Shown: piece after piece, positions 1-64,000 of the stretch
How positions within the stretch are numbered: the stretch's first letter is position 1
Layout of the letters: every line of letters begins with the position of its first letter
Source of the DNA: Mumia xiangluensis
GTDB taxonomy: Bacteria > Actinomycetota > Actinomycetes > Propionibacteriales > Nocardioidaceae
DNA length: 64,000 bases
Direction: 5' to 3'
NCBI RefSeq assembly: GCF_010994095.1
Contig: NZ_WJYO01000002.1
Span: 186,001 to 250,000, forward strand
The notes under the pieces: generated by a model
The model's input: only the letters and a program-made list of their open reading frames with translations
Databases searched by the model: none
What the model was told of the DNA's origin: nothing
Made by a program: the position numbers and the translations under genes

Positions 1-843
<843 letters not shown>

Positions 844-848
844 GGCCG

Positions 849-920
849 CGTCCCCGATTCGTGGGATTGCGCACGGTTTAAGGGCGCAGATTCCTTGCCC
901 TTTCCCACAAATCGGGGACG
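849..920. terminator. near-perfect 18-bp inverted repeat between convergent genes
   Basis: Bases 849-866 and 903-920 are reverse complements with a single mismatch. An inner stem, AAGGGC/GCCCTT, lies between them. It sits between the convergent stops of tgt and the transporter gene, so it most likely works as a bidirectional terminator. There is no U-run, as is common in actinomycetes. Confidence 0.6.
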
Positions 921-939
921 AGGCGCGTGGTCGCGTGCG

Positions 940-1674
940 TCAGTACGTCGGTTCGCGCGACTTCAGCCAGCCGATCACGAGCATCGTCACCGGCATCACG
1001 AGCAGCTCGACGCCGACCTTGTACACGAAGCCGACGATCGCGTAGTTCCAGAACTGCCCCATCGTCGTGATGCCGATGACCGAGGCGGCGATCGCACAGA
1101 AGATCAGGGTGTCCGCGAGCTCGCCGACGCCCGTGGACGTGATCAGACGCAGGAACAGCCCGCGCTCCGCCGTACGGGCCTTCATCCGCACCAGCACGAC
1201 ACTGTTGAGGAGCTGACCGACGACGTATCCGGCCAGGCTCGCGAGCACGATCTGCGGCACGAAGCCGAGGACCGCCTCGTACGCCGCCTGGTTCTCGTAG
1301 AACGACGCGCCCGGCGCCTCCTGCACGACGAGGAACGTCACCGACGCGAGGATCGCCATCGCGAAGCCGGTGATGATCGCGCGTCGCGCGGCCGCGAAGC
1401 CGTACACCTCGGAGATCACGTCGCCCAGGATGTAGGCGAGGGGGAACAGGAACGCCCCGCCGTCGGTGATGACGGGCCAGACCTGGAGGCTGCCGATCGA
1501 CCAGCTGCCCGATCCGAACTCGATGCCCTTGGTGGCGACGATGTTGGAGACGACCAGCACGACGCAGAACATCGCGAGGATGATGTCGAAGTGCGTCGAT
1601 CCTCGCGACGCGTAGCGTACGGCGCCCTCCGGCGCGGCGACCCCGCCCGCACCCTTGCGTGCACCCTCGCTCAT
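940..1674 (-). CDS. queuosine precursor transporter (YhhQ/VUT family)
   Basis: A 244-residue integral membrane protein of the vitamin uptake transporter family (YhhQ/COG1738), which imports queuosine precursors. Seen directly: an N-terminal hydrophilic stretch, then about six hydrophobic segments (starting FDIILAMFCVVLVVSNIVATKG) and the family-typical stretch containing PLAYILGDVISEVYGFAAARR. The start chosen is ATG at 1674, which overlaps the stop of the upstream reductase gene by four bases (ATGA), so the two are translationally coupled. The convergent tgt neighbour supports the substrate assignment. The longer open frame upstream of the ATG is only a shadow of the reductase gene. Confidence 0.9.
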   Translation of the reverse strand: MSEGARKGAGGVAAPEGAVRYASRGSTHFDIILAMFCVVLVVSNIVATKGIEFGSGSWSIGSLQVWPVITDGGAFLFPLAYILGDVISEVYGFAAARRAIITGFAMAILASVTFLVVQEAPGASFYENQAAYEAVLGFVPQIVLASLAGYVVGQLLNSVVLVRMKARTAERGLFLRLITSTGVGELADTLIFCAIAASVIGITTMGQFWNYAIVGFVYKVGVELLVMPVTMLVIGWLKSREPTY

Positions 1675-2924
1675 GCGAACGGCCGGCGCTGGTCGAGCCG
1701 CAAGGACATCCGGCCGGCCCATCGCCACAGGCGCGCGACGGCGTCGCGGTCCTCGTCGGTCACGAGGTTCCCCATCAGGCGCAGGGCGATCGTCATCAGC
1801 GCGTACGACCTCATGCCGACAGGGCCTGCGGTGGTGACGACTCCCGGCACGGTCAGGATGCCGGCAAGGCGCCGCGCGATCGAGAACGCCTCGCCGTAGT
1901 GGTCGCGCAGCACCGCCGGCCACGCAGTGCCGAGGTCCGCGCCGGCAGCGAGCTCCTCCGCGACCAGACGTCCGGTCTCGAGCCCGTAGTCGATGCCTTC
2001 GCCGTTGAGCGGGTTCACGCAGCCCGCCGCGTCGCCGATCAACGCCCAGTTCGGGCCGGCGACGCCCGATACGGCACCGCCCATCGGCAGCAGCGCCGAG
2101 GTCGGGGCACGCAGCTCGTCGGCCAGCTCCCACTCCGTACGGCGCAGGCGGGCGTAGTGCTCCATCAACGGGCGCAGCTGCACGTTGGCCGGACGCTTGG
2201 AGGTGGCGAGCGTGCCGACGCCGAGGTTCACCTCACCGTCGGCGAGCGGGAAGATCCAGCCGTACCCGCTCAGCAGGTCGCCCTGCTCGTCACGCAGCTC
2301 GAGGTGGCTGGAGATCCAAGAGTCGTCGCTGCGCGCGGACTTCACGTACGACCGGCCTGCCACGCCGTACGCGGTGTCGCGGTGCCACTCGCGGCCGAGG
2401 ACGCGCCCGAGCGGGGAGCGTACGCCGTCGGCGACCACCAGGCGGTCGCAGGCGACGCGGTGCGGGCCGTGGCTGGTCTTGAAGACGACCTCGCTCACCC
2501 GGTCGCCGTCGCGGACCACGTCGACGGCGCGTGCCGCATCCAGCGGGGTGGCCCCGGCGTCGAGGGCGGCCGTACGGATGTGGGCGTCGAGCTCGGTACG
2601 AGGGACCGCAGAACCGTGGTCGGGCAGCGAGCCGCCGGGCCACGGGAGGAGGAGCGTCTGGCCGAACCCGGCCGCGCGGAGGCCACGGTTGGTGCCGTGG
2701 CGGCGGACCCAGGGACCGAGGTCGAGGCGGTCCAGCTCGGCGATGGCACGCGGCGTGAGGCCGTCGCCGCAGGTCTTGTCCCGCGGGAAGCGGGCAGCGT
2801 CGGCGATGACGACGTCGAGCCCGTGCCGGGCGGCCCATGCTGCGGCGGCTGAGCCTGCGGGGCCCGCACCGACGACGAGGACGTCGGTACGGGTGGGGAG
2901 GCTCGTCGCGGGATCGGGGATCAC
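1671..2924 (-). CDS. geranylgeranyl reductase family FAD-dependent oxidoreductase
   Basis: A 417-residue flavoprotein of the geranylgeranyl-reductase family, whose members reduce isoprenoid chains such as those of menaquinone or polyprenyl lipids. The N-terminus has the dinucleotide-binding motif VVGAGPAGSAAA (about residues 17-28), then PRDKTCGDGLTPRA, and later the second FAD motif LIGDAAGCVNPLNGEGIDYG. The start is a GTG at 2924; a CAGAAT box ends seven bases before it, suggesting a leaderless message. Its stop overlaps the transporter start by four bases. The exact isoprenoid substrate cannot be read from the sequence. The longer frame 5' of the GTG runs into a low-complexity repeat and was rejected. 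Confidence 0.88.
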   Translation of the reverse strand: MIPDPATSLPTRTDVLVVGAGPAGSAAAAWAARHGLDVVIADAARFPRDKTCGDGLTPRAIAELDRLDLGPWVRRHGTNRGLRAAGFGQTLLLPWPGGSLPDHGSAVPRTELDAHIRTAALDAGATPLDAARAVDVVRDGDRVSEVVFKTSHGPHRVACDRLVVADGVRSPLGRVLGREWHRDTAYGVAGRSYVKSARSDDSWISSHLELRDEQGDLLSGYGWIFPLADGEVNLGVGTLATSKRPANVQLRPLMEHYARLRRTEWELADELRAPTSALLPMGGAVSGVAGPNWALIGDAAGCVNPLNGEGIDYGLETGRLVAEELAAGADLGTAWPAVLRDHYGEAFSIARRLAGILTVPGVVTTAGPVGMRSYALMTIALRLMGNLVTDEDRDAVARLWRWAGRMSLRLDQRRPFA

Positions 2925-2974
2925 GTGCCCGATTCTGTCATCCCGTGCACAGCCGCCGCCCCACGACCGCGTGC

Positions 2975-3047
2975 CGGCGGCGGTCGCGGTGGCGGCGGCA
3001 GGCGGTGGCGGTGGCGGTGGCGGCAGCGGTGGCGGTGGCGGTGGCGG
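2975..3047. repeat. GGTGGC-type hexanucleotide microsatellite
   Basis: An imperfect run of GGTGGC/GGCGGC units with no gene assigned. On the plus strand it is G-rich enough to form G-quadruplex-like structures. Together with the hairpin repeats next to it, this fills the 326-base gene-free gap between the reductase and the ligase. No other feature is visible there. Confidence 0.7.
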
Positions 3048-3206
3048 TGAGTGTGGTCCCACTGGCCGCACCCCACGTGGGATCAGGCTCACCGCAGCTC
3101 GAGCCGCACCGCGCACCGCCCACTCGCGGTGAGTGTGGTCCCACCAGCCGCACCCCGCGTGGGACCAGGCTCACCGCCGCTGGTGCGAGGTGGGACCACA
3201 CTCACC
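3046..3206. repeat. cluster of 17-bp direct and inverted repeats (GGTGAGTGTGGTCCCAC)
   Basis: The 17-mer GGTGAGTGTGGTCCCAC occurs at 3046-3062 and 3128-3144, and its exact reverse complement at 3190-3206. Each direct copy is followed, after a 14-base spacer containing GCCGCACCCC, by an imperfect complementary arm (3077-3093 and 3159-3175) ending GGCTCACC. The result is two hairpin units plus a half unit just upstream of the ligase gene. This may be a REP-like element or a multi-site operator; nothing in the sequence decides between them. Confidence 0.8.
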
Positions 3207-3250
3207 GCTCTGCGCTGCCGCTGTCGGTGCCCCGCAGCAGAATGGGCCGC

Positions 3251-4801
3251 ATGCTCCTCGCCGACGTCGTCGCCACCTCCCGGGCCGTTGCCGGCACGCG
3301 GTCGCGCCTCGCCAAGCGGTCCGCGATCGCCGAGTTGCTCCGCCGTACGGAAGTGGACGATCTGGAGGTCGTCGTCACCTACCTCGCCGGCGAGCTCCGC
3401 CAGCGCCGTACGGGCCTGGGCTGGGCGTCGTTGCGCGACCTGCCGTCACCGGCGGCGGAGCCGAGCCTCACGGTCCAGGAGGTCGACGCGACCTTCGCGG
3501 CGATGGCGGCGATGTCCGGGCCGGGGTCGCAGGGCGAGCGCTCCAACGCTGCGGCGGCGCTGTTCGGTGCAGCGACCGCCGACGAGCAGCGGTTCCTCGC
3601 CGGCCTGATCTCGGGCGACGTCCGCCAGGGCGCTCTCGACTCGGTGGTGCTCGACGCGCTCGCCGAGGCGTCCGACGTCCCCGCGGCCGACGTCCGCCGT
3701 GCCGCGATGCTCCAGGGTGCCACTCCCCCGGTCGCCGTCGCTGCGATGACCGGCGGAACCGAGGCGGTGGCGGCCATCACGGCGCTCGCGCCGGGCCGAG
3801 CCGTACGCCCAATGCTGGCGTCGTCGGCCCCCGACCTCGCCGCAGCCCTCGACAAGATCGGCGCCGGCGTGACCGCCTCGGTCGATACGAAGCTCGACGG
3901 AATCCGCATCCAGGTCCACCGTGTCGGCGACGACGTGCGGGTCTTCACGCGCAGCCTCGACGACATCACCGAGCGGGTGCCGCAGATCGTCGAGACCGTC
4001 CGTTCGCTCGCCGCCGACCCCCTCGTGCTGGACGGTGAGGCGCTGGTGATCGAGCGCGACGGGCGGCCGGCGCCGTTCCAGGACATCGCGTCGCTCGGTG
4101 CGACGCACCCGCGAGACGCGGCGCCCGATCTGCGGTCCGGCGAGGACGTACGCGTCCTGTCACCGGTGTTCTTCGACGTGCTGCACGCTGACGGCGAAGA
4201 CCTCCTCGACCGTCCGTTGCGCGACCGGCTCGAGGTTCTCGGGCGGATCGCACCGAGCCTCGGCGTCCCGCGACTTCGCACGGCCGACGCCGACGAGGCG
4301 CAAGCGTTCTTCGCGGAGGCGGTCGCCGGCGGCTACGAGGGTGTGGTCGTGAAGTCGCTCGACGCCCCGTACGACGCGGGCCGGCGCGGCGCGGCCTGGG
4401 TGAAGGTCAAGCCCCGGCACACGCTCGACCTCGTCGTGCTCGCCGTCGAGTGGGGGTCCGGCCGCCGCAAGGGCTGGCTGAGCAACATCCACCTCGGCGC
4501 GCGCGATCCCGAGGGCGGCTTCGTGATGCTCGGCAAGACGTTCAAGGGGATGACCGACGAGATGCTGCAGTGGCAGACGGAGCGGTTCCGCGAGCTGGCC
4601 GACGGTTCGACCGACACCCACGTCGTGACGCTCCGCCCGGAGCAGGTGGTGGAGATCGCGTTCGACGGGGTGCAGCGGTCGCCGAGGTATCCCGGCGGTG
4701 TGGCGCTCCGATTCGCCCGCGTGCTGCGCTACCGCGACGACAAGCGGCCCGAGGAGGCCGACACGATCGACGCCGTACGCGCCCTGGGCGCCGGCAACTA
4801 A
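3251..4801 (+). CDS. ATP-dependent DNA ligase
   Basis: A 516-residue single-chain ATP-dependent DNA ligase, which seals nicks in duplex DNA through an enzyme-AMP intermediate. The adenylated lysine is K214 in the motif TKLDGIR. Downstream are LDGEALV, a GYEGVVVKSLDAPYDAGRRG region (motif IV) and the WVKVKP motif V lysine pair. The N-terminal helical domain (MLLADVVATSR...) is typical of the actinobacterial and archaeal long form, and the length is normal. ATG at 3251 matches the usual family start; another ATG three codons upstream is possible. A CAGAAT box lies seven bases before the ATG. This would be an accessory repair ligase alongside an NAD-dependent LigA expected elsewhere. Confidence 0.93.
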   Translation: MLLADVVATSRAVAGTRSRLAKRSAIAELLRRTEVDDLEVVVTYLAGELRQRRTGLGWASLRDLPSPAAEPSLTVQEVDATFAAMAAMSGPGSQGERSNAAAALFGAATADEQRFLAGLISGDVRQGALDSVVLDALAEASDVPAADVRRAAMLQGATPPVAVAAMTGGTEAVAAITALAPGRAVRPMLASSAPDLAAALDKIGAGVTASVDTKLDGIRIQVHRVGDDVRVFTRSLDDITERVPQIVETVRSLAADPLVLDGEALVIERDGRPAPFQDIASLGATHPRDAAPDLRSGEDVRVLSPVFFDVLHADGEDLLDRPLRDRLEVLGRIAPSLGVPRLRTADADEAQAFFAEAVAGGYEGVVVKSLDAPYDAGRRGAAWVKVKPRHTLDLVVLAVEWGSGRRKGWLSNIHLGARDPEGGFVMLGKTFKGMTDEMLQWQTERFRELADGSTDTHVVTLRPEQVVEIAFDGVQRSPRYPGGVALRFARVLRYRDDKRPEEADTIDAVRALGAGN

Positions 4802-4845
4802 CGGGGTTCGCTGCCGATCTTGCGCCGTTCATCCACAATGACGGC

Positions 4846-5130
4846 GTGGACAAGCGGCAGGTCAAGCGGCAGGTGATGGACGTCCGCATGCTGCTCAGGG
4901 AATGGGACGCCCTCGACGTCGCGGGCGCCACCGAGCACCACGACGAGTACGACTGCATGATCGGCCCACTTCTCTGCCACCTTCGAGACGGCGCTGATGC
5001 GACGTTCTTGCGCGGTTGGATCGCGCGGGAACGCGTGGACCACTTCGGGCTCAGCCCAGACGACAGTGCCGATCGCGCGCTCGCGGACGCCCTCGTTGCC
5101 TTCGGGCTCAGCGCTGGTTTGACGCCTTAG
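4846..5130 (+). CDS. small conserved-looking hypothetical protein
   Basis: A 94-residue acidic protein beginning VDKRQVKRQVMDVRMLLREWD and containing DEYDCMIGPLLCHLRDGAD and a C-terminal ADALVAFGL stretch. It has no signal peptide or membrane segment. I do not recognise a function. The start is a GTG at 4846 with a CACAAT box six bases upstream, a leaderless-type arrangement. It follows the DNA ligase after 44 bases, but co-transcription is not evident. Confidence 0.6.
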   Translation: MDKRQVKRQVMDVRMLLREWDALDVAGATEHHDEYDCMIGPLLCHLRDGADATFLRGWIARERVDHFGLSPDDSADRALADALVAFGLSAGLTP

Positions 5131-5290
5131 GCGTCCTGGTCGACTCGTCGCTGAGCGGGCCGCACCGTCGGCGAGGGCCACCACCACGCCCGTACGGCAC
5201 GATTCCGCAACAGTTCGCCTATATCGTGTACGTCGCGCGGGCCCGCATGCAACAGTGCCACCGTCCCGCAATCCTCTCTCGGAGTGACTC

Positions 5291-6022
5291 ATGGTCATGG
5301 AGCCCCACAACTGGGCACTGCTCGCCTACACGCTGGCGTCGCTGGCTATCGCGGTCGTGCTCGTGTCCGTGATCCGACGCGGCCGCGCGGTCGGTGTGAC
5401 CGTCGGTGTGCTGCCGCTCCTGGTGACGCTGGGCCTGGTGTACGACAACCTCCTGCTGACCTTCGGCACCTCGTGGGGCGAGAGCCGCGCCCTGGAGCTC
5501 GCCTCGTACCCGCGCTACCTCCTCCACGCGCTCTTCACTCCCCTCCTCGTCGTGTTCGCGGCGCGCGTCGCCCACCGGTGGGACGTCCGCGGATTCCGCG
5601 GCCGGAACAGCCTGACCATCTGGACGGCCATCACCGTCGCGATCATCGCGCTCGCGCTGTCCGGCGAGATCGGGATGCACCTGACGCCGGTCACCACGGA
5701 CGGCGTCCTCAGCTACAAGCACCTCGACGGCGCGCCACCGTTCCCCGAGATCGCGACCATCGTCGCTCTCCTCGTCATCGGCGCCCTGATGCTCCGCCAC
5801 GCCCGGTGGCCCTGGGTGCTCGTCGGCGCCGCACAGATGTTCGTCGCCGCCGGGGCCGCAGCCTCGAACGCGATCATCACCAACCTCGGCGAGGTCCTGC
5901 TGCTCGCGGCGATGACCGCCACCGCTCACGAGGCTGTACGCCGCGCGCTGCCGGCCGCAGAAACCGATCGACCCGCGCCGGCTGAGCCCGCCCCGACCGA
6001 CGCCGTACGCTCCGCGCGCTGA
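5291..6022 (+). CDS. multi-pass membrane protein of unknown function
   Basis: A 243-residue protein with about seven hydrophobic segments, starting in WALLAYTLASLAIAVVLVSVI, and a short Pro/Ala-rich cytoplasmic tail. An SD-like CGGAG lies about six bases before ATG 5291; a second in-frame ATG at 5297 is also possible. No catalytic motif or known family was recognised. The following gene starts 10 bases after its stop, so the two may be co-transcribed. Confidence 0.75.
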   Translation: MVMEPHNWALLAYTLASLAIAVVLVSVIRRGRAVGVTVGVLPLLVTLGLVYDNLLLTFGTSWGESRALELASYPRYLLHALFTPLLVVFAARVAHRWDVRGFRGRNSLTIWTAITVAIIALALSGEIGMHLTPVTTDGVLSYKHLDGAPPFPEIATIVALLVIGALMLRHARWPWVLVGAAQMFVAAGAAASNAIITNLGEVLLLAAMTATAHEAVRRALPAAETDRPAPAEPAPTDAVRSAR

Positions 6023-6032
6023 GGCTGCAGCC

Positions 6033-6446
6033 ATGGCTAGGGCACGCAAGGCCCGCGAGTCCGACATCGACGAGATCGCGCTGGCCCTGCCGCGCGTCTC
6101 CAAGGTTCCCGGATGGGGCGGCCTGCCGTCGTACCAGGTGAGCAGGAAGTTCTTCGTCGGCTACCGCTCCCCGCGCCCGGATGCCGTCGATGCCGCGACG
6201 GGCGAGCGGCTGACCGACGTCCTCGTGTTCCGGGTGCCGGACGAGGGCGACAAGCTCGCGCTGGTCCAGGGCGACGGGCCGTGGTTCACGACCGACCACT
6301 TCAACGGCTACAACGCCGTGCTGCTGCGCCTCGCCCACCTCGGCGAGCTCACGCGCGACGAGCTGGCCGAGGTCATCGTGGACGCGTGGCGTTCGCAGGC
6401 TCCGAAGACGGTCGTGAAGACCTGGGAGGCCGAGCGTGGGAAGTGA
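6033..6446 (+). CDS. MmcQ/YjbR-family protein
   Basis: A 137-residue protein resembling the MmcQ/YjbR (CyaY-like fold) family. The order is an N-terminal helix (ESDIDEIALALPRV), a beta-rich middle (KFFVGY... DVLVFRV) and a C-terminal segment containing LTRDELAEVIVDAWRSQAPK, which is typical of the family. Members bind DNA or are uncharacterised, so no precise job can be given. Its 3' end overlaps the next gene by 11 bases. Confidence 0.75.
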   Translation: MARARKARESDIDEIALALPRVSKVPGWGGLPSYQVSRKFFVGYRSPRPDAVDAATGERLTDVLVFRVPDEGDKLALVQGDGPWFTTDHFNGYNAVLLRLAHLGELTRDELAEVIVDAWRSQAPKTVVKTWEAERGK

Positions 6447-6939
6447 CCACGCCGCGCTCGGCGCAGCGGGTGACGCGACCGACCGCGCGCTGCGCAGGCG
6501 GTTCGCCGCGCTCGTCGCGAACCTCATCCTGGCCGTCGCCCTCCCGATCGTCGGGTTCGCCATCCTCCTCGGGGGATCGAACGTGTACGCGTCGGCTGCC
6601 CTCGTCGTGCTGATTGTCATGTCCCTCGTCGGATCGTTCATCGGGCCGCACGTCCCGATCCAGGCGGTTCGTCCACTCCTCCGCCGGCGCGTCGTGACCC
6701 GAGCCACCGTGCTGCCGACACCCACGACCGCGGACCGTCCCGGGCCGGCCAGCAGCTTCCACCTCCGCATCGGCGACCACGACTACGCCTGGCAGGCGGC
6801 CCTCCCCTCGGGCTGCGTCCCGTACGTCGGCGGAACTCTCGAGCTGCGCGGGGACGTGCGCGACCGCGGGTGGGTCCTGGCGTACGACCCGACGTGGGGC
6901 GCCGCGTATCCGCTCAAGCGGCTGCGCCTGATGGCCTGA
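6436..6939 (+). CDS. two-TM membrane protein with a CVPYVGG-type C-terminal domain
   Basis: A 167-residue protein (GTG start) with two hydrophobic helices (about residues 25-65) followed by a soluble beta-rich domain with the sequence GCVPYVGGTLELRGDVRDRG. The next gene carries a clearly related domain, so the pair arose by duplication. It overlaps the upstream YjbR gene and is separated from the next gene by one base, indicating an operon. No function is recognised. Confidence 0.7.
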   Translation: MGSDHAALGAAGDATDRALRRRFAALVANLILAVALPIVGFAILLGGSNVYASAALVVLIVMSLVGSFIGPHVPIQAVRPLLRRRVVTRATVLPTPTTADRPGPASSFHLRIGDHDYAWQAALPSGCVPYVGGTLELRGDVRDRGWVLAYDPTWGAAYPLKRLRLMA

Positions 6940-6940
6940 G

Positions 6941-7798
6941 ATGAACCCGCCGCCGACGCGCCCGGACGACGCGGTTCGCCGCGCGCTGCTCCAGCGGCTG
7001 ACCGGGATCGTCGTGTGCGTCGTCGTGGCAGGCGGCGGGTTCGCGTTCCTGGCCCACCTGTCCATCAACGATCCGTACGGCGGAACGCACGACGTCATGC
7101 GCGCCCGCGACGTCGTGGCCTCGCAGCCGCACGTGACGGCCAGGGTGGTGGGCTACGAAGACCTCCTGGACTCGACCGACTTCTACCGCGAGGTCGTCGT
7201 CCGGCTTCCCGATGGCTCGTACGCCGAGGTGTGGACCCTGCAGACCGGTTTGTTCTCGCTGTTCTTCGGCGGACCGGACAACGGTGAGCGCCTCCAGGTT
7301 GCGGTCGATCCTGCGGAACCGACCTGGGCCGCCAGCGTCGACGACGCGCAGGCATCAATCGTCGATCACGCCCGCTACGTCTTGTTCGACCTCGGCCCGC
7401 TCGTCGTCATGCCCTTCCTCGCCCTCAGGCTGATCTTCAGCGCGGCAGGGTCGATCCCGCTGCGCGCCTACCGCGCTCTGCGCCATCCGCGTGTCTGCGC
7501 CGCCGCGGAGGTGCTCACGATCATGCACACCCGCAAGCGCGCCAACCAGGCCGTCACCCTCCGTATCCGGGTCAACGACGACGAGTACAGCTGGGACGCG
7601 ACCCTGCCGAAGGACTGCGTCCCGTACGTCGGCGGCGTGCTCGACCTGCGAGGGGACATCGAGGACGGCGGCTGGGTGATGGCGGTCGATGCGCAGCACG
7701 GGACGGCCTGGCCGCGGGCGCGCCTCCGGAAGTGGGGTTCCGAGCCACCGACGCAGAGCTGGCACCCCACGACCCGCCACCTCGCCCCCGAACGCTGA
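6941..7798 (+). CDS. membrane protein with duplicated CVPYVGG-type domain
   Basis: A 285-residue protein with one N-terminal membrane helix (IVVCVVVAGGGFAFLAHL), an extracytoplasmic domain of about 100 residues, a second hydrophobic segment (LGPLVVMPFLALRLIF) and a C-terminal domain containing DCVPYVGGVLDLRGDIEDGG. That C-terminal domain aligns well with the end of the preceding protein (for example YSWDATLPKDCVPYVGG against YAWQAALPSGCVPYVGG). The two are likely partners. I know no function for the domain. Confidence 0.7.
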   Translation: MNPPPTRPDDAVRRALLQRLTGIVVCVVVAGGGFAFLAHLSINDPYGGTHDVMRARDVVASQPHVTARVVGYEDLLDSTDFYREVVVRLPDGSYAEVWTLQTGLFSLFFGGPDNGERLQVAVDPAEPTWAASVDDAQASIVDHARYVLFDLGPLVVMPFLALRLIFSAAGSIPLRAYRALRHPRVCAAAEVLTIMHTRKRANQAVTLRIRVNDDEYSWDATLPKDCVPYVGGVLDLRGDIEDGGWVMAVDAQHGTAWPRARLRKWGSEPPTQSWHPTTRHLAPER

Positions 7799-7812
7799 GG
7801 CCGCACGCGCGC

Positions 7813-10638
<2,826 letters not shown>

Positions 10639-10659
10639 GCCTCCATCGTGCCGCAACGC

Positions 10660-11505
10660 TCAGACAGACTCCACGCCGGTCGCGACGGGCCTGCCCGGGT
10701 CGCTGACCCACTCGCTCCACGAGCCGGCGTACAGCGCCGCGACCACCCCTGCGCGCCGCAGCGCGAGCACCTCGTGGGCAGCGGTGACGCCGGATCCGCA
10801 GTACGCGGCCACCTCCACTCCCCCGGAGACGCCCAGTGCCGCGAACCGCGCCGCCAGCTCGTCGGCGGAGCGCCACCGGCCCTGCCCGTCGACGTTGTCG
10901 AACGTGGGCGCGCTCACCGCGCCCGGCACGTGGCCGGCGACGGGGTCGATCGGCTCGACCTCCCCGCGGTAGCGCTCGGCCACCCGGGCGTCCAGGAGCA
11001 CGCCCTCGCGCGCCACCCGCGCCGCCGCCTCGGCGTCGACCACCGGCAGGTGACCCGGATCGGCGACGAAGTCCCCCGGCTCGGGCGACGGCGCGCCTGT
11101 CGACGTCGGCTGCCCCGCGGCCACCCACGCCGCGTACCCGCCGTCGAGGAGGCGTACGTCGGGGTGCCCGTGGTAGGTCAACAACCACCACGCGCGGGCG
11201 GCAGACGTCCCGTCCGCGGCGTCGTAGACGACGACGGGCACCTCACGCCGTACGCCGTGGGCGCGCATCGCGGCCGCGAACCGGCCGGGATCGGGCAGCG
11301 GATGCCGCCCCCGTCGGCCGTCGCCGGGGGGATCCGCGAGCTCGGTGTCCATGTCGGCGTACGACGCTCCGGGCACGTGCCCGGCGGCGTAGGCGTCGCG
11401 ACCTGGGGCGCCTCCCAGGACGTAGCGGACATCGAGGACCGTCACCTCGCCGTTCGCGCGCAGGTCAGCGAGCTCTGCCACCGTGATCACGGGATCCGAC
11501 ACCAT
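10660..11505 (-). CDS. sseA: thiosulfate/3-mercaptopyruvate sulfurtransferase
   Basis: A 281-residue two-rhodanese-domain sulfurtransferase that moves sulfane sulfur to thiophilic acceptors. The inactive N-terminal domain carries VLDVRYVLGG and the C-terminal domain carries LLDARVAERYRG. The active loop is CGSGVTA with catalytic Cys236. The CGSGVTA loop favours the mercaptopyruvate type. ATG 11505 follows a TACGGT box by six bases, supporting this start and a leaderless mRNA. It is divergent from the thymidine kinase gene. Confidence 0.92.
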   Translation of the reverse strand: MVSDPVITVAELADLRANGEVTVLDVRYVLGGAPGRDAYAAGHVPGASYADMDTELADPPGDGRRGRHPLPDPGRFAAAMRAHGVRREVPVVVYDAADGTSAARAWWLLTYHGHPDVRLLDGGYAAWVAAGQPTSTGAPSPEPGDFVADPGHLPVVDAEAAARVAREGVLLDARVAERYRGEVEPIDPVAGHVPGAVSAPTFDNVDGQGRWRSADELAARFAALGVSGGVEVAAYCGSGVTAAHEVLALRRAGVVAALYAGSWSEWVSDPGRPVATGVESV

Positions 11506-11511
11506 GCCGAC

Positions 11512-11517
11512 ACCGTA
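11512..11517 (-). promoter_or_regulatory. TACGGT -10 box, leaderless-type promoter of sseA
   Basis: On the minus strand TACGGT is followed by six bases and then ATG, which places the likely transcription start on or next to the start codon. It sits in a 21-base imperfect tandem repeat (11508-11528 and 11529-11549), so the divergent thymidine kinase gene has a similar box. Confidence 0.5.
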
Positions 11518-11536
11518 GCCTCGCGCACCGACACGG

Positions 11537-11542
11537 TAGCCT
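11537..11542 (+). promoter_or_regulatory. TAGCCT -10 box upstream of thymidine kinase
   Basis: TAGCCT lies eight bases before the GTG at 11551. It falls in the second copy of the 21-base tandem repeat shared with the divergent sseA promoter. No convincing -35 was found. Confidence 0.35.
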
Positions 11543-11550
11543 CGTGCCTC

Positions 11551-12207
11551 GTGGCGAGCCTGCTCTTCTTCACCGGGACCATGGACAGCGGCAAGTCGAC
11601 GCTGGCGCTCCAGACGAACCACAACCATGCCGCGCGCGGCCGCGTCGGCCGGATCTTCACCAGCCAGGACCGCGCCGGCGACGGTCGGCTCTCCAGCCGC
11701 CTCGGGCTGTCGACGGAGGCGATCGAGGTCGACCCGACGTTCGACTTCTGGGAATACGTCGTCAGCTCGCTGACCGCGGGCGGCCGGATCGACTACGTGA
11801 TCGCGGACGAGGCGCAGTTCTACACCACGGCCCAGGTCGAGGCGCTCGCCCGGATCGCCGACGAGCTCCAGATCGACGTCTTCGCGTTCGGGATCCTCAC
11901 CGACTTCCGCACGCGGCTCTTCGAAGGCTCGGCACGCCTCGTCGAGCTCGCCGACCGCATCCAGCCCCTCCAGGTCGAGGCACTCTGCTGGTGCGGCAAG
12001 CGCGCCACCCACAACGCGCGGACCGAGAACGGCGTGATGGTCACCGAGGGTGACCAGATCGTGGTCGGCGACGTCGACGAGCCCGGCTTCCCGACGCCCA
12101 ACATCGGGTACGAGGTGCTCTGCCGACAGCATCACCGCCGACGGATGACCACGGCTCGGGCACGCGCGGTGACCACGCTCAACGACCCTCTGCCGTTCGG
12201 CAGCTGA
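11551..12207 (+). CDS. tdk: thymidine kinase
   Basis: A 218-residue type II thymidine kinase, phosphorylating thymidine to dTMP for salvage. The P-loop GTMDSGKST is at residues 9-17. The DEAQF motif lies near residue 90, and the zinc-binding cysteines appear as CWCGKR and VLCRQHHRR near the C-terminus. The GTG at 11551 puts the P-loop at its normal distance from the N-terminus. It ends two bases before the convergent cyclase stop. Confidence 0.95.
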   Translation: MASLLFFTGTMDSGKSTLALQTNHNHAARGRVGRIFTSQDRAGDGRLSSRLGLSTEAIEVDPTFDFWEYVVSSLTAGGRIDYVIADEAQFYTTAQVEALARIADELQIDVFAFGILTDFRTRLFEGSARLVELADRIQPLQVEALCWCGKRATHNARTENGVMVTEGDQIVVGDVDEPGFPTPNIGYEVLCRQHHRRRMTTARARAVTTLNDPLPFGS

Positions 12208-12209
12208 GG

Positions 12210-13622
12210 TCACCCGGCCCCCAGCCCGTCGACCTGGAACAGCTCGACCGGCTCCGCCTTTCCCTTCAGCTCCAGGAATCCGAGCGACTCCGCCCGCGCG
12301 TCCGGCAGCAGCGCCAGAGTGGCCGCGCTGACTGCGACCCCGCCCGCCGGCGCCTTGCCCTCGATCCGGCTCGCCGTGTTGACGGTGTCGCCGATGACGG
12401 TGTGGGTCCGGCCGCCCGCGGTGCCGAGCACGCTCACCGACACCGGGCCGGAGTTGATCCCGACGCGGAACGTCGGCCAGTCGGGATGCTCTGCCAGGAC
12501 GGCGGCGGTCGCCTCCTGGAGCGCCAGCCCGGCGAGCACCGCCCGTCGTGCGTGGTCCGGCTGGTCGCCCCGGCGGTTGAACGTGACCATCAGCGCGTCG
12601 CCGATGATCCGGTCGACGTCGCCGCCGTACCGTCCGGCGACCGCCGGCACCGCGACCTCGAAGAACGTGTTGAGCATCTGGGTGACCTCACGGGGCTCGT
12701 GCGCCTCGGAGAAGGTGGTGAACCCCTGGAGGTCGGCGAAGAGGATGCTCATGTCGCGCTCCCCCTCGGTCGTGTCGTCGAGATAGAGCGCCGCGAACCG
12801 CTCCTCGTGCCACTGCGACCGTGCCACGAGCGCGACCAGCAGCACCGCCGCCAGCATCAGGACGTGCCACTCCCACCACGACAGGTGCCAGTTCCGGGAG
12901 AAGGCGACCGCGACCGACGCCTCGGCGAGCAGCACGAACGCCGACGCGACGGCCAGCGGCAGCGCCGTACGGCGGTCGCGCCACAGGCGCAGGTAGCGCC
13001 ACGCCGCCACCGCGTACCCGACGACCGCCGCCCCCGCGAACCCCGCGAGAAGCCCGTCGACCTGCTCGGGCACGGCACCGGCGTCGAACGGCCAGATCTG
13101 GGCGAGCGAGAAGACCGCCCACCCCACGGCCAGCGCGATGATCGCCCCCTGCAGCAGCGGCGCACGGCGTACGACGGCGACGTCACGCTCCCCGCTGAGG
13201 TCGCTGCCGGACCACACCGCGAACACCGCGCCCAGCGCCAGGCCCGCCGGGGTGGCCAGCACGAAGCCCGCGTTCGGAGTGTCGAGGAGCACCTTCGGCG
13301 TCGCCAGCGCATGGAGCCCGAGGAAGGCGGCGGTCACGAGGAACGCGTACGACGCCAGGAGCACGCGCGCGTCGCCCCGGCGCCGGGCCGCGGTCCCCAT
13401 CACCGACGCGAGGACGGCGCTGGTCGCCGCCGCCGCGAGCACCAGCCAGAAGTGCGCGGGGTGGTCCTCCCACGCGACGTCGATCTCCGGCCGCCACAGG
13501 AGCAGGCCGAGCCCGAGCAGCGGCAGCGCGAGGCAGGCGGCGAGGACCACCAGCCCCGTACGCTCCGCCGACGCCGGGTCGCCTCCACGACCGCCGCCGC
13601 GGGTTCCGCGGTGCTCAGGCAT
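12210..13622 (-). CDS. class III adenylate/guanylate cyclase with N-terminal membrane domain
   Basis: A 470-residue protein. The N-terminal 260 residues form seven or so hydrophobic segments (GLVVLAACLALPLLGLGLLLW onward). The C-terminal catalytic domain has MSILFADLQGFTTFS (first metal Asp), GDALMVTFN (second Asp), FRVGINSGPV and GDTVNTASRIE. It is expected to make cAMP; substrate-specifying residues were not analysed in detail. ATG 13622 overlaps the stop of the upstream receiver/oxidoreductase gene by eight bases, so the two are co-translated, suggesting linked signalling. Confidence 0.92.
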   Translation of the reverse strand: MPEHRGTRGGGRGGDPASAERTGLVVLAACLALPLLGLGLLLWRPEIDVAWEDHPAHFWLVLAAAATSAVLASVMGTAARRRGDARVLLASYAFLVTAAFLGLHALATPKVLLDTPNAGFVLATPAGLALGAVFAVWSGSDLSGERDVAVVRRAPLLQGAIIALAVGWAVFSLAQIWPFDAGAVPEQVDGLLAGFAGAAVVGYAVAAWRYLRLWRDRRTALPLAVASAFVLLAEASVAVAFSRNWHLSWWEWHVLMLAAVLLVALVARSQWHEERFAALYLDDTTEGERDMSILFADLQGFTTFSEAHEPREVTQMLNTFFEVAVPAVAGRYGGDVDRIIGDALMVTFNRRGDQPDHARRAVLAGLALQEATAAVLAEHPDWPTFRVGINSGPVSVSVLGTAGGRTHTVIGDTVNTASRIEGKAPAGGVAVSAATLALLPDARAESLGFLELKGKAEPVELFQVDGLGAG

Positions 13623-15327
13623 CGCCCTCGGCCAGACACTCGTGGACCTGCGAGACGACCACGGATCCCTCCCCGACGGCCGACGCGACGCGCTTGACGG
13701 ACCCCGCACGCAGGTCACCCACCGCGAACACCCCCGGCAGGGTCGTCTCGTACGGCCTTGGCGCGCGCGTGCGCGGCCAGACCCCGTCGATCGCCGCGTC
13801 CGCACCCGCGACCACGAACCCTCGCGGGTCGCGCACGACCGACTCGGGAAGCCAGTCCGTACGGGGCTGGGCGCCGATCATCGCGAACAGCCCGTCCGCC
13901 TGCTCGACCTCGTCGAAGCCGGCGGCGCGGTCTCGGAACACAACGCTCTCGAGCCAGCCCTCCCCACCGCCGCCGATGACCTCCGTGCCGGTGCGCACGG
14001 TGATGTTGTCGGCCGCGGCGATCGCGTCGACGAGGTACTGGGACATGCCCGCCTCGATCGTGTCGGCCCGGATCGCGAGGGTCACGTGCGCGCAGTAGCG
14101 GGCGAGGTGCAGCACCGCCTGTCCGGCGGAGTTGCCGCCTCCGACGACGACCGCGCGCCGGCCGGTCATCGCGTGCGCCTCCGACACGCTCGCCCCGTAG
14201 AACACGCCCGATCCGCTGAACGCCTCCAGCGCGGGGACACCGAGCCTGCGGTACGAGACGCCGGACGCGAGCACGACCGCCCGCGCGGTCACCGTGCCGA
14301 CGTCGCCGATCTCGACCGCGAACCCACCGGACTCCTGGTGGCGCAGGGAGACGACCTCCCGCATGAACAGCACGTGGGCTCCGAACACCCACGCCTGCTG
14401 GTACGCGCGCTGGGCGAGCTCGGCCCCGCTGATCCCGCGGGAGAACCCGAGGTAGTTGCGGATCAGGGAGCTCGACCCGGCCTGCCCGCCGATCGCCTCC
14501 CGCTCCACGACGAGCGTGCGCAGCCCCTCCGACGACCCGTACACCGCGGCCGCGAGGCCCGCAGGCCCCGCTCCGACGACCACGACGTCGAAGGCGCGGT
14601 CCCCCTCAAGCGTCGTCGTGACTCCCCAGGCCTCCGCGATCTCGACGTCGGTGGGATCCAGCAGGACCCGGCGGTCGATCGCCGGCATCCAGACGAGCAC
14701 GTCGACGCCGTCCAGGTCGTGCCCCTGCCCGCGTACGGCGCGCTCGACGCGGTCGGCGAGCGGGGTGCCGCGCTCACGGAAGGCGTGGGGCAGCCCGTTG
14801 CGCAGCAGCATGCTCCGCACCTCTGCCGCCCGGGCCGAGCTGCGCCCGGCGACGACGACGACCTCGCGCATGGTGCTGACGTCCCCGCGCGACCACTCCT
14901 GCACGAACTCGGCGACCGTCCGGTGAAACAGCTCGTCGCGGCTCGTCCAGGGTTTGAGCACGTAGTAGCTGACGTCACCGACGGCGACCGCGCCGAGGAT
15001 GCTCTGCGCCACGTCGCGACTCGCCCACGACCCCCACTCGACGAGCATCGCGCGTCGCGCGTCGGGATGGAGCGTGCGTGCGGTGGCGAAGACGTCGACC
15101 CTGTCCTCGGGTGCCAGCCCATGGTCGACCAGCACCACGGCCACCGGCGCAGCGTGGTCGTGGGACTGCTCGAGGACGCGTACGGCGTCGGCCGAGGTCA
15201 GCTCGCCGCGGACCCGGTAGTCGGACCCGAACGCCCGGAAGAGCTCACGCTCGATGCGTTCGAGCACCGCGGGATCCCGGTCGACCGCCAGGAGCAGCGG
15301 CCGGGCATCACCACCGTCACGCGCCAT
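13615..15327 (-). CDS. receiver-like domain fused to thioredoxin-reductase-like flavoprotein
   Basis: A 570-residue fusion. Residues 10-145 resemble a response-regulator receiver: acidic D16/D18, a candidate phospho-acceptor D68 in VVLVDHG, and the conserved lysine K125 in YVLKPW. Residues 150-235 look like a small thioredoxin/glutaredoxin-like domain without an obvious redox cysteine. Residues 245-570 are a thioredoxin-reductase-like FAD/NAD(P) module with GAGPAG (252-257), GGGNSAGQ and GVFAVGDLR. The segment GVFYGASVSEA stands where TrxB has its CATC motif, so the redox-active disulfide is absent. It overlaps the cyclase gene by 8 bases. A TACCTT box six bases before ATG 15327 supports that start over the ATG at 15369. 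Similar fusions are annotated in other actinomycetes; their activity is uncertain. Confidence 0.85.
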   Translation of the reverse strand: MARDGGDARPLLLAVDRDPAVLERIERELFRAFGSDYRVRGELTSADAVRVLEQSHDHAAPVAVVLVDHGLAPEDRVDVFATARTLHPDARRAMLVEWGSWASRDVAQSILGAVAVGDVSYYVLKPWTSRDELFHRTVAEFVQEWSRGDVSTMREVVVVAGRSSARAAEVRSMLLRNGLPHAFRERGTPLADRVERAVRGQGHDLDGVDVLVWMPAIDRRVLLDPTDVEIAEAWGVTTTLEGDRAFDVVVVGAGPAGLAAAVYGSSEGLRTLVVEREAIGGQAGSSSLIRNYLGFSRGISGAELAQRAYQQAWVFGAHVLFMREVVSLRHQESGGFAVEIGDVGTVTARAVVLASGVSYRRLGVPALEAFSGSGVFYGASVSEAHAMTGRRAVVVGGGNSAGQAVLHLARYCAHVTLAIRADTIEAGMSQYLVDAIAAADNITVRTGTEVIGGGGEGWLESVVFRDRAAGFDEVEQADGLFAMIGAQPRTDWLPESVVRDPRGFVVAGADAAIDGVWPRTRAPRPYETTLPGVFAVGDLRAGSVKRVASAVGEGSVVVSQVHECLAEGDA

Positions 15328-15333
15328 ACAGGA

Positions 15334-15339
15334 AAGGTA
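15334..15339 (-). promoter_or_regulatory. TACCTT -10 box, leaderless-type promoter
   Basis: Minus-strand TACCTT followed by six bases and ATG 15327, the same geometry as at sseA, lprG and others in this window. It supports the shorter start of the receiver/oxidoreductase gene. Confidence 0.45.
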
Positions 15340-15400
15340 TGCGAGCAGACGGCCGCGGTGGGGCGACATTGTCAGCCCGCGGCGGCCGCCGATCGTGCGG

Positions 15401-16528
15401 TCACAGGTCGACGAGCAGCGGCACCCGCATCTCGGCCGGCGTCACCGAGCCGTGGAACCCGGCCATCTTCAGCTCGATCGCGAAGTGCCGCGACGAGAAC
15501 ACCCCGAAGTCGCCGAGCGCCGCCACGACCACGTCGCCGATGCGCGGGCGCACGCGGTCGTCGATCGGACCGAACCAGCCGGCCGCCTCCGCCTCCTCGC
15601 GGGTCAGCACCAGCGCCTGGCCGGCCACGCGGTCCCGCCAGCGCGCGGCGACATCCTCCGCGGCGCCCGAGCGCGTGTAGAGGTGCCGGAACCGCGCCTC
15701 GCCGGCGAACACGGTGACATCGGTGAGCATGCCGGGCTCGGCCTCGACGTCGAAGCGCCCCGCGGGGGGCAGGTCGAGCATGCCGTGGTCGGCCGTGACG
15801 ACCAGGGCGGTGCCGGGCGCCAACGCATCACGCAGGTCGGCGAGGTCACCGTTGATGCCGCGCAGACGGTCACGCCACTCCGGCGACGTGCAGCCGCGCT
15901 CGTGGCCGGTGTGGTCGAGCGTCGACTCGTACGTGTAGACGAGCGACCGCGGGGTCGCTTCCGACGCCTCGACCACCACGTCGAGCCGCTCGTAGACCGA
16001 CACGAACGGGTGGAACGGCACCCCGCTCTGGCTGCAGACCGTCAGTCCGGTGCCTTCGAACTCGGCCTTGTTGACCGTCGACGTGGGGATGCCTGCGGCG
16101 TCGATCCGCTCGAACATCGTCGGATGCGGCTGCCACTGCGCCGGATCGACCTCGGGGTCCCACCGAAGGCTGTTCATCACGCGATCGGTGCCTGGGATCC
16201 GGCTGGTGTAGCCGACGACCCCGTGGCGTCCGGGCGGCAGCCCCGTGCCGAGCGACGTGAGGCTGGTCGCCGTCGTCGACGGCAGACCGGAGCGCAGCGG
16301 CTCGCGGTCGAGGAGCGAGGCGAGGTACGGGGCGGCGTCGGCGTGCTCGGCGAGCAGGTCGTGCCCGAGACCGTCGACCAGCACCACGACGTACCGGTCG
16401 GCAGGCGGCAGGGACAGCACGTCCGACCAGCTCGGAACCCCCATCGCCGCGGCGATGCTCGGCAGGAGCGACGTGAGGCTTCGTCCGTGGTAGTCGACCG
16501 TCGGCTCCGCGATGTCGGCTGCGGTCAC
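15401..16528 (-). CDS. alkaline phosphatase superfamily (nucleotide pyrophosphatase/PDE-like) protein
   Basis: A 375-residue metal-dependent hydrolase of the type I phosphodiesterase/nucleotide pyrophosphatase group. Metal-site and nucleophile motifs are VVVLVDGLGHDLL, PSTTATSLTSLGTG (candidate nucleophile Thr), TLDHTGHERG and VVTADHGMLD. No signal peptide is seen, so it is probably cytoplasmic. The GTG at 16528 overlaps the upstream DUF5998 stop by four bases. The substrate is unknown. Confidence 0.85.
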   Translation of the reverse strand: MTAADIAEPTVDYHGRSLTSLLPSIAAAMGVPSWSDVLSLPPADRYVVVLVDGLGHDLLAEHADAAPYLASLLDREPLRSGLPSTTATSLTSLGTGLPPGRHGVVGYTSRIPGTDRVMNSLRWDPEVDPAQWQPHPTMFERIDAAGIPTSTVNKAEFEGTGLTVCSQSGVPFHPFVSVYERLDVVVEASEATPRSLVYTYESTLDHTGHERGCTSPEWRDRLRGINGDLADLRDALAPGTALVVTADHGMLDLPPAGRFDVEAEPGMLTDVTVFAGEARFRHLYTRSGAAEDVAARWRDRVAGQALVLTREEAEAAGWFGPIDDRVRPRIGDVVVAALGDFGVFSSRHFAIELKMAGFHGSVTPAEMRVPLLVDL

Positions 16529-17154
16529 CGGGGACGGCTCGTCACGGCCGACAGCTCGCGGGCAAAGCCGAGCAGCCGCTGCACCGCGCTGCCGCCGTCG
16601 GCGGCCGCGCTGACGCGCAGCGAGAAGTCGTCGGCGGTCGCCGAGCCGGTGTATCCGTGGTCGGCCTCGCAGTTGGGGTCGGAGCACGCAGCCGGCTCCA
16701 GGTCGAGGCGGCGCACCGCACCCCAGCCGATCGTCAGGAGCGCCTCGGCAGCGTCCTCGGAGGTCACGTCGCCGACCGCCGTCGCCGCGGGGACCGTGCG
16801 GGTGACGACCACGGAGTCGACCGTGCGCAGGGGCACGGCCTCGGTCGTGGTCGACGTGTACGGCTCCGGGAGCACGTCGTCAGCCGGGTGCTCGTCGGTG
16901 TGCGCGAGGACCAGACGGGTCGGGGTGAGGGTCAGCACGGTCATGTGACGACGCACCTCGTCTCGGTCGAACGTCGGCTCGTGGTGCAGGACGTAGGCGA
17001 GAACCGGCTCGTCGGCGAGCGCGTCAGAGAGACCGGCCGCGACGACCTGCGGGTAGTAGCCCGTCGTCTCGATGTCGGCGCTCAGCTCGGCCGTGCGGTC
17101 GCGGGCCTGGTCAGGGGTCTCCGCGCGCTGGGGCGACGGGTGTCGGTTGGCCAT
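16525..17154 (-). CDS. DUF5998 family protein
   Basis: A 209-residue protein matching my memory of the actinobacterial family DUF5998. It has a leading helix (ARDRTAELSADIETTGYYPQ), a beta-rich middle and the stretch CSDPNCEADHGYTG. ATG 17154 has a GGAAGG-like SD a few bases upstream. The 3' end is coupled by GTGA to the phosphatase-superfamily gene and its 5' side faces the GNAT/acyl-CoA synthetase gene on the same strand. Its function is not known. Confidence 0.7.
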   Translation of the reverse strand: MANRHPSPQRAETPDQARDRTAELSADIETTGYYPQVVAAGLSDALADEPVLAYVLHHEPTFDRDEVRRHMTVLTLTPTRLVLAHTDEHPADDVLPEPYTSTTTEAVPLRTVDSVVVTRTVPAATAVGDVTSEDAAEALLTIGWGAVRRLDLEPAACSDPNCEADHGYTGSATADDFSLRVSAAADGGSAVQRLLGFARELSAVTSRPR

Positions 17155-17234
17155 ACCTTCCAGTCTCCCACCCCGCGCGAGCTCTGGGTCAATCGTCCCC
17201 AGGTGCGGGCCCTTCGACCGGTGGGTCGGCCACC

Positions 17235-19991
17235 TCATGCGTCCGCCATCGTGTCGCCGAGCCCGACCGGCGAGCTGAGCCGGCGGACGTACCAGTCGCG
17301 ACGGTTGTCGATCGGCTGCGCGACGCGTGCCCGGGCCTTCAGGACGCGGTAACCGTCGTGGCCGGCGAGCACCGGCTCGAGGTTGAGCTCGGAGACCTCA
17401 GGCAGGTCGTCCTTCAGCGCCGCGACGCGCTGGAGCAGGTCTTCGACGGCATCCAGGTCGGCACGCGGCCCACCGCGGTAGCCGAAGAGCAGCGGCGCAG
17501 ACTTCAGCTCGCGGATCATCGCCGCGACGTCGACGTCGGTGACGGGCGGGATCCGGTAGGCGCGATCCTCCAGGAGGTCGCTCGCCGCACCCGACAGCGC
17601 GAAGGACAGCAGCGGTCCGAACAGCGGGTCCTCGACGGTGCGGATCGAGATCGGGACCCCGGGGGGTGCCATCTTCTGGACGACGAACATCGCCCGCTCC
17701 GGCGGGCCGATGTAGTCGGTCATCGCCGCCCAGGCCTCGGTCATGTCGTCGGCGTCAGAGATGTTGCGCCACACGTGCGTGAGGTCGGGGCGTGCCCGGA
17801 CGGTGTCGGCGGTCGCCTTGAGGACGACGTTCCAGCCGAGCTGCTCCCCCGCGGCGATCGCGGCGTCCAGGCTCGGCACCGGCTCCCAGTCCCACAGGTC
17901 GATCCCGTAGAGGCGCAGGAGCTCGTGGACGTCGGCGTCGGTCAGCCAGCCGCCGTCGGGCGTGCGGGCGAGCGCTGTGCGGACGAGCGAGCTCGCCGCG
18001 TCGCGGTCGATGTCGTCGAAGTGGGCGATGTCGCCCTGCTCGCTGCCGGCCCACTGGGCGTAGCTGACGACCCGCGCCAGGGCGCGTACGGCCGACTCAG
18101 GCGCCGAGTAGGACGGGACGGAGCCGCGACCCGCGGCCCCTTCGACGTCGGGGACCCGGAGCAGCTCGGGCACGCCCTCGGACCCGAGGAACGTGGACAC
18201 GATCGGCTTGTCGGACTGCTCCCCGACCGCCGCGAGCACGTTGGCGACGTCCTCGCCGGTGGTGTTCACCGGCGGGATGAAGACGGCGACGATCGCGTCG
18301 ACGTCCGGGTTGTCGATCGCGGCGTCGAGGGCCTTCTCGAAGTCGTCGGCGCTGGCGTTCGCACCGAGCGCGACCGGGTCGGCGACCTTAAGCCCCGACG
18401 CGGTGGCGGCGTCAGCGACCAGCAGGGCGAGCGCGTCGGAGTTGCCGACGACCGCGACCCGCGGCCCGCGCGGAAGCGGCTGGTGCGCGAGAAGCTGTGC
18501 CACGTCGAACATCTCGTCGAGCGTGTCGACCTGGATCACGCCCGCCTGGTGGAACATCGCGTCGACGGCCGACTGCGGCGCCGTGGTCTTGCGTACGGCG
18601 TGCCCGACGGGGACACCCTGGGTCGAGCGCCCCGACTTCACGGCGACCACGGGCTTCTTGCGCCCGACGCGGCGGGCGATCCGCGAGAACTTGCGCGGGT
18701 TGCCGATGGACTCCAGGTAGAGCAGGACGACCTCGGTCGCGTCGTCCTCCTCCCAGTACTGGAGGAGGTCGTTGCCGGAGACGTCGGCGCGGTTGCCGGC
18801 GGACACGAACGTCGAGAGGCCGAGGCCGCGCCGGTCGACGTTCTCGAGGATCGCGAGCCCGAGCGCACCGGACTGGCAGAAGAACCCGACACGCCCGCGC
18901 GGCGGGATCAGCGGTGACAGCGACGCGTTCAGCCGCACCTGGGAGGACGTGTTGATGACGCCGAGGCAGTTGGGACCGACCAGGCGCAGGCCGTACGACC
19001 GGGCGAGGCCGACCAGGCGACGCTGGCGCCGGCGCCCCTCGTCGCCGATCTCGGCGAAGCCGGACGAGATGACGATCAGGCCGTGCACGCCCTTGGCGGC
19101 GCAGTCGAGCACGACCTCGGGCACCGACTCCGCCGGCACGGCGATGACCGCGAGGTCGACGTCGCCGGGGATGTCCTGGACCGTCTTGTACGCCGGGAGC
19201 CCGGAGACCGCCTCGGCCTGCGGGTTCACCGCGTAGACCGCGCCGGCGAAGTCCCCCAGGACGAGGTTGCGGATCATGCCCTGGCCGATGGTGTCCTGGC
19301 GGCGGCTCGCCCCGACGACGGCGACGCTGCGGGCGTTGAAGAAGCGCTCGATCGACGCCGCCTCGGCCCGGTGCTCGCGTGACTGCATGACGCCGATCGC
19401 GGTCTCGGTCGGGTCGATCGGGAAGACGAGGCGCATCACGCCGTCCTCGACGCTGCGCTCGACCTGGTAGCCCTGGTCCCGGAAGACCTGGATCATGCGG
19501 ACGTTCTCCGGGAGGACGTCGGCGACGAACCGGTGGATGCCCATCTCGCGGCCTGCCTGCGCGAGGTGCTCGAGGAGGAGCTGGGCGAGACCACGGCCCT
19601 GCTGGTCGTCCTCGACCAGGAACGCGACCTCGGCCTCGCCCGGAGCCACCGCGTCGTAGCGGCCGACCGCGAGGATGCTCGCGCCGATCGTCACCACGAA
19701 CGCCACCCGCGACCGGTAGTCGACCTCGGTGAACCGCTTGACGTCGCGGTTGGACAACGTGGGGTACGGGGCGAAGAACCGGTAGTACTTCGACTGCTCC
19801 GACACCCGGGAGTAGAACGCGACGAGCTCCTCGGCGTCGTCGGGGATGATCGGACGCAGGTGTGCGGCTCCGCCGTCGCGGAGCACGACGTCGGCCTCCC
19901 AGTGCTCGGGATAACGTTCGTCGGGCTGGCGCTGGTCGGGCTGGTGCTGGTCGGGCTGGTGCTCGCTGGATCGGGCAGGTTCGTCGGCCAC
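17235..19991 (-). CDS. GNAT acetyltransferase / ADP-forming acyl-CoA synthetase-like fusion (PatZ/Pat type)
   Basis: A 918-residue protein related to protein lysine acetyltransferases that regulate acetyl-CoA synthetase. The N-terminus has short tandem repeats (HQPDQ units, about residues 11-25). Residues 30-195 are a GNAT domain with the acetyl-CoA loop DDQQGRGLAQLLL. Residues 210-900 are an NDP-forming acyl-CoA synthetase-like region: a CoA-binding Rossmann part (SVAVVGASRRQDTIGQG), GPNCLGVINT, a ligase-CoA domain and a C-terminal ATP-grasp part (WNVVLKATADTV). The GNAT-first order is the usual actinobacterial one. In this class the synthetase part normally acts as a sensor rather than an enzyme; that is family knowledge, not visible here. 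Confidence 0.88.
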   Translation of the reverse strand: MADEPARSSEHQPDQHQPDQRQPDERYPEHWEADVVLRDGGAAHLRPIIPDDAEELVAFYSRVSEQSKYYRFFAPYPTLSNRDVKRFTEVDYRSRVAFVVTIGASILAVGRYDAVAPGEAEVAFLVEDDQQGRGLAQLLLEHLAQAGREMGIHRFVADVLPENVRMIQVFRDQGYQVERSVEDGVMRLVFPIDPTETAIGVMQSREHRAEAASIERFFNARSVAVVGASRRQDTIGQGMIRNLVLGDFAGAVYAVNPQAEAVSGLPAYKTVQDIPGDVDLAVIAVPAESVPEVVLDCAAKGVHGLIVISSGFAEIGDEGRRRQRRLVGLARSYGLRLVGPNCLGVINTSSQVRLNASLSPLIPPRGRVGFFCQSGALGLAILENVDRRGLGLSTFVSAGNRADVSGNDLLQYWEEDDATEVVLLYLESIGNPRKFSRIARRVGRKKPVVAVKSGRSTQGVPVGHAVRKTTAPQSAVDAMFHQAGVIQVDTLDEMFDVAQLLAHQPLPRGPRVAVVGNSDALALLVADAATASGLKVADPVALGANASADDFEKALDAAIDNPDVDAIVAVFIPPVNTTGEDVANVLAAVGEQSDKPIVSTFLGSEGVPELLRVPDVEGAAGRGSVPSYSAPESAVRALARVVSYAQWAGSEQGDIAHFDDIDRDAASSLVRTALARTPDGGWLTDADVHELLRLYGIDLWDWEPVPSLDAAIAAGEQLGWNVVLKATADTVRARPDLTHVWRNISDADDMTEAWAAMTDYIGPPERAMFVVQKMAPPGVPISIRTVEDPLFGPLLSFALSGAASDLLEDRAYRIPPVTDVDVAAMIRELKSAPLLFGYRGGPRADLDAVEDLLQRVAALKDDLPEVSELNLEPVLAGHDGYRVLKARARVAQPIDNRRDWYVRRLSSPVGLGDTMADA

Positions 19992-20101
19992 ACCCAGAAT
20001 CTACCGTCTGGTCCCACCCGTCGCGGCGTCGCAGCCGAGGGTCGTCCGTGCGATGGCCTAATGTTCTGAGAGCCCCGCTCCACCTGCCCGAAAGGACGTG
20101 C

Positions 20102-22558
20102 ATGGCCCGCCGTACGCCGAGCGCCCCGCCTCCAGACGACATCGAGGAGCACATCCTCGACGTGGACGTGCGGGAGGAGATGCGGTCGAGCTTCCTCGAG
20201 TACGCCTACTCCGTGATCTACTCGCGGGCGCTGCCCGACGCGCGCGACGGTCTCAAGCCGGTGCAGCGCCGGATCCTCTACACGATGGACGACATGAACC
20301 TGCGGCCCGACCGCGGTCACGTCAAGAGCGCGCGTGTGGTGGGCGAGGTCATGGGTCGGCTCCACCCGCACGGCGACGGCGCGATCTACGACGCCCTCGT
20401 ACGCCTGGTGCAGCCGTGGTCGCTCCGGCTGCCGTTCGTCGACGGTCACGGCAACTTCGGCTCGCCCGACGACGGGCCGGCGGCGATGCGCTACACCGAG
20501 TGCCGGATGGACCACCCCGCACTCGCGATGACGCAGTCGATCGACGAGAACACCGTCGACTTCCGCCCCAACTACGACGGGCGCGAGCAGGAGCCGGTCG
20601 TGCTCCCGGCGGCCATCCCCAACCTGCTCGTCAACGGCGCCGCGGGCATCGCCGTCGGCATGGCCACCAACATGGCACCGCACAACCTCGTCGAGGTCGT
20701 GCAGGCGCTCAAGCACCTGATCAAGAAGCCCGACGCGTCCCTCGAGGACCTGATGCGCTTCATCCCGGGACCCGACCTGCCCACCGGCGGCAAGATCGTC
20801 GGGCTGGACGGCATCCGCGAGGCGTACGCCACCGGTCGCGGCAAGTTCATGATGCGTGCCGCTGCCCGGGTCGAGAGCATCACGTCCCGCCGCAAGGGCA
20901 TCGTGATCACCGAGCTGCCCTACAACGTCGGCCCCGAGAAGGTCATCGAGCGCATCAAGACGCTCGTCCAGTCCAAGAAGCTCCTGGGCATCTCGGACCT
21001 CAAGAACCTCTCCGAGGCCGACATCAACCTCGTGATCGAGATCAAGAACGGCTTCAACCCCGACGCCGTCCTGGCGCAGCTCTACAAGATGACGCCGCTG
21101 GAGGAGTCCTTCGGCATCAACAACGTCGCCCTCGTCGACGGCCAGCCGCGCACGCTGGGCCTCAAGGAGCTCCTCGAGGTCTTCCTCGGCCACCGCTTCG
21201 ACGTCGTGCGCCGCCGGACGCAGTTCCGGCGCGACAAGGCGATGGACCGCCTGCACATCGTCGAGGGGCGCCTCATCGCGATCCTCGACATCGACGAGGT
21301 CATCCAGCTCATCCGCGCCAGCGAGAACCGCTCCGAGGCGCACGACCGCCTGATCGAGGTGTTCGACCTCTCGGAGGTGCAGGCCGAGGACATCCTCCGC
21401 ATCCCGCTCGGCAGCCTCACCCGCATGTCGCGGATCGAGCTCGAGCGCGAGGCCGACGAGCTCCGGGCGACGATCGAGCAGCTCGAGGCGATCCTCGCCG
21501 ACGACCTGCTGCTGCGAGGTCTGGTCTCCGACGAGCTCGGCGAGGTGGCCAAGCAGTTCGGCACCCCCCGCCGTACGGTCCTCCTCGAGAGCGCCGGTCA
21601 GACGGTGTCCGCCGCCTCGGTGCAGCTGGAGGTCGCCGACGAGCCGTGCTTCGTCCTGCTGTCGGCGACCGGCCTGCTCGCACGGACCGCCGACGACACC
21701 GTCCCCGAGATCCAGTCCGGACGGCACCCTCACGACGTCGTGGCCTCCGCCGTACGAGCGACCGCCCGCGGCGAGGTCGGCCTGCTGACGTCGGCGGGTC
21801 GGGTCCTGAAGCTCGACGTGCTCGAGCTGCCGGGTCTGCCGCCGACGGCCGCCGCCCCGTCGTTGCAGGGCGGTGTGCCGCTCGCGGAGGTCCTCGAGCT
21901 CGAGGCCGGCGAGCACCCGCTGGCGCTGACGACGTTCAGCCCGGACTCCCCCGGCCTCGCGCTCGGCACCCGTCAGGGCGTGGTCAAGCGGGTGAAGCCC
22001 GAATACCTGCCGAGCAAGGACTCGTGGGACGTCGTGGCGCTCGCCGAGGACGACGTGGTGGTCGGCGTCCGTGAGCTCCGCACCGGTGACGAGGAGCTCT
22101 GCTTCATCACGACCGACGCCCAGCTGCTGCGGTTCCCGGCCGGCAGCGTGCGGCCCCAGGGTCGTACGGGCGGCGGCATGGCCGGCATCAAGCTGGCGGC
22201 GGGCGCCTCCGTGCGGTTCTTCGGCGCGTTCGACGCCGCCGAGGACGCCGAGGTCGTCACGGTGGCGGGTTCCGCAGGCGCACTGCCCGGCACGGAGGCG
22301 GGATCCGCCAAGGTGACGCCGTTCTCCGCCTATCCGGCCAAGGGGCGCGCGACCGGCGGAGTGCGCTGTCAGCGCCTTCTCAAGGGCGAGGACGGGCTGC
22401 TGCTCGCGTGGGCGGGCCGTGGGCCCGCCATGGCGTCCGGGTCGGGAGGGGTCGCCGCGCCGCTCCCGGAGGTCGACGAGCGTCGCGACGGTTCCGGCAC
22501 GCCGGCACCGCACCCGCTCATGGCGGTGGGCAGCCCGGTGGCGACGCAGATCGATTGA
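20102..22558 (+). CDS. parC: DNA topoisomerase IV subunit A
   Basis: The 818-residue breakage-reunion subunit of a type IIA topoisomerase. The catalytic tyrosine is Y131 in AMRYTECRM. Other landmarks are [35 protein letters not shown] (quinolone-region segment), [13 protein letters not shown] and [14 protein letters not shown]. The C-terminal third is a beta-pinwheel with RTGGGMAG- and GVVKRV-type elements. An AAAGGA site lies a few bases before ATG 20102. The convergent parE gene at 26210-28285 would supply the ATPase subunit, so this is the second type IIA enzyme beside gyrase. Confidence 0.93.
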
Positions 22559-22568
22559 CGAGCCGGCG

Positions 22569-22985
22569 TCACGCGCCAGCCCGGTGGTGCACCTCCTGGA
22601 CCGCCCAGGAGTTGCCGTCGGGATCGTCGAAGAAGACGTACGACCCGAAGTCCTGGCGCTGCGGGTCCGGCCCGGGGGTCATCGCTCCCTCCTCGAAGTG
22701 CTGGATCCCGCCGTTGGCGACGCCGGCCTCCTCGAGGTGGGCGTGGGCGGCCTCGATGTCGTCGACGACCAGGTGCGTCCCCTTCGTCGCGCCCGGCTCG
22801 CCGCCGCCGACGTTGATGCCGAACGTGATCGAGCACGACGACCCGGGCGGGGTGAGCTGGACGACGCGGAACGCGTCGCCGACCTGGTGATCCACGTCCA
22901 GGTGGAAGCCCAGCTTCTCGTAGAAGGCCTTCGCGCGATCGACGTCGGTGACGCCCAGCACCACGAGCTCGAGCTTCCAGTCCAT
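22569..22985 (-). CDS. VOC/glyoxalase superfamily protein
   Basis: A 138-residue vicinal-oxygen-chelate fold protein: MDWKLELVVLGVTDVDRAKAFYEKLGF at the N-terminus and GSYVFFDDPDGNSWAVQEV at the end. ATG 22985 has AAAGGA eight bases upstream. The substrate is unknown. It is divergent from the lprG-like gene and convergent with parC. Confidence 0.85.
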   Translation of the reverse strand: MDWKLELVVLGVTDVDRAKAFYEKLGFHLDVDHQVGDAFRVVQLTPPGSSCSITFGINVGGGEPGATKGTHLVVDDIEAAHAHLEEAGVANGGIQHFEEGAMTPGPDPQRQDFGSYVFFDDPDGNSWAVQEVHHRAGA

Positions 22986-23024
22986 GGGATCCGTCCTTTC
23001 GTCGGGGGGCGCCGACCGTCCCCC

Positions 23025-23030
23025 TATGCT
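23025..23030 (+). promoter_or_regulatory. TATGCT -10 box, leaderless-type promoter of lprG
   Basis: TATGCT is followed by six bases and the ATG at 23037. It is the clearest example of the leaderless geometry in this window; the box itself contains an out-of-use ATG. Confidence 0.5.
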
Positions 23031-23036
23031 GACGCC

Positions 23037-23744
23037 ATGTCGAAGCGCGCCACTCTTGCGGTCCTCCTGCCCACCCTTGCACTCACTCTCGTGGGCTGCA
23101 CCGGCGAGGACGGCGGCAAGGACGACGGCGGCGCGGGTGCAGAGGACCTGGGCGGACGCCTGAGTGCGGCCCGCACGGTGCTCGACGACGCGGCCAGCCT
23201 CGAGCTGGACCTGGCCACCAAGGCCCTCCCGAGCGGTGTCACCGGTCTGCTGGACGCCGCGGGCACCGGCACGCACGCCCCGGCGTTCGAGGGGGACGTC
23301 ACCGTGTCCCTCAAGGGCGTCCCGGTGAAGGCCGAAGTCGTCTCGGTCGACGGCAAGGTCTACGCCAAGACGGGTTTCGCGCCCGACTTCGTGCCGTTGG
23401 ACCCGGCGACGATCGGCGCCCCGGATCCGGCGGCGCTGGTGGCCGCCGACGACGGCATCTCGTCGCTGCTCGAGGAGACCGACGACCTCGAGGACGGTGG
23501 CGAGAGCCGCGACGGCCGCGACGTCCTCACCACGATCACGGGCACGATCGCCGGTCGTGACGTCCGGGCGCTGATCCCGACGGCACAGGCCGATGCGACG
23601 TTCGACGCGACCTACCGGCTCACCGAGGACGACGTCCTGCGCGACGTCACGCTCAAGGGCCTCTTCTACGAGTCCGACGAGCCCGTCGTCTACACGATCG
23701 CCGTGACCGCGTCGGACGACGACGTCGAGATCACCGCACCGTGA
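23037..23744 (+). CDS. lprG: LppX/LprAFG family lipoprotein, LprG-like
   Basis: A 235-residue secreted lipoprotein with a type II signal peptide and lipobox ending LVGC at Cys21. A linker rich in Gly/Asp precedes the LppX/LprAFG fold (DGKVYAKTGFAPDFVPLDP... TATYRLTEDD-like strands). In mycobacteria LprG carries triacylated glycolipids to the outer envelope together with the MFS protein P55. Here the next gene is an MFS transporter that overlaps by four bases (GTGA), the same arrangement, which supports the lprG assignment. Confidence 0.85.
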   Translation: MSKRATLAVLLPTLALTLVGCTGEDGGKDDGGAGAEDLGGRLSAARTVLDDAASLELDLATKALPSGVTGLLDAAGTGTHAPAFEGDVTVSLKGVPVKAEVVSVDGKVYAKTGFAPDFVPLDPATIGAPDPAALVAADDGISSLLEETDDLEDGGESRDGRDVLTTITGTIAGRDVRALIPTAQADATFDATYRLTEDDVLRDVTLKGLFYESDEPVVYTIAVTASDDDVEITAP

Positions 23745-25642
23745 CGGAGGCCGCGCCCTCGACCGGTTCGACGCCGCCCGTCGACCGGGCGGCGCGCATC
23801 CTGCTCACGCTCGCCGCTGTCGCGGTGGCGTTCGCGGCTGCCGACACGTACGTCGTCGTGCTGGCGCTGCCGGACATGATGACGGCATCGGGGCTCGGCC
23901 TGGACGAGCTCCAGCGCGCGGCGCCCATCGTGTCCGGCTTCCTCCTCGGGTACGTCGCGGTGCTGCCGCTCGTCGGCCGGATCGCCGACCTGCGAGGGCG
24001 GCGCCCGGTCCTCGTCGGGTCGCTCGTGCTGTTCGCCGTCGGCTCGGTCGTCACCGCGGCTGCCGACGGGCTCGGCCCCATGGTCGTCGGCCGCTTCCTG
24101 CAGGGGGTGGGTGGCGGTGGCCTCGTGCCTGCGACGCTCGCGCTGGTGGCCGACCTGTGGCCGCCTCGGCGGCGCGGTGTGCCGCTCGGCATCGTCGGCG
24201 CGGTGCAGGAGCTGGGAAGCGTCGTCGGACCCCTGTACGGCGCTGCGGTCCTCGCCTTCGCCGACTGGCGGGCGATCTTCTGGCTCAACTGCGCGGCTGG
24301 GCTGGTCCTCGCCGCCGCGATCGCCGCCTCGGGCCGCCCCCGCTCGTCGGCACACCCGACCCGCTCGTCGGCACACCCGACCCGCTCGTCGAGGCGCGAA
24401 GCGATCGAGACGCCCTCCTCCCCGCCGGTTGAGCGACGTGGGTTGAGGAGGGCCGCGGAACGAGGCACGTCTCGAAGCCCGAAGCGAGTCGAAACCCCTC
24501 CCCCCGACCTCGTGGGCGCCCTCCTCGCTGTCCTCGCCGTCACCGCACTCGCCCTCGCGATCGCGCAGCCTGCACCCCTGCGCGACGACGTCGAGATCGG
24601 CACCCTGTTCCTTCCCGTGGTCGGCGAGCTCCGGTGGACGACGCCGATCGCCCTGATCACGTACGCGCTGTTCGCTGCGTTCATCGCCCGCGAGCTCACT
24701 GCGCGCCGGCCCCTGGTCGCGATGCGAGCCTGGCCGGCGACGGCCCGCGCCGTCGACCTGACGGGCGCCCTGCTTCTCGCGGTGGTGCTGGGCTGCGTGA
24801 TCGTGGCCTTCGCGTCTGCCGACCCGGAGCACAGCGTGGTCTCCCCTGCGGCGCCGTGGCTGCTGGCGGTCGCCGCTGGTGCAGCGGTGGCGTTCGTGCT
24901 GCGTCAGCGCACCGCGAAGGCTCCGCTCATCCCGCGCGGGACGCTGCGCGAGCGGCCGGCGTGGGGTGCGCTGGTCGTCTCCTTCTTCGTCGGCGGAGCG
25001 CTCATCGCGGCGCTGGTGGACGTGCCCTTCTTCGCCAGGCTCACCGAGCACCGCGACTCGCAGCTCGCTGCGGCGCTGGTGCTCGTGGAGTTCCTCATCG
25101 CGATCCCGGTGGGGGCGGTCGTCGGCGGCTACGCGACCCGCTGGATCCGCCCTGGCTGGATCGCGGCTGGTGGGATGGCGCTCGCCAGCGGCTGCTTCGT
25201 GGTCATGGCCGGCTGGGAGCGTGACGCGCTGAGCCACCCGTCGTCGGTCGTCGCCCTCGCTCTCGCCGGTTTCGGGTTCGGCCTCGCGGTCGCTCCGGTC
25301 AACGCGGCACTTCTCGACGCCACTCCGCCACCGACCCATGGGATCGCGTCGGCGCTCGTCGTCGTCGCACGCATGGTCGGGATGCTCGTCGGCATCTCGG
25401 CGCTGACCTCGTGGGGCCTGCGGGCGTACCACGCAGCCGTCGAGGACATCCCGCCGCTGTCCGAGCTCTGCCCGGACTCGGCAACGGCTTGCAAGGCCTA
25501 CAACGGCGCGCTCATCGACGCCGGGATCGTCCAGCTCAGCACGGTGTTCACCGGTGCTGCGGTCTGTGCCGGCATCGCCGCGGTCGCGGCCGCCGTACTG
25601 CTCTCCGGACGTCGTGGCGAGCGCGCCGTCGAGTCGTCGTAG
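23741..25642 (+). CDS. MFS transporter, P55 (Rv1410c)-like, with enlarged central loop
   Basis: A 633-residue major facilitator with about 14 hydrophobic segments, a DHA2-like topology. The motif A-like LVGRIADLRGRRPVLVGS follows the second helix. It is translationally coupled to the lprG-like gene, matching the mycobacterial lprG-P55 export operon for lipids and drugs. Odd feature: residues about 200-255 form a hydrophilic insert with two exact 21-base tandem repeats (SSAHPTR units) followed by sequence resembling actinobacterial dispersed palindromic repeats. The frame stays open through it. The family member I know is about 520 residues, so the insert and a long C-terminal half account for the excess. 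Confidence 0.85.
   Translation: MTEAAPSTGSTPPVDRAARILLTLAAVAVAFAAADTYVVVLALPDMMTASGLGLDELQRAAPIVSGFLLGYVAVLPLVGRIADLRGRRPVLVGSLVLFAVGSVVTAAADGLGPMVVGRFLQGVGGGGLVPATLALVADLWPPRRRGVPLGIVGAVQELGSVVGPLYGAAVLAFADWRAIFWLNCAAGLVLAAAIAASGRPRSSAHPTRSSAHPTRSSRREAIETPSSPPVERRGLRRAAERGTSRSPKRVETPPPDLVGALLAVLAVTALALAIAQPAPLRDDVEIGTLFLPVVGELRWTTPIALITYALFAAFIARELTARRPLVAMRAWPATARAVDLTGALLLAVVLGCVIVAFASADPEHSVVSPAAPWLLAVAAGAAVAFVLRQRTAKAPLIPRGTLRERPAWGALVVSFFVGGALIAALVDVPFFARLTEHRDSQLAAALVLVEFLIAIPVGAVVGGYATRWIRPGWIAAGGMALASGCFVVMAGWERDALSHPSSVVALALAGFGFGLAVAPVNAALLDATPPPTHGIASALVVVARMVGMLVGISALTSWGLRAYHAAVEDIPPLSELCPDSATACKAYNGALIDAGIVQLSTVFTGAAVCAGIAAVAAAVLLSGRRGERAVESS
24341..24505 (+). repeat. in-frame repeat insert inside the MFS gene
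   Basis: Two exact 21-base tandem units (24341-24361, 24362-24382; CGCTCGTCGGCACACCCGACC) and the start of a third. They are followed by fragments such as GGTTGAGGAGGGCCGCGGAA, CGTCTCGAAGCC and AGTCGAAACC, which look like the GGTTGAGGAG...CTCGAAACC dispersed repeats common between genes in related actinomycetes. The insert lies in the cytoplasmic loop in the middle of the transporter and preserves the frame. Confidence 0.65.
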
Positions 25643-25645
25643 GCT
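25640..25645 (+). promoter_or_regulatory. TAGGCT -10 box, leaderless-type promoter of carbonic anhydrase
   Basis: TAGGCT overlaps the stop codon of the MFS gene (TAG 25640-25642) and ends six bases before ATG 25652, so the anhydrase can have its own leaderless transcript. Confidence 0.4.
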
Positions 25646-25651
25646 CCCCTC

Positions 25652-26182
25652 ATGACTTCAGGCTCCGCCGCCGGCAGCATCGTCCCCTCCGGCAACTTCG
25701 ACGACCTCCTCGCCGCGAACCGCACCTACGCCGACACGTTCGACCTCGCGGGCTTCGACGGCGTCGCACGCGCGGGCGTGGCGATCGTGACCTGCATGGA
25801 CTCGCGGATCGACCCGCTGCGGATGGTTGGGCTCGAGCCCGGCGACGCCAAGATCCTCCGCAACCCCGGCGGACGCGTGACCGAGCAAGTGCTCGTCGCG
25901 CTCGTGCTGGGCGCCAACCTGCTCAAGGTCGACCGTGTGCTCGTGGTCGAGCACACGCGCTGCGCGATGGCGAGCGCCTCGGAGTCGGAGCTGCAGCGTC
26001 GCGTCGGTGAGGCGACGGGCACGGACGCCACCTGGATGTTCCTCGGCGCGATCAACGACCAGCGCGCTGAGCTCGTCGAGTCGGTGCACAAGATCGACTC
26101 GCACCCGCTCATCCCGTCGCACGTCAAGGCCGGCGGGTTCCTGTACGACGTCGACTCGGGTCTGCTCGAGCAGGTCGTCTGA
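25652..26182 (+). CDS. beta-class carbonic anhydrase
   Basis: A 176-residue beta-carbonic anhydrase interconverting CO2 and bicarbonate. Zinc ligands are Cys48 (in TCMDSR), His101 and Cys104 (in EHTRC), with the Asp50-Arg52 dyad present. The length is that of the short bacterial form. It ends 27 bases before the convergent parE stop. Confidence 0.92.
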   Translation: MTSGSAAGSIVPSGNFDDLLAANRTYADTFDLAGFDGVARAGVAIVTCMDSRIDPLRMVGLEPGDAKILRNPGGRVTEQVLVALVLGANLLKVDRVLVVEHTRCAMASASESELQRRVGEATGTDATWMFLGAINDQRAELVESVHKIDSHPLIPSHVKAGGFLYDVDSGLLEQVV

Positions 26183-26209
26183 CGCTGCGGCCGAGCGCCG
26201 CCGCCGACG

Positions 26210-28285
26210 TCAGGCGTCGATGCGGTCGGCGTCCAGCTCGTACGCGCCCTGCACGATGAACTCCTTGCGGGGTGCGACCTCGTTGCCCATCAGCAGCTCG
26301 AAGACCTCGCTCGCCTCCTCGGCGTCGTCGACCGTGAGACGCCGCAGCGTACGGTGCTGCGGATCCATCGTCGTCTCCTTGAGCTGGTGCGCGTCCATCT
26401 CGCCGAGACCCTTGTAGCGCTGGATGGGGTCCTTCCAGCGGAGACCCTTCTTGGTCAGCTCGGCGAGCTTCCGCTGGAGCTCGGGATCGGAGTACGTGTA
26501 GACGTACTTGTCCATCCCCTTCTTCGGGTTCGTGAGCTCGATGCGGTGCAGCGGCGGCACCGCGGAGAAGACACGACCGGCCTCGACGAGCGGCCGCATG
26601 TAGCGGAAGAACAGCGTCGCCAGCAGACAGCGGATGTGGGCGCCGTCGGCGTCGGCGTCGGCCATGAAGATGATGCGTCCGTAGCGGGCCTGGTCGACGT
26701 CGAACGTCCGTCCCGAGCCTGCACCGACGACCTGGATGATCGACGAGCACTCGGTGTTCTTGAGCATGTCGGCGACGGACGACTTCTGGACGTTGAGGAT
26801 CTTGCCGCGGATCGGGAGCAGCGCTTGGTACTCGGCGGAGCGCGCGGCCTTCGCCGTACCGAGAGCGGAGTCTCCCTCCACGATGAACAGCTCGCTGCGG
26901 TCGTTGTCGTTGCTGCGGCAGTCGGCGAGCTTGGCCGGCAGCGTGCTCGACTCGAGCGCGTTCTTGCGCCGCTGCGTCTCGCGCTGCTGGCGGGCCATCT
27001 CGCGGGTGCGCGCCGCGGCGACGACCTTCTCCATGACCGCGCGGGCCTTCGCCTTGTGAGCGGTCTTGGTGGAGGTGAGGAACTCCTTGAGCTGGTCGGA
27101 CACGACCTTCGCGACGATGCGCGTCACCGGCGGCGTCCCCAGCACCTCCTTGGTCTGGCCCTCGAACTGGGGCTCGGCCAGCCGGACCGTGACGACGGCG
27201 GTCAGGCCCTCGAGGATGTCGTCCTTGATGACGTCCTTGTCGCCCGCCTTGAGCTGGCGGTTCGCGCGCAGCACGTCGTTGAACGTCTTCGTGAGCGCAC
27301 GGTCGAAGCCCGAGACGTGCGTGCCGCCCTTCGGCGTCGCGATGATGTTGACGTACGACCGGGTGACCGTCTCGTAGCCGGTGCCCCACCGCAGCGCGAC
27401 GTCGACCCCCAGGTCGCGCTCGACGTCCTGCGGCGTCATGTGACCCAGGTCGTCCAGCAGCGGGACCGTCTCGGTGAATTGCCCGGTGCCCGTCAGCCGC
27501 AGCACGTCGGAGACGGCAGGGTCGGGTGCGAGGAACTCGCAGAACTCCGTGATGCCGCCCTCGTGCTTGAACGACTCCTTCTGGGGGACGTCGCCGCGCT
27601 CGTCGCTCAGGACGATCTCGAGGCCGGGCACGAGGAACGACGTCTGGCGGGCGCGTGCCACGAGGTCGTCGTACGAGAACTGGGCGCCCTTGATGAAGAT
27701 CTGGTGGTCCGCCCAGTATCGGACCCGCGTGCCGGTGGTCGTCTTCTTGATGCGGCCGAGCTTGCGCAGGCCGCTCTCCGGAGTGAATTTCGCGTCGGGT
27801 CCCTCACCGGCGAACGCGCCGGGGGCACCGCGCCGGAACGACATCTCCCAGCGCGCGCCGTCCTTGGCGACCTCGACGTCCAGGCGCTCGGACAACGCGT
27901 TGACGACCGAGGCGCCGACGCCGTGCAGACCGCCGGTCGCGACGTACGAGCCGCCGCCGAACTTGCCGCCGGCGTGCAGCTTGGTGAAGACGACCTCGAC
28001 GCCGCTCAGGCCCGTCTTGACCTCGGTGTCGACCGGGATGCCGCGCCCGTTGTCCTGGACCTCGACCGATCCGTCTGGGTGCAGGACGACCTCGATGCGG
28101 TCGCAGAACCCGCCGAGCGCCTCGTCGACGGAGTTGTCGATGATCTCCCACAGGCAGTGCATGAGGCCGCGGGTGTCGGTGGAGCCGATGTACATGCCGG
28201 GTCGCTTGCGGACGGCCTCCAGCCCTTCGAGGACCAGCAGGTTGCGGGCGTTGTACTCGGTGTCGATGACAGGCTCCTTGTCCAC
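26210..28285 (-). CDS. parE: DNA topoisomerase IV subunit B
   Basis: The 691-residue ATPase subunit of a type IIA topoisomerase. The GHKL ATPase shows NSVDEALGG, DNGRGIPV and GGLHGVGASVVNALS. The Toprim domain shows EGDSALG and DADADGAHI, and the end has IQRYKGLGEMD. The start is a GTG at 28285 (VDKEPVIDTEYNARNL); no better ATG/SD start is present and the upstream extension is not protein-like. It is the partner of parC at 20102-22558, in opposite orientation and separated by four genes. Confidence 0.93.
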   Translation of the reverse strand: MDKEPVIDTEYNARNLLVLEGLEAVRKRPGMYIGSTDTRGLMHCLWEIIDNSVDEALGGFCDRIEVVLHPDGSVEVQDNGRGIPVDTEVKTGLSGVEVVFTKLHAGGKFGGGSYVATGGLHGVGASVVNALSERLDVEVAKDGARWEMSFRRGAPGAFAGEGPDAKFTPESGLRKLGRIKKTTTGTRVRYWADHQIFIKGAQFSYDDLVARARQTSFLVPGLEIVLSDERGDVPQKESFKHEGGITEFCEFLAPDPAVSDVLRLTGTGQFTETVPLLDDLGHMTPQDVERDLGVDVALRWGTGYETVTRSYVNIIATPKGGTHVSGFDRALTKTFNDVLRANRQLKAGDKDVIKDDILEGLTAVVTVRLAEPQFEGQTKEVLGTPPVTRIVAKVVSDQLKEFLTSTKTAHKAKARAVMEKVVAAARTREMARQQRETQRRKNALESSTLPAKLADCRSNDNDRSELFIVEGDSALGTAKAARSAEYQALLPIRGKILNVQKSSVADMLKNTECSSIIQVVGAGSGRTFDVDQARYGRIIFMADADADGAHIRCLLATLFFRYMRPLVEAGRVFSAVPPLHRIELTNPKKGMDKYVYTYSDPELQRKLAELTKKGLRWKDPIQRYKGLGEMDAHQLKETTMDPQHRTLRRLTVDDAEEASEVFELLMGNEVAPRKEFIVQGAYELDADRIDA

Positions 28286-28557
28286 GTGCCCCGGGACGAT
28301 CCCGCGCGACGGTGCCAATCTACCGAGGCGGTCCGACGGACCCGCCGTACGCCGCTCCGGAGCGCCGCGGCGTGTCGTGCGCCACACCGCTGGCGCTGCC
28401 GTGGTTCGGTTGCCGACTCCGGGTACGTTCGAGGTGTCGGCAGCGACTCGCCGGACTCACCGGCGCGGGAACACCGACTCGTGGTTGGATGTTGCACCAG
28501 GTGGAGGCGATGAGCCGCCGCCGACCGAACCGTCAGGAACAAGAGAAGAGGTCAGAC

Positions 28558-28788
28558 GTGACAACTGTTGTCGCCCCCACCGCTGCCCTCAGCGCCGCTG
28601 ATCGTTGCGACCGTTGTGGAGCCCAGGCCTACGTACGAGCCGAGCTCGCGAGCGGCTTCGAGCTCCTGTTCTGCGCCCACCACGCCCGTGCGCACGACGA
28701 GAAGCTTCGTGAGGTCGCCGCCACCATCCACGACGAGAGCGACCGCCTCACGGCCACCCGGCCGACGGCGCCGGCCGAGGAGCACTGA
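28558..28788 (+). CDS. DUF7455 family small cysteine/histidine protein
   Basis: A 76-residue protein with a Cys-x2-Cys (CDRCGAQ) and a Cys-x2-His (FCAHHARAH) pair, suggesting one bound zinc. It matches my recollection of actinobacterial DUF7455, which is often near topoisomerase or sigma genes. The GTG at 28558 is preceded by AAGAGAAGAGG. Divergent from parE and followed by a strong terminator. Function unknown. Confidence 0.75.
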   Translation: MTTVVAPTAALSAADRCDRCGAQAYVRAELASGFELLFCAHHARAHDEKLREVAATIHDESDRLTATRPTAPAEEH

Positions 28789-28823
28789 CCTCCGGCAGGA
28801 CATCGACTTCTTCACGAACCCGT

Positions 28824-28858
28824 ACGAGGGCCCCGCACCGATGGTGCGGGGCCCTCGT
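28824..28858. terminator. strong 16-bp stem terminator
   Basis: Perfect 16-bp stem (28824-28839 with 28843-28858) and a GAT loop, located after the DUF7455 gene and before the convergent lipoprotein gene. Probably bidirectional. Confidence 0.85.
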
Positions 28859-28867
28859 CGTTCACGC

Positions 28868-29212
28868 TCACGGGCAGTCCGTACGCCCGAAGTCGACGTT
28901 GCTCCCGTCCTCGTCCGGCGTGAACCGGTAGCAGGCGGTCTCCACCGTGGGGGTGCCGAACGGCTCGTCGACCTGGCGCTCGTACCGCACCACCACCGCG
29001 ATCTCGTCGCTGCCGGTCGCCCCAGCAGTCGCGACGACCTCGCCCTGGCGGACCCAGGTGCCGAGCTTCTCCCCCGTGTCGGCGCCTCGGAACAGCCCGA
29101 GGTTGAGGCGATTGCGGTCGAGATCGGCCTGCTTCCAGTCCCAGGAGTGCCCGCAGCCGGCGACGGCGAGCAGGACGGCCAGGGCTGTCAGGAGCAGGGT
29201 GGGGCGAGTCAC
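28868..29212 (-). CDS. small putative lipoprotein
   Basis: A 114-residue protein with a hydrophobic leader and lipobox VAGC (Cys20). The mature part is mixed charge with two further cysteines near the C-terminus (ETACYRF, TDCP) that may pair. The start is a GTG at 29212. No family is recognised. Confidence 0.7.
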   Translation of the reverse strand: MTRPTLLLTALAVLLAVAGCGHSWDWKQADLDRNRLNLGLFRGADTGEKLGTWVRQGEVVATAGATGSDEIAVVVRYERQVDEPFGTPTVETACYRFTPDEDGSNVDFGRTDCP

Positions 29213-29271
29213 GACGTCAGGATGCGTCCTCGCCGCAGGTTGCCGACACCGTCCTCGTACTCAGCTGCCGC

Positions 29272-31401
29272 TCACCTCGCCCATCGCGGCAGAACAGCAA
29301 GCCCGTCGATCAGGATCGAGCCTTCGTCGGCCCTCACCGCGACGGACCCCGCCGGCCGACCGACCGTCTCGCTCGCGAACACGCGGTTGTGCAGCGGCTT
29401 GTCGCCCCTCCCGCCGAAGGATTGGTCGGGCCCGGGCAGCAGTAGAGTCCCCGTGCCCTTCCTGGGCGCGTGCTCGTAGAGGACGTAGACGGCCGATCCG
29501 CGCTCCACGCCCCGCAGCACGAGCCGCCCGTCCTTCGTCAACCGGGTCGCGACGCCCCCGTAGTAGCGCTGGCCACGCACCTTCTTTGCTGATCCGCTGC
29601 GCTTCAACGCGCGATCGTCGTACGGCCGCGCGACGCAGGTGACGCGATGCCACGCGGACACGTTGCCCGCTCGGTCGTACGCCCGCACGTCGACGCAGGC
29701 GACCTTGCCGTGCGGGACCGCGACCTTCGCGGACGTCGCCCTCGTCCTCGTGAGCGCTCGAGTGGTCCGCCATTGTCGAGACATCCGCTTCGCCGTCTGC
29801 GACGTCAGGGAGTAGCGGACGTCGTACGCTGCGGCGCCCGACTCGGCGTCCTCGGCCGCCCAGCGGATGCTGGCCCTCGGCGAACGCGTGATCGGTGGCC
29901 CGTCGCTCGTCGACCACACGAGCAACGAGGGTCTCTCGTCGAGCGTCCACCGCGCCGTGACGACGGGTGACCGGCGACCGGCGGCATCGGTCACGCGGAC
30001 GCGAAGGACCTGACGCGGGCCGGCAACCTCGGGCGACCACCGCGAGATGCTGTGCGGGCTGGCGCACTCCTCGTACCAGGGATTGTTCCCGAAGCTGCAC
30101 TCGTAAAGCAGCCATGCTCGCGACGCGTCGGGGTCGCCGCCGACGAAGCTCACTCGCTGGTTCGCGACCCGGGTGGCCGCCGGCGGGACGGACGTGAAGC
30201 GGACAGCCGGGGGTCGGGTGTCACGGAAGGACCGCAGGAGTGTCGAGCCGTGCATCGTCAGAGGTCCGTCGGAGCTGACGGCGACGTCGGTCCGCCACGG
30301 GCTCGAGAACGGGTGGGACGAATGCGCATCGACCACACGCCGGTGCTCACGGATCACCGCCCACGTCTCGCCGTCGGTGCTCCGGCGAACCGACTGGCCG
30401 TCTCCGCTGGCCACGATCGCGTCCCCCTGGACCGCGAGCTCGACGACCTGCGGTGCGGAGAGATAGGCGAGCGAGGTCGGCGCCGTCCACGTGACTCCGT
30501 CGACGGACGTGCGGACGTCTCCTCGTCGCGACCCGGCCTCGGCGTGCGATGCAGCGAGGGCGACGCGGCCGCCGCGGGTGACCGCGACGCGCACCGCGGC
30601 AGCCGGCTCGCTGCCGGCGGCGAGCGTGCGGGCCTCCGCCCAGCTCACCCCAGCATCATCCGACACGCGCGTCGACCAGGCGCCGCCACCAGCGCCGTAC
30701 GCGACCACTGCTCGCGAGCCGACGATGTCGACGTCCTGCCCGCTGGAGCTCTGACCGAGGACGACCGGCTCAGACCACGTCGCGCCAGCGTCCTCCGTCG
30801 ACGTGAGCGTGACGTCGTCGCCGTCCCTGTAGAGCAGAAGGCCTCGCTCGCCGGATGCGGCGACCCGGATGTCGGTGGGCCGCTCGGTGGTCGCGATCTC
30901 CTGCACAGCGGGCGCCGTGCTTGGCGCGGAGCCCCAGCGCTTGATGCGTACGACCGGTTTCGACGGACCGGAGTCCCCGGGGGCCGCGGTGATCACGTGG
31001 CCGGCCGCGACGGCCACGACCGGAGCCGTGGCCGCGTCGTCGACCGACTGAGCAGCCCCGAAGCTCTGTCCGGCGTCGGTCGAGAGCCTGAGGTAGCTCC
31101 TCGGGGAGCATGCCTCCACGCCGCTGCACGGACGCCAGTGCACGGCAACGACGGCGCCTTCCGCGTCCACCTGCACGCGGTCGTACATCTGCGGAGTCGC
31201 GCTGCCTTGCGGGCTGCCCGCCGCCAAGTTGGTCACGGCCCACCCGGTCCCGGTGTCGACCTGCGGCACCGGCGACGCGACTTCGCCGCTCGCCGACCCC
31301 ACGGCCAGCATCCCGGCCACCAGAATCCCGCCGAGCACCGCAGCCAGCGCGGCAGCGCTCCGCTGCCGTCGTCCTGCTTCCACGCGTCCTCCTGCGTTCA
31401 T
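29272..31401 (-). CDS. secreted protein with sialidase-type (BNR/Asp-box) repeats
   Basis: A 709-residue exported protein. Residues 1-40 are a signal peptide (LAAVLGGILVAGMLAVGSASG). The next 350 residues hold at least five Asp-box-like motifs: STDAGQSF, STEDAGATWSEP, SDDAGVSWAEA, SVDGVTWTAP and STDGETWAV. This implies a beta-propeller. Two Ig-like modules follow (about 400-590: PPAVRFTSVPP..., WTLDERPSL...) and a C-terminal basic domain. Asp boxes are shared by sialidases and many non-enzymatic propellers; no sialidase Arg triad was identified, so catalytic activity is not claimed. ATG 31401 is chosen because the signal peptide follows directly. Confidence 0.75.
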   Translation of the reverse strand: MNAGGRVEAGRRQRSAAALAAVLGGILVAGMLAVGSASGEVASPVPQVDTGTGWAVTNLAAGSPQGSATPQMYDRVQVDAEGAVVAVHWRPCSGVEACSPRSYLRLSTDAGQSFGAAQSVDDAATAPVVAVAAGHVITAAPGDSGPSKPVVRIKRWGSAPSTAPAVQEIATTERPTDIRVAASGERGLLLYRDGDDVTLTSTEDAGATWSEPVVLGQSSSGQDVDIVGSRAVVAYGAGGGAWSTRVSDDAGVSWAEARTLAAGSEPAAAVRVAVTRGGRVALAASHAEAGSRRGDVRTSVDGVTWTAPTSLAYLSAPQVVELAVQGDAIVASGDGQSVRRSTDGETWAVIREHRRVVDAHSSHPFSSPWRTDVAVSSDGPLTMHGSTLLRSFRDTRPPAVRFTSVPPAATRVANQRVSFVGGDPDASRAWLLYECSFGNNPWYEECASPHSISRWSPEVAGPRQVLRVRVTDAAGRRSPVVTARWTLDERPSLLVWSTSDGPPITRSPRASIRWAAEDAESGAAAYDVRYSLTSQTAKRMSRQWRTTRALTRTRATSAKVAVPHGKVACVDVRAYDRAGNVSAWHRVTCVARPYDDRALKRSGSAKKVRGQRYYGGVATRLTKDGRLVLRGVERGSAVYVLYEHAPRKGTGTLLLPGPDQSFGGRGDKPLHNRVFASETVGRPAGSVAVRADEGSILIDGLAVLPRWAR

Positions 31402-31493
31402 GGACACGCGAGGGGCGTGACACCAGTGATGTTTTATACCGCACCGCAACGGCGTTTCGAAAGCACCGCAACACCATCTGGCACCCTTCCCCC

Positions 31494-31976
31494 ATGGGAA
31501 CCCTCGGCACCGTCCTCGTCGGCCTTGCGATCCTCGTCGGGCTGGCCGGCATCATCGTGCCGATCCTGCCGGGATCGCTCCTCATCTGGATCGCGATCCT
31601 CGTCTGGGCGATCGCGGTCGGCGAGCCGACGGGCTGGGTGGTGCTCGGGCTGGCGACGCTCGTGTACGCCGTGGCGCTGGTCGTCCAGTACGCGATCCCG
31701 GGCAAGCGCCTCAACCGCGCCGGCGTACCCGGCCGCGCGATGCTCGTCGGTGGGCTGTGCGGGATCGTCGGCTTCTTCGTGATCCCGTTCGTGGGCCTGT
31801 TCGTGGGGTTCGTGCTGGGTGTGTACGTGTTCGAGATCGGCCGCCACCGCACCCACGCCGCGGCGTGGGAGTCGACCAAGCACGCGATGAAGGCCGCCGG
31901 CCTCTCGATCCTCATCGAGCTCGCGGGCGGGATGGTGTCGGCGACTCTGTGGGTGGTCGGCGTCGTGCTCGTCTGA
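31494..31976 (+). CDS. DUF456 family membrane protein
   Basis: A 160-residue protein with four or five hydrophobic helices. It shows the DUF456 pattern LGLAGIIVPILPGSLLIW-like at the N-terminus and GLFVGFVLGVYVFEIGR later. Family function is unknown. ATG 31494 immediately precedes the first helix. Confidence 0.85.
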   Translation: MGTLGTVLVGLAILVGLAGIIVPILPGSLLIWIAILVWAIAVGEPTGWVVLGLATLVYAVALVVQYAIPGKRLNRAGVPGRAMLVGGLCGIVGFFVIPFVGLFVGFVLGVYVFEIGRHRTHAAAWESTKHAMKAAGLSILIELAGGMVSATLWVVGVVLV

Positions 31977-32026
31977 GCCCAGCAGGCCAGCGAGTCACGC
32001 GTTCGCGGGCTGTCAGCCGTCGTCGC

Positions 32027-32032
32027 TACCAT
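32027..32032 (+). promoter_or_regulatory. TACCAT -10 box, leaderless-type promoter
   Basis: TACCAT ends seven bases before ATG 32040 of the DUF222-HNH gene. A TTCGCG sequence about 19 bases further upstream is a weak -35 candidate. Confidence 0.4.
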
Positions 32033-32039
32033 CGAACAC

Positions 32040-33488
32040 ATGATCGATACCAGTGCGAGCGTCGCCGACCCGACGCCGCCTGACGGACGCGCGGACGGCA
32101 CCGTTGCCGACGCGCTGCTCGACGCATTGTCGGCGCGGGTGGCTGAGGTCGTCTCGCGTGCACGGGTGGCCGTCGCCGAGGCCCATGAGTCGCACCTCGC
32201 CGCGGGTGCCGCCGAGGTCGAGGCGATCAGTACGTTCGAGACCGTCGTCCGGATCGCGCAGGGCCTGCAGCACGACGCCGTGTCCGCGCTCGAGGAGCGT
32301 CGCTCGGCCACCGACAGCGATCACAGCTCGCGCGGCAACCAGGGTCGTGCCCGCTCGCTGCGCGCCGAGGTCGGCCTAGCGCGGGGCGTCGGCAATGGCG
32401 CGGGCCAGCACACCTTGGACGTCGCGATCGCGCTGCGCGAGCACCCGTTCACCCACGTGCTCCTCCGCGACGGCGCGATCAGCTCGACGGTCGCTGCTGC
32501 CGTGTGCGCCGAGACGGCGACCCTCGACCGCCGGTTGAGGCGACGGGTCGACGAGCTCGTGGCAACCAGCCTTCCCGGCATGTCCGCGCGCGAGGCCTCT
32601 GCAGCCGCCAGGCGCCACGCGCTGGCGCTCGACGCGGACGGCGCCGCCGCGCGCGCCGAGGCTGCCCGGGCGACGCGTCACATCCGGCTACGCCGTCTCT
32701 CGGACGCGATGGCCGAGCTGACGGTCCGCGCACCGGCGGAGCAGGTGATCGCAGCGTGGCGCCGCCTCCAGAAGGAGGCGTTCGCCCTGGCGTCGAGCAC
32801 GGGACGGACAACCCGCCAGATTGCCGCCGATGTGGCGATCGAAGCGCTCACCGGCGTCGCCGTCGACACGTCCGACGGGGCCTCGACCCACCTGCCGGCC
32901 GAGATCGGGTTGCTGATGCGACCTGAGACGCTGTTCGGTGTCGAGGACACCCCGGGCGTCCTCGACGGGTACGGGCCAGTGCCGGCGGCGTTGTGCCGGC
33001 GTCTCGCCGGGCGGGAGGCCAGCTGGCTTCGCCGCCTGTTCACCGACGACCACGGCGACCCGCGTGACTCCGACGCGCGGCGACGGCGGTTCCCCGCTCG
33101 CCTCGCACGTCTCATCCGCGCAACCGACAGCCAGTGCCTGCGTCCGTACTGCGACTGTGACACCAGCGAGATCGACCACGTCGAGCAGCACAGTCGCGGC
33201 GGTCTGACGACACGGGTCAACGCACAGGGCGCCTGCCGCCACGACAACCTCGTGAAGGAAGGCCACGGTTGGAAGGTTCGCGCCTCCATGGTCGGCACGG
33301 ACGCGACGAGCCTCCCCTCCAGCGTCACGTGGACGACGCCCACCGGCCATGACTACACCGCCGTACGCCGCCATCGCGACGGGCGCGGCCCGACCCTGAT
33401 CGCGCGTCGACGGCCGCCGGCCGAGCTGAGCACGGCCGAGATCCACCTCCACGACTTCATCCGCACGCACCGGCCCGACCGGCGCTGA
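32040..33488 (+). CDS. DUF222 (13E12 repeat) protein with HNH nuclease domain
   Basis: A 482-residue protein. The helical DUF222 domain spans about residues 30-330. The C-terminal HNH module has CLRPYCDCDTSEIDHVEQHS followed by the Asn/His part GACRHDNLVKEGHGW. These proteins are multi-copy in Nocardioides and Mycobacterium relatives; their biological role is unknown. The gene is flanked by a leaderless-type promoter and a strong terminator, so it is a single-gene unit. Confidence 0.88.
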   Translation: MIDTSASVADPTPPDGRADGTVADALLDALSARVAEVVSRARVAVAEAHESHLAAGAAEVEAISTFETVVRIAQGLQHDAVSALEERRSATDSDHSSRGNQGRARSLRAEVGLARGVGNGAGQHTLDVAIALREHPFTHVLLRDGAISSTVAAAVCAETATLDRRLRRRVDELVATSLPGMSAREASAAARRHALALDADGAAARAEAARATRHIRLRRLSDAMAELTVRAPAEQVIAAWRRLQKEAFALASSTGRTTRQIAADVAIEALTGVAVDTSDGASTHLPAEIGLLMRPETLFGVEDTPGVLDGYGPVPAALCRRLAGREASWLRRLFTDDHGDPRDSDARRRRFPARLARLIRATDSQCLRPYCDCDTSEIDHVEQHSRGGLTTRVNAQGACRHDNLVKEGHGWKVRASMVGTDATSLPSSVTWTTPTGHDYTAVRRHRDGRGPTLIARRRPPAELSTAEIHLHDFIRTHRPDRR

Positions 33489-33494
33489 GCGGCA

Positions 33495-33529
33495 CGAAGC
33501 GTCTGCCCAGGCATCGGGCAGACGCTTCG
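33495..33529. terminator. 14-bp perfect stem terminator
   Basis: Stem 33495-33508 pairs with 33516-33529 without mismatch around a 7-base loop. It lies between the convergent HNH and DUF981 genes. Confidence 0.8.
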
Positions 33530-33540
33530 CGGACTCGCTA

Positions 33541-33580
33541 GACGGCGAGAATCACATCGTGACGGCGCGGATCACATCGT
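33541..33580. repeat. 20-bp tandem duplication at the 3' end of the DUF981 gene
   Basis: Units 33541-33560 and 33561-33580 match at 18 of 20 positions (GACGGCG... ATCACATCGT). The second contains the DUF981 stop codon, so the terminal region of that gene has been duplicated. Confidence 0.7.
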
Positions 33581-34300
33581 GTTGACGATGAGCCCGATGT
33601 GGGTGAAGAAGTTCATTGCGCCGAACAGCAGGAACGCCACGCCCGTGATGCCCCACACCCAGCCGGTGATCGAGGCGACCCAGTCGCGTCCGGCACGGAC
33701 GCCCCGGCTCAACCGGTCGATCACGAACGGGAAAAGCACGGCACCGACACCCACGAGAGCGATCAGACCCGACATGAAGGTCGCCTCGACCATCGGGTAG
33801 TCGGCGAACGCGCCCGAGATCGGCTCTTCGGCCGGAGCAGCGAACAGCTGGTACTTGATCCCGGCCACCGCGATCGCGATCAGCCCGAGTCCGAGACCGA
33901 AGACGAACACGCCGATCGGCTTGACGAGCGCCTTCACTGCCTCGCGCGGGTTCTCCGCCGCCAGGATCGCGTCGCCGCGGCGCCAGAGCCCGAACGCCGC
34001 GAACAGCAGGAGCAGACCGAAGCCGAGGCTCGTCTCACCGAAGATGATGTTGTCGAACGGGAAGCCGCCGGCCGCGAGCGGCCAGGTCAGCGTCATGTGC
34101 GCACCGGTGAGCGTCAGGATCGTGCCCAGCACACCGAAGTTGAGTGCCCATCCCGACGGACTGATGCTGGAGGGATCCTTCAGGAAGTCCCGAGCCAGCC
34201 AGACCAGTCCGATCAAGCCTGCGCCGACGGCGACGGCCATGATCGTGTTGTACGTGGGCATCGTCGCCCAGTCGATCTTGAGACCCTCTGCGAGGACCAT
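33572..34300 (-). CDS. DUF981 family membrane protein
   Basis: A 242-residue membrane protein with about six helices (IMAVAVGAGLIGLVWLA; WALNFGVLGTILTLTGAHM; further segments to IGLIVNTM). It resembles DUF981. Three starts are possible: GTG 34318, ATG 34309 and ATG 34300. An AAAGGG stretch lies nine bases before 34300, so that was preferred. It is divergent from a TetR gene with a palindromic operator between them, so it is probably repressed by that regulator. Confidence 0.8.
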   Translation of the reverse strand: MVLAEGLKIDWATMPTYNTIMAVAVGAGLIGLVWLARDFLKDPSSISPSGWALNFGVLGTILTLTGAHMTLTWPLAAGGFPFDNIIFGETSLGFGLLLLFAAFGLWRRGDAILAAENPREAVKALVKPIGVFVFGLGLGLIAIAVAGIKYQLFAAPAEEPISGAFADYPMVEATFMSGLIALVGVGAVLFPFVIDRLSRGVRAGRDWVASITGWVWGITGVAFLLFGAMNFFTHIGLIVNTM

Positions 34301-34328
34301 CTTCGTCATCCCTTTCACGGGGGAGGAA

Positions 34329-34346
34329 TTGATACACTCGTATCAA
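34329..34346. promoter_or_regulatory. TetR operator (TTGATAC-N4-GTATCAA)
   Basis: A perfect 7-bp inverted repeat with a 4-base spacer between the divergent DUF981 and tetR genes, in an AT-richer pocket. For tetR, GTATCA within the palindrome and TACTAT at 34362-34367 make a weak -35/-10 pair, so repressor binding would block it. Confidence 0.75.
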
Positions 34347-34417
34347 CTTCGCCGCCTCCCCTACTATTCCGCGTGTCCCGTCCGCCCCCGACAACAGGCA
34401 CCGCAGAGGGAGCTCCA

Positions 34418-35047
34418 ATGGCCACCCGCTCGCCCCGCCAGGCACGCAGCGCCGACAAGCTCGACGCACTGCGCGCGGCCGCCGGGCGCCTGCTCATCGA
34501 CCAGGGCCCGGAGGCCGTGACGTATCGCGGGGTCGCCGTCGCCGCCGGCCTCTCTCCCGGTTCGGCGTCGTACTACTTCGAGAACCGTGACGAGCTCTAC
34601 GCAGCGGCAGTTGAAGCCGCCGAGGAGCAGCGCACGGCTGCCGCGCAGGCTCGCGCCGAATCGCTCGACACGCAGCCGCGGACGGCCGACGAGGTCGCGC
34701 GACTCCTCATCGAGGTGACGTACGCCCCGCACGTCGCCGACGACGTCGTCACACTCCGGCTCGAGCCGATGCTCGCGGCCCAGCGCAACGAGCGCCTCCG
34801 CCCCACGATGGCCGCGTCACGACCCCGCCTGCTCGAGGCGCTCGCCACCGTCCTGACTCGGAGCGGCCACCGGTCCCCCGGCGCGGACGACCTCGACCTG
34901 CTCGTCCAGGTCATCGACGCCGGGCTCATGTACGCGTGGGCGCGTGGCAGCGAGCACGTCATCGACGATGCCACCAAGACCGTGGCACGCATCCTCACGC
35001 TCATCGACCAGGAGCGGCAGGTCGACCAGGAGCGGCAGGCGGGCTGA
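34418..35047 (+). CDS. TetR/AcrR family transcriptional regulator
   Basis: A 209-residue repressor. The N-terminal HTH is RGVAVAAGLSPGSASYYFENRDELYAA and the C-terminal helical ligand domain ends in a duplicated QERQVDQERQ tail. ATG 34418 has GAGGGAG about five bases upstream. It presumably binds the TTGATAC palindrome and controls the divergent membrane protein. The ligand is unknown. Confidence 0.9.
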   Translation: MATRSPRQARSADKLDALRAAAGRLLIDQGPEAVTYRGVAVAAGLSPGSASYYFENRDELYAAAVEAAEEQRTAAAQARAESLDTQPRTADEVARLLIEVTYAPHVADDVVTLRLEPMLAAQRNERLRPTMAASRPRLLEALATVLTRSGHRSPGADDLDLLVQVIDAGLMYAWARGSEHVIDDATKTVARILTLIDQERQVDQERQAG

Positions 35048-35050
35048 CGC

Positions 35051-35659
35051 TCAGTACGACGGCGCACGGTTCCGTCGCCGCTCGCGGTTGTCGCGCCGCC
35101 CCAGCCACCACGCCATCACGACACCGGCGAGCGCCCCCATCAGGTGCCCCTCCCACGAGACGCCGGCCTGGCCCGGGAGGACACCTCCGACGATCCCGCC
35201 GTACATGACGGCGACGGCGACGGCGACCAGGACCGACATGACGCGCCGCGTCACGATGCCCCAGAGCACGAGGAACGCCGCATAGCCGTAGACCAGTCCG
35301 CTGGCACCGATGTGGACCGTGTACGGAGCTCCGATCAGCCACGTGCCGAGCCCACCGATCAGGACGATGCCGAGCGTGGCGGGCCAGAACCGCGACGGCG
35401 CGGTGTACGACAGCAGGATCCCGAGCACGAGGAACGCCGTCGTGTTGGCGATCAGGTGGTCGAACCCGCCGTGCAGGAAGGGCGCGGCGGCGATCCCGTA
35501 CAAGCCGTCGGCGTCTCGAGGGCGGATGCCGTGCTGGTCGAGGAAGACCCCGGGCAGCGCATCGACGATCTCGAGCAGCCACATGGCGCCGAGCAGGATC
35601 AGCACCGGTATGGCGGGACCCAGGTACGACCGACGCACGGGCGTGCTCGTCGAGGACAT
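35051..35659 (-). CDS. rhomboid family intramembrane serine protease
   Basis: A 202-residue six-helix rhomboid. The catalytic dyad is Ser120 in GASGLVYG and His172 in EGHLMGALAG, with the HGGFDHLIANT loop (Asn72) at its usual place. It is convergent with tetR, three bases between stops. Substrates are unknown. Confidence 0.92.
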   Translation of the reverse strand: MSSTSTPVRRSYLGPAIPVLILLGAMWLLEIVDALPGVFLDQHGIRPRDADGLYGIAAAPFLHGGFDHLIANTTAFLVLGILLSYTAPSRFWPATLGIVLIGGLGTWLIGAPYTVHIGASGLVYGYAAFLVLWGIVTRRVMSVLVAVAVAVMYGGIVGGVLPGQAGVSWEGHLMGALAGVVMAWWLGRRDNRERRRNRAPSY

Positions 35660-35665
35660 GCCGTC

Positions 35666-35671
35666 AGCGTA
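35666..35671 (-). promoter_or_regulatory. TACGCT -10 box, leaderless-type promoter of the rhomboid gene
   Basis: Minus-strand TACGCT, six bases, then ATG 35659. Confidence 0.45.
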
Positions 35672-35879
35672 TCGGCGTGGAGCAACCTCCGTACGGCGGT
35701 CAACCGCGTCGGGTACCGCCGGCCGAGCCCCGCGGAGGTCACTGTCGCGCCGAGTGATCCGACGTCAGTCTCGTCGACACGTCACGTCGATGCCGTCCCG
35801 CGTCCACCTCGCCGACACGGGGATGTCGCCCGGCGCCACCACTGTGGTTCCGCCGATGTCCCCGAACTCAGGAGCTCCC

Positions 35880-37220
35880 GTGGCCCGACCGCTCGCCCGC
35901 CTGCACTCCCGCCGTACTCTCACGGCGTCGCTCTCGTCCGCCGCCGTCCTCGGCGCACTCTGCCTGGCAGGCACGCTGCCGGCGGTGGCGTCGCCCGACC
36001 GTACGCCGAAGGCTCCGCTCGTGACAGCGACCGTCGAGACGCGCGCGGTGTTCGACGACGAGGCCGGGAACAACGCGGACGCGGACGACCCCGCCATCTG
36101 GGTCGCACCGGGCAACCGCTCCGACAGCCTCGTCCTCGGCAGCCTCAAGAACGGCGGCCTCGACGCGTACGACCTTCGCGGGCGACTCGTCCAGCACGTC
36201 GACGCCCCCGCTGCGCCGGGCGAGGATCTCGAGTCCAGCCGTTTCAACAATGTCGACATCGCCACCGGAGTCCGCATCACCGGGCAGAAGCGGGACCTCG
36301 CCATCGTCACCGATCGCGGCCGCGACCGCCTTCGCTTCTACGCGATCGACGGGTCGGGTGCGCGCTACGGCAAGGTTCTTCACGACCTCACCGCGGCTGA
36401 TGCGCCGCGCCTGTTCTCGCCCGACGAGGCAGCCGTCGAGGAGCAGGCCACCGGTTACGGCCTCGCCGTACGACCTGACCCGACAGGCGGTCTCCCCTAC
36501 GTGGTCGTCAGTCAGCGCCACCGGACCACCGTCGGCATCTTCCGACTGGCGGTGACCTCGGAGGGAAGGCTGACGTACACGCCGGTCGACACCGTCGCGC
36601 TCCCGACGGCCTTCCCGCTCAGCGGCGGAGGCTCCTGGGTGCCGTGCGGCGAGCCCGGCGAGGACCCGCAGGTCGAGGGCATGGTCGTCGACACCGTGAG
36701 CGACGTCCTGTACGCCGCTCAGGAGGACGTCGGCGTCTGGCGCGTCCCTCTGGGCCGCACGGGACTCGGCAAGCCGGTGCTCGTCGAGCGGGTTCGCGAG
36801 TTCGGGGCTTCGGCGACGTACGACCCTGAGACGGAGGAGTGCACGGTCACCGGCACCTCGCCGGCCAGCGGCAAGCACCTGACGGCCGACGCCGAGGGCC
36901 TGACCATCGCGTACGCACGCAACGGCGACCGGACCCTGATCGCGTCCAGCCAGGGCGACAGCACCTTCTCGACGTTCCGCATCGGGCGCGGCTGGCGGTA
37001 CCTCGACACCTTCGAGGTCGAGGACTCAGCTGCCAGCGACGGCGTCCAGCACAGCGACGGTGCAGCCGTGGTCACGACGCCGCTCGGCCGCGACTACCCG
37101 CGCGGGCTCCTCGTCACGCACGACGGCGAGAACGGGCCTGACGTCCTCGACGCCGACGGCGAGGTGCGCGCGAGCACGAACTTCAAGTTCGTCGACCTCC
37201 GCAGGATCACCCTGCGCTGA
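35880..37220 (+). CDS. secreted phytase (beta-propeller 3-phytase family)
   Basis: A 446-residue exported phytase-like protein, expected to remove phosphate from myo-inositol hexakisphosphate with calcium. The signal peptide ends near LPAVASPD. Landmarks are the N-terminal strand DDPAIWVAPGNRSDSLVLGSLKNGGLDAYDL, RFNNVDIATG, YVVVSQRHRTTVGIFRL, PQVEGMVVDTVSDVLYAAQEDVGVW and the C-terminal GLLVTHDGEN. GTG 35880 is chosen because AGGAG stands six bases before it; ATG 35856 is the alternative. A palindromic terminator follows. Confidence 0.88.
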   Translation: MARPLARLHSRRTLTASLSSAAVLGALCLAGTLPAVASPDRTPKAPLVTATVETRAVFDDEAGNNADADDPAIWVAPGNRSDSLVLGSLKNGGLDAYDLRGRLVQHVDAPAAPGEDLESSRFNNVDIATGVRITGQKRDLAIVTDRGRDRLRFYAIDGSGARYGKVLHDLTAADAPRLFSPDEAAVEEQATGYGLAVRPDPTGGLPYVVVSQRHRTTVGIFRLAVTSEGRLTYTPVDTVALPTAFPLSGGGSWVPCGEPGEDPQVEGMVVDTVSDVLYAAQEDVGVWRVPLGRTGLGKPVLVERVREFGASATYDPETEECTVTGTSPASGKHLTADAEGLTIAYARNGDRTLIASSQGDSTFSTFRIGRGWRYLDTFEVEDSAASDGVQHSDGAAVVTTPLGRDYPRGLLVTHDGENGPDVLDADGEVRASTNFKFVDLRRITLR

Positions 37221-37234
37221 ACGACGACGGACGT

Positions 37235-37272
37235 ACGAGCGCCGCGTACGGAATTCCGTACGCGGCGCTCGT
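37235..37272. terminator. 38-bp perfect palindrome after phytase
   Basis: Perfect self-complementary sequence with 19-bp arms centred on GAATTC. It is the last chromosomal feature before the integrated element and, before integration, would have stood near the 3' end of sigA. Confidence 0.8.
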
Positions 37273-37294
37273 CGTGCGTGTGGAGCGGTGCGGC

Positions 37295-37314
37295 TCAGTC
37301 GAGGTAGTCGCGCA
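37295..37314. other. attachment site copy at the left end: displaced chromosomal 3' end of sigA
   Basis: TCAGTCGAGGTAGTCGCGCA, read on the minus strand, encodes RDYLD-stop, the same residues as the last five of sigA at 46772. It differs from the sigA copy at three positions, all synonymous. The last seven bases, TCGCGCA (37308-37314), are identical in both copies, and the sequences diverge completely beyond. This is what is expected of attL when an element inserts in the 3' end of a gene. Confidence 0.85.
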
Positions 37315-37465
37315 TTATGCCCGTCTCAACGCTGTGCAGTAGGCCTGATTTCGCAGCGATTCTGCGCGGTCCAAAGTAGCGGTATGCAGCGAAATATCAC
37401 CGCCTGACGACGGACTGTAGCCGTCACCCGCTAACCCTGCACGGCGCACCAGTAAGGATGGGAAG

Positions 37466-37768
37466 ATGGAAAGCCGGGTCGCTCCGAACCACTCCGCTCC
37501 TGACCCGCCTGAGCGGCGCTTGTGGCAGCGGGTGCTCAATGAGTGCTGGCCTCTCACGGACAAGGGCGGCAACGGGCATGCGCGGGGCATCCCGACCCGC
37601 CCGGCAGTGCCGGTGATGGTGTGGCTGGACTTTGAGCGGGACGGCGTGTGCTGGCTGCGGGCGCAGGCTGTGCGGTGGCATGGCCGGCACGTGTGCGTGA
37701 TGCTGACGGACGACCGGCTACCGGTCGCGTACGTGTGGGTGGAGGCGACCGACGTGCAGCGGACCTAG
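37466..37768 (+). CDS. hypothetical protein of the integrative element
   Basis: A 100-residue protein with Trp-rich patches (RRLWQRVLNECWPL, MVWLDFERDGVCWLRAQAVRWHGRHV) and a beta-strand pattern at the C-terminus (HVCVMLTDDRLPVAYVWVEATD). ATG 37466 follows AAGGATGGGAAG. No family is recognised. Confidence 0.65.
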   Translation: MESRVAPNHSAPDPPERRLWQRVLNECWPLTDKGGNGHARGIPTRPAVPVMVWLDFERDGVCWLRAQAVRWHGRHVCVMLTDDRLPVAYVWVEATDVQRT

Positions 37769-37850
37769 TCAGGTTTGGGGGGCTCGCGCGTTGCGCCTCC
37801 ACACTGCTACGGTCGCCTCAACAGGCGTCCACTGGTGCGGTGTGGTTAGG

Positions 37851-37873
37851 CACGGTGTGGTGGCAACACCGTG
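37851..37873. promoter_or_regulatory. 8-bp perfect inverted repeat between two element genes
   Basis: CACGGTGT-N7-ACACCGTG, between the stop at 37768 and the start at 37973. It could be an operator for the second gene or a terminator of the first. The 204-base gap otherwise shows nothing. Confidence 0.4.
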
Positions 37874-37972
37874 AGCGCGGCTGGTGCGCAGGACGCTTGG
37901 CCCAGTCGCCTCCGTCGGCAGTACCCGCTGAGCCAATCCGGCTCGGCGGTAAACGTCTGGACGGAGAGCACC

Positions 37973-38158
37973 ATGAGTACCCAAGAGAAGAAGGTCCGCC
38001 GACTCGCACGCCAGAGCGGCTTTCACCTGTGGAAGGTTCGTGTGAACGACCACGGCTCGGCCGAGTACGCGCCGTATGCCCTGGTCGACCTCGCCACGAA
38101 CAGCATCGGGCCGCGCGGCCTGATGCTCGATCAGGTCGAGGACTGGCTGCGAAGCTGA
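37973..38158 (+). CDS. small basic hypothetical protein of the element
   Basis: A 61-residue protein: a basic N-terminus (KKVRRLARQSG), then FHLWKVRV and YALVDLATNSIGPRGLMLDQVEDWL. ATG 37973 has GGAGA about six bases upstream, and a stem-loop terminator follows the stop. Small proteins of this look recur in actinobacterial mobile elements, but I cannot name a function. Confidence 0.7.
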   Translation: MSTQEKKVRRLARQSGFHLWKVRVNDHGSAEYAPYALVDLATNSIGPRGLMLDQVEDWLRS

Positions 38159-38174
38159 GTTGGGCCGTGGGCGG

Positions 38175-38200
38175 GGGCGGCCCGGACCTTCGGGCCGCCC
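38175..38200. terminator. 10-bp GC stem-loop terminator
   Basis: GGGCGGCCCG pairs exactly with CGGGCCGCCC around a six-base loop, directly after the 61-residue gene. Confidence 0.75.
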
Positions 38201-38242
38201 TCTACCTCAATGGCTAACTTGCGCATCGTTGGGAGCAGGCGC

Positions 38243-38413
38243 TCACTGCGACGTGCGCTCCAGCGCAGCGGACCGCGCCTGCTTGTTGAGCTGACGCCTC
38301 ATGTCAGCTCGAACGCGTCGCTCGGCTTCTAGACGGAGACGCTTGGCTTCCTTGCGATCAGCGATCTTCGGGTACTCCGTCACTCGAGGCTTCTTCAACG
38401 TCACCTTGCCCAT
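38243..38413 (-). CDS. 56-residue basic helical protein, overlapping the GAF gene
   Basis: A short frame, ATG 38413 to TGA 38243, encoding MGKVTLKKPRVTEYPKIADR and then an almost continuous Lys/Arg/Glu/Ala helix (KEAKRLRLEAERRVRAD...). AGAGGA stands about six bases before the ATG, a better SD than most neighbours have. It overlaps the 3' end of the GAF gene by 56 bases. Charge pattern suggests nucleic-acid or protein binding; function unknown. Confidence 0.6.
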   Translation of the reverse strand: MGKVTLKKPRVTEYPKIADRKEAKRLRLEAERRVRADMRRQLNKQARSAALERTSQ

Positions 38414-39206
38414 GACCGGTCCTCTCCGGGCCTGCGGCCCATCGCTCCCGGGCCGCGAACGCCGTTCCCAGCATCGCTGCCACCAAATCTACATAGACTT
38501 CGTCTGTCGAGGTGAACGCATGCTTGTCGGGCGCGTCTACTGTGAGAAGACCGTAGCCCGTCGCGCCGACAGCAATCGGTGATGTGATGAACGCTTCGTA
38601 GCCCTCGCCGGTACCTGACCACGCGCCACGTCTCGCGGCCTTGGCGTCCGAGATGCTGGTCACGGAGATGCGATGGCCGTCTTCTAGGGACTTGAAGGCT
38701 GCCTTGCCGCGTCTGCTGATGCGGTCGAAGCCCTCGGAGTTCCCCAACCGCCCATCTCGCGCGAAGCATGTCATGGTCTCTCCGCCGTCATCGACGGCAA
38801 ACACCATCGCGCGGACTTTGTCGGCTGAGACAAAGTGGGCGCATGATGAGGCGGCGTGCTGACACAGCATGGCGAACGCGGCCTCGTCCGCGCCGCCCTG
38901 AGTGAGTTCTGCGCCTGCTGTCGCAAGCGGCGTCAACGACTCGTGAAGTTGCTGATAGGCGTCAACGAGCGCGTTCCCGTTCTGATCCTCTTCCTTCCTC
39001 CGCCACCATGAGGCTGCGATGCCGGGGAGGGCGCACAGGACAAGCACAATGACGGCCCAGATCACACGCGCGAGCGTCGGGTCGTCAAGCAGTATCGCCG
39101 CGGCGACACTCGCCGCTAGACCTGCTACTGGCGCGACCCACATCCGCCGATCGGTCACCACGCCGAGCCAGGTGAAGACCATGACCCCCAGGACGCGGAA
39201 CGACAT
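38358..39206 (-). CDS. membrane protein with GAF-like sensor domain
   Basis: A 282-residue protein. Two or three hydrophobic helices span residues 5-66 (VAPVAGLAASVAAAILL; VIWAVIVLVLCALPGIAASWW), followed by a helix and a GAF-like domain from about 95 to 255 with CFARDGRLG, SITSPIAVGATGYGLLTVDAPDK-like sequence and a DLVAAMLGTAFAARE C-terminal helix. Start uncertain: ATG 39206 or GTG 39284, the latter ten bases after the preceding stop. Such proteins may sense redox state, nucleotides or other ligands. No output domain is attached, so it may act with another element protein. Confidence 0.7.
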   Translation of the reverse strand: MSFRVLGVMVFTWLGVVTDRRMWVAPVAGLAASVAAAILLDDPTLARVIWAVIVLVLCALPGIAASWWRRKEEDQNGNALVDAYQQLHESLTPLATAGAELTQGGADEAAFAMLCQHAASSCAHFVSADKVRAMVFAVDDGGETMTCFARDGRLGNSEGFDRISRRGKAAFKSLEDGHRISVTSISDAKAARRGAWSGTGEGYEAFITSPIAVGATGYGLLTVDAPDKHAFTSTDEVYVDLVAAMLGTAFAARERWAAGPERTGHGQGDVEEASSDGVPEDR

Positions 39207-39293
39207 GTTCGGGACGATAGCGTCGGACGAACCTGCTGCGGTGGAGAAATGCCGGACCGGGCAGTGGTACGTCCGGCCTGCCACGTCGATCGG

Positions 39294-39509
39294 TCAGATG
39301 ACCTCGGCGTCGGGGATAACCGAGCGGACGGTGTTGTCGAGGTCGGCGGGCTGCACAGTGCCGAGCGCGTAGTCGACCTCTAGGACGTAGTCGTTCTCGA
39401 TCGTGAAGTACACCTGCGCAGTCGCGCGAGCGGCCGCCAGGCGGAGCGCGATGTTGTCGAGGATGTGCTGCTCGACGTCAGCGGGGATCGTGTAACGGCG
39501 CGTGGGCAT
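39294..39509 (-). CDS. small hypothetical protein
   Basis: A 71-residue protein, MPTRRYTIPADVEQHILDNI..., with one amphipathic helix followed by beta strands (QVYFTIENDYVLEVDYALG). It lies between the chaperone gene and the GAF gene on the same strand. No family recognised. Confidence 0.6.
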   Translation of the reverse strand: MPTRRYTIPADVEQHILDNIALRLAAARATAQVYFTIENDYVLEVDYALGTVQPADLDNTVRSVIPDAEVI

Positions 39510-39626
39510 GGCCTCATCGTCGCCCTCCGCGACCGGGTCTCGCCACCAGGCTGTGGACAACCGTCCACCTGTGTGCCGTGACGTGACCACCAGACCGGTC
39601 CGCCACGAGTGGAAGAGTGTTGAGCC

Positions 39627-40088
39627 CTAGGCGTGCTCTTCTTCCTCATCCTCGGTCTGCGTGAACGGGGGCGGCCCGTTACGCTTCAGCATCTTGAGCG
39701 TCAGACTCGGGAGCCCGAGCCGGGAGGCGGCAGCCTGAACGGTCTCACGGATGTACGGGTAAGCGGCATAAAGAGCTACCTCCTGCCCGAACCCCGTGAT
39801 GGAGTCGATCGGGAAGTACTGAGCATCCTCAGAAGCGCTATGGGCAGTGACGACGGACGCTTTTATCTCCGCGATGTCGTCACCGTCCTCGTCCTTAACT
39901 ACGCAGAGGGCGTCGAATAGATAATCGATCTGCTCGGGCTCAAGTCGGTAGCGCGTATCTAGCTTCAACTCGTAGCCGTCGATATCCGCATTGCTCCACC
40001 GCCGAGCACTGAACTCGATCAGGTAGACCGAGTCCAGCTCGACCTTCTCGATGATCGCCCTAGCGGCCTCAACAGTGTCGTCGCTCAT
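39627..40088 (-). CDS. SecB-like chaperone of a toxin-antitoxin-chaperone module
   Basis: A 153-residue SecB-like protein. It has alternating beta strands (SVYLIEFSARRWSN, GYELKLDTRYRLE), then FGQEVALYAAYPYIRETVQAAASRLGLPSLTLKML, which corresponds to the SecB segment PY-x-R-E... G-x-PPL-x-L. The acidic tail EDEEEEHA is unusual. Its ATG overlaps the antitoxin stop by four bases. In the mycobacterial Rv1955-1957 system the equivalent chaperone protects the HigA antitoxin from aggregation and proteolysis, and gene order and overlaps are the same here. The role is inferred from that parallel. Confidence 0.82.
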   Translation of the reverse strand: MSDDTVEAARAIIEKVELDSVYLIEFSARRWSNADIDGYELKLDTRYRLEPEQIDYLFDALCVVKDEDGDDIAEIKASVVTAHSASEDAQYFPIDSITGFGQEVALYAAYPYIRETVQAAASRLGLPSLTLKMLKRNGPPPFTQTEDEEEEHA

Positions 40089-40486
40089 GCTGCCTTGGTG
40101 AAGTCGCTTCGGAACGACGGGCGGTCCGCGTCGACTCGGTGGAAGTCGGTCGTGACAACGTCGATCGGAGTGCTCCAGGCGACGTCGAACGCGGGCCGCG
40201 TGGCCTGGAGCCGCGCCGTGCCTGCCGGCACCAGGTCAAGACTCACTTCCTGTCCGAGTGCGTGGAGGTAGTCAGCAAGAGTGTTGAGTCTGATGTTCCC
40301 GTCACCGTTCAGGGTCTGTCCAACGGCGGACTTTCCGACCCCGAGAGTCTTCGCGAGAGCAGCCTTTGTGGTGCCGCTCTGCTCAAGTGCCTCGTGAAGC
40401 ACTTCGAGTGCCCGATACCGCAGTCTTGCCGCGGCGAGCCGTCGCGCGTTGTCTGGGATCGCCTCGAACTGCTCATACAGGCTCAT
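40085..40486 (-). CDS. XRE/HigA-type antitoxin
   Basis: A 133-residue antitoxin. The helix-turn-helix covers about residues 35-80 (TTKAALAKTLGVGKSAVGQTLNGDGNIRLNTLADYLHALG). It is followed by a C-terminal extension of about 50 residues containing RPAFDVAWSTPIDVV, a candidate chaperone-addiction segment like that known for mycobacterial HigA1. Four-base overlaps with the toxin upstream and the chaperone downstream indicate one polycistronic unit. It probably autoregulates through the palindrome at 40881-40898. Confidence 0.85.
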   Translation of the reverse strand: MSLYEQFEAIPDNARRLAAARLRYRALEVLHEALEQSGTTKAALAKTLGVGKSAVGQTLNGDGNIRLNTLADYLHALGQEVSLDLVPAGTARLQATRPAFDVAWSTPIDVVTTDFHRVDADRPSFRSDFTKAA

Positions 40487-40890
40487 TGCCGTTGATCCTC
40501 TCTCATGATCGCCATTCCCCGATCGATCTCGCGATGGGGAGTCTTGAGTCCTTGCTTAAGGAAGCCGTGCGTCAAGCGGACATGTCCGCACGACTCGGTC
40601 TTGCGGTAGTAGAACGGGAGTCGAATGGTGTGGGCCTTCAACTCATGCAGCTCTCCGCGGAGGTGGTTGAGTTGTTGGGGTTGCTTCAGAACGCCATGCT
40701 CGGCGAACCGCTCGAGGCGGATGAGAAGATCCGCGACCTTGTCCGCAAACTTCGGCCGTCCCATCAGCTCCTGCAGGAACAGCAACGCCTGCGGCTTACC
40801 GTCAACATCGAGTGCCGCTTCGACTTCGTACTTCCTCCCCACCTCCAGGACTGGCCTGCCACACTTGCATGTGCGAAAGAGTACAGTCAA
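40483..40890 (-). CDS. HigB/RelE-superfamily toxin
   Basis: A 135-residue toxin of the RelE/HigB (Gp49-like) type, expected to be a ribosome-dependent mRNA endonuclease. Typical elements are DGKPQALLFLQELMGR, LRGELHELKAHTIRLPFYYRK, then RLTHGFLKQGLKTPHREIDRG at the C-terminus. The start is TTG 40890 because GGAGG lies seven bases before it. GTG 40842 is possible and would give a more family-like N-terminus. Toxin-first order with antitoxin and SecB-like genes following is characteristic of TAC modules. Catalytic activity is not shown. Confidence 0.82.
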   Translation of the reverse strand: MTVLFRTCKCGRPVLEVGRKYEVEAALDVDGKPQALLFLQELMGRPKFADKVADLLIRLERFAEHGVLKQPQQLNHLRGELHELKAHTIRLPFYYRKTESCGHVRLTHGFLKQGLKTPHREIDRGMAIMREDQRQ

Positions 40891-40898
40891 GACTGTAC
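40881..40898. promoter_or_regulatory. palindromic operator of the TAC module
   Basis: GTACAGTC-AA-GACTGTAC, a perfect 8-bp inverted repeat with a 2-base centre. It covers the TTG start codon of the toxin and abuts its GGAGG site. It is the natural binding site for the HTH antitoxin and the only such palindrome I found near this module. Confidence 0.75.
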
Positions 40899-41076
40899 CT
40901 CCGGGGCAAGTATTCGCAAGATGAGACCACCTTCACGGAGAGGACTGACCGCACCCTACTGGAGTAGCGGGCCGCTTTCGGGTTTTTCCCGAGCGAGCAA
41001 GTTCCGTATGCCGCGGTACGGCGGTTGGGGTGGGGGGTGGGGGTTGCCTCCCCACGTCTGAGTGGGCTGTGTGTGG

Positions 41077-41871
41077 TCATGCTCGCTGGGTCTCCGGTGC
41101 GTGGGTGAGGTTGGTGGCGCGGTCACGGCGTTGGGCTGCGAGGGCGTCGACGCGTGCACGGGTGTCGGTGGTGCCGGCGAGGCTCCAGGGGACGCCGTGC
41201 TGGACCATCGCGTACGTGTCGGGCGGGTCGGTGGGTCGGCTGCCGGTGAGTCCGAGGACGTCCCAGTCGTCCGCGTCGAGCGCCGCGAGGTGGAGGGCTG
41301 CGGGCTGTGGCCGGCCGGTGGTGAGCTGGTCGATGCTCTGGAGCAGCCGGACGAGCTGGTTGAGTGCCTTGCGCGCGTCACGTGCGGGCAGCGCGAGGTC
41401 ACGCACGTCCAGCTCGAGGACTGCGGCGTCGTCGTCCAGGTTCACGTCTGGGCCGAGACGTTCAGCGGCTGCGGCGAGCGCAGTCACGTGCTGGTCGAAG
41501 GCTGGGGTCAGCTTCGCGATGATGGTGTCCTCGTTGGTGGTGATGGTCGCTGCGTAGCGGTCCACGGCGATGCTGGCCACTCGCTCGAAGAACACGCTGG
41601 GAGTGATGGCCTGCGCGATGACGATGCGGCGCACGGTCGGATCGAGCGTGGGGTCTTCGCCGCGGCTGAGTGCGTCGCGCACGGCAGTGGCGAGCATGGC
41701 GGGCTGGTGCTGGTGGTCGATGATGCCGGGCAGGTCCGCGGGCCCGGTGCGGCCCCAGGCTTGGACCTCGGCCAGGTGCTTGGCGGCACGGGTGAGCGCC
41801 GGGACCTTGACGCCGTGCTCGTGGAGGCCGGCGCGGACCTGTTCGGCGAGGAGTGTGTTCGGGCTGGGCAT
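41077..41871 (-). CDS. hypothetical protein, last gene of the element operon
   Basis: A 264-residue, mostly helical acidic protein with no membrane segment, beginning MPSPNTLLAEQVRAGLHEHGVKVPAL and containing RRIVIAQAITPSVFFERVASIAVDRYAATI. ATG 41871 has AAGGGAC six bases upstream. It is the distal gene of the leftward operon. I do not recognise it. Confidence 0.7.
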   Translation of the reverse strand: MPSPNTLLAEQVRAGLHEHGVKVPALTRAAKHLAEVQAWGRTGPADLPGIIDHQHQPAMLATAVRDALSRGEDPTLDPTVRRIVIAQAITPSVFFERVASIAVDRYAATITTNEDTIIAKLTPAFDQHVTALAAAAERLGPDVNLDDDAAVLELDVRDLALPARDARKALNQLVRLLQSIDQLTTGRPQPAALHLAALDADDWDVLGLTGSRPTDPPDTYAMVQHGVPWSLAGTTDTRARVDALAAQRRDRATNLTHAPETQRA

Positions 41872-41887
41872 GGTGATGTCCCTTCGG

Positions 41888-42238
41888 TCAGAGGTGGTCG
41901 GGGTCTGCGCCGAACAGTTCGGCGACGGTGCGGCGGGATTCCTGCTCGTCGTGGTTACGTCCGGCGTCGTAGGTGCCGGTCCCTTCGCGTGGCACGAACG
42001 GCGCATCACGGCGGGCGGGGTCGATGCTGGTGCTGTCGGTCTCGTCGGGTTGGAGCACGGACAGGATGTGAGTGGCGGGGTGCTCGCGCATGGCGTCAAA
42101 GAGCTGTGCGGCTTCGCGCTCTTCGGCGTCGTCTGCGGGCTGTGCCAGCAGCAGCTCGAGAGGGCTGGCGGGTTCGGGGTTGCGGTCGAGAGCGGCGAGC
42201 ACTCTTCCTGGTGCCGTGCGGCGAGGTCGCAGAGTCAT
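41888..42238 (-). CDS. hypothetical protein of the element operon
   Basis: A 116-residue Asp/Glu/Pro-rich protein (TLRPRRTAPGRVLAALDRN..., later VAELFGADPDHL). It lies 28 bases after the preceding stop and 16 bases before the next start. No motif recognised. Confidence 0.6.
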   Translation of the reverse strand: MTLRPRRTAPGRVLAALDRNPEPASPLELLLAQPADDAEEREAAQLFDAMREHPATHILSVLQPDETDSTSIDPARRDAPFVPREGTGTYDAGRNHDEQESRRTVAELFGADPDHL

Positions 42239-42266
42239 CGTGGGTTGGCCTTTCCTGGCAGCCCGT

Positions 42267-42527
42267 TCAGGACGAGCTGGAGTGTGGGTTCTCGTGAGCC
42301 GTGAGGCACGCGGAGAGGATCAGAGCGAGTTCGGTGAACGCGTTGCTGGCGGTTCTGGTGGGGATGCTCGTCGTGCCTGCGGCTTTGATCTGCTCGTCGA
42401 GCGCTTCGAGCCGGTCGAAGCAGTACTCGAGCGCGTCGACCGGAGACGGGAAGTACATGGGCGTCCGCTGCCGCCGGTACCGGACTTCGAGCAGCGACAC
42501 GACCGGGGCGGTGTTGTCCGTCGTCAT
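42267..42527 (-). CDS. small helical hypothetical protein of the element operon
   Basis: An 86-residue protein with two predicted helices (VDALEYCFDRLEALDEQIKAAG and NAFTELALILSACLTAHE). ATG 42527 overlaps the stop of the winged-helix gene by four bases. Function unknown. Confidence 0.62.
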   Translation of the reverse strand: MTTDNTAPVVSLLEVRYRRQRTPMYFPSPVDALEYCFDRLEALDEQIKAAGTTSIPTRTASNAFTELALILSACLTAHENPHSSSS

Positions 42528-43183
42528 GGCGTAGTCCTCTTCCGCGCGGCGGTCGAGTGGTGGGCTGCGACCGGCCTAAGGCGAAGGTGAAGGTGAGCTG
42601 CGAGCCGTGCGTGTGTGTCTCGCAGGAGGGGCCACGCCGAGCGGGCGGAGAACGTCAGGCGCGCGGCCGTTCGGCTCCGCCACGCGTGACCGTCGAGCGA
42701 CGGCACATGCTCCAGCATCGAGGCGTCCGCGTCGGTGCTGACGTTGCGGCAAACACCATGGCGGAGGTGGCCGATGGTTATATGGCGGGACGCCCAGGGC
42801 GTCACCCTATGGCCTGCAACGACGGGAACCGGCTTCTCCAAAGGGTGACGTTTCGGGGCCTCGCAAAGGGTGCTTGAAACTGTCACCCTTTGGGCGTCGC
42901 TGCCGCGGGACTTGAACATGCCGACGTAGACGGCGGTGCGGCCCTTCCAGCCCGTCTCGATCACGTCCAGGAAGCCGGACTCCTTGAGCACCTGGATGCG
43001 GCGCGACACCTGCCGCTCGGACCTTCCCAAACGTCGAGCGAGCAGGGCACGCGGCACCGAGACGTGCAGGTTCGCACGCATCTCCAAGAACAGCTCGGTC
43101 GCGGTGACCTTGATGGCGTCGGTCAGCGTCGCGCTCGACAGCACATGCCGTAGCCACTGCTCCCGTGTCGGCTTGGTGGGCAT
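42524..43183 (-). CDS. winged helix-turn-helix protein of the element
   Basis: A 219-residue protein. The N-terminal 90 residues are a winged HTH: TDAIKVTATELFLEM, then RALLARRLGRSERQVSRRIQVLKESGFLDVIETGWKGRTAVYV. The C-terminal half is basic, of unknown fold and possibly poorly conserved. Its coding region contains repeated AGGGTGAC boxes (42801-42893), raising the possibility that the protein binds inside its own gene, as replication initiators or autoregulators sometimes do. It starts four bases after the previous stop and ends overlapping the next gene. Confidence 0.7.
   Translation of the reverse strand: MPTKPTREQWLRHVLSSATLTDAIKVTATELFLEMRANLHVSVPRALLARRLGRSERQVSRRIQVLKESGFLDVIETGWKGRTAVYVGMFKSRGSDAQRVTVSSTLCEAPKRHPLEKPVPVVAGHRVTPWASRHITIGHLRHGVCRNVSTDADASMLEHVPSLDGHAWRSRTAARLTFSARSAWPLLRDTHARLAAHLHLRLRPVAAHHSTAARKRTTP
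42801..42893. repeat. AGGGTGAC boxes inside the winged-helix gene
   Basis: AGGGTGAC occurs on the plus strand at 42842-42849 and on the minus strand at 42801-42808 and 42882-42889; a partial AAAGGGTG lies at 42865. The second and third form an extended inverted repeat (42838-42854 with 42876-42893, one-base bulge). They could be iteron-like binding sites. Confidence 0.55.
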
Positions 43184-43186
43184 CGC

Positions 43187-43408
43187 CTACCCCACCGCCT
43201 CGGCGTCGTCGCTCACGTCGATGAACTCGACCGGAATCCGCTCGGCATCACACAGCGCGATCAAGTCCCGCGCGACCCGCGGGCTCGTCGCCCACACGCG
43301 ACGGTTCGGCAACCACATCGGCGACTTCGCGCCACACTCGACCAGCCGCGTGCGCGCGAGTGGACCCGAGACGAACGCCGCGCTCTTCGAGACGATCTTG
43401 ACGTACAT
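43187..43408 (-). CDS. small hypothetical protein of the element operon
   Basis: A 73-residue protein, MYVKIVSKSAAFVSGPLART..., ending VEFIDVSDDAEAVG. ATG 43408 shares one base with the stop of the Topo VI-A-like gene (TGATG), so the two are translationally coupled. Function unknown; the strict coupling suggests a partner role. Confidence 0.65.
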   Translation of the reverse strand: MYVKIVSKSAAFVSGPLARTRLVECGAKSPMWLPNRRVWATSPRVARDLIALCDAERIPVEFIDVSDDAEAVG

Positions 43409-44292
43409 CAAGATTGCTCACCCGCTTCCCAGTCGTCAGCGAGTTCCCGCAGCTTCCGCAGATCGTCGCGCTCTTGCCTCAGAACGCGGTCGAGCCGGTC
43501 GCGGTCGAGATGCCGAAGGATGGCGCGTTCGACAAGGCCCCGCAGGATCGTGGGCGGCAGAGCATCGACCTCCACGGACTCACCGACGAACGATGCGGAG
43601 CGAGAGTCCGTCGTTTTGGTCGGGCGCGTCGGTAGGGCGAAGGACTCGATCTGCTCAGTGTTGACGGCCAGTCGAGAGAACTCGATGGCGCTGTCGGGCG
43701 TGAACGCCGTGACCTTCCTCCGTATGTCGCGCCATGCGTCCACACCTGAGGGATCGTGGTCGCCAAGCTGATAGAGGAAGATCGTCTTGCCACGCCTTGC
43801 GTGTGCCGCGGCAGACCTCGCGAGGGAATGCGCGAAGGTTTCAGAGGAGTACCCACGCAATGTCGCTAGCTCGACGTCGTACCCATCGGTCACCGGCGAG
43901 ATGACTCCGGTCAGGGCGTCCTTCTCGATGCAGACGATCACCGCAGAGTCCTCGTCTTGCCAGATCGACCTGCGGTACGAGTCCGCAGCATGGCGGAGCG
44001 CCGCCCCGGGGCCGGAGAAGGTTCGCGGCGTCCGGATCAGGCGAGTGCCGTCGGTGATCCACTCATACGGAACCAGCCCCGCTTGTCGGAGCAGGACCAG
44101 CCGTCTACTCACGGTCTTGTAACCTGCCTCGGTCTTCTCGATCGCCCCCATCGAGACCAACCGGTAGTAGGCCCCTCTCACGGTGACTGGGTTCTCGCTC
44201 GAGACCGCGTCGATGATCGCTTCGTCGAGCGCTGCCATCTCTGCCTTCGTGCGGCGCGTCCTCTTTGCGGGACTTGGTCCATAGACGGTCAC
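43408..44292 (-). CDS. stand-alone Spo11/Topoisomerase VI-A-like protein (Mini-A type), putative
   Basis: A 294-residue protein with the order expected of a type IIB topoisomerase A subunit. A winged-helix part carries VRGAYYRLVSMGAIEK, matching the RxxYY motif of Spo11 and Topo VI-A; Y43 would be the DNA-attacking tyrosine. It is followed by a Toprim-like part with an acidic residue in VIVCIEKDALTGVI (E123) and the DxD pair in YQLGDHDPSGVDAW (D178, D180). No GHKL ATPase (B subunit) gene is in the element. Single-subunit Topo VI-A relatives on mobile elements are known (Mini-A). The start is a GTG at 44292, coupled by GTGA to the preceding gene. A Toprim nuclease without tyrosine chemistry is the main alternative. 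Confidence 0.7.
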   Translation of the reverse strand: MTVYGPSPAKRTRRTKAEMAALDEAIIDAVSSENPVTVRGAYYRLVSMGAIEKTEAGYKTVSRRLVLLRQAGLVPYEWITDGTRLIRTPRTFSGPGAALRHAADSYRRSIWQDEDSAVIVCIEKDALTGVISPVTDGYDVELATLRGYSSETFAHSLARSAAAHARRGKTIFLYQLGDHDPSGVDAWRDIRRKVTAFTPDSAIEFSRLAVNTEQIESFALPTRPTKTTDSRSASFVGESVEVDALPPTILRGLVERAILRHLDRDRLDRVLRQERDDLRKLRELADDWEAGEQS

Positions 44293-44522
44293 GACGCCAC
44301 CCCGCGTCGGGCTCGGCGTGATCGCTCACCGAGTACCGCGACCCGGATCGGGCAGTCCGTACACGGCACGCGGTTTGGAAGTCGGAGGTCGCGCCATTGC
44401 TGAGGCGACCAAGCGCCCAAGCTACTCAGGTGTCGCGCTGCGTCGGCTCCGCCCGCGCACATGTTCGCGGCGCCGCATGTCGTCGAGTTCGTGGGCCAGA
44501 ACGGTGATCGACGGTCAGTCAC
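44289..44522 (-). CDS. small cysteine-containing protein of the element operon
   Basis: A 77-residue protein from GTG 44522, coupled by GTGA at both ends. It has four cysteines in two pairs, TTCGAANMCAGG and PCTDCPIRV, which could bind a metal. The pattern is not the WhiB spacing. The tail is Arg-rich (GERSRRARRG). No family recognised. Confidence 0.55.
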   Translation of the reverse strand: MTDRRSPFWPTNSTTCGAANMCAGGADAARHLSSLGAWSPQQWRDLRLPNRVPCTDCPIRVAVLGERSRRARRGVAS

Positions 44523-44872
44523 AGCGACCACCCACGCAGTCCGGTCATGTCGATGGACAGTGACCAGCCGTGCTCCATCATCGCGGCCTCGAGCGCGGCT
44601 GTCGCGGCCGGGCAGTCAGAGGTGTGGTCTATCCGCCCTCGCAGCAATTGGCCGCGCTTGAGGGCCGCACGCCGCCGAGGCCGTAACGGAGTCTGGAGAG
44701 GCGCACCGCAGTCACAGCGACCATCGCGCTCCGCGGCCGCCCGCCGCGCAAGCCCTTCCTTGATCGCCACTGGAGCCGCGTCGGGCAGCTCGGCGACCAG
44801 GCGGACCATCGGAGCGCCACGCAGCTCATCAACGATCATGCGCGCACGGACGGTCTTCTCGATCGCGCTCAT
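44519..44872 (-). CDS. hypothetical protein with cysteine/histidine pairs
   Basis: A 117-residue protein with an N-terminal helical half, a central CDCGAP, a basic stretch (TPLRPRRRAALKRG) and HTSDCPAA, so one zinc site is possible. ATG 44872 and its stop overlap both neighbours by four bases. Confidence 0.6.
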   Translation of the reverse strand: MSAIEKTVRARMIVDELRGAPMVRLVAELPDAAPVAIKEGLARRAAAERDGRCDCGAPLQTPLRPRRRAALKRGQLLRGRIDHTSDCPAATAALEAAMMEHGWSLSIDMTGLRGWSL

Positions 44873-45195
44873 CGGGAAGCACCGCCTCGGCTGGTGCCGC
44901 CGGCCGGACCGTCACCGCTTGTCAGCAGCTCAATCGTCTCGGTCTCCGCGGCCTCCAGCGTCGCAGTGGCTTCGCGCAGCCGGCGTCGGGCCTGGGCGGA
45001 CTTGAGTGCCAGCCGCTTGAAGTGCGCCTTACGGAGGTGGGCGGCACGGACGGGGTCGCCGTCGGCGGCGTCGAGGAAGCGCTGATCGAGGGCAGCGCGG
45101 GCCGGGGCTGTGCGAAGGCTGCGGTCGGTGGTGTTCGCCCAGCTCATGTGGGCGGCGAGTGAGGCGAGCAGGCGTTGCTCGGATTCGGTGGCCAT
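44869..45195 (-). CDS. helical hypothetical protein, first gene of the element operon
   Basis: A 108-residue protein, nearly all helical and basic in the middle (VRAAHLRKAHFKRLALKSAQARRRLREATATLEAAETETIELL), possibly coiled coil. ATG 45195 has GGAG about six bases upstream. It heads the chain of overlapping genes that leads to the Topo VI-A-like gene. The 134 bases before it should contain the operon promoter, but I could not assign one with confidence. Confidence 0.65.
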   Translation of the reverse strand: MATESEQRLLASLAAHMSWANTTDRSLRTAPARAALDQRFLDAADGDPVRAAHLRKAHFKRLALKSAQARRRLREATATLEAAETETIELLTSGDGPAGGTSRGGASR

Positions 45196-45329
45196 GGGCG
45201 TCTCCAGGCGTCGGGAACCTGGCCGCCCGCTGAGGCGACCCTTCCCGTTACCTGATGAACGGCCCGGTACCGGAAGGCCGGCGGTCACCACTCACGGCAA
45301 CCGCTATTCGTACCCCGAATGTACAGCGC

Positions 45330-45698
45330 TCAGGGCTCCGCGCGCCACCGTCGCGCGTCGAGCGGCAGCGTCCGCGATGCGGGGCCGTGAGCGCGCATGT
45401 CGGTCAGCACACCGACGACGAGACGCCAGGCGACGATGTGGTCTCCGCGTTCACCGGCGAGCAGGCAGCGGGCGCACGACGCCCGCAGCCTCTCACCGTC
45501 GCGACGGAGGCCATGGCCGTCATCGTCCAGGCGTGCGTCGAGGTGGTCGGACAGCGAGCGACGGTGGATGCGGATGCCGCTGGCGTCCTCGACGACCTCG
45601 CCCAGCCTGTGGACAGCGTTGAGCGGACACACCACGGTGATCCGGCGGACGAACAGGTGCTCGTGCTCGGAGCGGATGGAGCGGCGTCGCCGGCTCAT
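45330..45698 (-). CDS. hypothetical protein downstream of the integrase
   Basis: A 122-residue Arg/His-rich protein with a CARC motif (RASCARCLLAGERGDHIVAW). It begins 33 bases after the integrase stop on the same strand. A directionality factor is a natural idea at this position, but no excisionase HTH is evident. Confidence 0.5.
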   Translation of the reverse strand: MSRRRRSIRSEHEHLFVRRITVVCPLNAVHRLGEVVEDASGIRIHRRSLSDHLDARLDDDGHGLRRDGERLRASCARCLLAGERGDHIVAWRLVVGVLTDMRAHGPASRTLPLDARRWRAEP

Positions 45699-45731
45699 GC
45701 CGCCACACGCTACAACAACTCACCTCCCCGG

Positions 45732-46655
45732 CTAGATGTCTCCGAGGTTGAGCTGCTGCGCCTCGTCGGCGGCGCGGTCTGCTGCCCGTGCCTTGGAGTA
45801 GCGCGCAATCATGTCGACTCTGCTCCAGCCTGCGACGGCCATCAGGCCGCTCTCGGAGCCTCCGGCGGCGAGCCAGCGGTGGGCCGCGGTGTGGCGCAGC
45901 CGGTGGGGGTGGAACCCGGTGATGCCGGCCGTGTCCGCGCGCTGGGCGAGTGTCTTGTGCAGGGCGTCGTAGGTGAAGCCCTTGCCGCGGTCGCCGACCC
46001 ACAGCCGTGGCGTCGCCGCCAGCCTGTGGCGGCGCCGCAGGCGTAGGTAGCGGTCCATCGCGCGCGTGGTCTGTGGACCGATCGGGACGGTGCGTCCCTT
46101 GCCGCCCTTGCCGCGGCGGATCGTGGCCCGGCCCTCGTCGAGGTCGATGTCCTCGAGGTTCATCGCGGCGACCTCGCCCGCGCGGGTTCCGGTCTCGAGC
46201 ATGAGCCGGATCATCGCCTCGTCGCGGCGGTGGCGCAACTGCTCGGCGGGGGTGGCGCCCTTGGGCGGCTGGCAGGCGCGGACGAGGGCGCGCAGCTCGT
46301 CGTCGGTCAAAGGCTCGACCACGCGCTCGTCCAGCTTCGGCGACTTGACCCCGAGGAACGGGTCGCCGGGAATCTCGCCCTCTGCGGCGAGCCAGGCGGC
46401 GAAGCGACGGACGGCGAGTTGGCGCGACCGGGCGGTCGCGGCGGCCGAGCCGGAGTCCAGCAGCCCGGCGACCCAGAGGTTGAGCGAGGCGCGGCTCATC
46501 GGCGGGGCCCCGTTCGCGGTGCACCAGTCGAGGTAGAACCGGACGCCGTCGCCGTAGGACTTCAGGGTCTGGGCCGACTTGCGCTCGGCCCGCAGCGCGA
46601 TCTGCCACGACTGGGCGAGCAGGCCGAACTCGGGGGCTGTGGGGGATGCTGACAC
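45732..46655 (-). CDS. tyrosine recombinase/integrase
   Basis: A 307-residue integrase of the XerC/D-like lineage. The N-terminal SAM-like core-binding domain (residues 10-95) is followed by the catalytic domain with R158 (TGTRAGEVA), Lys183/186 (GKGGKGR), H251-x2-R254 (HRLRH), W277 and nucleophile Y286 (MIARYSKA). The start is a GTG at 46655. It lies 116 bases from the sigA stop, at the right attachment site, as expected for an element that uses the 3' end of sigA. It should catalyse integration and, with a helper, excision. Confidence 0.93.
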   Translation of the reverse strand: MSASPTAPEFGLLAQSWQIALRAERKSAQTLKSYGDGVRFYLDWCTANGAPPMSRASLNLWVAGLLDSGSAAATARSRQLAVRRFAAWLAAEGEIPGDPFLGVKSPKLDERVVEPLTDDELRALVRACQPPKGATPAEQLRHRRDEAMIRLMLETGTRAGEVAAMNLEDIDLDEGRATIRRGKGGKGRTVPIGPQTTRAMDRYLRLRRRHRLAATPRLWVGDRGKGFTYDALHKTLAQRADTAGITGFHPHRLRHTAAHRWLAAGGSESGLMAVAGWSRVDMIARYSKARAADRAADEAQQLNLGDI

Positions 46656-46664
46656 GCCGTCAGT

Positions 46665-46686
46665 CTAGTCCGATATCCTGGACTAG
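46665..46686. promoter_or_regulatory. inverted repeat CTAGTCC-N8-GGACTAG upstream of the integrase
   Basis: Perfect 7-bp arms around GATATCCT, just 5' of the integrase start and inside the right end of the element. It could be an arm-type integrase site or an operator of int. Confidence 0.5.
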
Positions 46687-46721
46687 AGCGCTGTGCGTCC
46701 CGTGGGCGACCCGATCCGAAG

Positions 46722-46760
46722 CCCCGATACCGCCTCTGACCTGCGGAAACGGTATCGGGG
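46722..46760. terminator. 11-bp stem with 17-base loop beside the sigA stop
   Basis: CCCCGATACCG (46722-46732) pairs exactly with 46750-46760. Being 12 bases past the sigA stop on the minus strand, it may terminate sigA transcription. If so the element supplies the terminator as well as the last codons. It could instead be a recombination arm site. Confidence 0.5.
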
Positions 46761-46771
46761 ACGGCTAGACT

Positions 46772-46791
46772 TCAGTCCAGATAATCGCGCA
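46772..46791. other. attachment site copy at the right end (functional sigA 3' end)
   Basis: TCAGTCCAGATAATCGCGCA. The 7-base core TCGCGCA is at 46785-46791. Bases 46772-46784, encoding the last residues and stop of sigA, would have come in with the element. Their codons (GAT, TAT, CTG) differ from the displaced chromosomal ones (GAC, TAC, CTC). Confidence 0.85.
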
Positions 46792-48097
46792 GCACCTGCG
46801 AGCGCGACGGGTGACGGAGCTTGCTCATCGTCTTGGACTCGATCTGACGGATCCGCTCGCGCGTCACGCCGTAGACCTTGCCGATCTCGTCGAGCGTCTT
46901 GGGCTGACCGTCGGTCAGGCCGAAACGCATCGACACGACGCCGGCCTCGCGCTCCGAGAGCGTGTCGAGAACGGCGTGGAGCTGCTCCTGGAGGAGCGTG
47001 AACGACACCGCGTCCGCAGGGACGATGGCCTCGGAGTCCTCGATCAGGTCACCAAACTCGGAGTCGCCGTCCTCACCGAGCGGCGTGCGGAGGCTGATCG
47101 GCTCACGGCCGTACTTCTGCACCTCGACGACCTTCTCCGGGGTCATGTCGAGCTCCTTGGCGAGCTCCTCCGGAGTGGGCTCGCGGCCCAGGTCCTGCAG
47201 CATCTGGCGCTGGACACGCGCGAGCTTGTTGATGACCTCGACCATGTGGACCGGGATGCGGATGGTGCGAGCCTGATCGGCCATCGCGCGAGTGATCGCC
47301 TGGCGGATCCACCACGTCGCGTAGGTCGAGAACTTGAAGCCCTTGGTGTAGTCGAACTTCTCGACCGCACGGATCAGACCGAGGTTGCCCTCCTGGATGA
47401 GGTCCAGGAACAGCATGCCGCGACCGGTGTAGCGCTTCGCGAGCGAGACGACCAGTCGCAGGTTGGCCTCGAGGAGGTGGTTCTTGGCGCGGCGGCCGTC
47501 CTCGACGATCCACTCGAGCTCTTCGCGCATCGACTCCGAGAGGCGCTTCGCGGTGGCGAGCTGCTCCTCGGCGAAGAGGCCGGCCTCGATCCGCTTGGCG
47601 AGCTCGACCTCCTGGCCGGCGTTCAGCAGAGAGACCTTGCCGATCTGCTTCAGGTAGTCCTTGACCGGGTCAGCCGTCGCGCCGGCGACCATGACCTGCT
47701 GCGCCGGCTCGTCGGTCTCGTCGGCCGCGGAGATCGTGAAGCCGCTGGCCTCGTCCTCCTTGAGCGTCGGATCGGTCTTGAGATCCTTCTCGAAGACCTC
47801 GTCCGAGATGTCCGGCAAGATCTTCTTGCCGTTCTCGTCGACGATGATCGCGTCGGCGGTGACGTCGACCTCGGCGCCCTTGGCGGCTGCCTTCTTCGCC
47901 GTCGTCTTCTTGGCGGCGGTCTTCTTGGCGGGTGCTGCCGCCTTCTTCGCTGGAGCCGCTGCCTTCTTGGCAGGAGCGGCCTTGGCGGTGGCCTTCTTCG
48001 CCGCGCCCTGTGCGGTCGAGGCCTTCACCGTGGTTCGGGGGGCTGCTGCCTCCGCGAGGACCGTCTTACGTGCTCCACTGTCGGGCGCTGAAACCAC
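46772..48097 (-). CDS. sigA: principal RNA polymerase sigma factor
   Basis: A 441-residue group 1 sigma-70. The N-terminal 75 residues are a Lys/Ala/Pro repeat tail typical of actinobacterial RpoD/HrdB. Region 1.2 starts at [16 protein letters not shown]. Region 2 has [39 protein letters not shown] and [11 protein letters not shown], and region 4 has [18 protein letters not shown]. The start is a GTG at 48097 with GGGAG eight bases upstream. The last five codons and stop appear to be supplied by the integrated element without changing the protein. Confidence 0.96.
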
Positions 48098-48301
48098 GAG
48101 GTGACTCCCTTGGGGTGCTTGGACCAGAAGGTCGCTGCAGGCGTTCGAGGGCGCGGTTCACCGGCCTCCCGTCAACCGCGGCATCGTCCAGTGTGCCACG
48201 CACGCGGGACGAACCACGAACCACCCGGCCAACGAGTTCGGACCGTGACCGAAACGCGACCTTTGTCCCTCAGCACCCCAGGTTACGCCTGCTCGAGGTC
48301 G

Positions 48302-48706
48302 TCAGCCTTCCGCCTTCACCGCGAGCACCGGGCACGTCGCATCGAGGAGCACGCGCTGCGCGTTGCTGCCGAGGATGAGCTTGCCGACGGGAGACCGGCG
48401 TCGCAGCCCGATCACGATGAACTCGGCCCCGATCTCGTCGGCGACCTTGATGAGGTCGTCGGCGGGATCCATGCCGCGTACGAGCTGGCGCACCTCGGCT
48501 TCGACGCCCGAGTCGGCGAGCCGGCTGCGGACCTCCGCCAGCTGCTCCTCGGTCTTGACCGCATCCTCGTCGTCGAAGTCGCGTCCGCCGCGGTGGGAGT
48601 TCACCACGACGAGCTGTGCCCCCCTCAGCTTCGCCTCCTCCACAGCGCGCGCGAGCGCGGCGTGGCCCTCGGGCTTGGGGACATAACCCACGACGATGGT
48701 GCCCAT
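48302..48706 (-). CDS. universal stress protein family protein
   Basis: A 134-residue UspA-fold protein: TIVVGYVPKPEGHAALARAVEEAKLRGAQLVVVNSH at the start and the ATP-binding-type motif GLRRRSPVGKLILGSNAQRVL near the end (G-x2-G-x9-G-S/T pattern). GGAGG lies upstream of ATG 48706. Probably a stress-responsive ATP-binding protein of unknown partner. Confidence 0.9.
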   Translation of the reverse strand: MGTIVVGYVPKPEGHAALARAVEEAKLRGAQLVVVNSHRGGRDFDDEDAVKTEEQLAEVRSRLADSGVEAEVRQLVRGMDPADDLIKVADEIGAEFIVIGLRRRSPVGKLILGSNAQRVLLDATCPVLAVKAEG

Positions 48707-48862
48707 CCTCGACCTCCAGAATGTTCGGTGATCCGTCAACGTGATCCGACAGTATCCCTGTTCGCGCGTCCTCGATACCCGGCGCCCACGTCCGTGTGCG
48801 TCGGCCCGCCGGGCTGTGGACGACGCGGTCCTACGCGACCGCCAGGACGTCACCCTGGAGTC

Positions 48863-49402
48863 ATGAGCCCACGGCCTTCGACTGCTCTCTCCCGCGAGGT
48901 GCGGATCCTCGCGGACTCTCTGGTCGAACGGTGGGTCGGACGCGGCGCCGAGCCGGACCCCGACCCGTGGTTGTCGCTCTGGTCGTACGACGCGGTGTCG
49001 GCACGGATGCTCGGCGAGTGGTCGGCGTCCGCGCGGACAGCCCGCGGTCTGGACGCCTGGGCACGCCTCGAGCTCGTACGGCGCCTCGCCGCCGCTCCGC
49101 CGACGGACCACGCAGTGGCCCGTCCCCCGGCACTCCGGACCGTGCTTGCGTGGGGACGCAGCGGGCGACCGGTGATCCGGCCGGACGACCTGCGTTGGTA
49201 CGCCGCAGCGGCCGCTGCCGGATCGAGCAGCCGCGACGGGGACGGCCCGGCCCGTGCGGCGCCGACGCTGCTCGTCGTGACGCGGGTGGGCTGGGTGCTC
49301 GTGCCCGAGGGCGATCGCGGACGCGGGCGACAGCGGGTCCGTCGGTCGGCAGCGACTCCACGGGCGGCAGCGAGTCCAAGGGCGGCAGCGAGTCCGTCGT
49401 GA
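48863..49402 (+). CDS. hypothetical protein
   Basis: A 179-residue protein. A helical N-terminal two-thirds (LSREVRILADSLVERWVGRG..., SARMLGEWSASARTARGLDAW) is followed by a strand-rich stretch (TLLVVTRVGWVLVPEGDRG) and a low-complexity Arg/Ala/Ser tail with a short repeat (PRAAASPRAAASP). GGAG precedes ATG 48863 closely. No family recognised. Confidence 0.6.
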   Translation: MSPRPSTALSREVRILADSLVERWVGRGAEPDPDPWLSLWSYDAVSARMLGEWSASARTARGLDAWARLELVRRLAAAPPTDHAVARPPALRTVLAWGRSGRPVIRPDDLRWYAAAAAAGSSSRDGDGPARAAPTLLVVTRVGWVLVPEGDRGRGRQRVRRSAATPRAAASPRAAASPS

Positions 49403-49428
49403 CCGTGACGGCGCCGCGGGCCAGCGCC

Positions 49429-50901
49429 TCAGTCCCAGGTGTGCACCGGCTCGTTGCTGTGCATGCGCTCGCGGTAGTCGAGCGTCATCGCCCGCAGCGC
49501 ATCAGCACGGTCGGTGCCGGCCTGCTCGTACAGCGACCGGAACCGGTCGATCTGCCACGTCGCGCCGTTACGACCGGTGAGGCAGCGCTGCTCGATGATG
49601 CCGAGGTAGGTGTCGCGGTCCGCGCTGGAGACCCCGAGGGCGTCGAGCCCGTCGGCCGCCATCGGCAGGAGCTTGCGGAGCACGAGCTCGGTCACGCCGA
49701 CGGTCCCGACGCCGGGCCAGTAGATGGACGAGCCGATCCCGTCCTTGGCGGCTGCGGTGAAGTTCTCCTCGGCGGCGCTGAACGACATCTGCGTCCACAG
49801 CGGGCGATCGGCCTCGACGATGGCCTTGACCAGCCCGAAGTAGTAGGCGGCGTTCGCCACCGTGTCGATGACCGTGGGACCCGCCGGCAGGACGCGGTTC
49901 TCGACCCGCACGTGCGGCCGGTCACCGATCACGTCGTAGATGGGCCGGTTCCACCGGTAGATCGTGCCGTTGTGCAGCCGCAGCTCCGACAGCGAAGGCG
50001 TGTCGCCAGCAGCCAGGACCTGCTCGGGATCCTCGTCGTCGAGCACCGGGAGCAGTGCTGGGAAGTAGCGGACGTTCTCCTCGAAGAGGTCGAAGATCGA
50101 CGTGATCCAGCGCTCTCCGAACCACACGCGGGGCCGGACGCCTTGGGCCTTCAGCTCGTCCGAACGGGTGTCGGTCGCCTGCTCGAACAGCGGGATGCGA
50201 GTCTCGTGCCACAGCTGCTTGCCCAGCAGGAACGGCGAGTTGGCGCCGAGCGCGAGCTGGGTGGAGGCGATCGCCTGGGATGCGTTCCAGTAGGCGGCGA
50301 AGTCCGACGGGCTGACCTGCAGGTGGAGCTGCACGCTGGTGCACGCCGCCTCGGGGATGATCGACTCCGAGGTCGTCGACAACCGCTCGGCCCCGGAGAT
50401 GCTGATCGCGATGTCCTCTCCCCGAGCGGCGAGGACCTGCTCGGACAGCAACGCATAGCGTGGGTTCGCGGAGATCGTCGACGGCGTCATGTGGCCGGGC
50501 TTCAGCGTCGGAAGGATCCCGATCATCAGCAGGTGCGCGTCAACCGACTGCGCTCTCGCGTCGGCATGGTTGAGGTCGTCGCGGATCGTCTTCTCGTAGA
50601 GGCTCAGACCGTCGCCGTCCAACCCCCGCGGGTCGATGTTGATCTCGATGTTGAACTGCCCGAGCTCGGTCTGGAAGTCGTCGTCGGCGATCGCCTCGAG
50701 GACGGCCTCGTTGCGGAGGGCAGGCATCCCGTCGACGTCGATCAGGTTCAGCTCGATCTCGACACCGGTCATCGGGCGAGCGGCGTCGAACGTGGCGTCG
50801 CGCAGCATCCGCGAGAAGACGTCCAGGCTCTGCCGGATCTTGGCGCGGAACGCCGTGCGGTCCTCACGGGTGAAGATCTGCGGATCGACCTCTTGCCCCA
50901 T
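49429..50901 (-). CDS. glutamate-cysteine ligase family (GCS2-like) protein
   Basis: A 490-residue carboxylate-amine ligase of the GCS2 type. Motifs are TGVEIELNLID (ATP/metal site), FNIEINIDPR, SVQLHLQVSPSDFAAYWNA, RVENRVLPAGPTVIDTVANAAYYFGL and, near the end, the QIDRFRSLYEQ segment. GGGAGGGG stands six bases before ATG 50901. Many actinomycetes carry such proteins; the physiological substrates may not be glutamate and cysteine, so a ligase of unknown substrate is the safe reading. Confidence 0.82.
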   Translation of the reverse strand: MGQEVDPQIFTREDRTAFRAKIRQSLDVFSRMLRDATFDAARPMTGVEIELNLIDVDGMPALRNEAVLEAIADDDFQTELGQFNIEINIDPRGLDGDGLSLYEKTIRDDLNHADARAQSVDAHLLMIGILPTLKPGHMTPSTISANPRYALLSEQVLAARGEDIAISISGAERLSTTSESIIPEAACTSVQLHLQVSPSDFAAYWNASQAIASTQLALGANSPFLLGKQLWHETRIPLFEQATDTRSDELKAQGVRPRVWFGERWITSIFDLFEENVRYFPALLPVLDDEDPEQVLAAGDTPSLSELRLHNGTIYRWNRPIYDVIGDRPHVRVENRVLPAGPTVIDTVANAAYYFGLVKAIVEADRPLWTQMSFSAAEENFTAAAKDGIGSSIYWPGVGTVGVTELVLRKLLPMAADGLDALGVSSADRDTYLGIIEQRCLTGRNGATWQIDRFRSLYEQAGTDRADALRAMTLDYRERMHSNEPVHTWD

Positions 50902-50947
50902 CGTCAGCCCCTCCCGCCCGCGCAGCTCCGACCCGGGCGACTCCAGA

Positions 50948-52123
50948 CTAGGAGAGTCCGGGCACTACGCGCAGGATGTCGTCGCCGGGAAGCCCTGGCC
51001 AGGCGCGTGGATCGATGCAGCGCGTCAGCGCCGTCTGGATCAGCTCGGCCATCGAGTAGGCCGGTGACACCTCCTCGACGCGGTCGAGCGCGCACTGCGC
51101 CTGAGCCCCGTCTCCGCTGAGCCAGGCAGAGAATGCCGCGAGCGTGAGCGGCGCCGCCTGGAACGGCGCGACCGCGCTCACTCCCACCTCTCGCCACATC
51201 GCGAGGCTCGCCGCGGCGTTGTCGTGGGTGATGCGTGACCAGAGCACGTCGCGCACGACCGTGAGCGACGTCCACACGGACAGAGCCGCCTTGTCAGCAA
51301 CGGACAGCGTTGCCTTGTCAGCAACGGACAGTGCCCCGCCCGCGGCGTCCGACGGTGCGCCGCCGACGTCAGTGGCGATGTCACCGGCGCGCAGCAGGAC
51401 CCGGTCCACGATCGGCAGCACGCGGTCGAGCGCGTGCCGTATCACCTCTGGGTCGCGCTGGCCAGGCGCACCGTCGACTGGCACACCGTCGACTGGCACA
51501 CCGGAGACTGGCACCCGCTGGCCGGGCGCACCGTGGGCGCGACGACTCGCGCGGCACCTCCGCTCCAACGCTGCGGCCTCCCGCGCCGTGGCCTTCTCGG
51601 CCTTGCGGCGGGCGGGACCCACGACCGGCGCGAACCGCCGGACGAGGTCGTCCCGGCTGGGCAGCACCTCCAGCCCTCGGTACACCGCCTCCGCGAGCAT
51701 CAAGGACGAGTCTGCGGCGCACGGGACGCCCTCCGGCGGGCAGCACCGCGGGTCGTCGCACGAGTAGGAGAAGTAGCGGTCGCCGTCGTACCGGACGGCA
51801 TCGGTCACCCGGACCTCCTTGGCGGTCAGCGCGGCGGTCATGGCGTCGACCACGGCACGCGCCTCCGCGTCGCGGTCCGCCGTGGCGAACGCGATGAGCA
51901 CGACGCCCGCCGGCTCCTGGGCCGCGAGGTAGCCGACGAGGGCACGCGCGGCCGTACGGGCTTGAGCGACAGGCGGGAGGTCGGAGCGGAGACGGAAGCC
52001 GGCCTGACCCGATGGGCCGTCGAGGCAGATCGCGACGAGCGAGTCTTGGGGATGGAACCCGAACAGGGCGGGGACGACCCCGATCAGGTCGGAGAGGGTG
52101 CGAGCGCGCAGGATCTCGGTCAT
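50948..52123 (-). CDS. DUF4192 family protein
   Basis: A 391-residue protein starting LRARTLSDLIGVVPALFGFHPQDSLVAI, the DUF4192 signature, with YFSYSCDDPRCCPPEGVPC in the middle and a helical C-terminal domain (AAFSAWLSGDGAQAQCALDRV). Two internal tandem repeats are visible: VPVSGVPVDGVPVDG (about residue 200) and LSVADKATLSVADKAALS (about residue 260). Function unknown; the family is common in actinomycetes. It is divergent from dinB. Confidence 0.85.
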   Translation of the reverse strand: MTEILRARTLSDLIGVVPALFGFHPQDSLVAICLDGPSGQAGFRLRSDLPPVAQARTAARALVGYLAAQEPAGVVLIAFATADRDAEARAVVDAMTAALTAKEVRVTDAVRYDGDRYFSYSCDDPRCCPPEGVPCAADSSLMLAEAVYRGLEVLPSRDDLVRRFAPVVGPARRKAEKATAREAAALERRCRASRRAHGAPGQRVPVSGVPVDGVPVDGAPGQRDPEVIRHALDRVLPIVDRVLLRAGDIATDVGGAPSDAAGGALSVADKATLSVADKAALSVWTSLTVVRDVLWSRITHDNAAASLAMWREVGVSAVAPFQAAPLTLAAFSAWLSGDGAQAQCALDRVEEVSPAYSMAELIQTALTRCIDPRAWPGLPGDDILRVVPGLS

Positions 52124-52216
52124 GAGGGACACGGTGGTGCCTCGCGAGCTGTGCGCGCAGGCGCCGAATCCGTGCCTGTGGAGAACGCAGTCTGTGGACG
52201 AAGTCAGAATGGGTCC

Positions 52217-53665
52217 ATGCGCCGCCAGGCCACCGTCCTCCACCTCGACCTCGACGCGTTCTTCGCTGCCGTCGAGCAGCGCGACAAGCCGTCTCTGCGG
52301 GGCAGGCCGGTCGTCGTCGGCGGCCTCGGGGCCCGCGGAGTCGTGTCGACCGCCTCGTACGAGGCACGCGCGTACGGCGTCCGTTCCGCCATGCGTACGG
52401 CGGAGGCGCGGGCTCGCTGTCCGCACGCGGCCTATCTCTCCGGACGCTTCGACGCGTACCGGGCGGCCAGCCGGATCGTGATGGGCCGTCTGCGGGAGAT
52501 CTCGCCGCTGGTCGAGCCGTTGTCGCTCGACGAGGCCTTCGTCGACCTCGCGGCCGGCGACGACACCCGCGACCTCGACCTGGACGGTTTGCGCGCGCTC
52601 GCCGAGCAGGTCCGCGCCGACGTCGCCGAGCGCACCGACGGGCTCACCGCCTCCGTCGGGATCGCGTCGTCCAAGCTCCTCGCCAAGATCGCCAGCGAGC
52701 TCGCCAAGCCGGACGGGCTGCACGTCGTGACGCCCGGCACGGAGCTCGACGTCCTCGCGCCGCTCCAGGTCCGAGCGATCCCCGGCGTCGGACCGGTCAC
52801 GGCGGAGCGCCTGCGACGGCTGGGCGTCCAGACCGTCGCCGACCTGCGCGGGGTGGACCTCCCCGACCTGACCTCGCTGCTCGGGTCCGCGTACGGCACG
52901 TCGCTGCACGCCCTCGCCCGTGGCGAGGACCACCGGCCCGTCGTCGCCGAACGGGAGACGAAGTCCCTCAGCGTCGAGGACACCTTCGAGACCGATATCA
53001 CCGACCCGCGGGTCCTCGCCGACGTGGCCACGATGATGAGCCGACGTGTGTCCGAGCGTCTGCGCGGCAACGGCATGTCCGGGCGCACGGTCACGCTGAA
53101 GATCAGGCACCACGACTTCGAGACCCACACGCGGTCGGCCACGCTCGCCGGACCGACCGACGACGGGCGCGTGATCGCTCGCACCGCCACCGGGCTCCTG
53201 GCCGAGATCGACACCTCGTCCGGCATCCGGCTGCTCGGCGTCGGGGTGTCCGGCATGGCCGACTGGGTGCAGGACGACCTGTTCGTCACCGACGAGGACG
53301 CCCCGGACGAGGGGCTCTCCGACGACCGGGTCTCCGACGACGGGCGCTCCGACGAGGCTGACCCGGACGACGGTCCTGACGGCAGAGGTCCGCTGCCTGA
53401 CGCAGACGCCGGGCCAGAGACCGGCGGCCTCCCCGAGGCGGCACGCGACGCGACCACTCGCACGCCGCCCGCCACGCTGCGCAGCCGCCCCCGCTGGGCG
53501 CCGGGTGCCGACGTCGTCCACGCCGAGCACGGGGCGGGATGGGTGTGGGGGTCCGGCCTCGGACGCGTCACCGTACGCTTCGAGACCCGCCACACCGGCC
53601 CCGGTCCTGTCCGTACGTTCGACGCGGACGACGCGTCGTTGCGACCCGGTACGGTCGAGCCATGA
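52217..53665 (+). CDS. dinB: DNA polymerase IV
   Basis: A 482-residue Y-family translesion polymerase. Catalytic acids are D11 in LHLDLDAFF and D105/E106 in SLDEAF. The thumb HhH motif is IPGVGPVTAERLRRLG and the little finger follows (GRTVTLKIRHHDFETHTRS). A strongly acidic linker (about residues 355-415) leads to a small C-terminal domain GADVVHAEHGAGWVWGSGLGRVTVRFETR, as seen in other actinobacterial DinB1 proteins. ATG 52217 follows CAGAAT by six bases. The stop overlaps the next start (ATGA). Confidence 0.93.
   Translation: MRRQATVLHLDLDAFFAAVEQRDKPSLRGRPVVVGGLGARGVVSTASYEARAYGVRSAMRTAEARARCPHAAYLSGRFDAYRAASRIVMGRLREISPLVEPLSLDEAFVDLAAGDDTRDLDLDGLRALAEQVRADVAERTDGLTASVGIASSKLLAKIASELAKPDGLHVVTPGTELDVLAPLQVRAIPGVGPVTAERLRRLGVQTVADLRGVDLPDLTSLLGSAYGTSLHALARGEDHRPVVAERETKSLSVEDTFETDITDPRVLADVATMMSRRVSERLRGNGMSGRTVTLKIRHHDFETHTRSATLAGPTDDGRVIARTATGLLAEIDTSSGIRLLGVGVSGMADWVQDDLFVTDEDAPDEGLSDDRVSDDGRSDEADPDDGPDGRGPLPDADAGPETGGLPEAARDATTRTPPATLRSRPRWAPGADVVHAEHGAGWVWGSGLGRVTVRFETRHTGPGPVRTFDADDASLRPGTVEP
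53650..53655 (+). promoter_or_regulatory. TACGGT -10 box, leaderless-type promoter of the S9 peptidase
   Basis: TACGGT followed by six bases and ATG 53662, located inside the 3' end of dinB. The peptidase may therefore be transcribed both from here and by read-through. Confidence 0.4.
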
Positions 53666-55824
53666 GCACGTCTTCGGCCTCGCGGCCCCCCGTCGCGCCG
53701 CGCCACCCGCAGGTCCGGTCCCACCACGGCGACGATGTCACCGACGACTACGAGTGGCTGCGCGACAAGGAGTCGCCGGAGACCGTCGCCTACCTCGAGG
53801 CCGAGAACGCGTACGCCGCCGAGCGCACCGACCACCTGGCGTCGCTGCGCGACCGCCTGTTCGACGAGATCAAGTCCCGCGTGCTCGAGACGGACCTGTC
53901 GGTGCCGGTCCGTCGTGGCGCCTGGTGGTACTACGCCCGCACGTTCGAGGGCCGCGAGTACGCCGTCCACTGCCGCTGCCCGATCGCGGGCGCCGACGAC
54001 TGGACGCCGCCGGAGCTCGACTCGGCGACCCCGGTCGCCGGCGAGGAGATCCTCCTCGACGGCAACGTGGAGGCCGAGGGCCACGACTACTTCTCCCTCG
54101 GCGCCCTCAGCGTGAGCCGCGACGGCACCCTCCTCGCGTACTCCGTCGACACCGAGGGCGACGAGCGCTTCACGCTGCGCGTGAAGGACCTGACCACGGG
54201 CGAGCTGCGTGACGACGAGATCACTGACGTCTCGTACGGCGCCACCTGGTCGTTCGACGCCGGCCACCTCTCCGCCGGCTACCTCTACTACACGACCGTC
54301 GACGACGCGTGGCGTCCCGACAAGGTGTGGCGCCACAAGCTTGGTACGCCGTCGGAGGCCGACGAGCTCGTGTTCCACGAGACCGACGAGCGCTACTTCA
54401 CCGGCGTCGGGTCCACCCGCAGCGACCGCTACCTCGTGATCGCGTCCGGCTCGAAGATCACGACCGAGGTCCGCGTGCTCGACGCCACGGACCCCACCGG
54501 CGAGTTCCGGGTGGTCGCACCGCGTCGCGACGGCATCGAGTACAGCGTCGACCACGTCGTCGTCGGCGGCGAGGACCGCTTCCTCATCCTCCACAACGAC
54601 GGCGCCGTCAACTTCGAGCTGGCGAGCGCACCCGTCGCGACGCCCGGCCCCGAGCACTGGCGTCCCGAGATCGCGCACCGCGACGACACCCGGCTCGAGG
54701 ACGTCGACGCCTTCGCCGGCTTCGTCGCCGTCAGTCTGCGTCGCGACGCTCTCAGCCAGGTCGCGATCATCGGCCTCGACCCCGACGCGGCACCCGGCGC
54801 AGCACTCGGTGAGCAGGTCGCCGTGCCGTTCGACGAGCCGCTCTACACCAGCGGGGTCGGCTCGAACCCGGAGTGGGAGCAGCCCCTCGTACGCCTCGGA
54901 TACACGTCGTTCGTCACCCCTGAGACCGTGTACGACTACGTCGTCGCGACGGGCGAGCTGGTGCTGCGTAAGCAGCAGCCGGTGCTTGGCGGCTACGACC
55001 CCACCGCGTACACGCAGCACCGCCTGTGGGCGACCGCACGCGACGGCGTACGCATCCCCATCTCGGTCGTCGCCCGCAAGGGGGTCGCGCTCGACGGGAC
55101 GGCCCCCGCGCTGATCTACGGGTACGGCGCGTACGAGGCCAGCATGGACCCGAGCTTCCGGGTGACGCGCCTGCCGCTGCTCGACCGCGGCATCGTGTTC
55201 GCCGTCGCGCACGTGCGGGGCGGCGGAGAGATGGGCCGCGGCTGGTACGAGGACGGCCGCATGCTCCACAAGAAGAACACCTTCACCGACTTCGTCGACT
55301 GCGGCCGCCATCTCGTCGCCGAGGGCTGGACCTCCCACGACCGCCTCGTCGCCGAAGGCGGCTCCGCTGGTGGCCTCCTCATGGGCGCAGTCGCCAACGA
55401 TGCTCCGCAGGACTACGCCGGTGTCCTCGCGGTCGTGCCGTTCGTGGACGCGCTGACGTCGATCCTCGACCCGTCGCTGCCGTTGACGGTGATCGAGTGG
55501 GACGAGTGGGGCGACCCGCTGCACGACGCCGACGTCTACGCCTACATGAAGTCGTACTCCCCCTACGAGAACGTCACCGCCCAGCCGTACCCCAAGATCC
55601 TCGCGATCACGAGCATCAACGACACGCGCGTCCTGTACGTCGAGCCCGCTAAGTGGGTCGCCCGCCTGCGCGCGGTCGCCGACGCCGATGTGCTGCTCAA
55701 GACCGAGATGAGTGCAGGGCACGGCGGAGTCAGCGGGCGCTACGAGGCCTGGAAGGAGCGCGCGTACGAGCTGGCCTGGATCATCGACACGTCCGGGGCT
55801 CCGCACGAGCCCGCCGGCGGCTGA
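53662..55824 (+). CDS. ptrB: S9 family oligopeptidase (protease II/oligopeptidase B-like)
   Basis: A 720-residue prolyl-oligopeptidase-family enzyme. The N-terminal beta-propeller covers about residues 75-420 and the C-terminal alpha/beta hydrolase carries the catalytic Ser in GGSAGG, Asp in TSINDTRV and His in AGHGG. The YGYGAYEASMDP and RGGGEMGRGWYEDGR segments are typical of oligopeptidase B, which cleaves after basic residues. No signal peptide, so cytoplasmic. It starts with a four-base overlap with dinB. Confidence 0.92.
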   Translation: MSTSSASRPPVAPRHPQVRSHHGDDVTDDYEWLRDKESPETVAYLEAENAYAAERTDHLASLRDRLFDEIKSRVLETDLSVPVRRGAWWYYARTFEGREYAVHCRCPIAGADDWTPPELDSATPVAGEEILLDGNVEAEGHDYFSLGALSVSRDGTLLAYSVDTEGDERFTLRVKDLTTGELRDDEITDVSYGATWSFDAGHLSAGYLYYTTVDDAWRPDKVWRHKLGTPSEADELVFHETDERYFTGVGSTRSDRYLVIASGSKITTEVRVLDATDPTGEFRVVAPRRDGIEYSVDHVVVGGEDRFLILHNDGAVNFELASAPVATPGPEHWRPEIAHRDDTRLEDVDAFAGFVAVSLRRDALSQVAIIGLDPDAAPGAALGEQVAVPFDEPLYTSGVGSNPEWEQPLVRLGYTSFVTPETVYDYVVATGELVLRKQQPVLGGYDPTAYTQHRLWATARDGVRIPISVVARKGVALDGTAPALIYGYGAYEASMDPSFRVTRLPLLDRGIVFAVAHVRGGGEMGRGWYEDGRMLHKKNTFTDFVDCGRHLVAEGWTSHDRLVAEGGSAGGLLMGAVANDAPQDYAGVLAVVPFVDALTSILDPSLPLTVIEWDEWGDPLHDADVYAYMKSYSPYENVTAQPYPKILAITSINDTRVLYVEPAKWVARLRAVADADVLLKTEMSAGHGGVSGRYEAWKERAYELAWIIDTSGAPHEPAGG

Positions 55825-55861
55825 TCCCACAGATGTCAGCGGTGTGCGCGACGATGGCGAG

Positions 55862-56407
55862 ATGACACGCACGGTCTACTACACCGCTTCCAGCCTCGAC
55901 GGGTTCCTCGCCACCGAGGACCACTCGCTCGAGTGGCTCCTCTCCCAGCCGGTGTCGGAGGAGATGCAGGGCGAGATGGAGGAGCTCGGGAGCCGGTTCG
56001 GTGCTCAGCTGATGGGTTCCAGCACCTACCAGTGGCTCCTCGACCACGAGGACCTGCTGGCCCACCCCGACAAGTGGGCCTACCCGGCGCCGACCTGGGT
56101 GATGACGCACCGCGACCTCCCGGCCGTCCCCGGAGCAGACATCCGGTTCGCCCAGGACGACGTGACCACCGTGCACGCCGCGATGGTCGCCGCTGCCGGT
56201 GACAAGGACGTCTGGGTCGTCGGCGGTGGAGACCTCGCGGGCCAGCTCGCGGACGCGGGCCTCCTCGACGTCCTCGAGGTGTCGTACGCACCCGTCACGC
56301 TGGGCTCCGGCGCACCGCTTCTCCCCCGCCGACTCGATCTGGACCTCCGTGAGGTGCGTCACGACAATCCGTTCGTGACGGCCCGTTTCGACGTCCGGAA
56401 GCCCTGA
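55862..56407 (+). CDS. dihydrofolate reductase/RibD C-terminal family protein
   Basis: A 181-residue reductase-fold protein: YYTASSLDGFLATEDHSLEWLL at the start (the common YxxxSLDGF motif), MGSSTYQWLL, and DVWVVGGGDLAGQLADAGLLD (NADPH-binding loop). These small DHFR-like proteins mostly have unknown substrates. The following 150 bases up to sigB contain a comparatively AT-rich stretch and probably its promoter, which I could not define. Confidence 0.85.
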   Translation: MTRTVYYTASSLDGFLATEDHSLEWLLSQPVSEEMQGEMEELGSRFGAQLMGSSTYQWLLDHEDLLAHPDKWAYPAPTWVMTHRDLPAVPGADIRFAQDDVTTVHAAMVAAAGDKDVWVVGGGDLAGQLADAGLLDVLEVSYAPVTLGSGAPLLPRRLDLDLREVRHDNPFVTARFDVRKP

Positions 56408-56559
56408 TTTCCCGCAATCAGTGTGATCTGAGTTAAGAAAACCCTGAGACAGGCACCTTTAGCACGCTCCGTTCGTCTTTTCCAGTGCCGGACGGAATCG
56501 ACCGGCGGCCGACCGTGTTGTACAGGTCGAGCCGAACACGAAGTAAGGAGCTGGTCTGC

Positions 56560-57513
56560 GTGACGACAGCAACGACTCAGGTGCGAGAGCGCGTCGATGG
56601 CCGAGACAGCGTCGGGATGTACCTCGACGAGATCTCGCGCACTCCGCTGCTCGACGCCGCCCGCGAGGTCGAGCTGAGCAAGACCATCGAAGCCGGTCTT
56701 CTCGCGAAGCACCTCCTCGAGGAAGGCCGCGTGGGTCGCAAGAAGGGTGGCGCCCCGAAGTCCGCCACCCAGGAGGAGCTCGAGTGGATGGTCGCCGAGG
56801 CTGACCGCGCCATCGACGAGTTCATCACCGCGAACCTCCGTCTGGTCGTCTCGATCGCCCGCAAGTACGGGCGCTCGCAGATGCCGCTTCTCGACCTGGT
56901 GCAGGAGGGCAACACCGGCCTCATCCGTGCCGTCGAGAAGTTCGACTACCTCAAGGGCTTCAAGTTCTCGACGTACGCCACCTGGTGGGTCCGCCAGGCC
57001 ATCACGCGCGGCATCGCCCAGCAGGGCCGCGTCGTACGCCTCCCCGTCCACGTCGTCGAGGAGCTCAACCAGGTCGGCGCCGCCCGCCGCAACCTGGAGC
57101 GCAAGCTCGGCTACGAGCCCGACCCGGCCGAGATCGCCGAGGAGCTCGGCATGGAGGTCGACCGCGTGCTCGACCTGATCTCGTGGGGGCGTGACCACGT
57201 CAGCCTCGACTCCCCCGTGGACGAGGACGGCGACACGTCGCTCGGTGACCTGGTCGCCCGCGAGACGCAGCCCGGCCCGGACCACGCGGTTCTCGACACC
57301 GAGTCGCGCGACCGCCTGTCGGGGCTCGTCGAGCACCTCGGCGAGCGCGAAGCAGACATCATCCGCTGCCGGTACGGCCTTCTCGACGGCCGCCAGCACA
57401 AGCTCGCCGACATCGGCAAGCGCCACGGCATCTCCGCCGAGCGGGTGCGCCAGCTCGAGCGCGAGTCGATCCAGCGTCTCCGCAAGATCGCGGATCCGGA
57501 TCTGGCTGCCTGA
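56560..57513 (+). CDS. sigB: group 2 sigma-70 factor (SigB type)
   Basis: A 317-residue sigma factor lacking the long N-terminal tail of SigA. Region 1.2 is DSVGMYLDEISRTPLL, region 2 [39 protein letters not shown] and TYATWWVRQAITRGI, and region 4 is LADIGKRHGISAERVRQLERESIQRLR. The GTG at 56560 has AAGGAG nine bases upstream. As in mycobacteria, a sigA and a sigB type gene lie within a few kilobases. It probably serves stationary-phase or stress transcription; that is family knowledge. Confidence 0.9.
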   Translation: MTTATTQVRERVDGRDSVGMYLDEISRTPLLDAAREVELSKTIEAGLLAKHLLEEGRVGRKKGGAPKSATQEELEWMVAEADRAIDEFITANLRLVVSIARKYGRSQMPLLDLVQEGNTGLIRAVEKFDYLKGFKFSTYATWWVRQAITRGIAQQGRVVRLPVHVVEELNQVGAARRNLERKLGYEPDPAEIAEELGMEVDRVLDLISWGRDHVSLDSPVDEDGDTSLGDLVARETQPGPDHAVLDTESRDRLSGLVEHLGEREADIIRCRYGLLDGRQHKLADIGKRHGISAERVRQLERESIQRLRKIADPDLAA

Positions 57514-57540
57514 CGCAGGCTCGCACAGCACGACCCGAAC

Positions 57541-57582
57541 GGGCCGGTGCCCTTCGACCGACGAGGTCGAGGGCACCGGCCC
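57541..57582. terminator. long stem-loop terminator after sigB
   Basis: A 12-bp GC stem (GGGCCGGTGCCC with its complement) extended by TCGACC/GGTCGA after a one-base bulge, with a short loop. It separates sigB from the convergent NmrA-like gene. Confidence 0.8.
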
Positions 57583-57707
57583 GTCGGCGTTGGAGGACTA
57601 CCAGGGGGCGTTCTCGAGCACTCCATCGGCGCCATGAGGCCCCTCGGGACGGAGGGCCGGCTCGCTCAGGACCGTTGCGGGTCGGCGAGAGCAGGACGCA
57701 GCACGTC

Positions 57708-58556
57708 CTACGCCCACGCCGACAGCGTCGTCGGGGTCGTCGTGAGCACGTCCCGCGCCTGCTCACGCGCGAGCTCGCGGACCCCCGTCGTCATGCCGAC
57801 GACCTGCCGTGCGGCACCCTCGGGGATCCCCAGGGAGGTGAGCGCCTCCAGGAGCTCGTCGTCTCCGATCTGGTGCACCGCGACGGGATGACCTGTCACC
57901 TCCGTGATGGTTCGGGCGACGTCGGCGAACGAGAGGTCCTCCGGACCGTGGACACCCTGGATCCGAAGCCCCGACCACGCCTCGGCCAGCAGGTTGGCGG
58001 CCACCACGCCGGCGACGTCGTGCGGAGCGACCCACGGGAGCCGTCGATCCGGCGTCATCGCCGTCATCAGGACGCCCGCACGCAGCGAGTCGAGGTCATC
58101 GAGCAGGTTGGAGAAGAAGTAGCCGCAACGCAGAGCCAGCAGGTTGGTGCCCGTCGCACCGAGAATCTCCTCCGCCGCAGCCAGACCGTCGATCAAACCG
58201 GCCCCCTGGCGGAGCTCAGCCCCGCCGCTGCTCTGCAGCACGACCCGCGAGATCGCGTGCTGCCGGACCGCGGCTGCGGCGTGCTCGGCGAGGGCGCGCG
58301 TCGAGGCGTTGGGATCGTCGACGGACAGATCGGTCGGGTCCACCCAGAACAGTGCGTCGACGCCCTCTGTTGCTGCGACGACGTAGTCGGGGTCGCGCAG
58401 GTCGCCCTCCCGAGGCTCGACGTACGGCAGCAGATCGGGGTCGAGGCGACCGGCGTCCCGCAGCAGCAGGACCGGGCGTACGCCGGCCTGAACGAGGATG
58501 CGCACCACGCGCGACCCCACGTGGCCGGTCGGTGTCGTGACAGCGATGGTCGTCAT
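57708..58556 (-). CDS. NmrA-like/SDR-a NAD(P)-binding protein
   Basis: A 282-residue atypical short-chain dehydrogenase fold: TTIAVTTPTGHVGSRVVRILVQAG (a glycine motif of the GxxGxxG type), EGDLRDPDYVVAATEGVDALFWVDP and ALRCGYFFSNLLDDLDSLRAG. No Tyr-x3-Lys active site is apparent. NmrA-like members bind NAD(P)H as sensors or reduce unknown substrates. A TAGCGT box lies seven bases before ATG 58556. Confidence 0.85.
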   Translation of the reverse strand: MTTIAVTTPTGHVGSRVVRILVQAGVRPVLLLRDAGRLDPDLLPYVEPREGDLRDPDYVVAATEGVDALFWVDPTDLSVDDPNASTRALAEHAAAAVRQHAISRVVLQSSGGAELRQGAGLIDGLAAAEEILGATGTNLLALRCGYFFSNLLDDLDSLRAGVLMTAMTPDRRLPWVAPHDVAGVVAANLLAEAWSGLRIQGVHGPEDLSFADVARTITEVTGHPVAVHQIGDDELLEALTSLGIPEGAARQVVGMTTGVRELAREQARDVLTTTPTTLSAWA

Positions 58557-58563
58557 CGCTCAC

Positions 58564-58569
58564 ACGCTA
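58564..58569 (-). promoter_or_regulatory. TAGCGT -10 box, leaderless-type promoter
   Basis: Minus-strand TAGCGT, seven bases, then ATG 58556 of the NmrA-like gene; it overlaps the 3' end of coaE. Confidence 0.4.
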
Positions 58570-59178
58570 GCTCCGGTGACTGACACCCTCACCGCGCGAC
58601 AGCGCGGACCACAGCCGGTCGACCGCGCCCCCGAGGTCCTCGAGGGACCCGGTGTTGTCGATCACGACGTCGGCGACCGCCAGCCGCTGCTCCCGAGACG
58701 CCTGAGCAGCGATCCTGCCCTCGGCCTCCTCACGCGACATGCCGCGATGCAGGACCAGACGGTCGATCTGGGTCTCGACCGGCGCGTCGACGACCACCAC
58801 CACGTCGTACGAGGCCGCCTGTCCGGTCTCGACGAGCAGCGGCACGTCGTGGACGACGACCGCGCCCTCACCGGCGGCTGCCTCGAGCTCGACAGCTCGC
58901 GCGCGGACGCGTGGGTGGATGATCGCCTCCAGGTCGCGCCGGGCGGCGGGGTCGGCGAAGACCACAGCCCCGAGCGCCGGACGATCGAGTCGCCCCTCTG
59001 CATCAAGCATGCCCTCACCGAAGCGCTCGACGACGGCCGCCAACCCCGGCGTGCCCGGCTCGACGACCTCACGCGACAGAACGTCGGCGTCCACCACGAC
59101 CGCACCGTGGTCACGGAGGAGTGACGTCACCGCACTCTTGCCGGCGCCGATGCCACCGGTCAGCCCGACTCGTGTCAT
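58567..59178 (-). CDS. coaE: dephospho-CoA kinase
   Basis: A 203-residue kinase performing the last step of coenzyme A synthesis. The P-loop is [11 protein letters not shown] (residues 5-15), followed by [25 protein letters not shown], and [10 protein letters not shown] with the lid [23 protein letters not shown] 59178 overlaps the lipoate-ligase-family stop by four bases, so these two are co-translated. rpsA is just upstream on the same strand, a common actinobacterial linkage. Confidence 0.94.
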
Positions 59179-59951
59179 ACGGGCCGTCGGACTTCGCCGT
59201 CGCGGCCGACGTAGTGATCGGCCTGCAGCCGCTCTGCCCGCTCGCGCGTCGCGTCGTCGAGCGCGTCGATCTCGACCTCGGTCATCCGGTCGTAGTGCCG
59301 CATCAACGTGCTGGCCACGTCGTCGACCTGGACACCCGACACTTCCTCGAACACGGAGCCGACCGACTGCCGCCGGAACGGCAGCTCGAGCCGGTTGTGC
59401 ACGACCGGCAGCGCTGCCCGGAGCATCGGCGCGTCCCCGAGCACGACGACGGCGCTGAAGAGCCATGCGCCACGCACGACGCGCTGGGCGGTGCCGACCA
59501 GCTTGGTGAGCCCGCGGGCGTTGATGCTGTATTCGCCAGGACAGTACTCGCCGGGAACGGCACCCACCCGGGCGTCCACGCCCAGCTCGCCGAGAACCGC
59601 GGTGAGCAGGACGCCGTAGTCGCGGAACCGGTCGCGCATCCCCGTGCCCGGGTCGGGATCAGGGCTGACGTGGTCGATGACCAGCGACTTCTCGGTGTAG
59701 GCGGCCACCCGGCCACCGGCGCCCCGGATGATCGGGGCGAACCCCAGAGCACGGCACGCCTCGGCGGCGGAGCCGAACCCGGGACGCCTGACGTCAGAGC
59801 GCCCGAACGCCGCGGTCGGTGCCCCCGGCACGCTGATGCGGACCGTCGGGCCGATCTTGCCCTCGCCCGCCTGACGGAGCAACGCGTGCGCGATCGCAAC
59901 GTCGGTGACCGGATCGGAGTCCACCGGCTTGGGGTCGAGGATGAAGCGCAC
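59175..59951 (-). CDS. lipoate-protein ligase A family protein
   Basis: A 258-residue member of the biotin/lipoate A/B protein ligase family: [50 protein letters not shown] (RRGGGxxAxxH-type motif, here [10 protein letters not shown]) and [31 protein letters not shown] with the catalytic lysine of the family. The GTG at 59951 follows TAGCCT by six bases. The exact substrate, lipoate, octanoate or another acid, is open. Confidence 0.85.
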
Positions 59952-59957
59952 GAGGCA

Positions 59958-59963
59958 AGGCTA
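59958..59963 (-). promoter_or_regulatory. TAGCCT -10 box, leaderless-type promoter
   Basis: Minus-strand TAGCCT, six bases, then GTG 59951. It indicates that the lipoate-ligase-family/coaE pair can be transcribed separately from rpsA. Confidence 0.45.
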
Positions 59964-59983
59964 CCGACCGACCGCGACAGGCG

Positions 59984-60017
59984 ACGAGGCCCCCGCCCGA
60001 GTGGGCAGGGGCCTCGT
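59984..60017. terminator. stem-loop terminator after rpsA
   Basis: A 15-position stem with one C-A mismatch and a GAGT loop, 25 bases beyond the rpsA stop on the minus strand. Confidence 0.8.
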
Positions 60018-60042
60018 GCAGCGCTTCAGCGGGAGCGGGAGA

Positions 60043-61539
60043 TCACTCGCCGCCGGTGAGCTTGTCGCGCAGCGCCTGCAGAGCCTCGTCCGACGCGAGT
60101 GCGCCGCCGGTGGAACGGGCGGCGTCCTGCGACGTGGTCGAGGACGACGAGGTAGCGGCGCCGCCGGACGAGTACGACCCGCCGGTGGCCTCGCCCGCCT
60201 CGCGCGCCGAGACCTCGGCGTCGGCGATCTGCTTCTTGTGGGCCTCCCAGCGGGCGTGGGCCTCGGCGTACTGCCGCTCCCAGGTCTCCCGCTGCTCGTC
60301 GAAGCCCTCACGCCACTCGCCGGTCTCCGGATCGAAGCCCTCGGGGTAGATGTAGTTGCCCTGGGCGTCGTACGAGGAAGCCATGCCGTACAGCGTCGGA
60401 TCGAAGTCGTCGGCGTCCTGCGCGACCTCGGTCTCGTTGGCCTGCTTCAGCGACAGCGAGATGCGACGACGCTCGAGATCGATGTCGATGATCTTGACCA
60501 TCACCGCATCGCCGACCTGGACGACCTGCTCCGGGATCTCGACGTGACGCTCAGCGAGCTCGGAGATGTGCACCAGGCCCTCGATGCCCTCCTCGACGCG
60601 CACGAACGCACCGAACGGGACGAGCTTGGTGACCTTGCCCGGGACGATCTGACCGATCTGGTGGGTCCGGGCGAAGTGCTGCCACGGATCCTCCTGGGTC
60701 GCCTTCAGCGACAGCGAGACACGCTCGCGGTCCATGTCGACGTCGAGCACCTCGACGGTGACCTCGTCGCCCACCTGGACGACCTCGGACGGGTGGTCGA
60801 TGTGCTTCCAGGACAGCTCCGAGACGTGCACGAGGCCGTCGACGCCGCCGAGATCGACGAACGCGCCGAAGTTGACGATCGAGGACACGACACCCTTGCG
60901 GATCTGGCCCTTCTGGAGCTGCGTGAGGAAGTTCTGGCGGACCTCGGACTGGGTCTGCTCGAGCCACGCACGACGCGACAGGACCACGTTGTTGCGGTTC
61001 TTGTCGAGCTCGATGATCTTCGCCTCGAGCTTCTGGCCGACGTACGGGGCCAGGTCACGGACGCGACGCATCTCGACGAGCGAGGCGGGCAGGAAGCCAC
61101 GGAGGCCGATGTCGAGGATCAGGCCGCCCTTGACGACCTCGATGACGGTGCCCTCGACGACGCCGTCCTCTTCCTTGATCTTCTCGATGTCGCCCCAGGC
61201 GCGCTCGTACTGCGCCCGCTTCTTCGAGAGGATCAGACGTCCCTCCTTGTCCTCCTTCTGGAGGACGAGGGCCTCGACGGCGTCGCCGACCGAGACGACC
61301 TCGTGGGGGTCGACGTCGTGCTTGATGGACAGCTCCCGCGAGGGGATGACACCTTCGGTCTTGTAGCCGATGTCGAGGAGGACCTCGTCACGGTCGACCT
61401 TGACGATGGTGCCGTCGACGATGTCACCGTCGTTGAAGTACTTGATGGTCTTGTCGACCGCTGCGAGGAAGTCCTCCTCGCTGCCGATGTCGTTGATCGC
61501 GACCTGCGGCGCGGGTGCTGCCTGGATGCTGCTCGTCAT
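60043..61539 (-). CDS. rpsA: 30S ribosomal protein S1
   Basis: A 498-residue S1 with four S1/OB repeats: GDIVDGTIVKVDRDEVLLDIGYKTEGVIP; a second starting VVEGTVIEVVKGGLILDIGLRGFLPASL; a third with RKGVVSSIVNFGAFVDLGGVDGLVHVSELSWKHI; a fourth with VPGKVTKLVPFGAFVRVEEGIEGLVHISELAERHV. A long hydrophilic tail ends in Ser/Gly/Thr-rich low complexity. It helps mRNA binding on the 30S subunit. ATG 61539 gives the usual N-terminus (MTSSIQAAPAPQ). A canonical promoter lies about 120 bases upstream, leaving a leader of roughly 110 bases. Confidence 0.96.
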   Translation of the reverse strand: MTSSIQAAPAPQVAINDIGSEEDFLAAVDKTIKYFNDGDIVDGTIVKVDRDEVLLDIGYKTEGVIPSRELSIKHDVDPHEVVSVGDAVEALVLQKEDKEGRLILSKKRAQYERAWGDIEKIKEEDGVVEGTVIEVVKGGLILDIGLRGFLPASLVEMRRVRDLAPYVGQKLEAKIIELDKNRNNVVLSRRAWLEQTQSEVRQNFLTQLQKGQIRKGVVSSIVNFGAFVDLGGVDGLVHVSELSWKHIDHPSEVVQVGDEVTVEVLDVDMDRERVSLSLKATQEDPWQHFARTHQIGQIVPGKVTKLVPFGAFVRVEEGIEGLVHISELAERHVEIPEQVVQVGDAVMVKIIDIDLERRRISLSLKQANETEVAQDADDFDPTLYGMASSYDAQGNYIYPEGFDPETGEWREGFDEQRETWERQYAEAHARWEAHKKQIADAEVSAREAGEATGGSYSSGGAATSSSSTTSQDAARSTGGALASDEALQALRDKLTGGE

Positions 61540-61657
61540 ATGGGATTGAGTCCTGGGTGGATAGAAGTCGTGCCGAGACGACGTGGACTCTGGTGGCATG
61601 CTTGCCACAAGCACGACCCGCTCGGTCTGAGGTCGCACGAGTCCACACCGCACATCT

Positions 61658-61687
61658 AGGGTACGGGGTCGCTCACGGGACGGTCAA
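61658..61687 (-). promoter_or_regulatory. sigma-70 promoter of rpsA (TTGACC-N18-TACCCT)
   Basis: On the minus strand TTGACC (61687-61682) and TACCCT (61663-61658) are separated by 18 bases. Transcription would start near 61651, giving a long untranslated leader before rpsA, where S1 autoregulation often acts in other bacteria. Confidence 0.6.
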
Positions 61688-61715
61688 CGCGGGATATCAC
61701 ACCGCTGTCGGGCGC

Positions 61716-63020
61716 TCACGCGACGGGGGCGAAGAATGCGGTCAGCGCGTCGGCGTACATGCCGGGATCAGCCGCTCCCATGAGCTCGCGGGCCGAGTGC
61801 ATCGCCAGCTGTGGCGCGCCGACGTCGACCGTCGTGATGCCCGTCCGCGCAGCCGTCATAGGCCCGACGGTCGACCCGCACGGCAGGTCGGCACGGTGCT
61901 CGTAGCGCTGCAGCGGGACGCCCGCCTGCTCGCACGCGAGGGCCATCTCGGCGGTGCCGGCGGCATCGGTGGCGTAGCGCAGGTTGGGGTGGACCTTGAG
62001 GACAGGCCCGCCGTTGGGGGTGATGCGGTGGTACGGCTCGTGGCGGTCGGCGTAGTTCGGGTGGGTGGCGTGGGCCATGTCGCCCGACGCGACCACCGAT
62101 GCCGCCACTGCGCGGTGGTAGTCGTCGCGCGTCCCTCCCGCAGCCAGGACGATCCGCTCGAGGACCGTGATCAGCAGGTCGGACTCTGCGCCTCGGTCGG
62201 ACGTCGACCCGACCTCCTCGTGGTCGAACAGCACCAGGAGCGGGACCACGCCGTCGGCGGGCTGCTCGAGCGCGGCGAGGAGCGCCGTCGTCCCGGCCCA
62301 GCAGGTGGTCTGGTTGTCGAGGCGCGGCGCGGCGAGCAGGTCGTGCTGCCGTCCGAACACACGGCTCGGCGCCAGGTCGTGCGTCATGAGCTCCCACCCG
62401 AGGAGCGCATCAGGCTCCACGTCGAGGCGGGCGGCCACGTCGCCGAGAAGGTCGGCGCCCTCCCCCACGCCGTACACGCCGTCGAGATGACGCTGAGGGT
62501 CGAGCGCCACACCCTTGCGGTCCTCGGAGAGATGGATCGCGAGCTGTGCGACGGTGAGCACCGGCTCGTCGATCCGCAGGAGCATCGGGACGGCACGACC
62601 CTCGCGGCGGACCGTGACCCGCCCCGACAGACCCAGCTCGCGGTTGAGCCAGGAGTTGAGGAGGGGCCCGCCGTACGGCTGGAGTGCGACGGTCTCCCAG
62701 CCGGCGCTCGTCCGGTCGGGGTGCTGCTTGACGCGGAGGTTCGGGGAGTCGGTGTGCCCGCCGACGATGCGGAACGCCGAGTGCGGGCCGGTGGCCGCCT
62801 CGGTGCTCCACGCGACCAGCGACCCGCCGCGCACGAGGACGTAGCGGCCCGGCTCCGTCGGCCACGGGTCGGCCTCCTGCACCGGTGTGAACCCGGCTGC
62901 GCCGAGGCGCCGGGACACCTCCGCGCACAGGTGGAAGGGACTCGGTGAGACGTCGACGAGCGCGCACAGATCCTGTGCGCGCTCGTGACGTGGGCTGAGG
63001 GTCGTGCTCTGCGTCGACAT
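61716..63020 (-). CDS. M18 family aminopeptidase
   Basis: A 434-residue dizinc aminopeptidase of the aspartyl-aminopeptidase type. Metal and catalytic residues are visible as GGHTDSPNL (His89, Asp91), [15 protein letters not shown] (Glu pair), [12 protein letters not shown] and [12 protein letters not shown]. It removes N-terminal residues, probably acidic or neutral ones, from peptides. Start ATG 63020; ATG 63029 adds three residues. No signal peptide, so cytoplasmic. Confidence 0.93.
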
Positions 63021-63067
63021 CGACGCCATCGTAGTCAGCCCGACCGACGGTGGCGTCTCCGCGGCGA

Positions 63068-64000
63068 TCAGGCCTTGGCGGGAGTCGCCTCTGCCGGCGA
63101 GCCCTCGTCCGACGGCGCGTCCTGCGCGTCGCCGTCGCCGTCGCCGCCCTTGCGGGAGCGGAGCAGCAGCACCGCGCCGCCGAGGACCAGCAGGCCACCG
63201 AGGATGCCGCCGACGACCGGGATCGTCGTACGGATCATGCCCAGCAGCATGGCCTTCGTCTTGTACTCGTCGACGGTCGCCTTCACCGTCTCGTCGTCGT
63301 AGCCGAGCGTGGCCTCGGTGATCGTGGCCTTCGGCTCGCCGTCGACGTCGAGCGTCGCCAGCTGCTCCTCCTGGCCCTTGATGATCACGCCGGTCTCCGG
63401 CTCGACCCACAGGGTGCGGACGTTGGCGTACATGCGGTCGGCGACAACCGTGGCCTGGTCGGGCATGCCGACGAGCGAGCCCGGGACGGGCTGCTCAGCG
63501 ATCTTGGTGGGCTCGACGGTCTGGACGAACTTGTAGACCTCGAGGCCCTCGATCTTCTCGGTGCCCTCGTACTCGGCGGGGACGCCCTTGCCGAGCGAGT
63601 CGTCCCAGAAGTCGACGGACTCCTTCTGGGTGTTGAACGGGAACTTGAAGTAGTTGCCGTAGAAGCTGAACGGCGAGATGACGACGCCGTTGCTCTCGGT
63701 CTCGGCGCCCTGCCAGCGAACCGTGTCGCCCGTGGTGCGCTCGAACGGGACGACGTCACGGGTGCCGCTGAGGGCCTGGTCCGCGGGCGTGCCCGGAGGG
63801 GCCGTGTAGGAGAAGGTCTCCCAGACGGCGATGTTCTCGTCGAGCTCGTCGCTCGCGTCCTTGCTCGCCTCGACCTGGCCGACGACGTTGCGCCGGGACT
63901 CGAGCGGGCCGGTCTCGATGGCGGGACCGCCTTCGGCCGCGACGTTGAGGTAGGTGGCGTCTTCACCCGGCATCGTCTTCGAGACCGTCGTCGTCTCCTG
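63068..64000 (-). CDS. DUF3068 (PorA-like) membrane protein, 5' end beyond window
   Basis: The frame stays open to base 64000, so the N-terminus is outside the window; ATG 63973 is internal. The visible 310 residues form an extracytoplasmic domain ([24 protein letters not shown]... [21 protein letters not shown]), one C-terminal membrane helix ([22 protein letters not shown]) and a charged cytoplasmic tail ([14 protein letters not shown]). This is the DUF3068 architecture; the family has no firm function. Confidence 0.82.

Follow-up and report, generated by a model that had tools for sequence, protein, structure and literature searches.

In a 64,000-nucleotide stretch of Mumia xiangluensis DNA (the window), we found that a 9.5-kb block directly behind the housekeeping sigma factor gene sigA is almost certainly an integrative element that inserts site-specifically, its tyrosine integrase recombining attP with the 3' end of sigA. 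This reading draws on sequence comparison of the junctions, the empty sites, the in-frame restoration of the target, the recurrence of the integrase family, attP sites in phages and the spacing of motifs. As the original prediction had proposed, two copies of the sigA 3' end (TCAGTCGAGGTAGTCGCGCA on the left, TCAGTCCAGATAATCGCGCA on the right; Table 1) flank the block, with the recombinase gene beside sigA and a core-to-core span of 9,477 bp. The copies agree at 17 of 20 bases. Read on the minus strand, both encode R-D-Y-L-D-stop and share the 7-bp core TCGCGCA exactly; three of the remaining 13 bases differ, and inward of the core the two copies diverge immediately. Apart from the counts, these features had been foreseen, including that every difference beyond the core is synonymous. 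Because the 7-mer by itself is frequent in the 64 kb (23 occurrences on the plus and 19 on the minus strand), the significance of the repeat rests on the in-frame match rather than on the core. No further site with up to five mismatches to the right-hand 20-mer was found on either strand of the 64 kb. The G+C content of the element is 0.668, as compared to 0.706 and 0.699 in the 10-kb flanks.

Table 1. Features of the sigA-end element, in window coordinates.
Feature	Coordinates	Strand	Remarks
attL, displaced chromosomal sigA 3' end (GAC TAC CTC GAC TGA)	37295..37314	-	core 37308-37314; codons match the sigA ends of 5/5 genus-mates
Left arm-like motif CACAGCG	37330..37336	-	22 bp inside the core; at -21 to -23 in 15/20 elements or units listed
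100-aa ORF at left end, no family	37466..37768	+	~69% DNA similarity at G000:C2 near 118.7 kb
GAF-like protein, 308 aa	38358..39284	-	GAF_2 E 2.7e-4, below cut-off
Toxin-antitoxin-like gene pair	40085..40890	-	HTH_3 protein 40085-40486; Gp49-like protein 40483-40890
Helix-turn-helix protein, weakly similar to DnaD-like helicase loader	42524..43183	-	Pfam E 0.0005 (below cut-off), PHROG 0.0019
Topoisomerase-like protein (phrog_6247)	43408..44292	-	E 5e-64; no Pfam family
phrog_2842-like small helical protein, 108 aa	44869..45195	-	downstream of int in 15/15 sigA elements checked
Tyrosine integrase, 307 aa	45732..46655	-	PF00589 E 8e-27, 94.5 bits vs cut-off 27.1; PHROG integrase 2e-45
Right arm-like motif, just upstream of int	46672..46697	-	ACAGCG-like part at +95 to +97 in 12/20 listed
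Hairpin between restored sigA stop and int, 11/11 bp arms	46722..46760	-	possible transcription terminator
Mid motif CAGGTCAG	46736..46743	-	48 bp from the core; at +47 or +48 in 15/20 listed
attR, restored sigA 3' end (element-supplied GAT TAT CTG GAC TGA)	46772..46791	-	core 46785-46791
sigA, housekeeping sigma factor, 441 aa	46772..48097	-	in frame with the element-supplied end

Joining the flanks of the element yields a virtual attB that consists, as predicted, of the displaced codons and the sigA body. This sequence aligned unbroken to two genus-mates, G002 (85% over 797 bp) and G004 (82% over 814 bp), in both of which the phytase gene (35310-37220 in the window) directly adjoins sigA. 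The name phytase has weak support (phytase-like model, E 1e-20, 73.9 bits against a cut-off of 440). Two of the five genus-mates, G001 and G005, have no phytase, and sigA adjoins the next gene along. The expectation that the phytase gene lies beside sigA in relatives without the element was therefore borne out in the first pair and formally contradicted in the second, where the synteny still fits, the phytase having been gained or lost separately. When the sigA 3' ends of relatives were aligned, as the original prediction had suggested, all five genus-mates ended in the codons of the displaced copy and none in those supplied by the element. The integrase of the window was absent from all five other species of the genus examined (E≤1e-40). 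Flanking att repeats and an empty site in relatives, which together mark a site-specific element, are both present.

It had also been proposed that attP could be rebuilt by joining the element codons to the left-end sequence. The predicted site, TAR-TGCGCGA-YTAYCTSGACTGA near int, is present in phage sequences. In five phage contigs, the element left end is followed by the core and then by int, and this attP is 108-166 bp away from the integrase match; the distance is 775 bp in a sixth, and in the Streptomyces phage Kromp (MH744420) the site precedes int by about 100 bp. Kromp and the IMG/VR contigs L112-L117 encode integrases 50-61% identical to that of the window, each preceded by an attP that encodes VRDYLD-stop. 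The likeness comprises a related integrase and an attP encoding the sigA end before int, whereas the sizes differ, Kromp being a 58-kb phage genome and the viral contigs measuring 14 to 79 kb (all read in stretches). Unlike these phage sequences, the element of the window is without recognised virion genes.

In the mechanism we propose, crossover would occur inside the 7-bp TGCGCGA, which covers the last Leu-Arg-Asp codons of sigA. On the right-hand side of this core the element carries codons of its own for D-Y-L-D-stop; integration thereby swaps the last chromosomal codons for synonymous ones, leaves the SigA protein unchanged and moves the displaced codons to the far end of the element. The excised circle is predicted to carry the junction CATAA-TGCGCGA-TTATCTGGACTGA. 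The arm-like motifs may be bound by Int. The element-borne hairpin by the restored stop, possibly a terminator, would replace the displaced sigA terminator and would keep read-through from sigA out of int, which runs in the same direction.

The motif spacing recurs across most of the 20 elements or units listed (Table 1). For the hairpin of the window, the fold z-score was -3.07, with equal stability in 0 of 200 shuffles; z-scores below -2, clearly better than shuffles, were obtained at 8 of 17 right ends. Fixed-register pairing of the arms was weakly above cross-pairing (mean 7.4 vs 6.6 of 15; 607 of 20,000 permutations were as good). Given this weak complementarity and the 8 of 17 folds, we restrict the hairpin to the window and part of the relatives, and rejected the idea that all right ends share a conserved RNA hairpin and loop. 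The mid motif fits better as a DNA site whose distance is fixed.

The integrase gene lies downstream of and co-directional with sigA, with 116 bp between the two ORFs. Its frame is uninterrupted, and what we take to be the usual tyrosine-recombinase catalytic motifs are present by eye. Relatives of this integrase sit behind sigA at about 22 further loci in several actinobacterial families, and others are found elsewhere. Integrase matches lie directly behind sigA at 11 of 30 family loci and 7 of 14 class-level matches (the window's own included in both), and at 6 of 15 named-genome loci; the remaining 19, 7 and 9, respectively, lie away from sigA, so site specificity varies in the wider family. 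The view of sigA as an uncommon target needs qualifying, as it is not a one-off and recurs as a target of this integrase family. Both ends could be mapped for 14 elements of 7.1-19.3 kb, and the two-ended structure with the same integrase family recurs in unrelated genera. An attL pattern was matched by 5 genomes in a set of 394 from the class, and a looser pattern by 12 in a set of 294 from the family; both counts include the genome of the window, and a reversed control pattern gave no match in either set. Across 19 att pairs (18 sigA-borne junctions plus G352b, which starts from a unit junction), all 13 differences are synonymous, a result partly ascertained by the search pattern. The target is restored in frame at 18 of 18 sigA-borne junctions, as LRDYLD-stop or, in G232, LRDYLE-stop. 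In some relatives (L049, L062) the integrase is interrupted. A plasmid search returned 54 records, all below 60% identity, with 25-30% in the 15 matches listed.

More distant integrases are located at ffh, ftsX, an acyl-CoA ligase-like gene, tRNA-Met and other genes, and in some of the kin at the four named targets similar upstream motifs were seen by eye. A first integrase tree (41 rows) nested tRNA-Met integrases inside the sigA integrases with starred support. In a second tree (44 rows, with other rows added and seven, L046, L051, L038, L020, L028, L035 and L044, omitted as long or unlabelled) the backbone collapses; integrases in pieces (L036, L037/L062, L049) were excluded from both. An AU test only mildly rejected a single sigA clade (p 0.04, for a group named after seeing the first tree). 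We did not retain a single origin of sigA targeting.

Among the other genes of the element (Table 1), the 108-aa phrog_2842-like protein gave an AlphaFold model with a pLDDT of 92, for which Foldseek returned nothing significant (best E 5.5, Fis entries); a role as directionality factor is a guess. In the toxin-antitoxin-like pair, the HTH_3 match (1.1e-6) is above and the Gp49 match (1.5e-4, 22.2 bits vs 23.9) below the cut-off. For the element, PADLOC gave only weak matches. Among the 18 window proteins scanned, we recognised no conjugation genes (FtsK-like Tra, or relaxase plus T4SS) and, within the element, no virion structural or packaging genes.

Behind sigA, relatives also carry integrase-less units of 0.6-6.3 kb, including insertions of 926 bp in G003, 822 bp in G450 and 1,402 bp in G038. 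In G450, two att copies are present and the left arm motif was not found. The fragmented metagenome-assembled genome G352 contains tandem, cassette-like arrays, in which one contig holds three consecutive units and a second contig two, with 11-12 end copies overall; the units have ends of about 82 bp in common and unrelated interiors. In G130, att copies enclose an interval of 35,024 bp that was rejected as an element, as its genes look chromosomal (10 ORFs scanned) and it holds no related integrase. Excerpts of PMC5704250 describe CIMEs as units that lack an integrase, retain both att sites and are stacked at a single target. Two att sites without an integrase are found in the units of G003, G038 (C16) and G352, and not in the element of the window. 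Compared to CIMEs, the G352 units are many and small, with common ends and unrelated interiors, and are closer to a cassette array than to a decayed island. SCC elements likewise stack behind a restored conserved gene, at the rlmH 3' end, and use the large serine recombinases Ccr, whereas the recombinase by the att site here is a tyrosine recombinase. Integrons carry tandem cassettes anchored at one site by a tyrosine recombinase; the integrase of the window, however, scores 36.7 bits against a TIGR02249 cut-off of 265 for IntI, and the junctions look attP/attB-like. A bolder reading, which we consider somewhat less likely than not, is that the sigA 3' end anchors an integron-like cassette system in Actinomycetota, in which a sigA-specific family of tyrosine integrases borne by phages and ~10-kb elements would mobilise in trans the ~82-bp-ended integrase-less cassettes, stacked in tandem behind sigA as in G352.

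Could the left copy have arisen by local duplication of the sigA end or by chance, the block being chromosomal DNA gained by homologous recombination? Short duplications do occur at this site, as in G002 exactly TGCGCGACTACCTCGACTGAGCC, 23 bp long, is duplicated in tandem there without any element. In the window, however, the copies differ in their codons, and it is the distal copy, not the sigA-borne one, that matches the genus; this origin is highly improbable given the empty sites, the attP sites of phages and the fact that unrelated genera show the two-ended structure together with the same integrase family.

Two further explanations concern what the element is now. That it is a once mobile, now immobile remnant, either CIME-like or a defective prophage or satellite, would agree with the lack of structural and conjugation genes among the 18 proteins scanned and with the integrase-less insertions of G003, G450 and G038. 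We nevertheless consider it unlikely, because the integrase frame is intact, the element retains the motifs and its two att sites, and the absence of the integrase from the five other species examined fits a recent arrival. A phage satellite packaged by a helper phage is a serious possibility that we lean slightly against: the size of 9.5 kb would suit it, phage sequences contain both the integrase family and the phrog_2842-like gene, and among same-site relatives G191 has a phage capsid gene, G232 a minor tail protein, L040 and L043 a D5-type primase and G086 a CHAP domain, yet the element of the window has no recognised packaging or capsid gene, and no helper was identified.

As a site-specific integrative element, the block is of a known kind. 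AICEs carry replication and transfer genes, and such genes were not recognised here; shared are the actinobacterial host, the tyrosine integrase and 3'-end targeting. According to excerpts of PMC3218068, the vast majority of AICEs with tyrosine integrases are reported in tRNA genes. Streptococcal ICEs and IMEs with tyrosine integrases target the 3' ends of rplL, rpsI, lysS, rpmG and guaA and are flanked by direct repeats (PMC4701971, in excerpt), and the repeat includes the end of the target gene, which stays undisrupted (PMC5704250, in excerpt). The element of the window resembles them in its tyrosine integrase and its insertion into the 3' end of a conserved protein gene, and differs in that the target is the primary sigma factor gene, the host is actinobacterial and no conjugation genes were recognised. 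Among the literature matches listed, no title, abstract opening or excerpt names sigA, rpoD or hrdB as an attachment site; the TIGER island database may list such islands.

In sum, the block belongs to a family of elements and phages that use the sigA end in several actinobacterial groups. Since the primary sigma gene is essential and highly conserved, its 3' end is expected to be common to actinobacteria, and an integrase family fixed on sigA would have an insertion site that leaves the protein unchanged. Its att sites indicate that as few as seven identical bases plus synonymous codons keep a protein-coding target intact. For actinobacteria in which genetic tools are scarce, the insertion site could be put to use as an integration tool. 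The kin at ffh, ftsX, the acyl-CoA ligase-like gene and tRNA-Met make target switching testable, and the cassette arrays, if confirmed, would represent a further stacked gene-capture system besides integrons.

The two sigA 3' ends that the original prediction had placed around a 9.5-kb block were recovered as described. The mismatches between the copies are all synonymous, the element spans 9,477 bp from core to core in the 4.62-Mb source genome, and no further copy of the right-hand end occurs elsewhere in the window at up to five mismatches. Each of the six genomes of the genus yielded a single sigA match (E ≤ 1e-100), and the integrase was absent from all five genus-mates of the window at E ≤ 1e-40. 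Comparing the sigA ends of these integrase-free relatives, as had been proposed, we found GAC TAC CTC GAC TGA in all five, which is how the distal copy (attL) in the window ends. The expectation that the phytase gene would adjoin sigA in relatives lacking the element held for G002 and G004, where the window's joined flanks align through the junction, at 85% over 797 bp in G002 and 82% over 814 bp in G004, and did not hold for G001 and G005, where phytase is missing and sigA adjoins the gene on phytase's other side in the window. In G003 the two genes are separated by an insertion of 926 bp that has a second att copy and no integrase. Integration at sigA is a correct reading of the window, with stronger support than could be known when it was made. 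G002 also carries a 23-bp tandem duplication, TGCGCGACTACCTCGACTGAGCC, starting precisely at the integration core; no element is present there, and the duplication could be a scar or the product of slippage between TGCGC repeats.

Coordinates and loci of the features discussed (G, genome; C, contig; L, locus)
Feature	Location	Remark
sigA 3' end copies	window 37295-37314 and 46772-46791	17/20 bases identical
Gene flanking phytase on its other side	window 35051-35659	rhomboid-like, by eye only
Second sigma-70-like C-terminal region	window 57223-57483 (+)	39% identity to SigA
Partial similarity to the element	G000:C2 ~112.6-119.0 kb (L089)	
23-bp duplication, G002	L004 ~2792-2837	
Defence-like cargo, G531 element	L082 10601-12418	SIR2-domain
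Three consecutive units behind sigA, G352 C78	L161 849-3805	1,107, 1,239 and 611 bp
Two units behind another sigA, G352 C27	L158 11-9937	3,597 and 6,330 bp
Tandem units, G352 C182	L087 1189-3664	
sigA loci of the named set		Nocardioides glacieisoli, Actinomycetota MAG (TET1), Actinotalea fermentans, Micrococcus MAG, Glutamicibacter creatinolyticus, Demequina sediminis
ffh	L025, L029, L142	integrase behind gene
ftsX	L030	integrase behind gene
Phosphoglucomutase-like gene	L045	integrase behind gene
Acyl-CoA ligase-like gene	L140	integrase behind gene
efp-like gene	L141	integrase at 5' end
tRNA-Met	L023, L026, L031, L034 (ARAGORN), L139 (by eye)	whole gene; fragments elsewhere

The integrase gave 46 matches in 41 of the 294 genomes of the family sample (E ≤ 1e-40). 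Among the loci examined for 30 of these matches, sigA lies next to int in 10, the window's own counted, and is not at int in 19; in the remaining one, on contig C14 of the MAG G038, a sigA tail stands at the contig edge. The arrangement recurred in 6 of 15 loci of a named genome set and in 7 of 14 matches, window included, from 13 of 394 genomes of a class sample (E ≤ 1e-60). With G007 added, we count 23 sigA loci, window included, after merging recognisable duplicates (window, G140 = L039, G531), and the collections may overlap further. Both ends could be mapped in 14 elements of 7,140 to 19,281 bp; in two of them (Demequina L049 and G006 L062) the integrase aligns as separate pieces. G038 shows two arrangements after a sigA tail, the integrase on C14 (L063) and an insertion of 1,402 bp lacking an integrase on C16 (L106), and gives the impression of an assembly of two population variants. 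More distant integrases of the family lie at other targets, the protein-coding ones being named from translated ends and not from database calls, and no target was recognised in L020, L028, L035, L143 and L144, which are examples among several.

Searched for independently of the integrase, an attL pattern (TAR-TGCGCGA-coding end) was present at eight places in 5 of the 394 class genomes, and a looser version in 12 of the 294 family genomes. Ten of these 12 have an integrase match as well, the exceptions being G048 and G130; a reversed control pattern gave no match in either sample. In G130 (L104 and L131), 35,024 bp separate sigA from an attL-like site with the left and mid motifs in place, and this interval holds ordinary metabolic and transport genes and no related integrase. 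We compared 19 att pairs from core to stop, those of 14 full elements, G003, G038 C16, G450 and two units of the MAG G352. They showed 13 base differences, all synonymous where random changes would give about 16–18%, a statistic that is partly ascertained because the coding pattern found most attL copies. All 18 sigA-borne copies, which were found without that pattern, code for RDYLD (RDYLE in G232). The host sigA of G232 itself ends RDYLE, and its displaced and element-supplied ends (L059/L091) both encode RDYLE with differing codons. Motif positions were counted from the core in 20 listed elements or units. Fifteen of them have an ACAGCG-like left motif at -21 to -23, 15 a CAGGTCAG-like mid motif at +47 or +48, and 12 a further ACAGCG-like motif, on the right, at +95 to +97. 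The mid and right motifs of G531 stand at +62 and +85; in G086, G238 and G248 the left motif is visible by inspection though the search expression missed it. The same search found the mid motif alone in G003 and none of the motifs in G450. An alignment of 11 right ends shows the same motif blocks. Read in the frame of sigA, the 7-bp core is enclosed in this genus by AGGT and ACCT, an arrangement expected of a tyrosine-recombinase core site.

The attL pattern also matched eight IMG/VR contigs, with a related integrase at 50–61% identity in six of the eight loci and no sigA match in the eight stretches examined. In these six the order is element left end, core, then integrase, at a spacing of 108–166 bp except in L112, where it is 775 bp; the sites are therefore attP, neither attL nor attR. 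The best phage match, the integrase of Streptomyces phage Kromp (57%), belongs to a genome with TAGTGCGCGACTATCTCGACTGA about 100 bp ahead of the annotated tyrosine integrase. Accordingly, the attP that the original prediction had rebuilt on paper occurs in nature.

The integrase is co-directional with sigA, and the stretch that separates int from the restored stop in the window contains a perfect 11-bp inverted repeat; this stretch folds better than 200 of 200 shuffles (z -3.07), and z is below -2 in 8 of 17 right ends. The hairpin in the window likely serves as a terminator in place of the displaced one, which would shield int from sigA transcription.

We scanned 18 window proteins against Pfam, 10 against PHROGs and 10 against NCBIfam (phytase being one NCBIfam query). 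These scans matched the integrase, a topoisomerase-like protein and the HTH protein of a toxin-antitoxin-like pair, with weak matches to GAF and DnaD-like families, and recognised no conjugation or virion genes among the proteins scanned. Among 20 large ORFs scanned from relatives at sigA, single phage genes appeared in some: capsid (G191), minor tail (G232), D5 primase (two) and CHAP (G086). A SIR2-domain protein carried as cargo by the sigA element of G531 matched the PADLOC candidate defence family PDC-S65 (E 1.6e-178). Setting overlapping integrase frames aside, a phrog_2842-like protein is the sole non-integrase family common to all 14 full elements. In each of the 15 sigA loci checked, its gene lies downstream of int and on the same strand; tblastn (E ≤ 1e-4) did not find it in any of eight long loci of the tRNA-Met integrase group. 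Elsewhere on the window's contig, L089 shows about 70% DNA similarity to the element in two places, over 278 bp at its left-end ORF and over 155 bp further in, with no match there to an integrase of the sigA-element family. The second sigma-70-like region in the window likely belongs to an alternative sigma factor.

Insertions with both att copies and no integrase stand behind sigA in G003, G450 (822 bp) and G038 C16. In the MAG G352, one unit's end sequence was found 11 times at E ≤ 1e-6 and 12 times at 1e-5, and once in G366 among four genomes compared from the genus and order. Ten G352 ends align over about 82 bp that lead into the core. Six unit interiors compared with one another share no similarity at E ≤ 1e-3, and no related integrase was found in G352 at E ≤ 1e-25. 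At the last junction of C78 the stop codon is lost. Families on the unit contigs, counting some ORFs where unit borders are incomplete, include GNAT, ion channel, amine oxidase, surface-repeat and glyoxalase. The two sigA copies of G352 are 89% identical over 1,052 bp of DNA, and the contig pairs C121/C194 and C181/C182 are 95–98% identical in part; therefore G352 may mix organisms. C121 (L086) and C194 (L160) are 97–98% identical on both sides of about 4.3 kb and 1.9 kb of DNA, respectively, that have no mutual match, occupy the same array position and begin at the core. Cassette-like arrays, the least expected part of the analysis, are a possible reading based on one fragmented assembly, that of G352.

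Elements that insert at the 3' ends of housekeeping protein genes are known, among them streptococcal ICEs at rplL, rpsI, lysS, rpmG and guaA (PMC4701971); the stacking of integrase-less units is known as CIME accretion (PMC5704250), and actinobacterial AICEs with tyrosine integrases are mostly reported in tRNA genes (PMC3218068). A large island database places 43.4% of islands in coding sequences (PMC12424338) and may contain sigA islands. Among the literature matches listed, titles and abstract openings do not name sigA, rpoD or hrdB as a target, the excerpts of PMC10654092, PMC12884075, PMC10111431 and PMC8138268 do not mention a target of this type, and we found no description of the sigA target with its integrase family. 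The interest of the finding lies in the breadth of this family, in the attP sites of phage sequences and in the possible cassette arrays.
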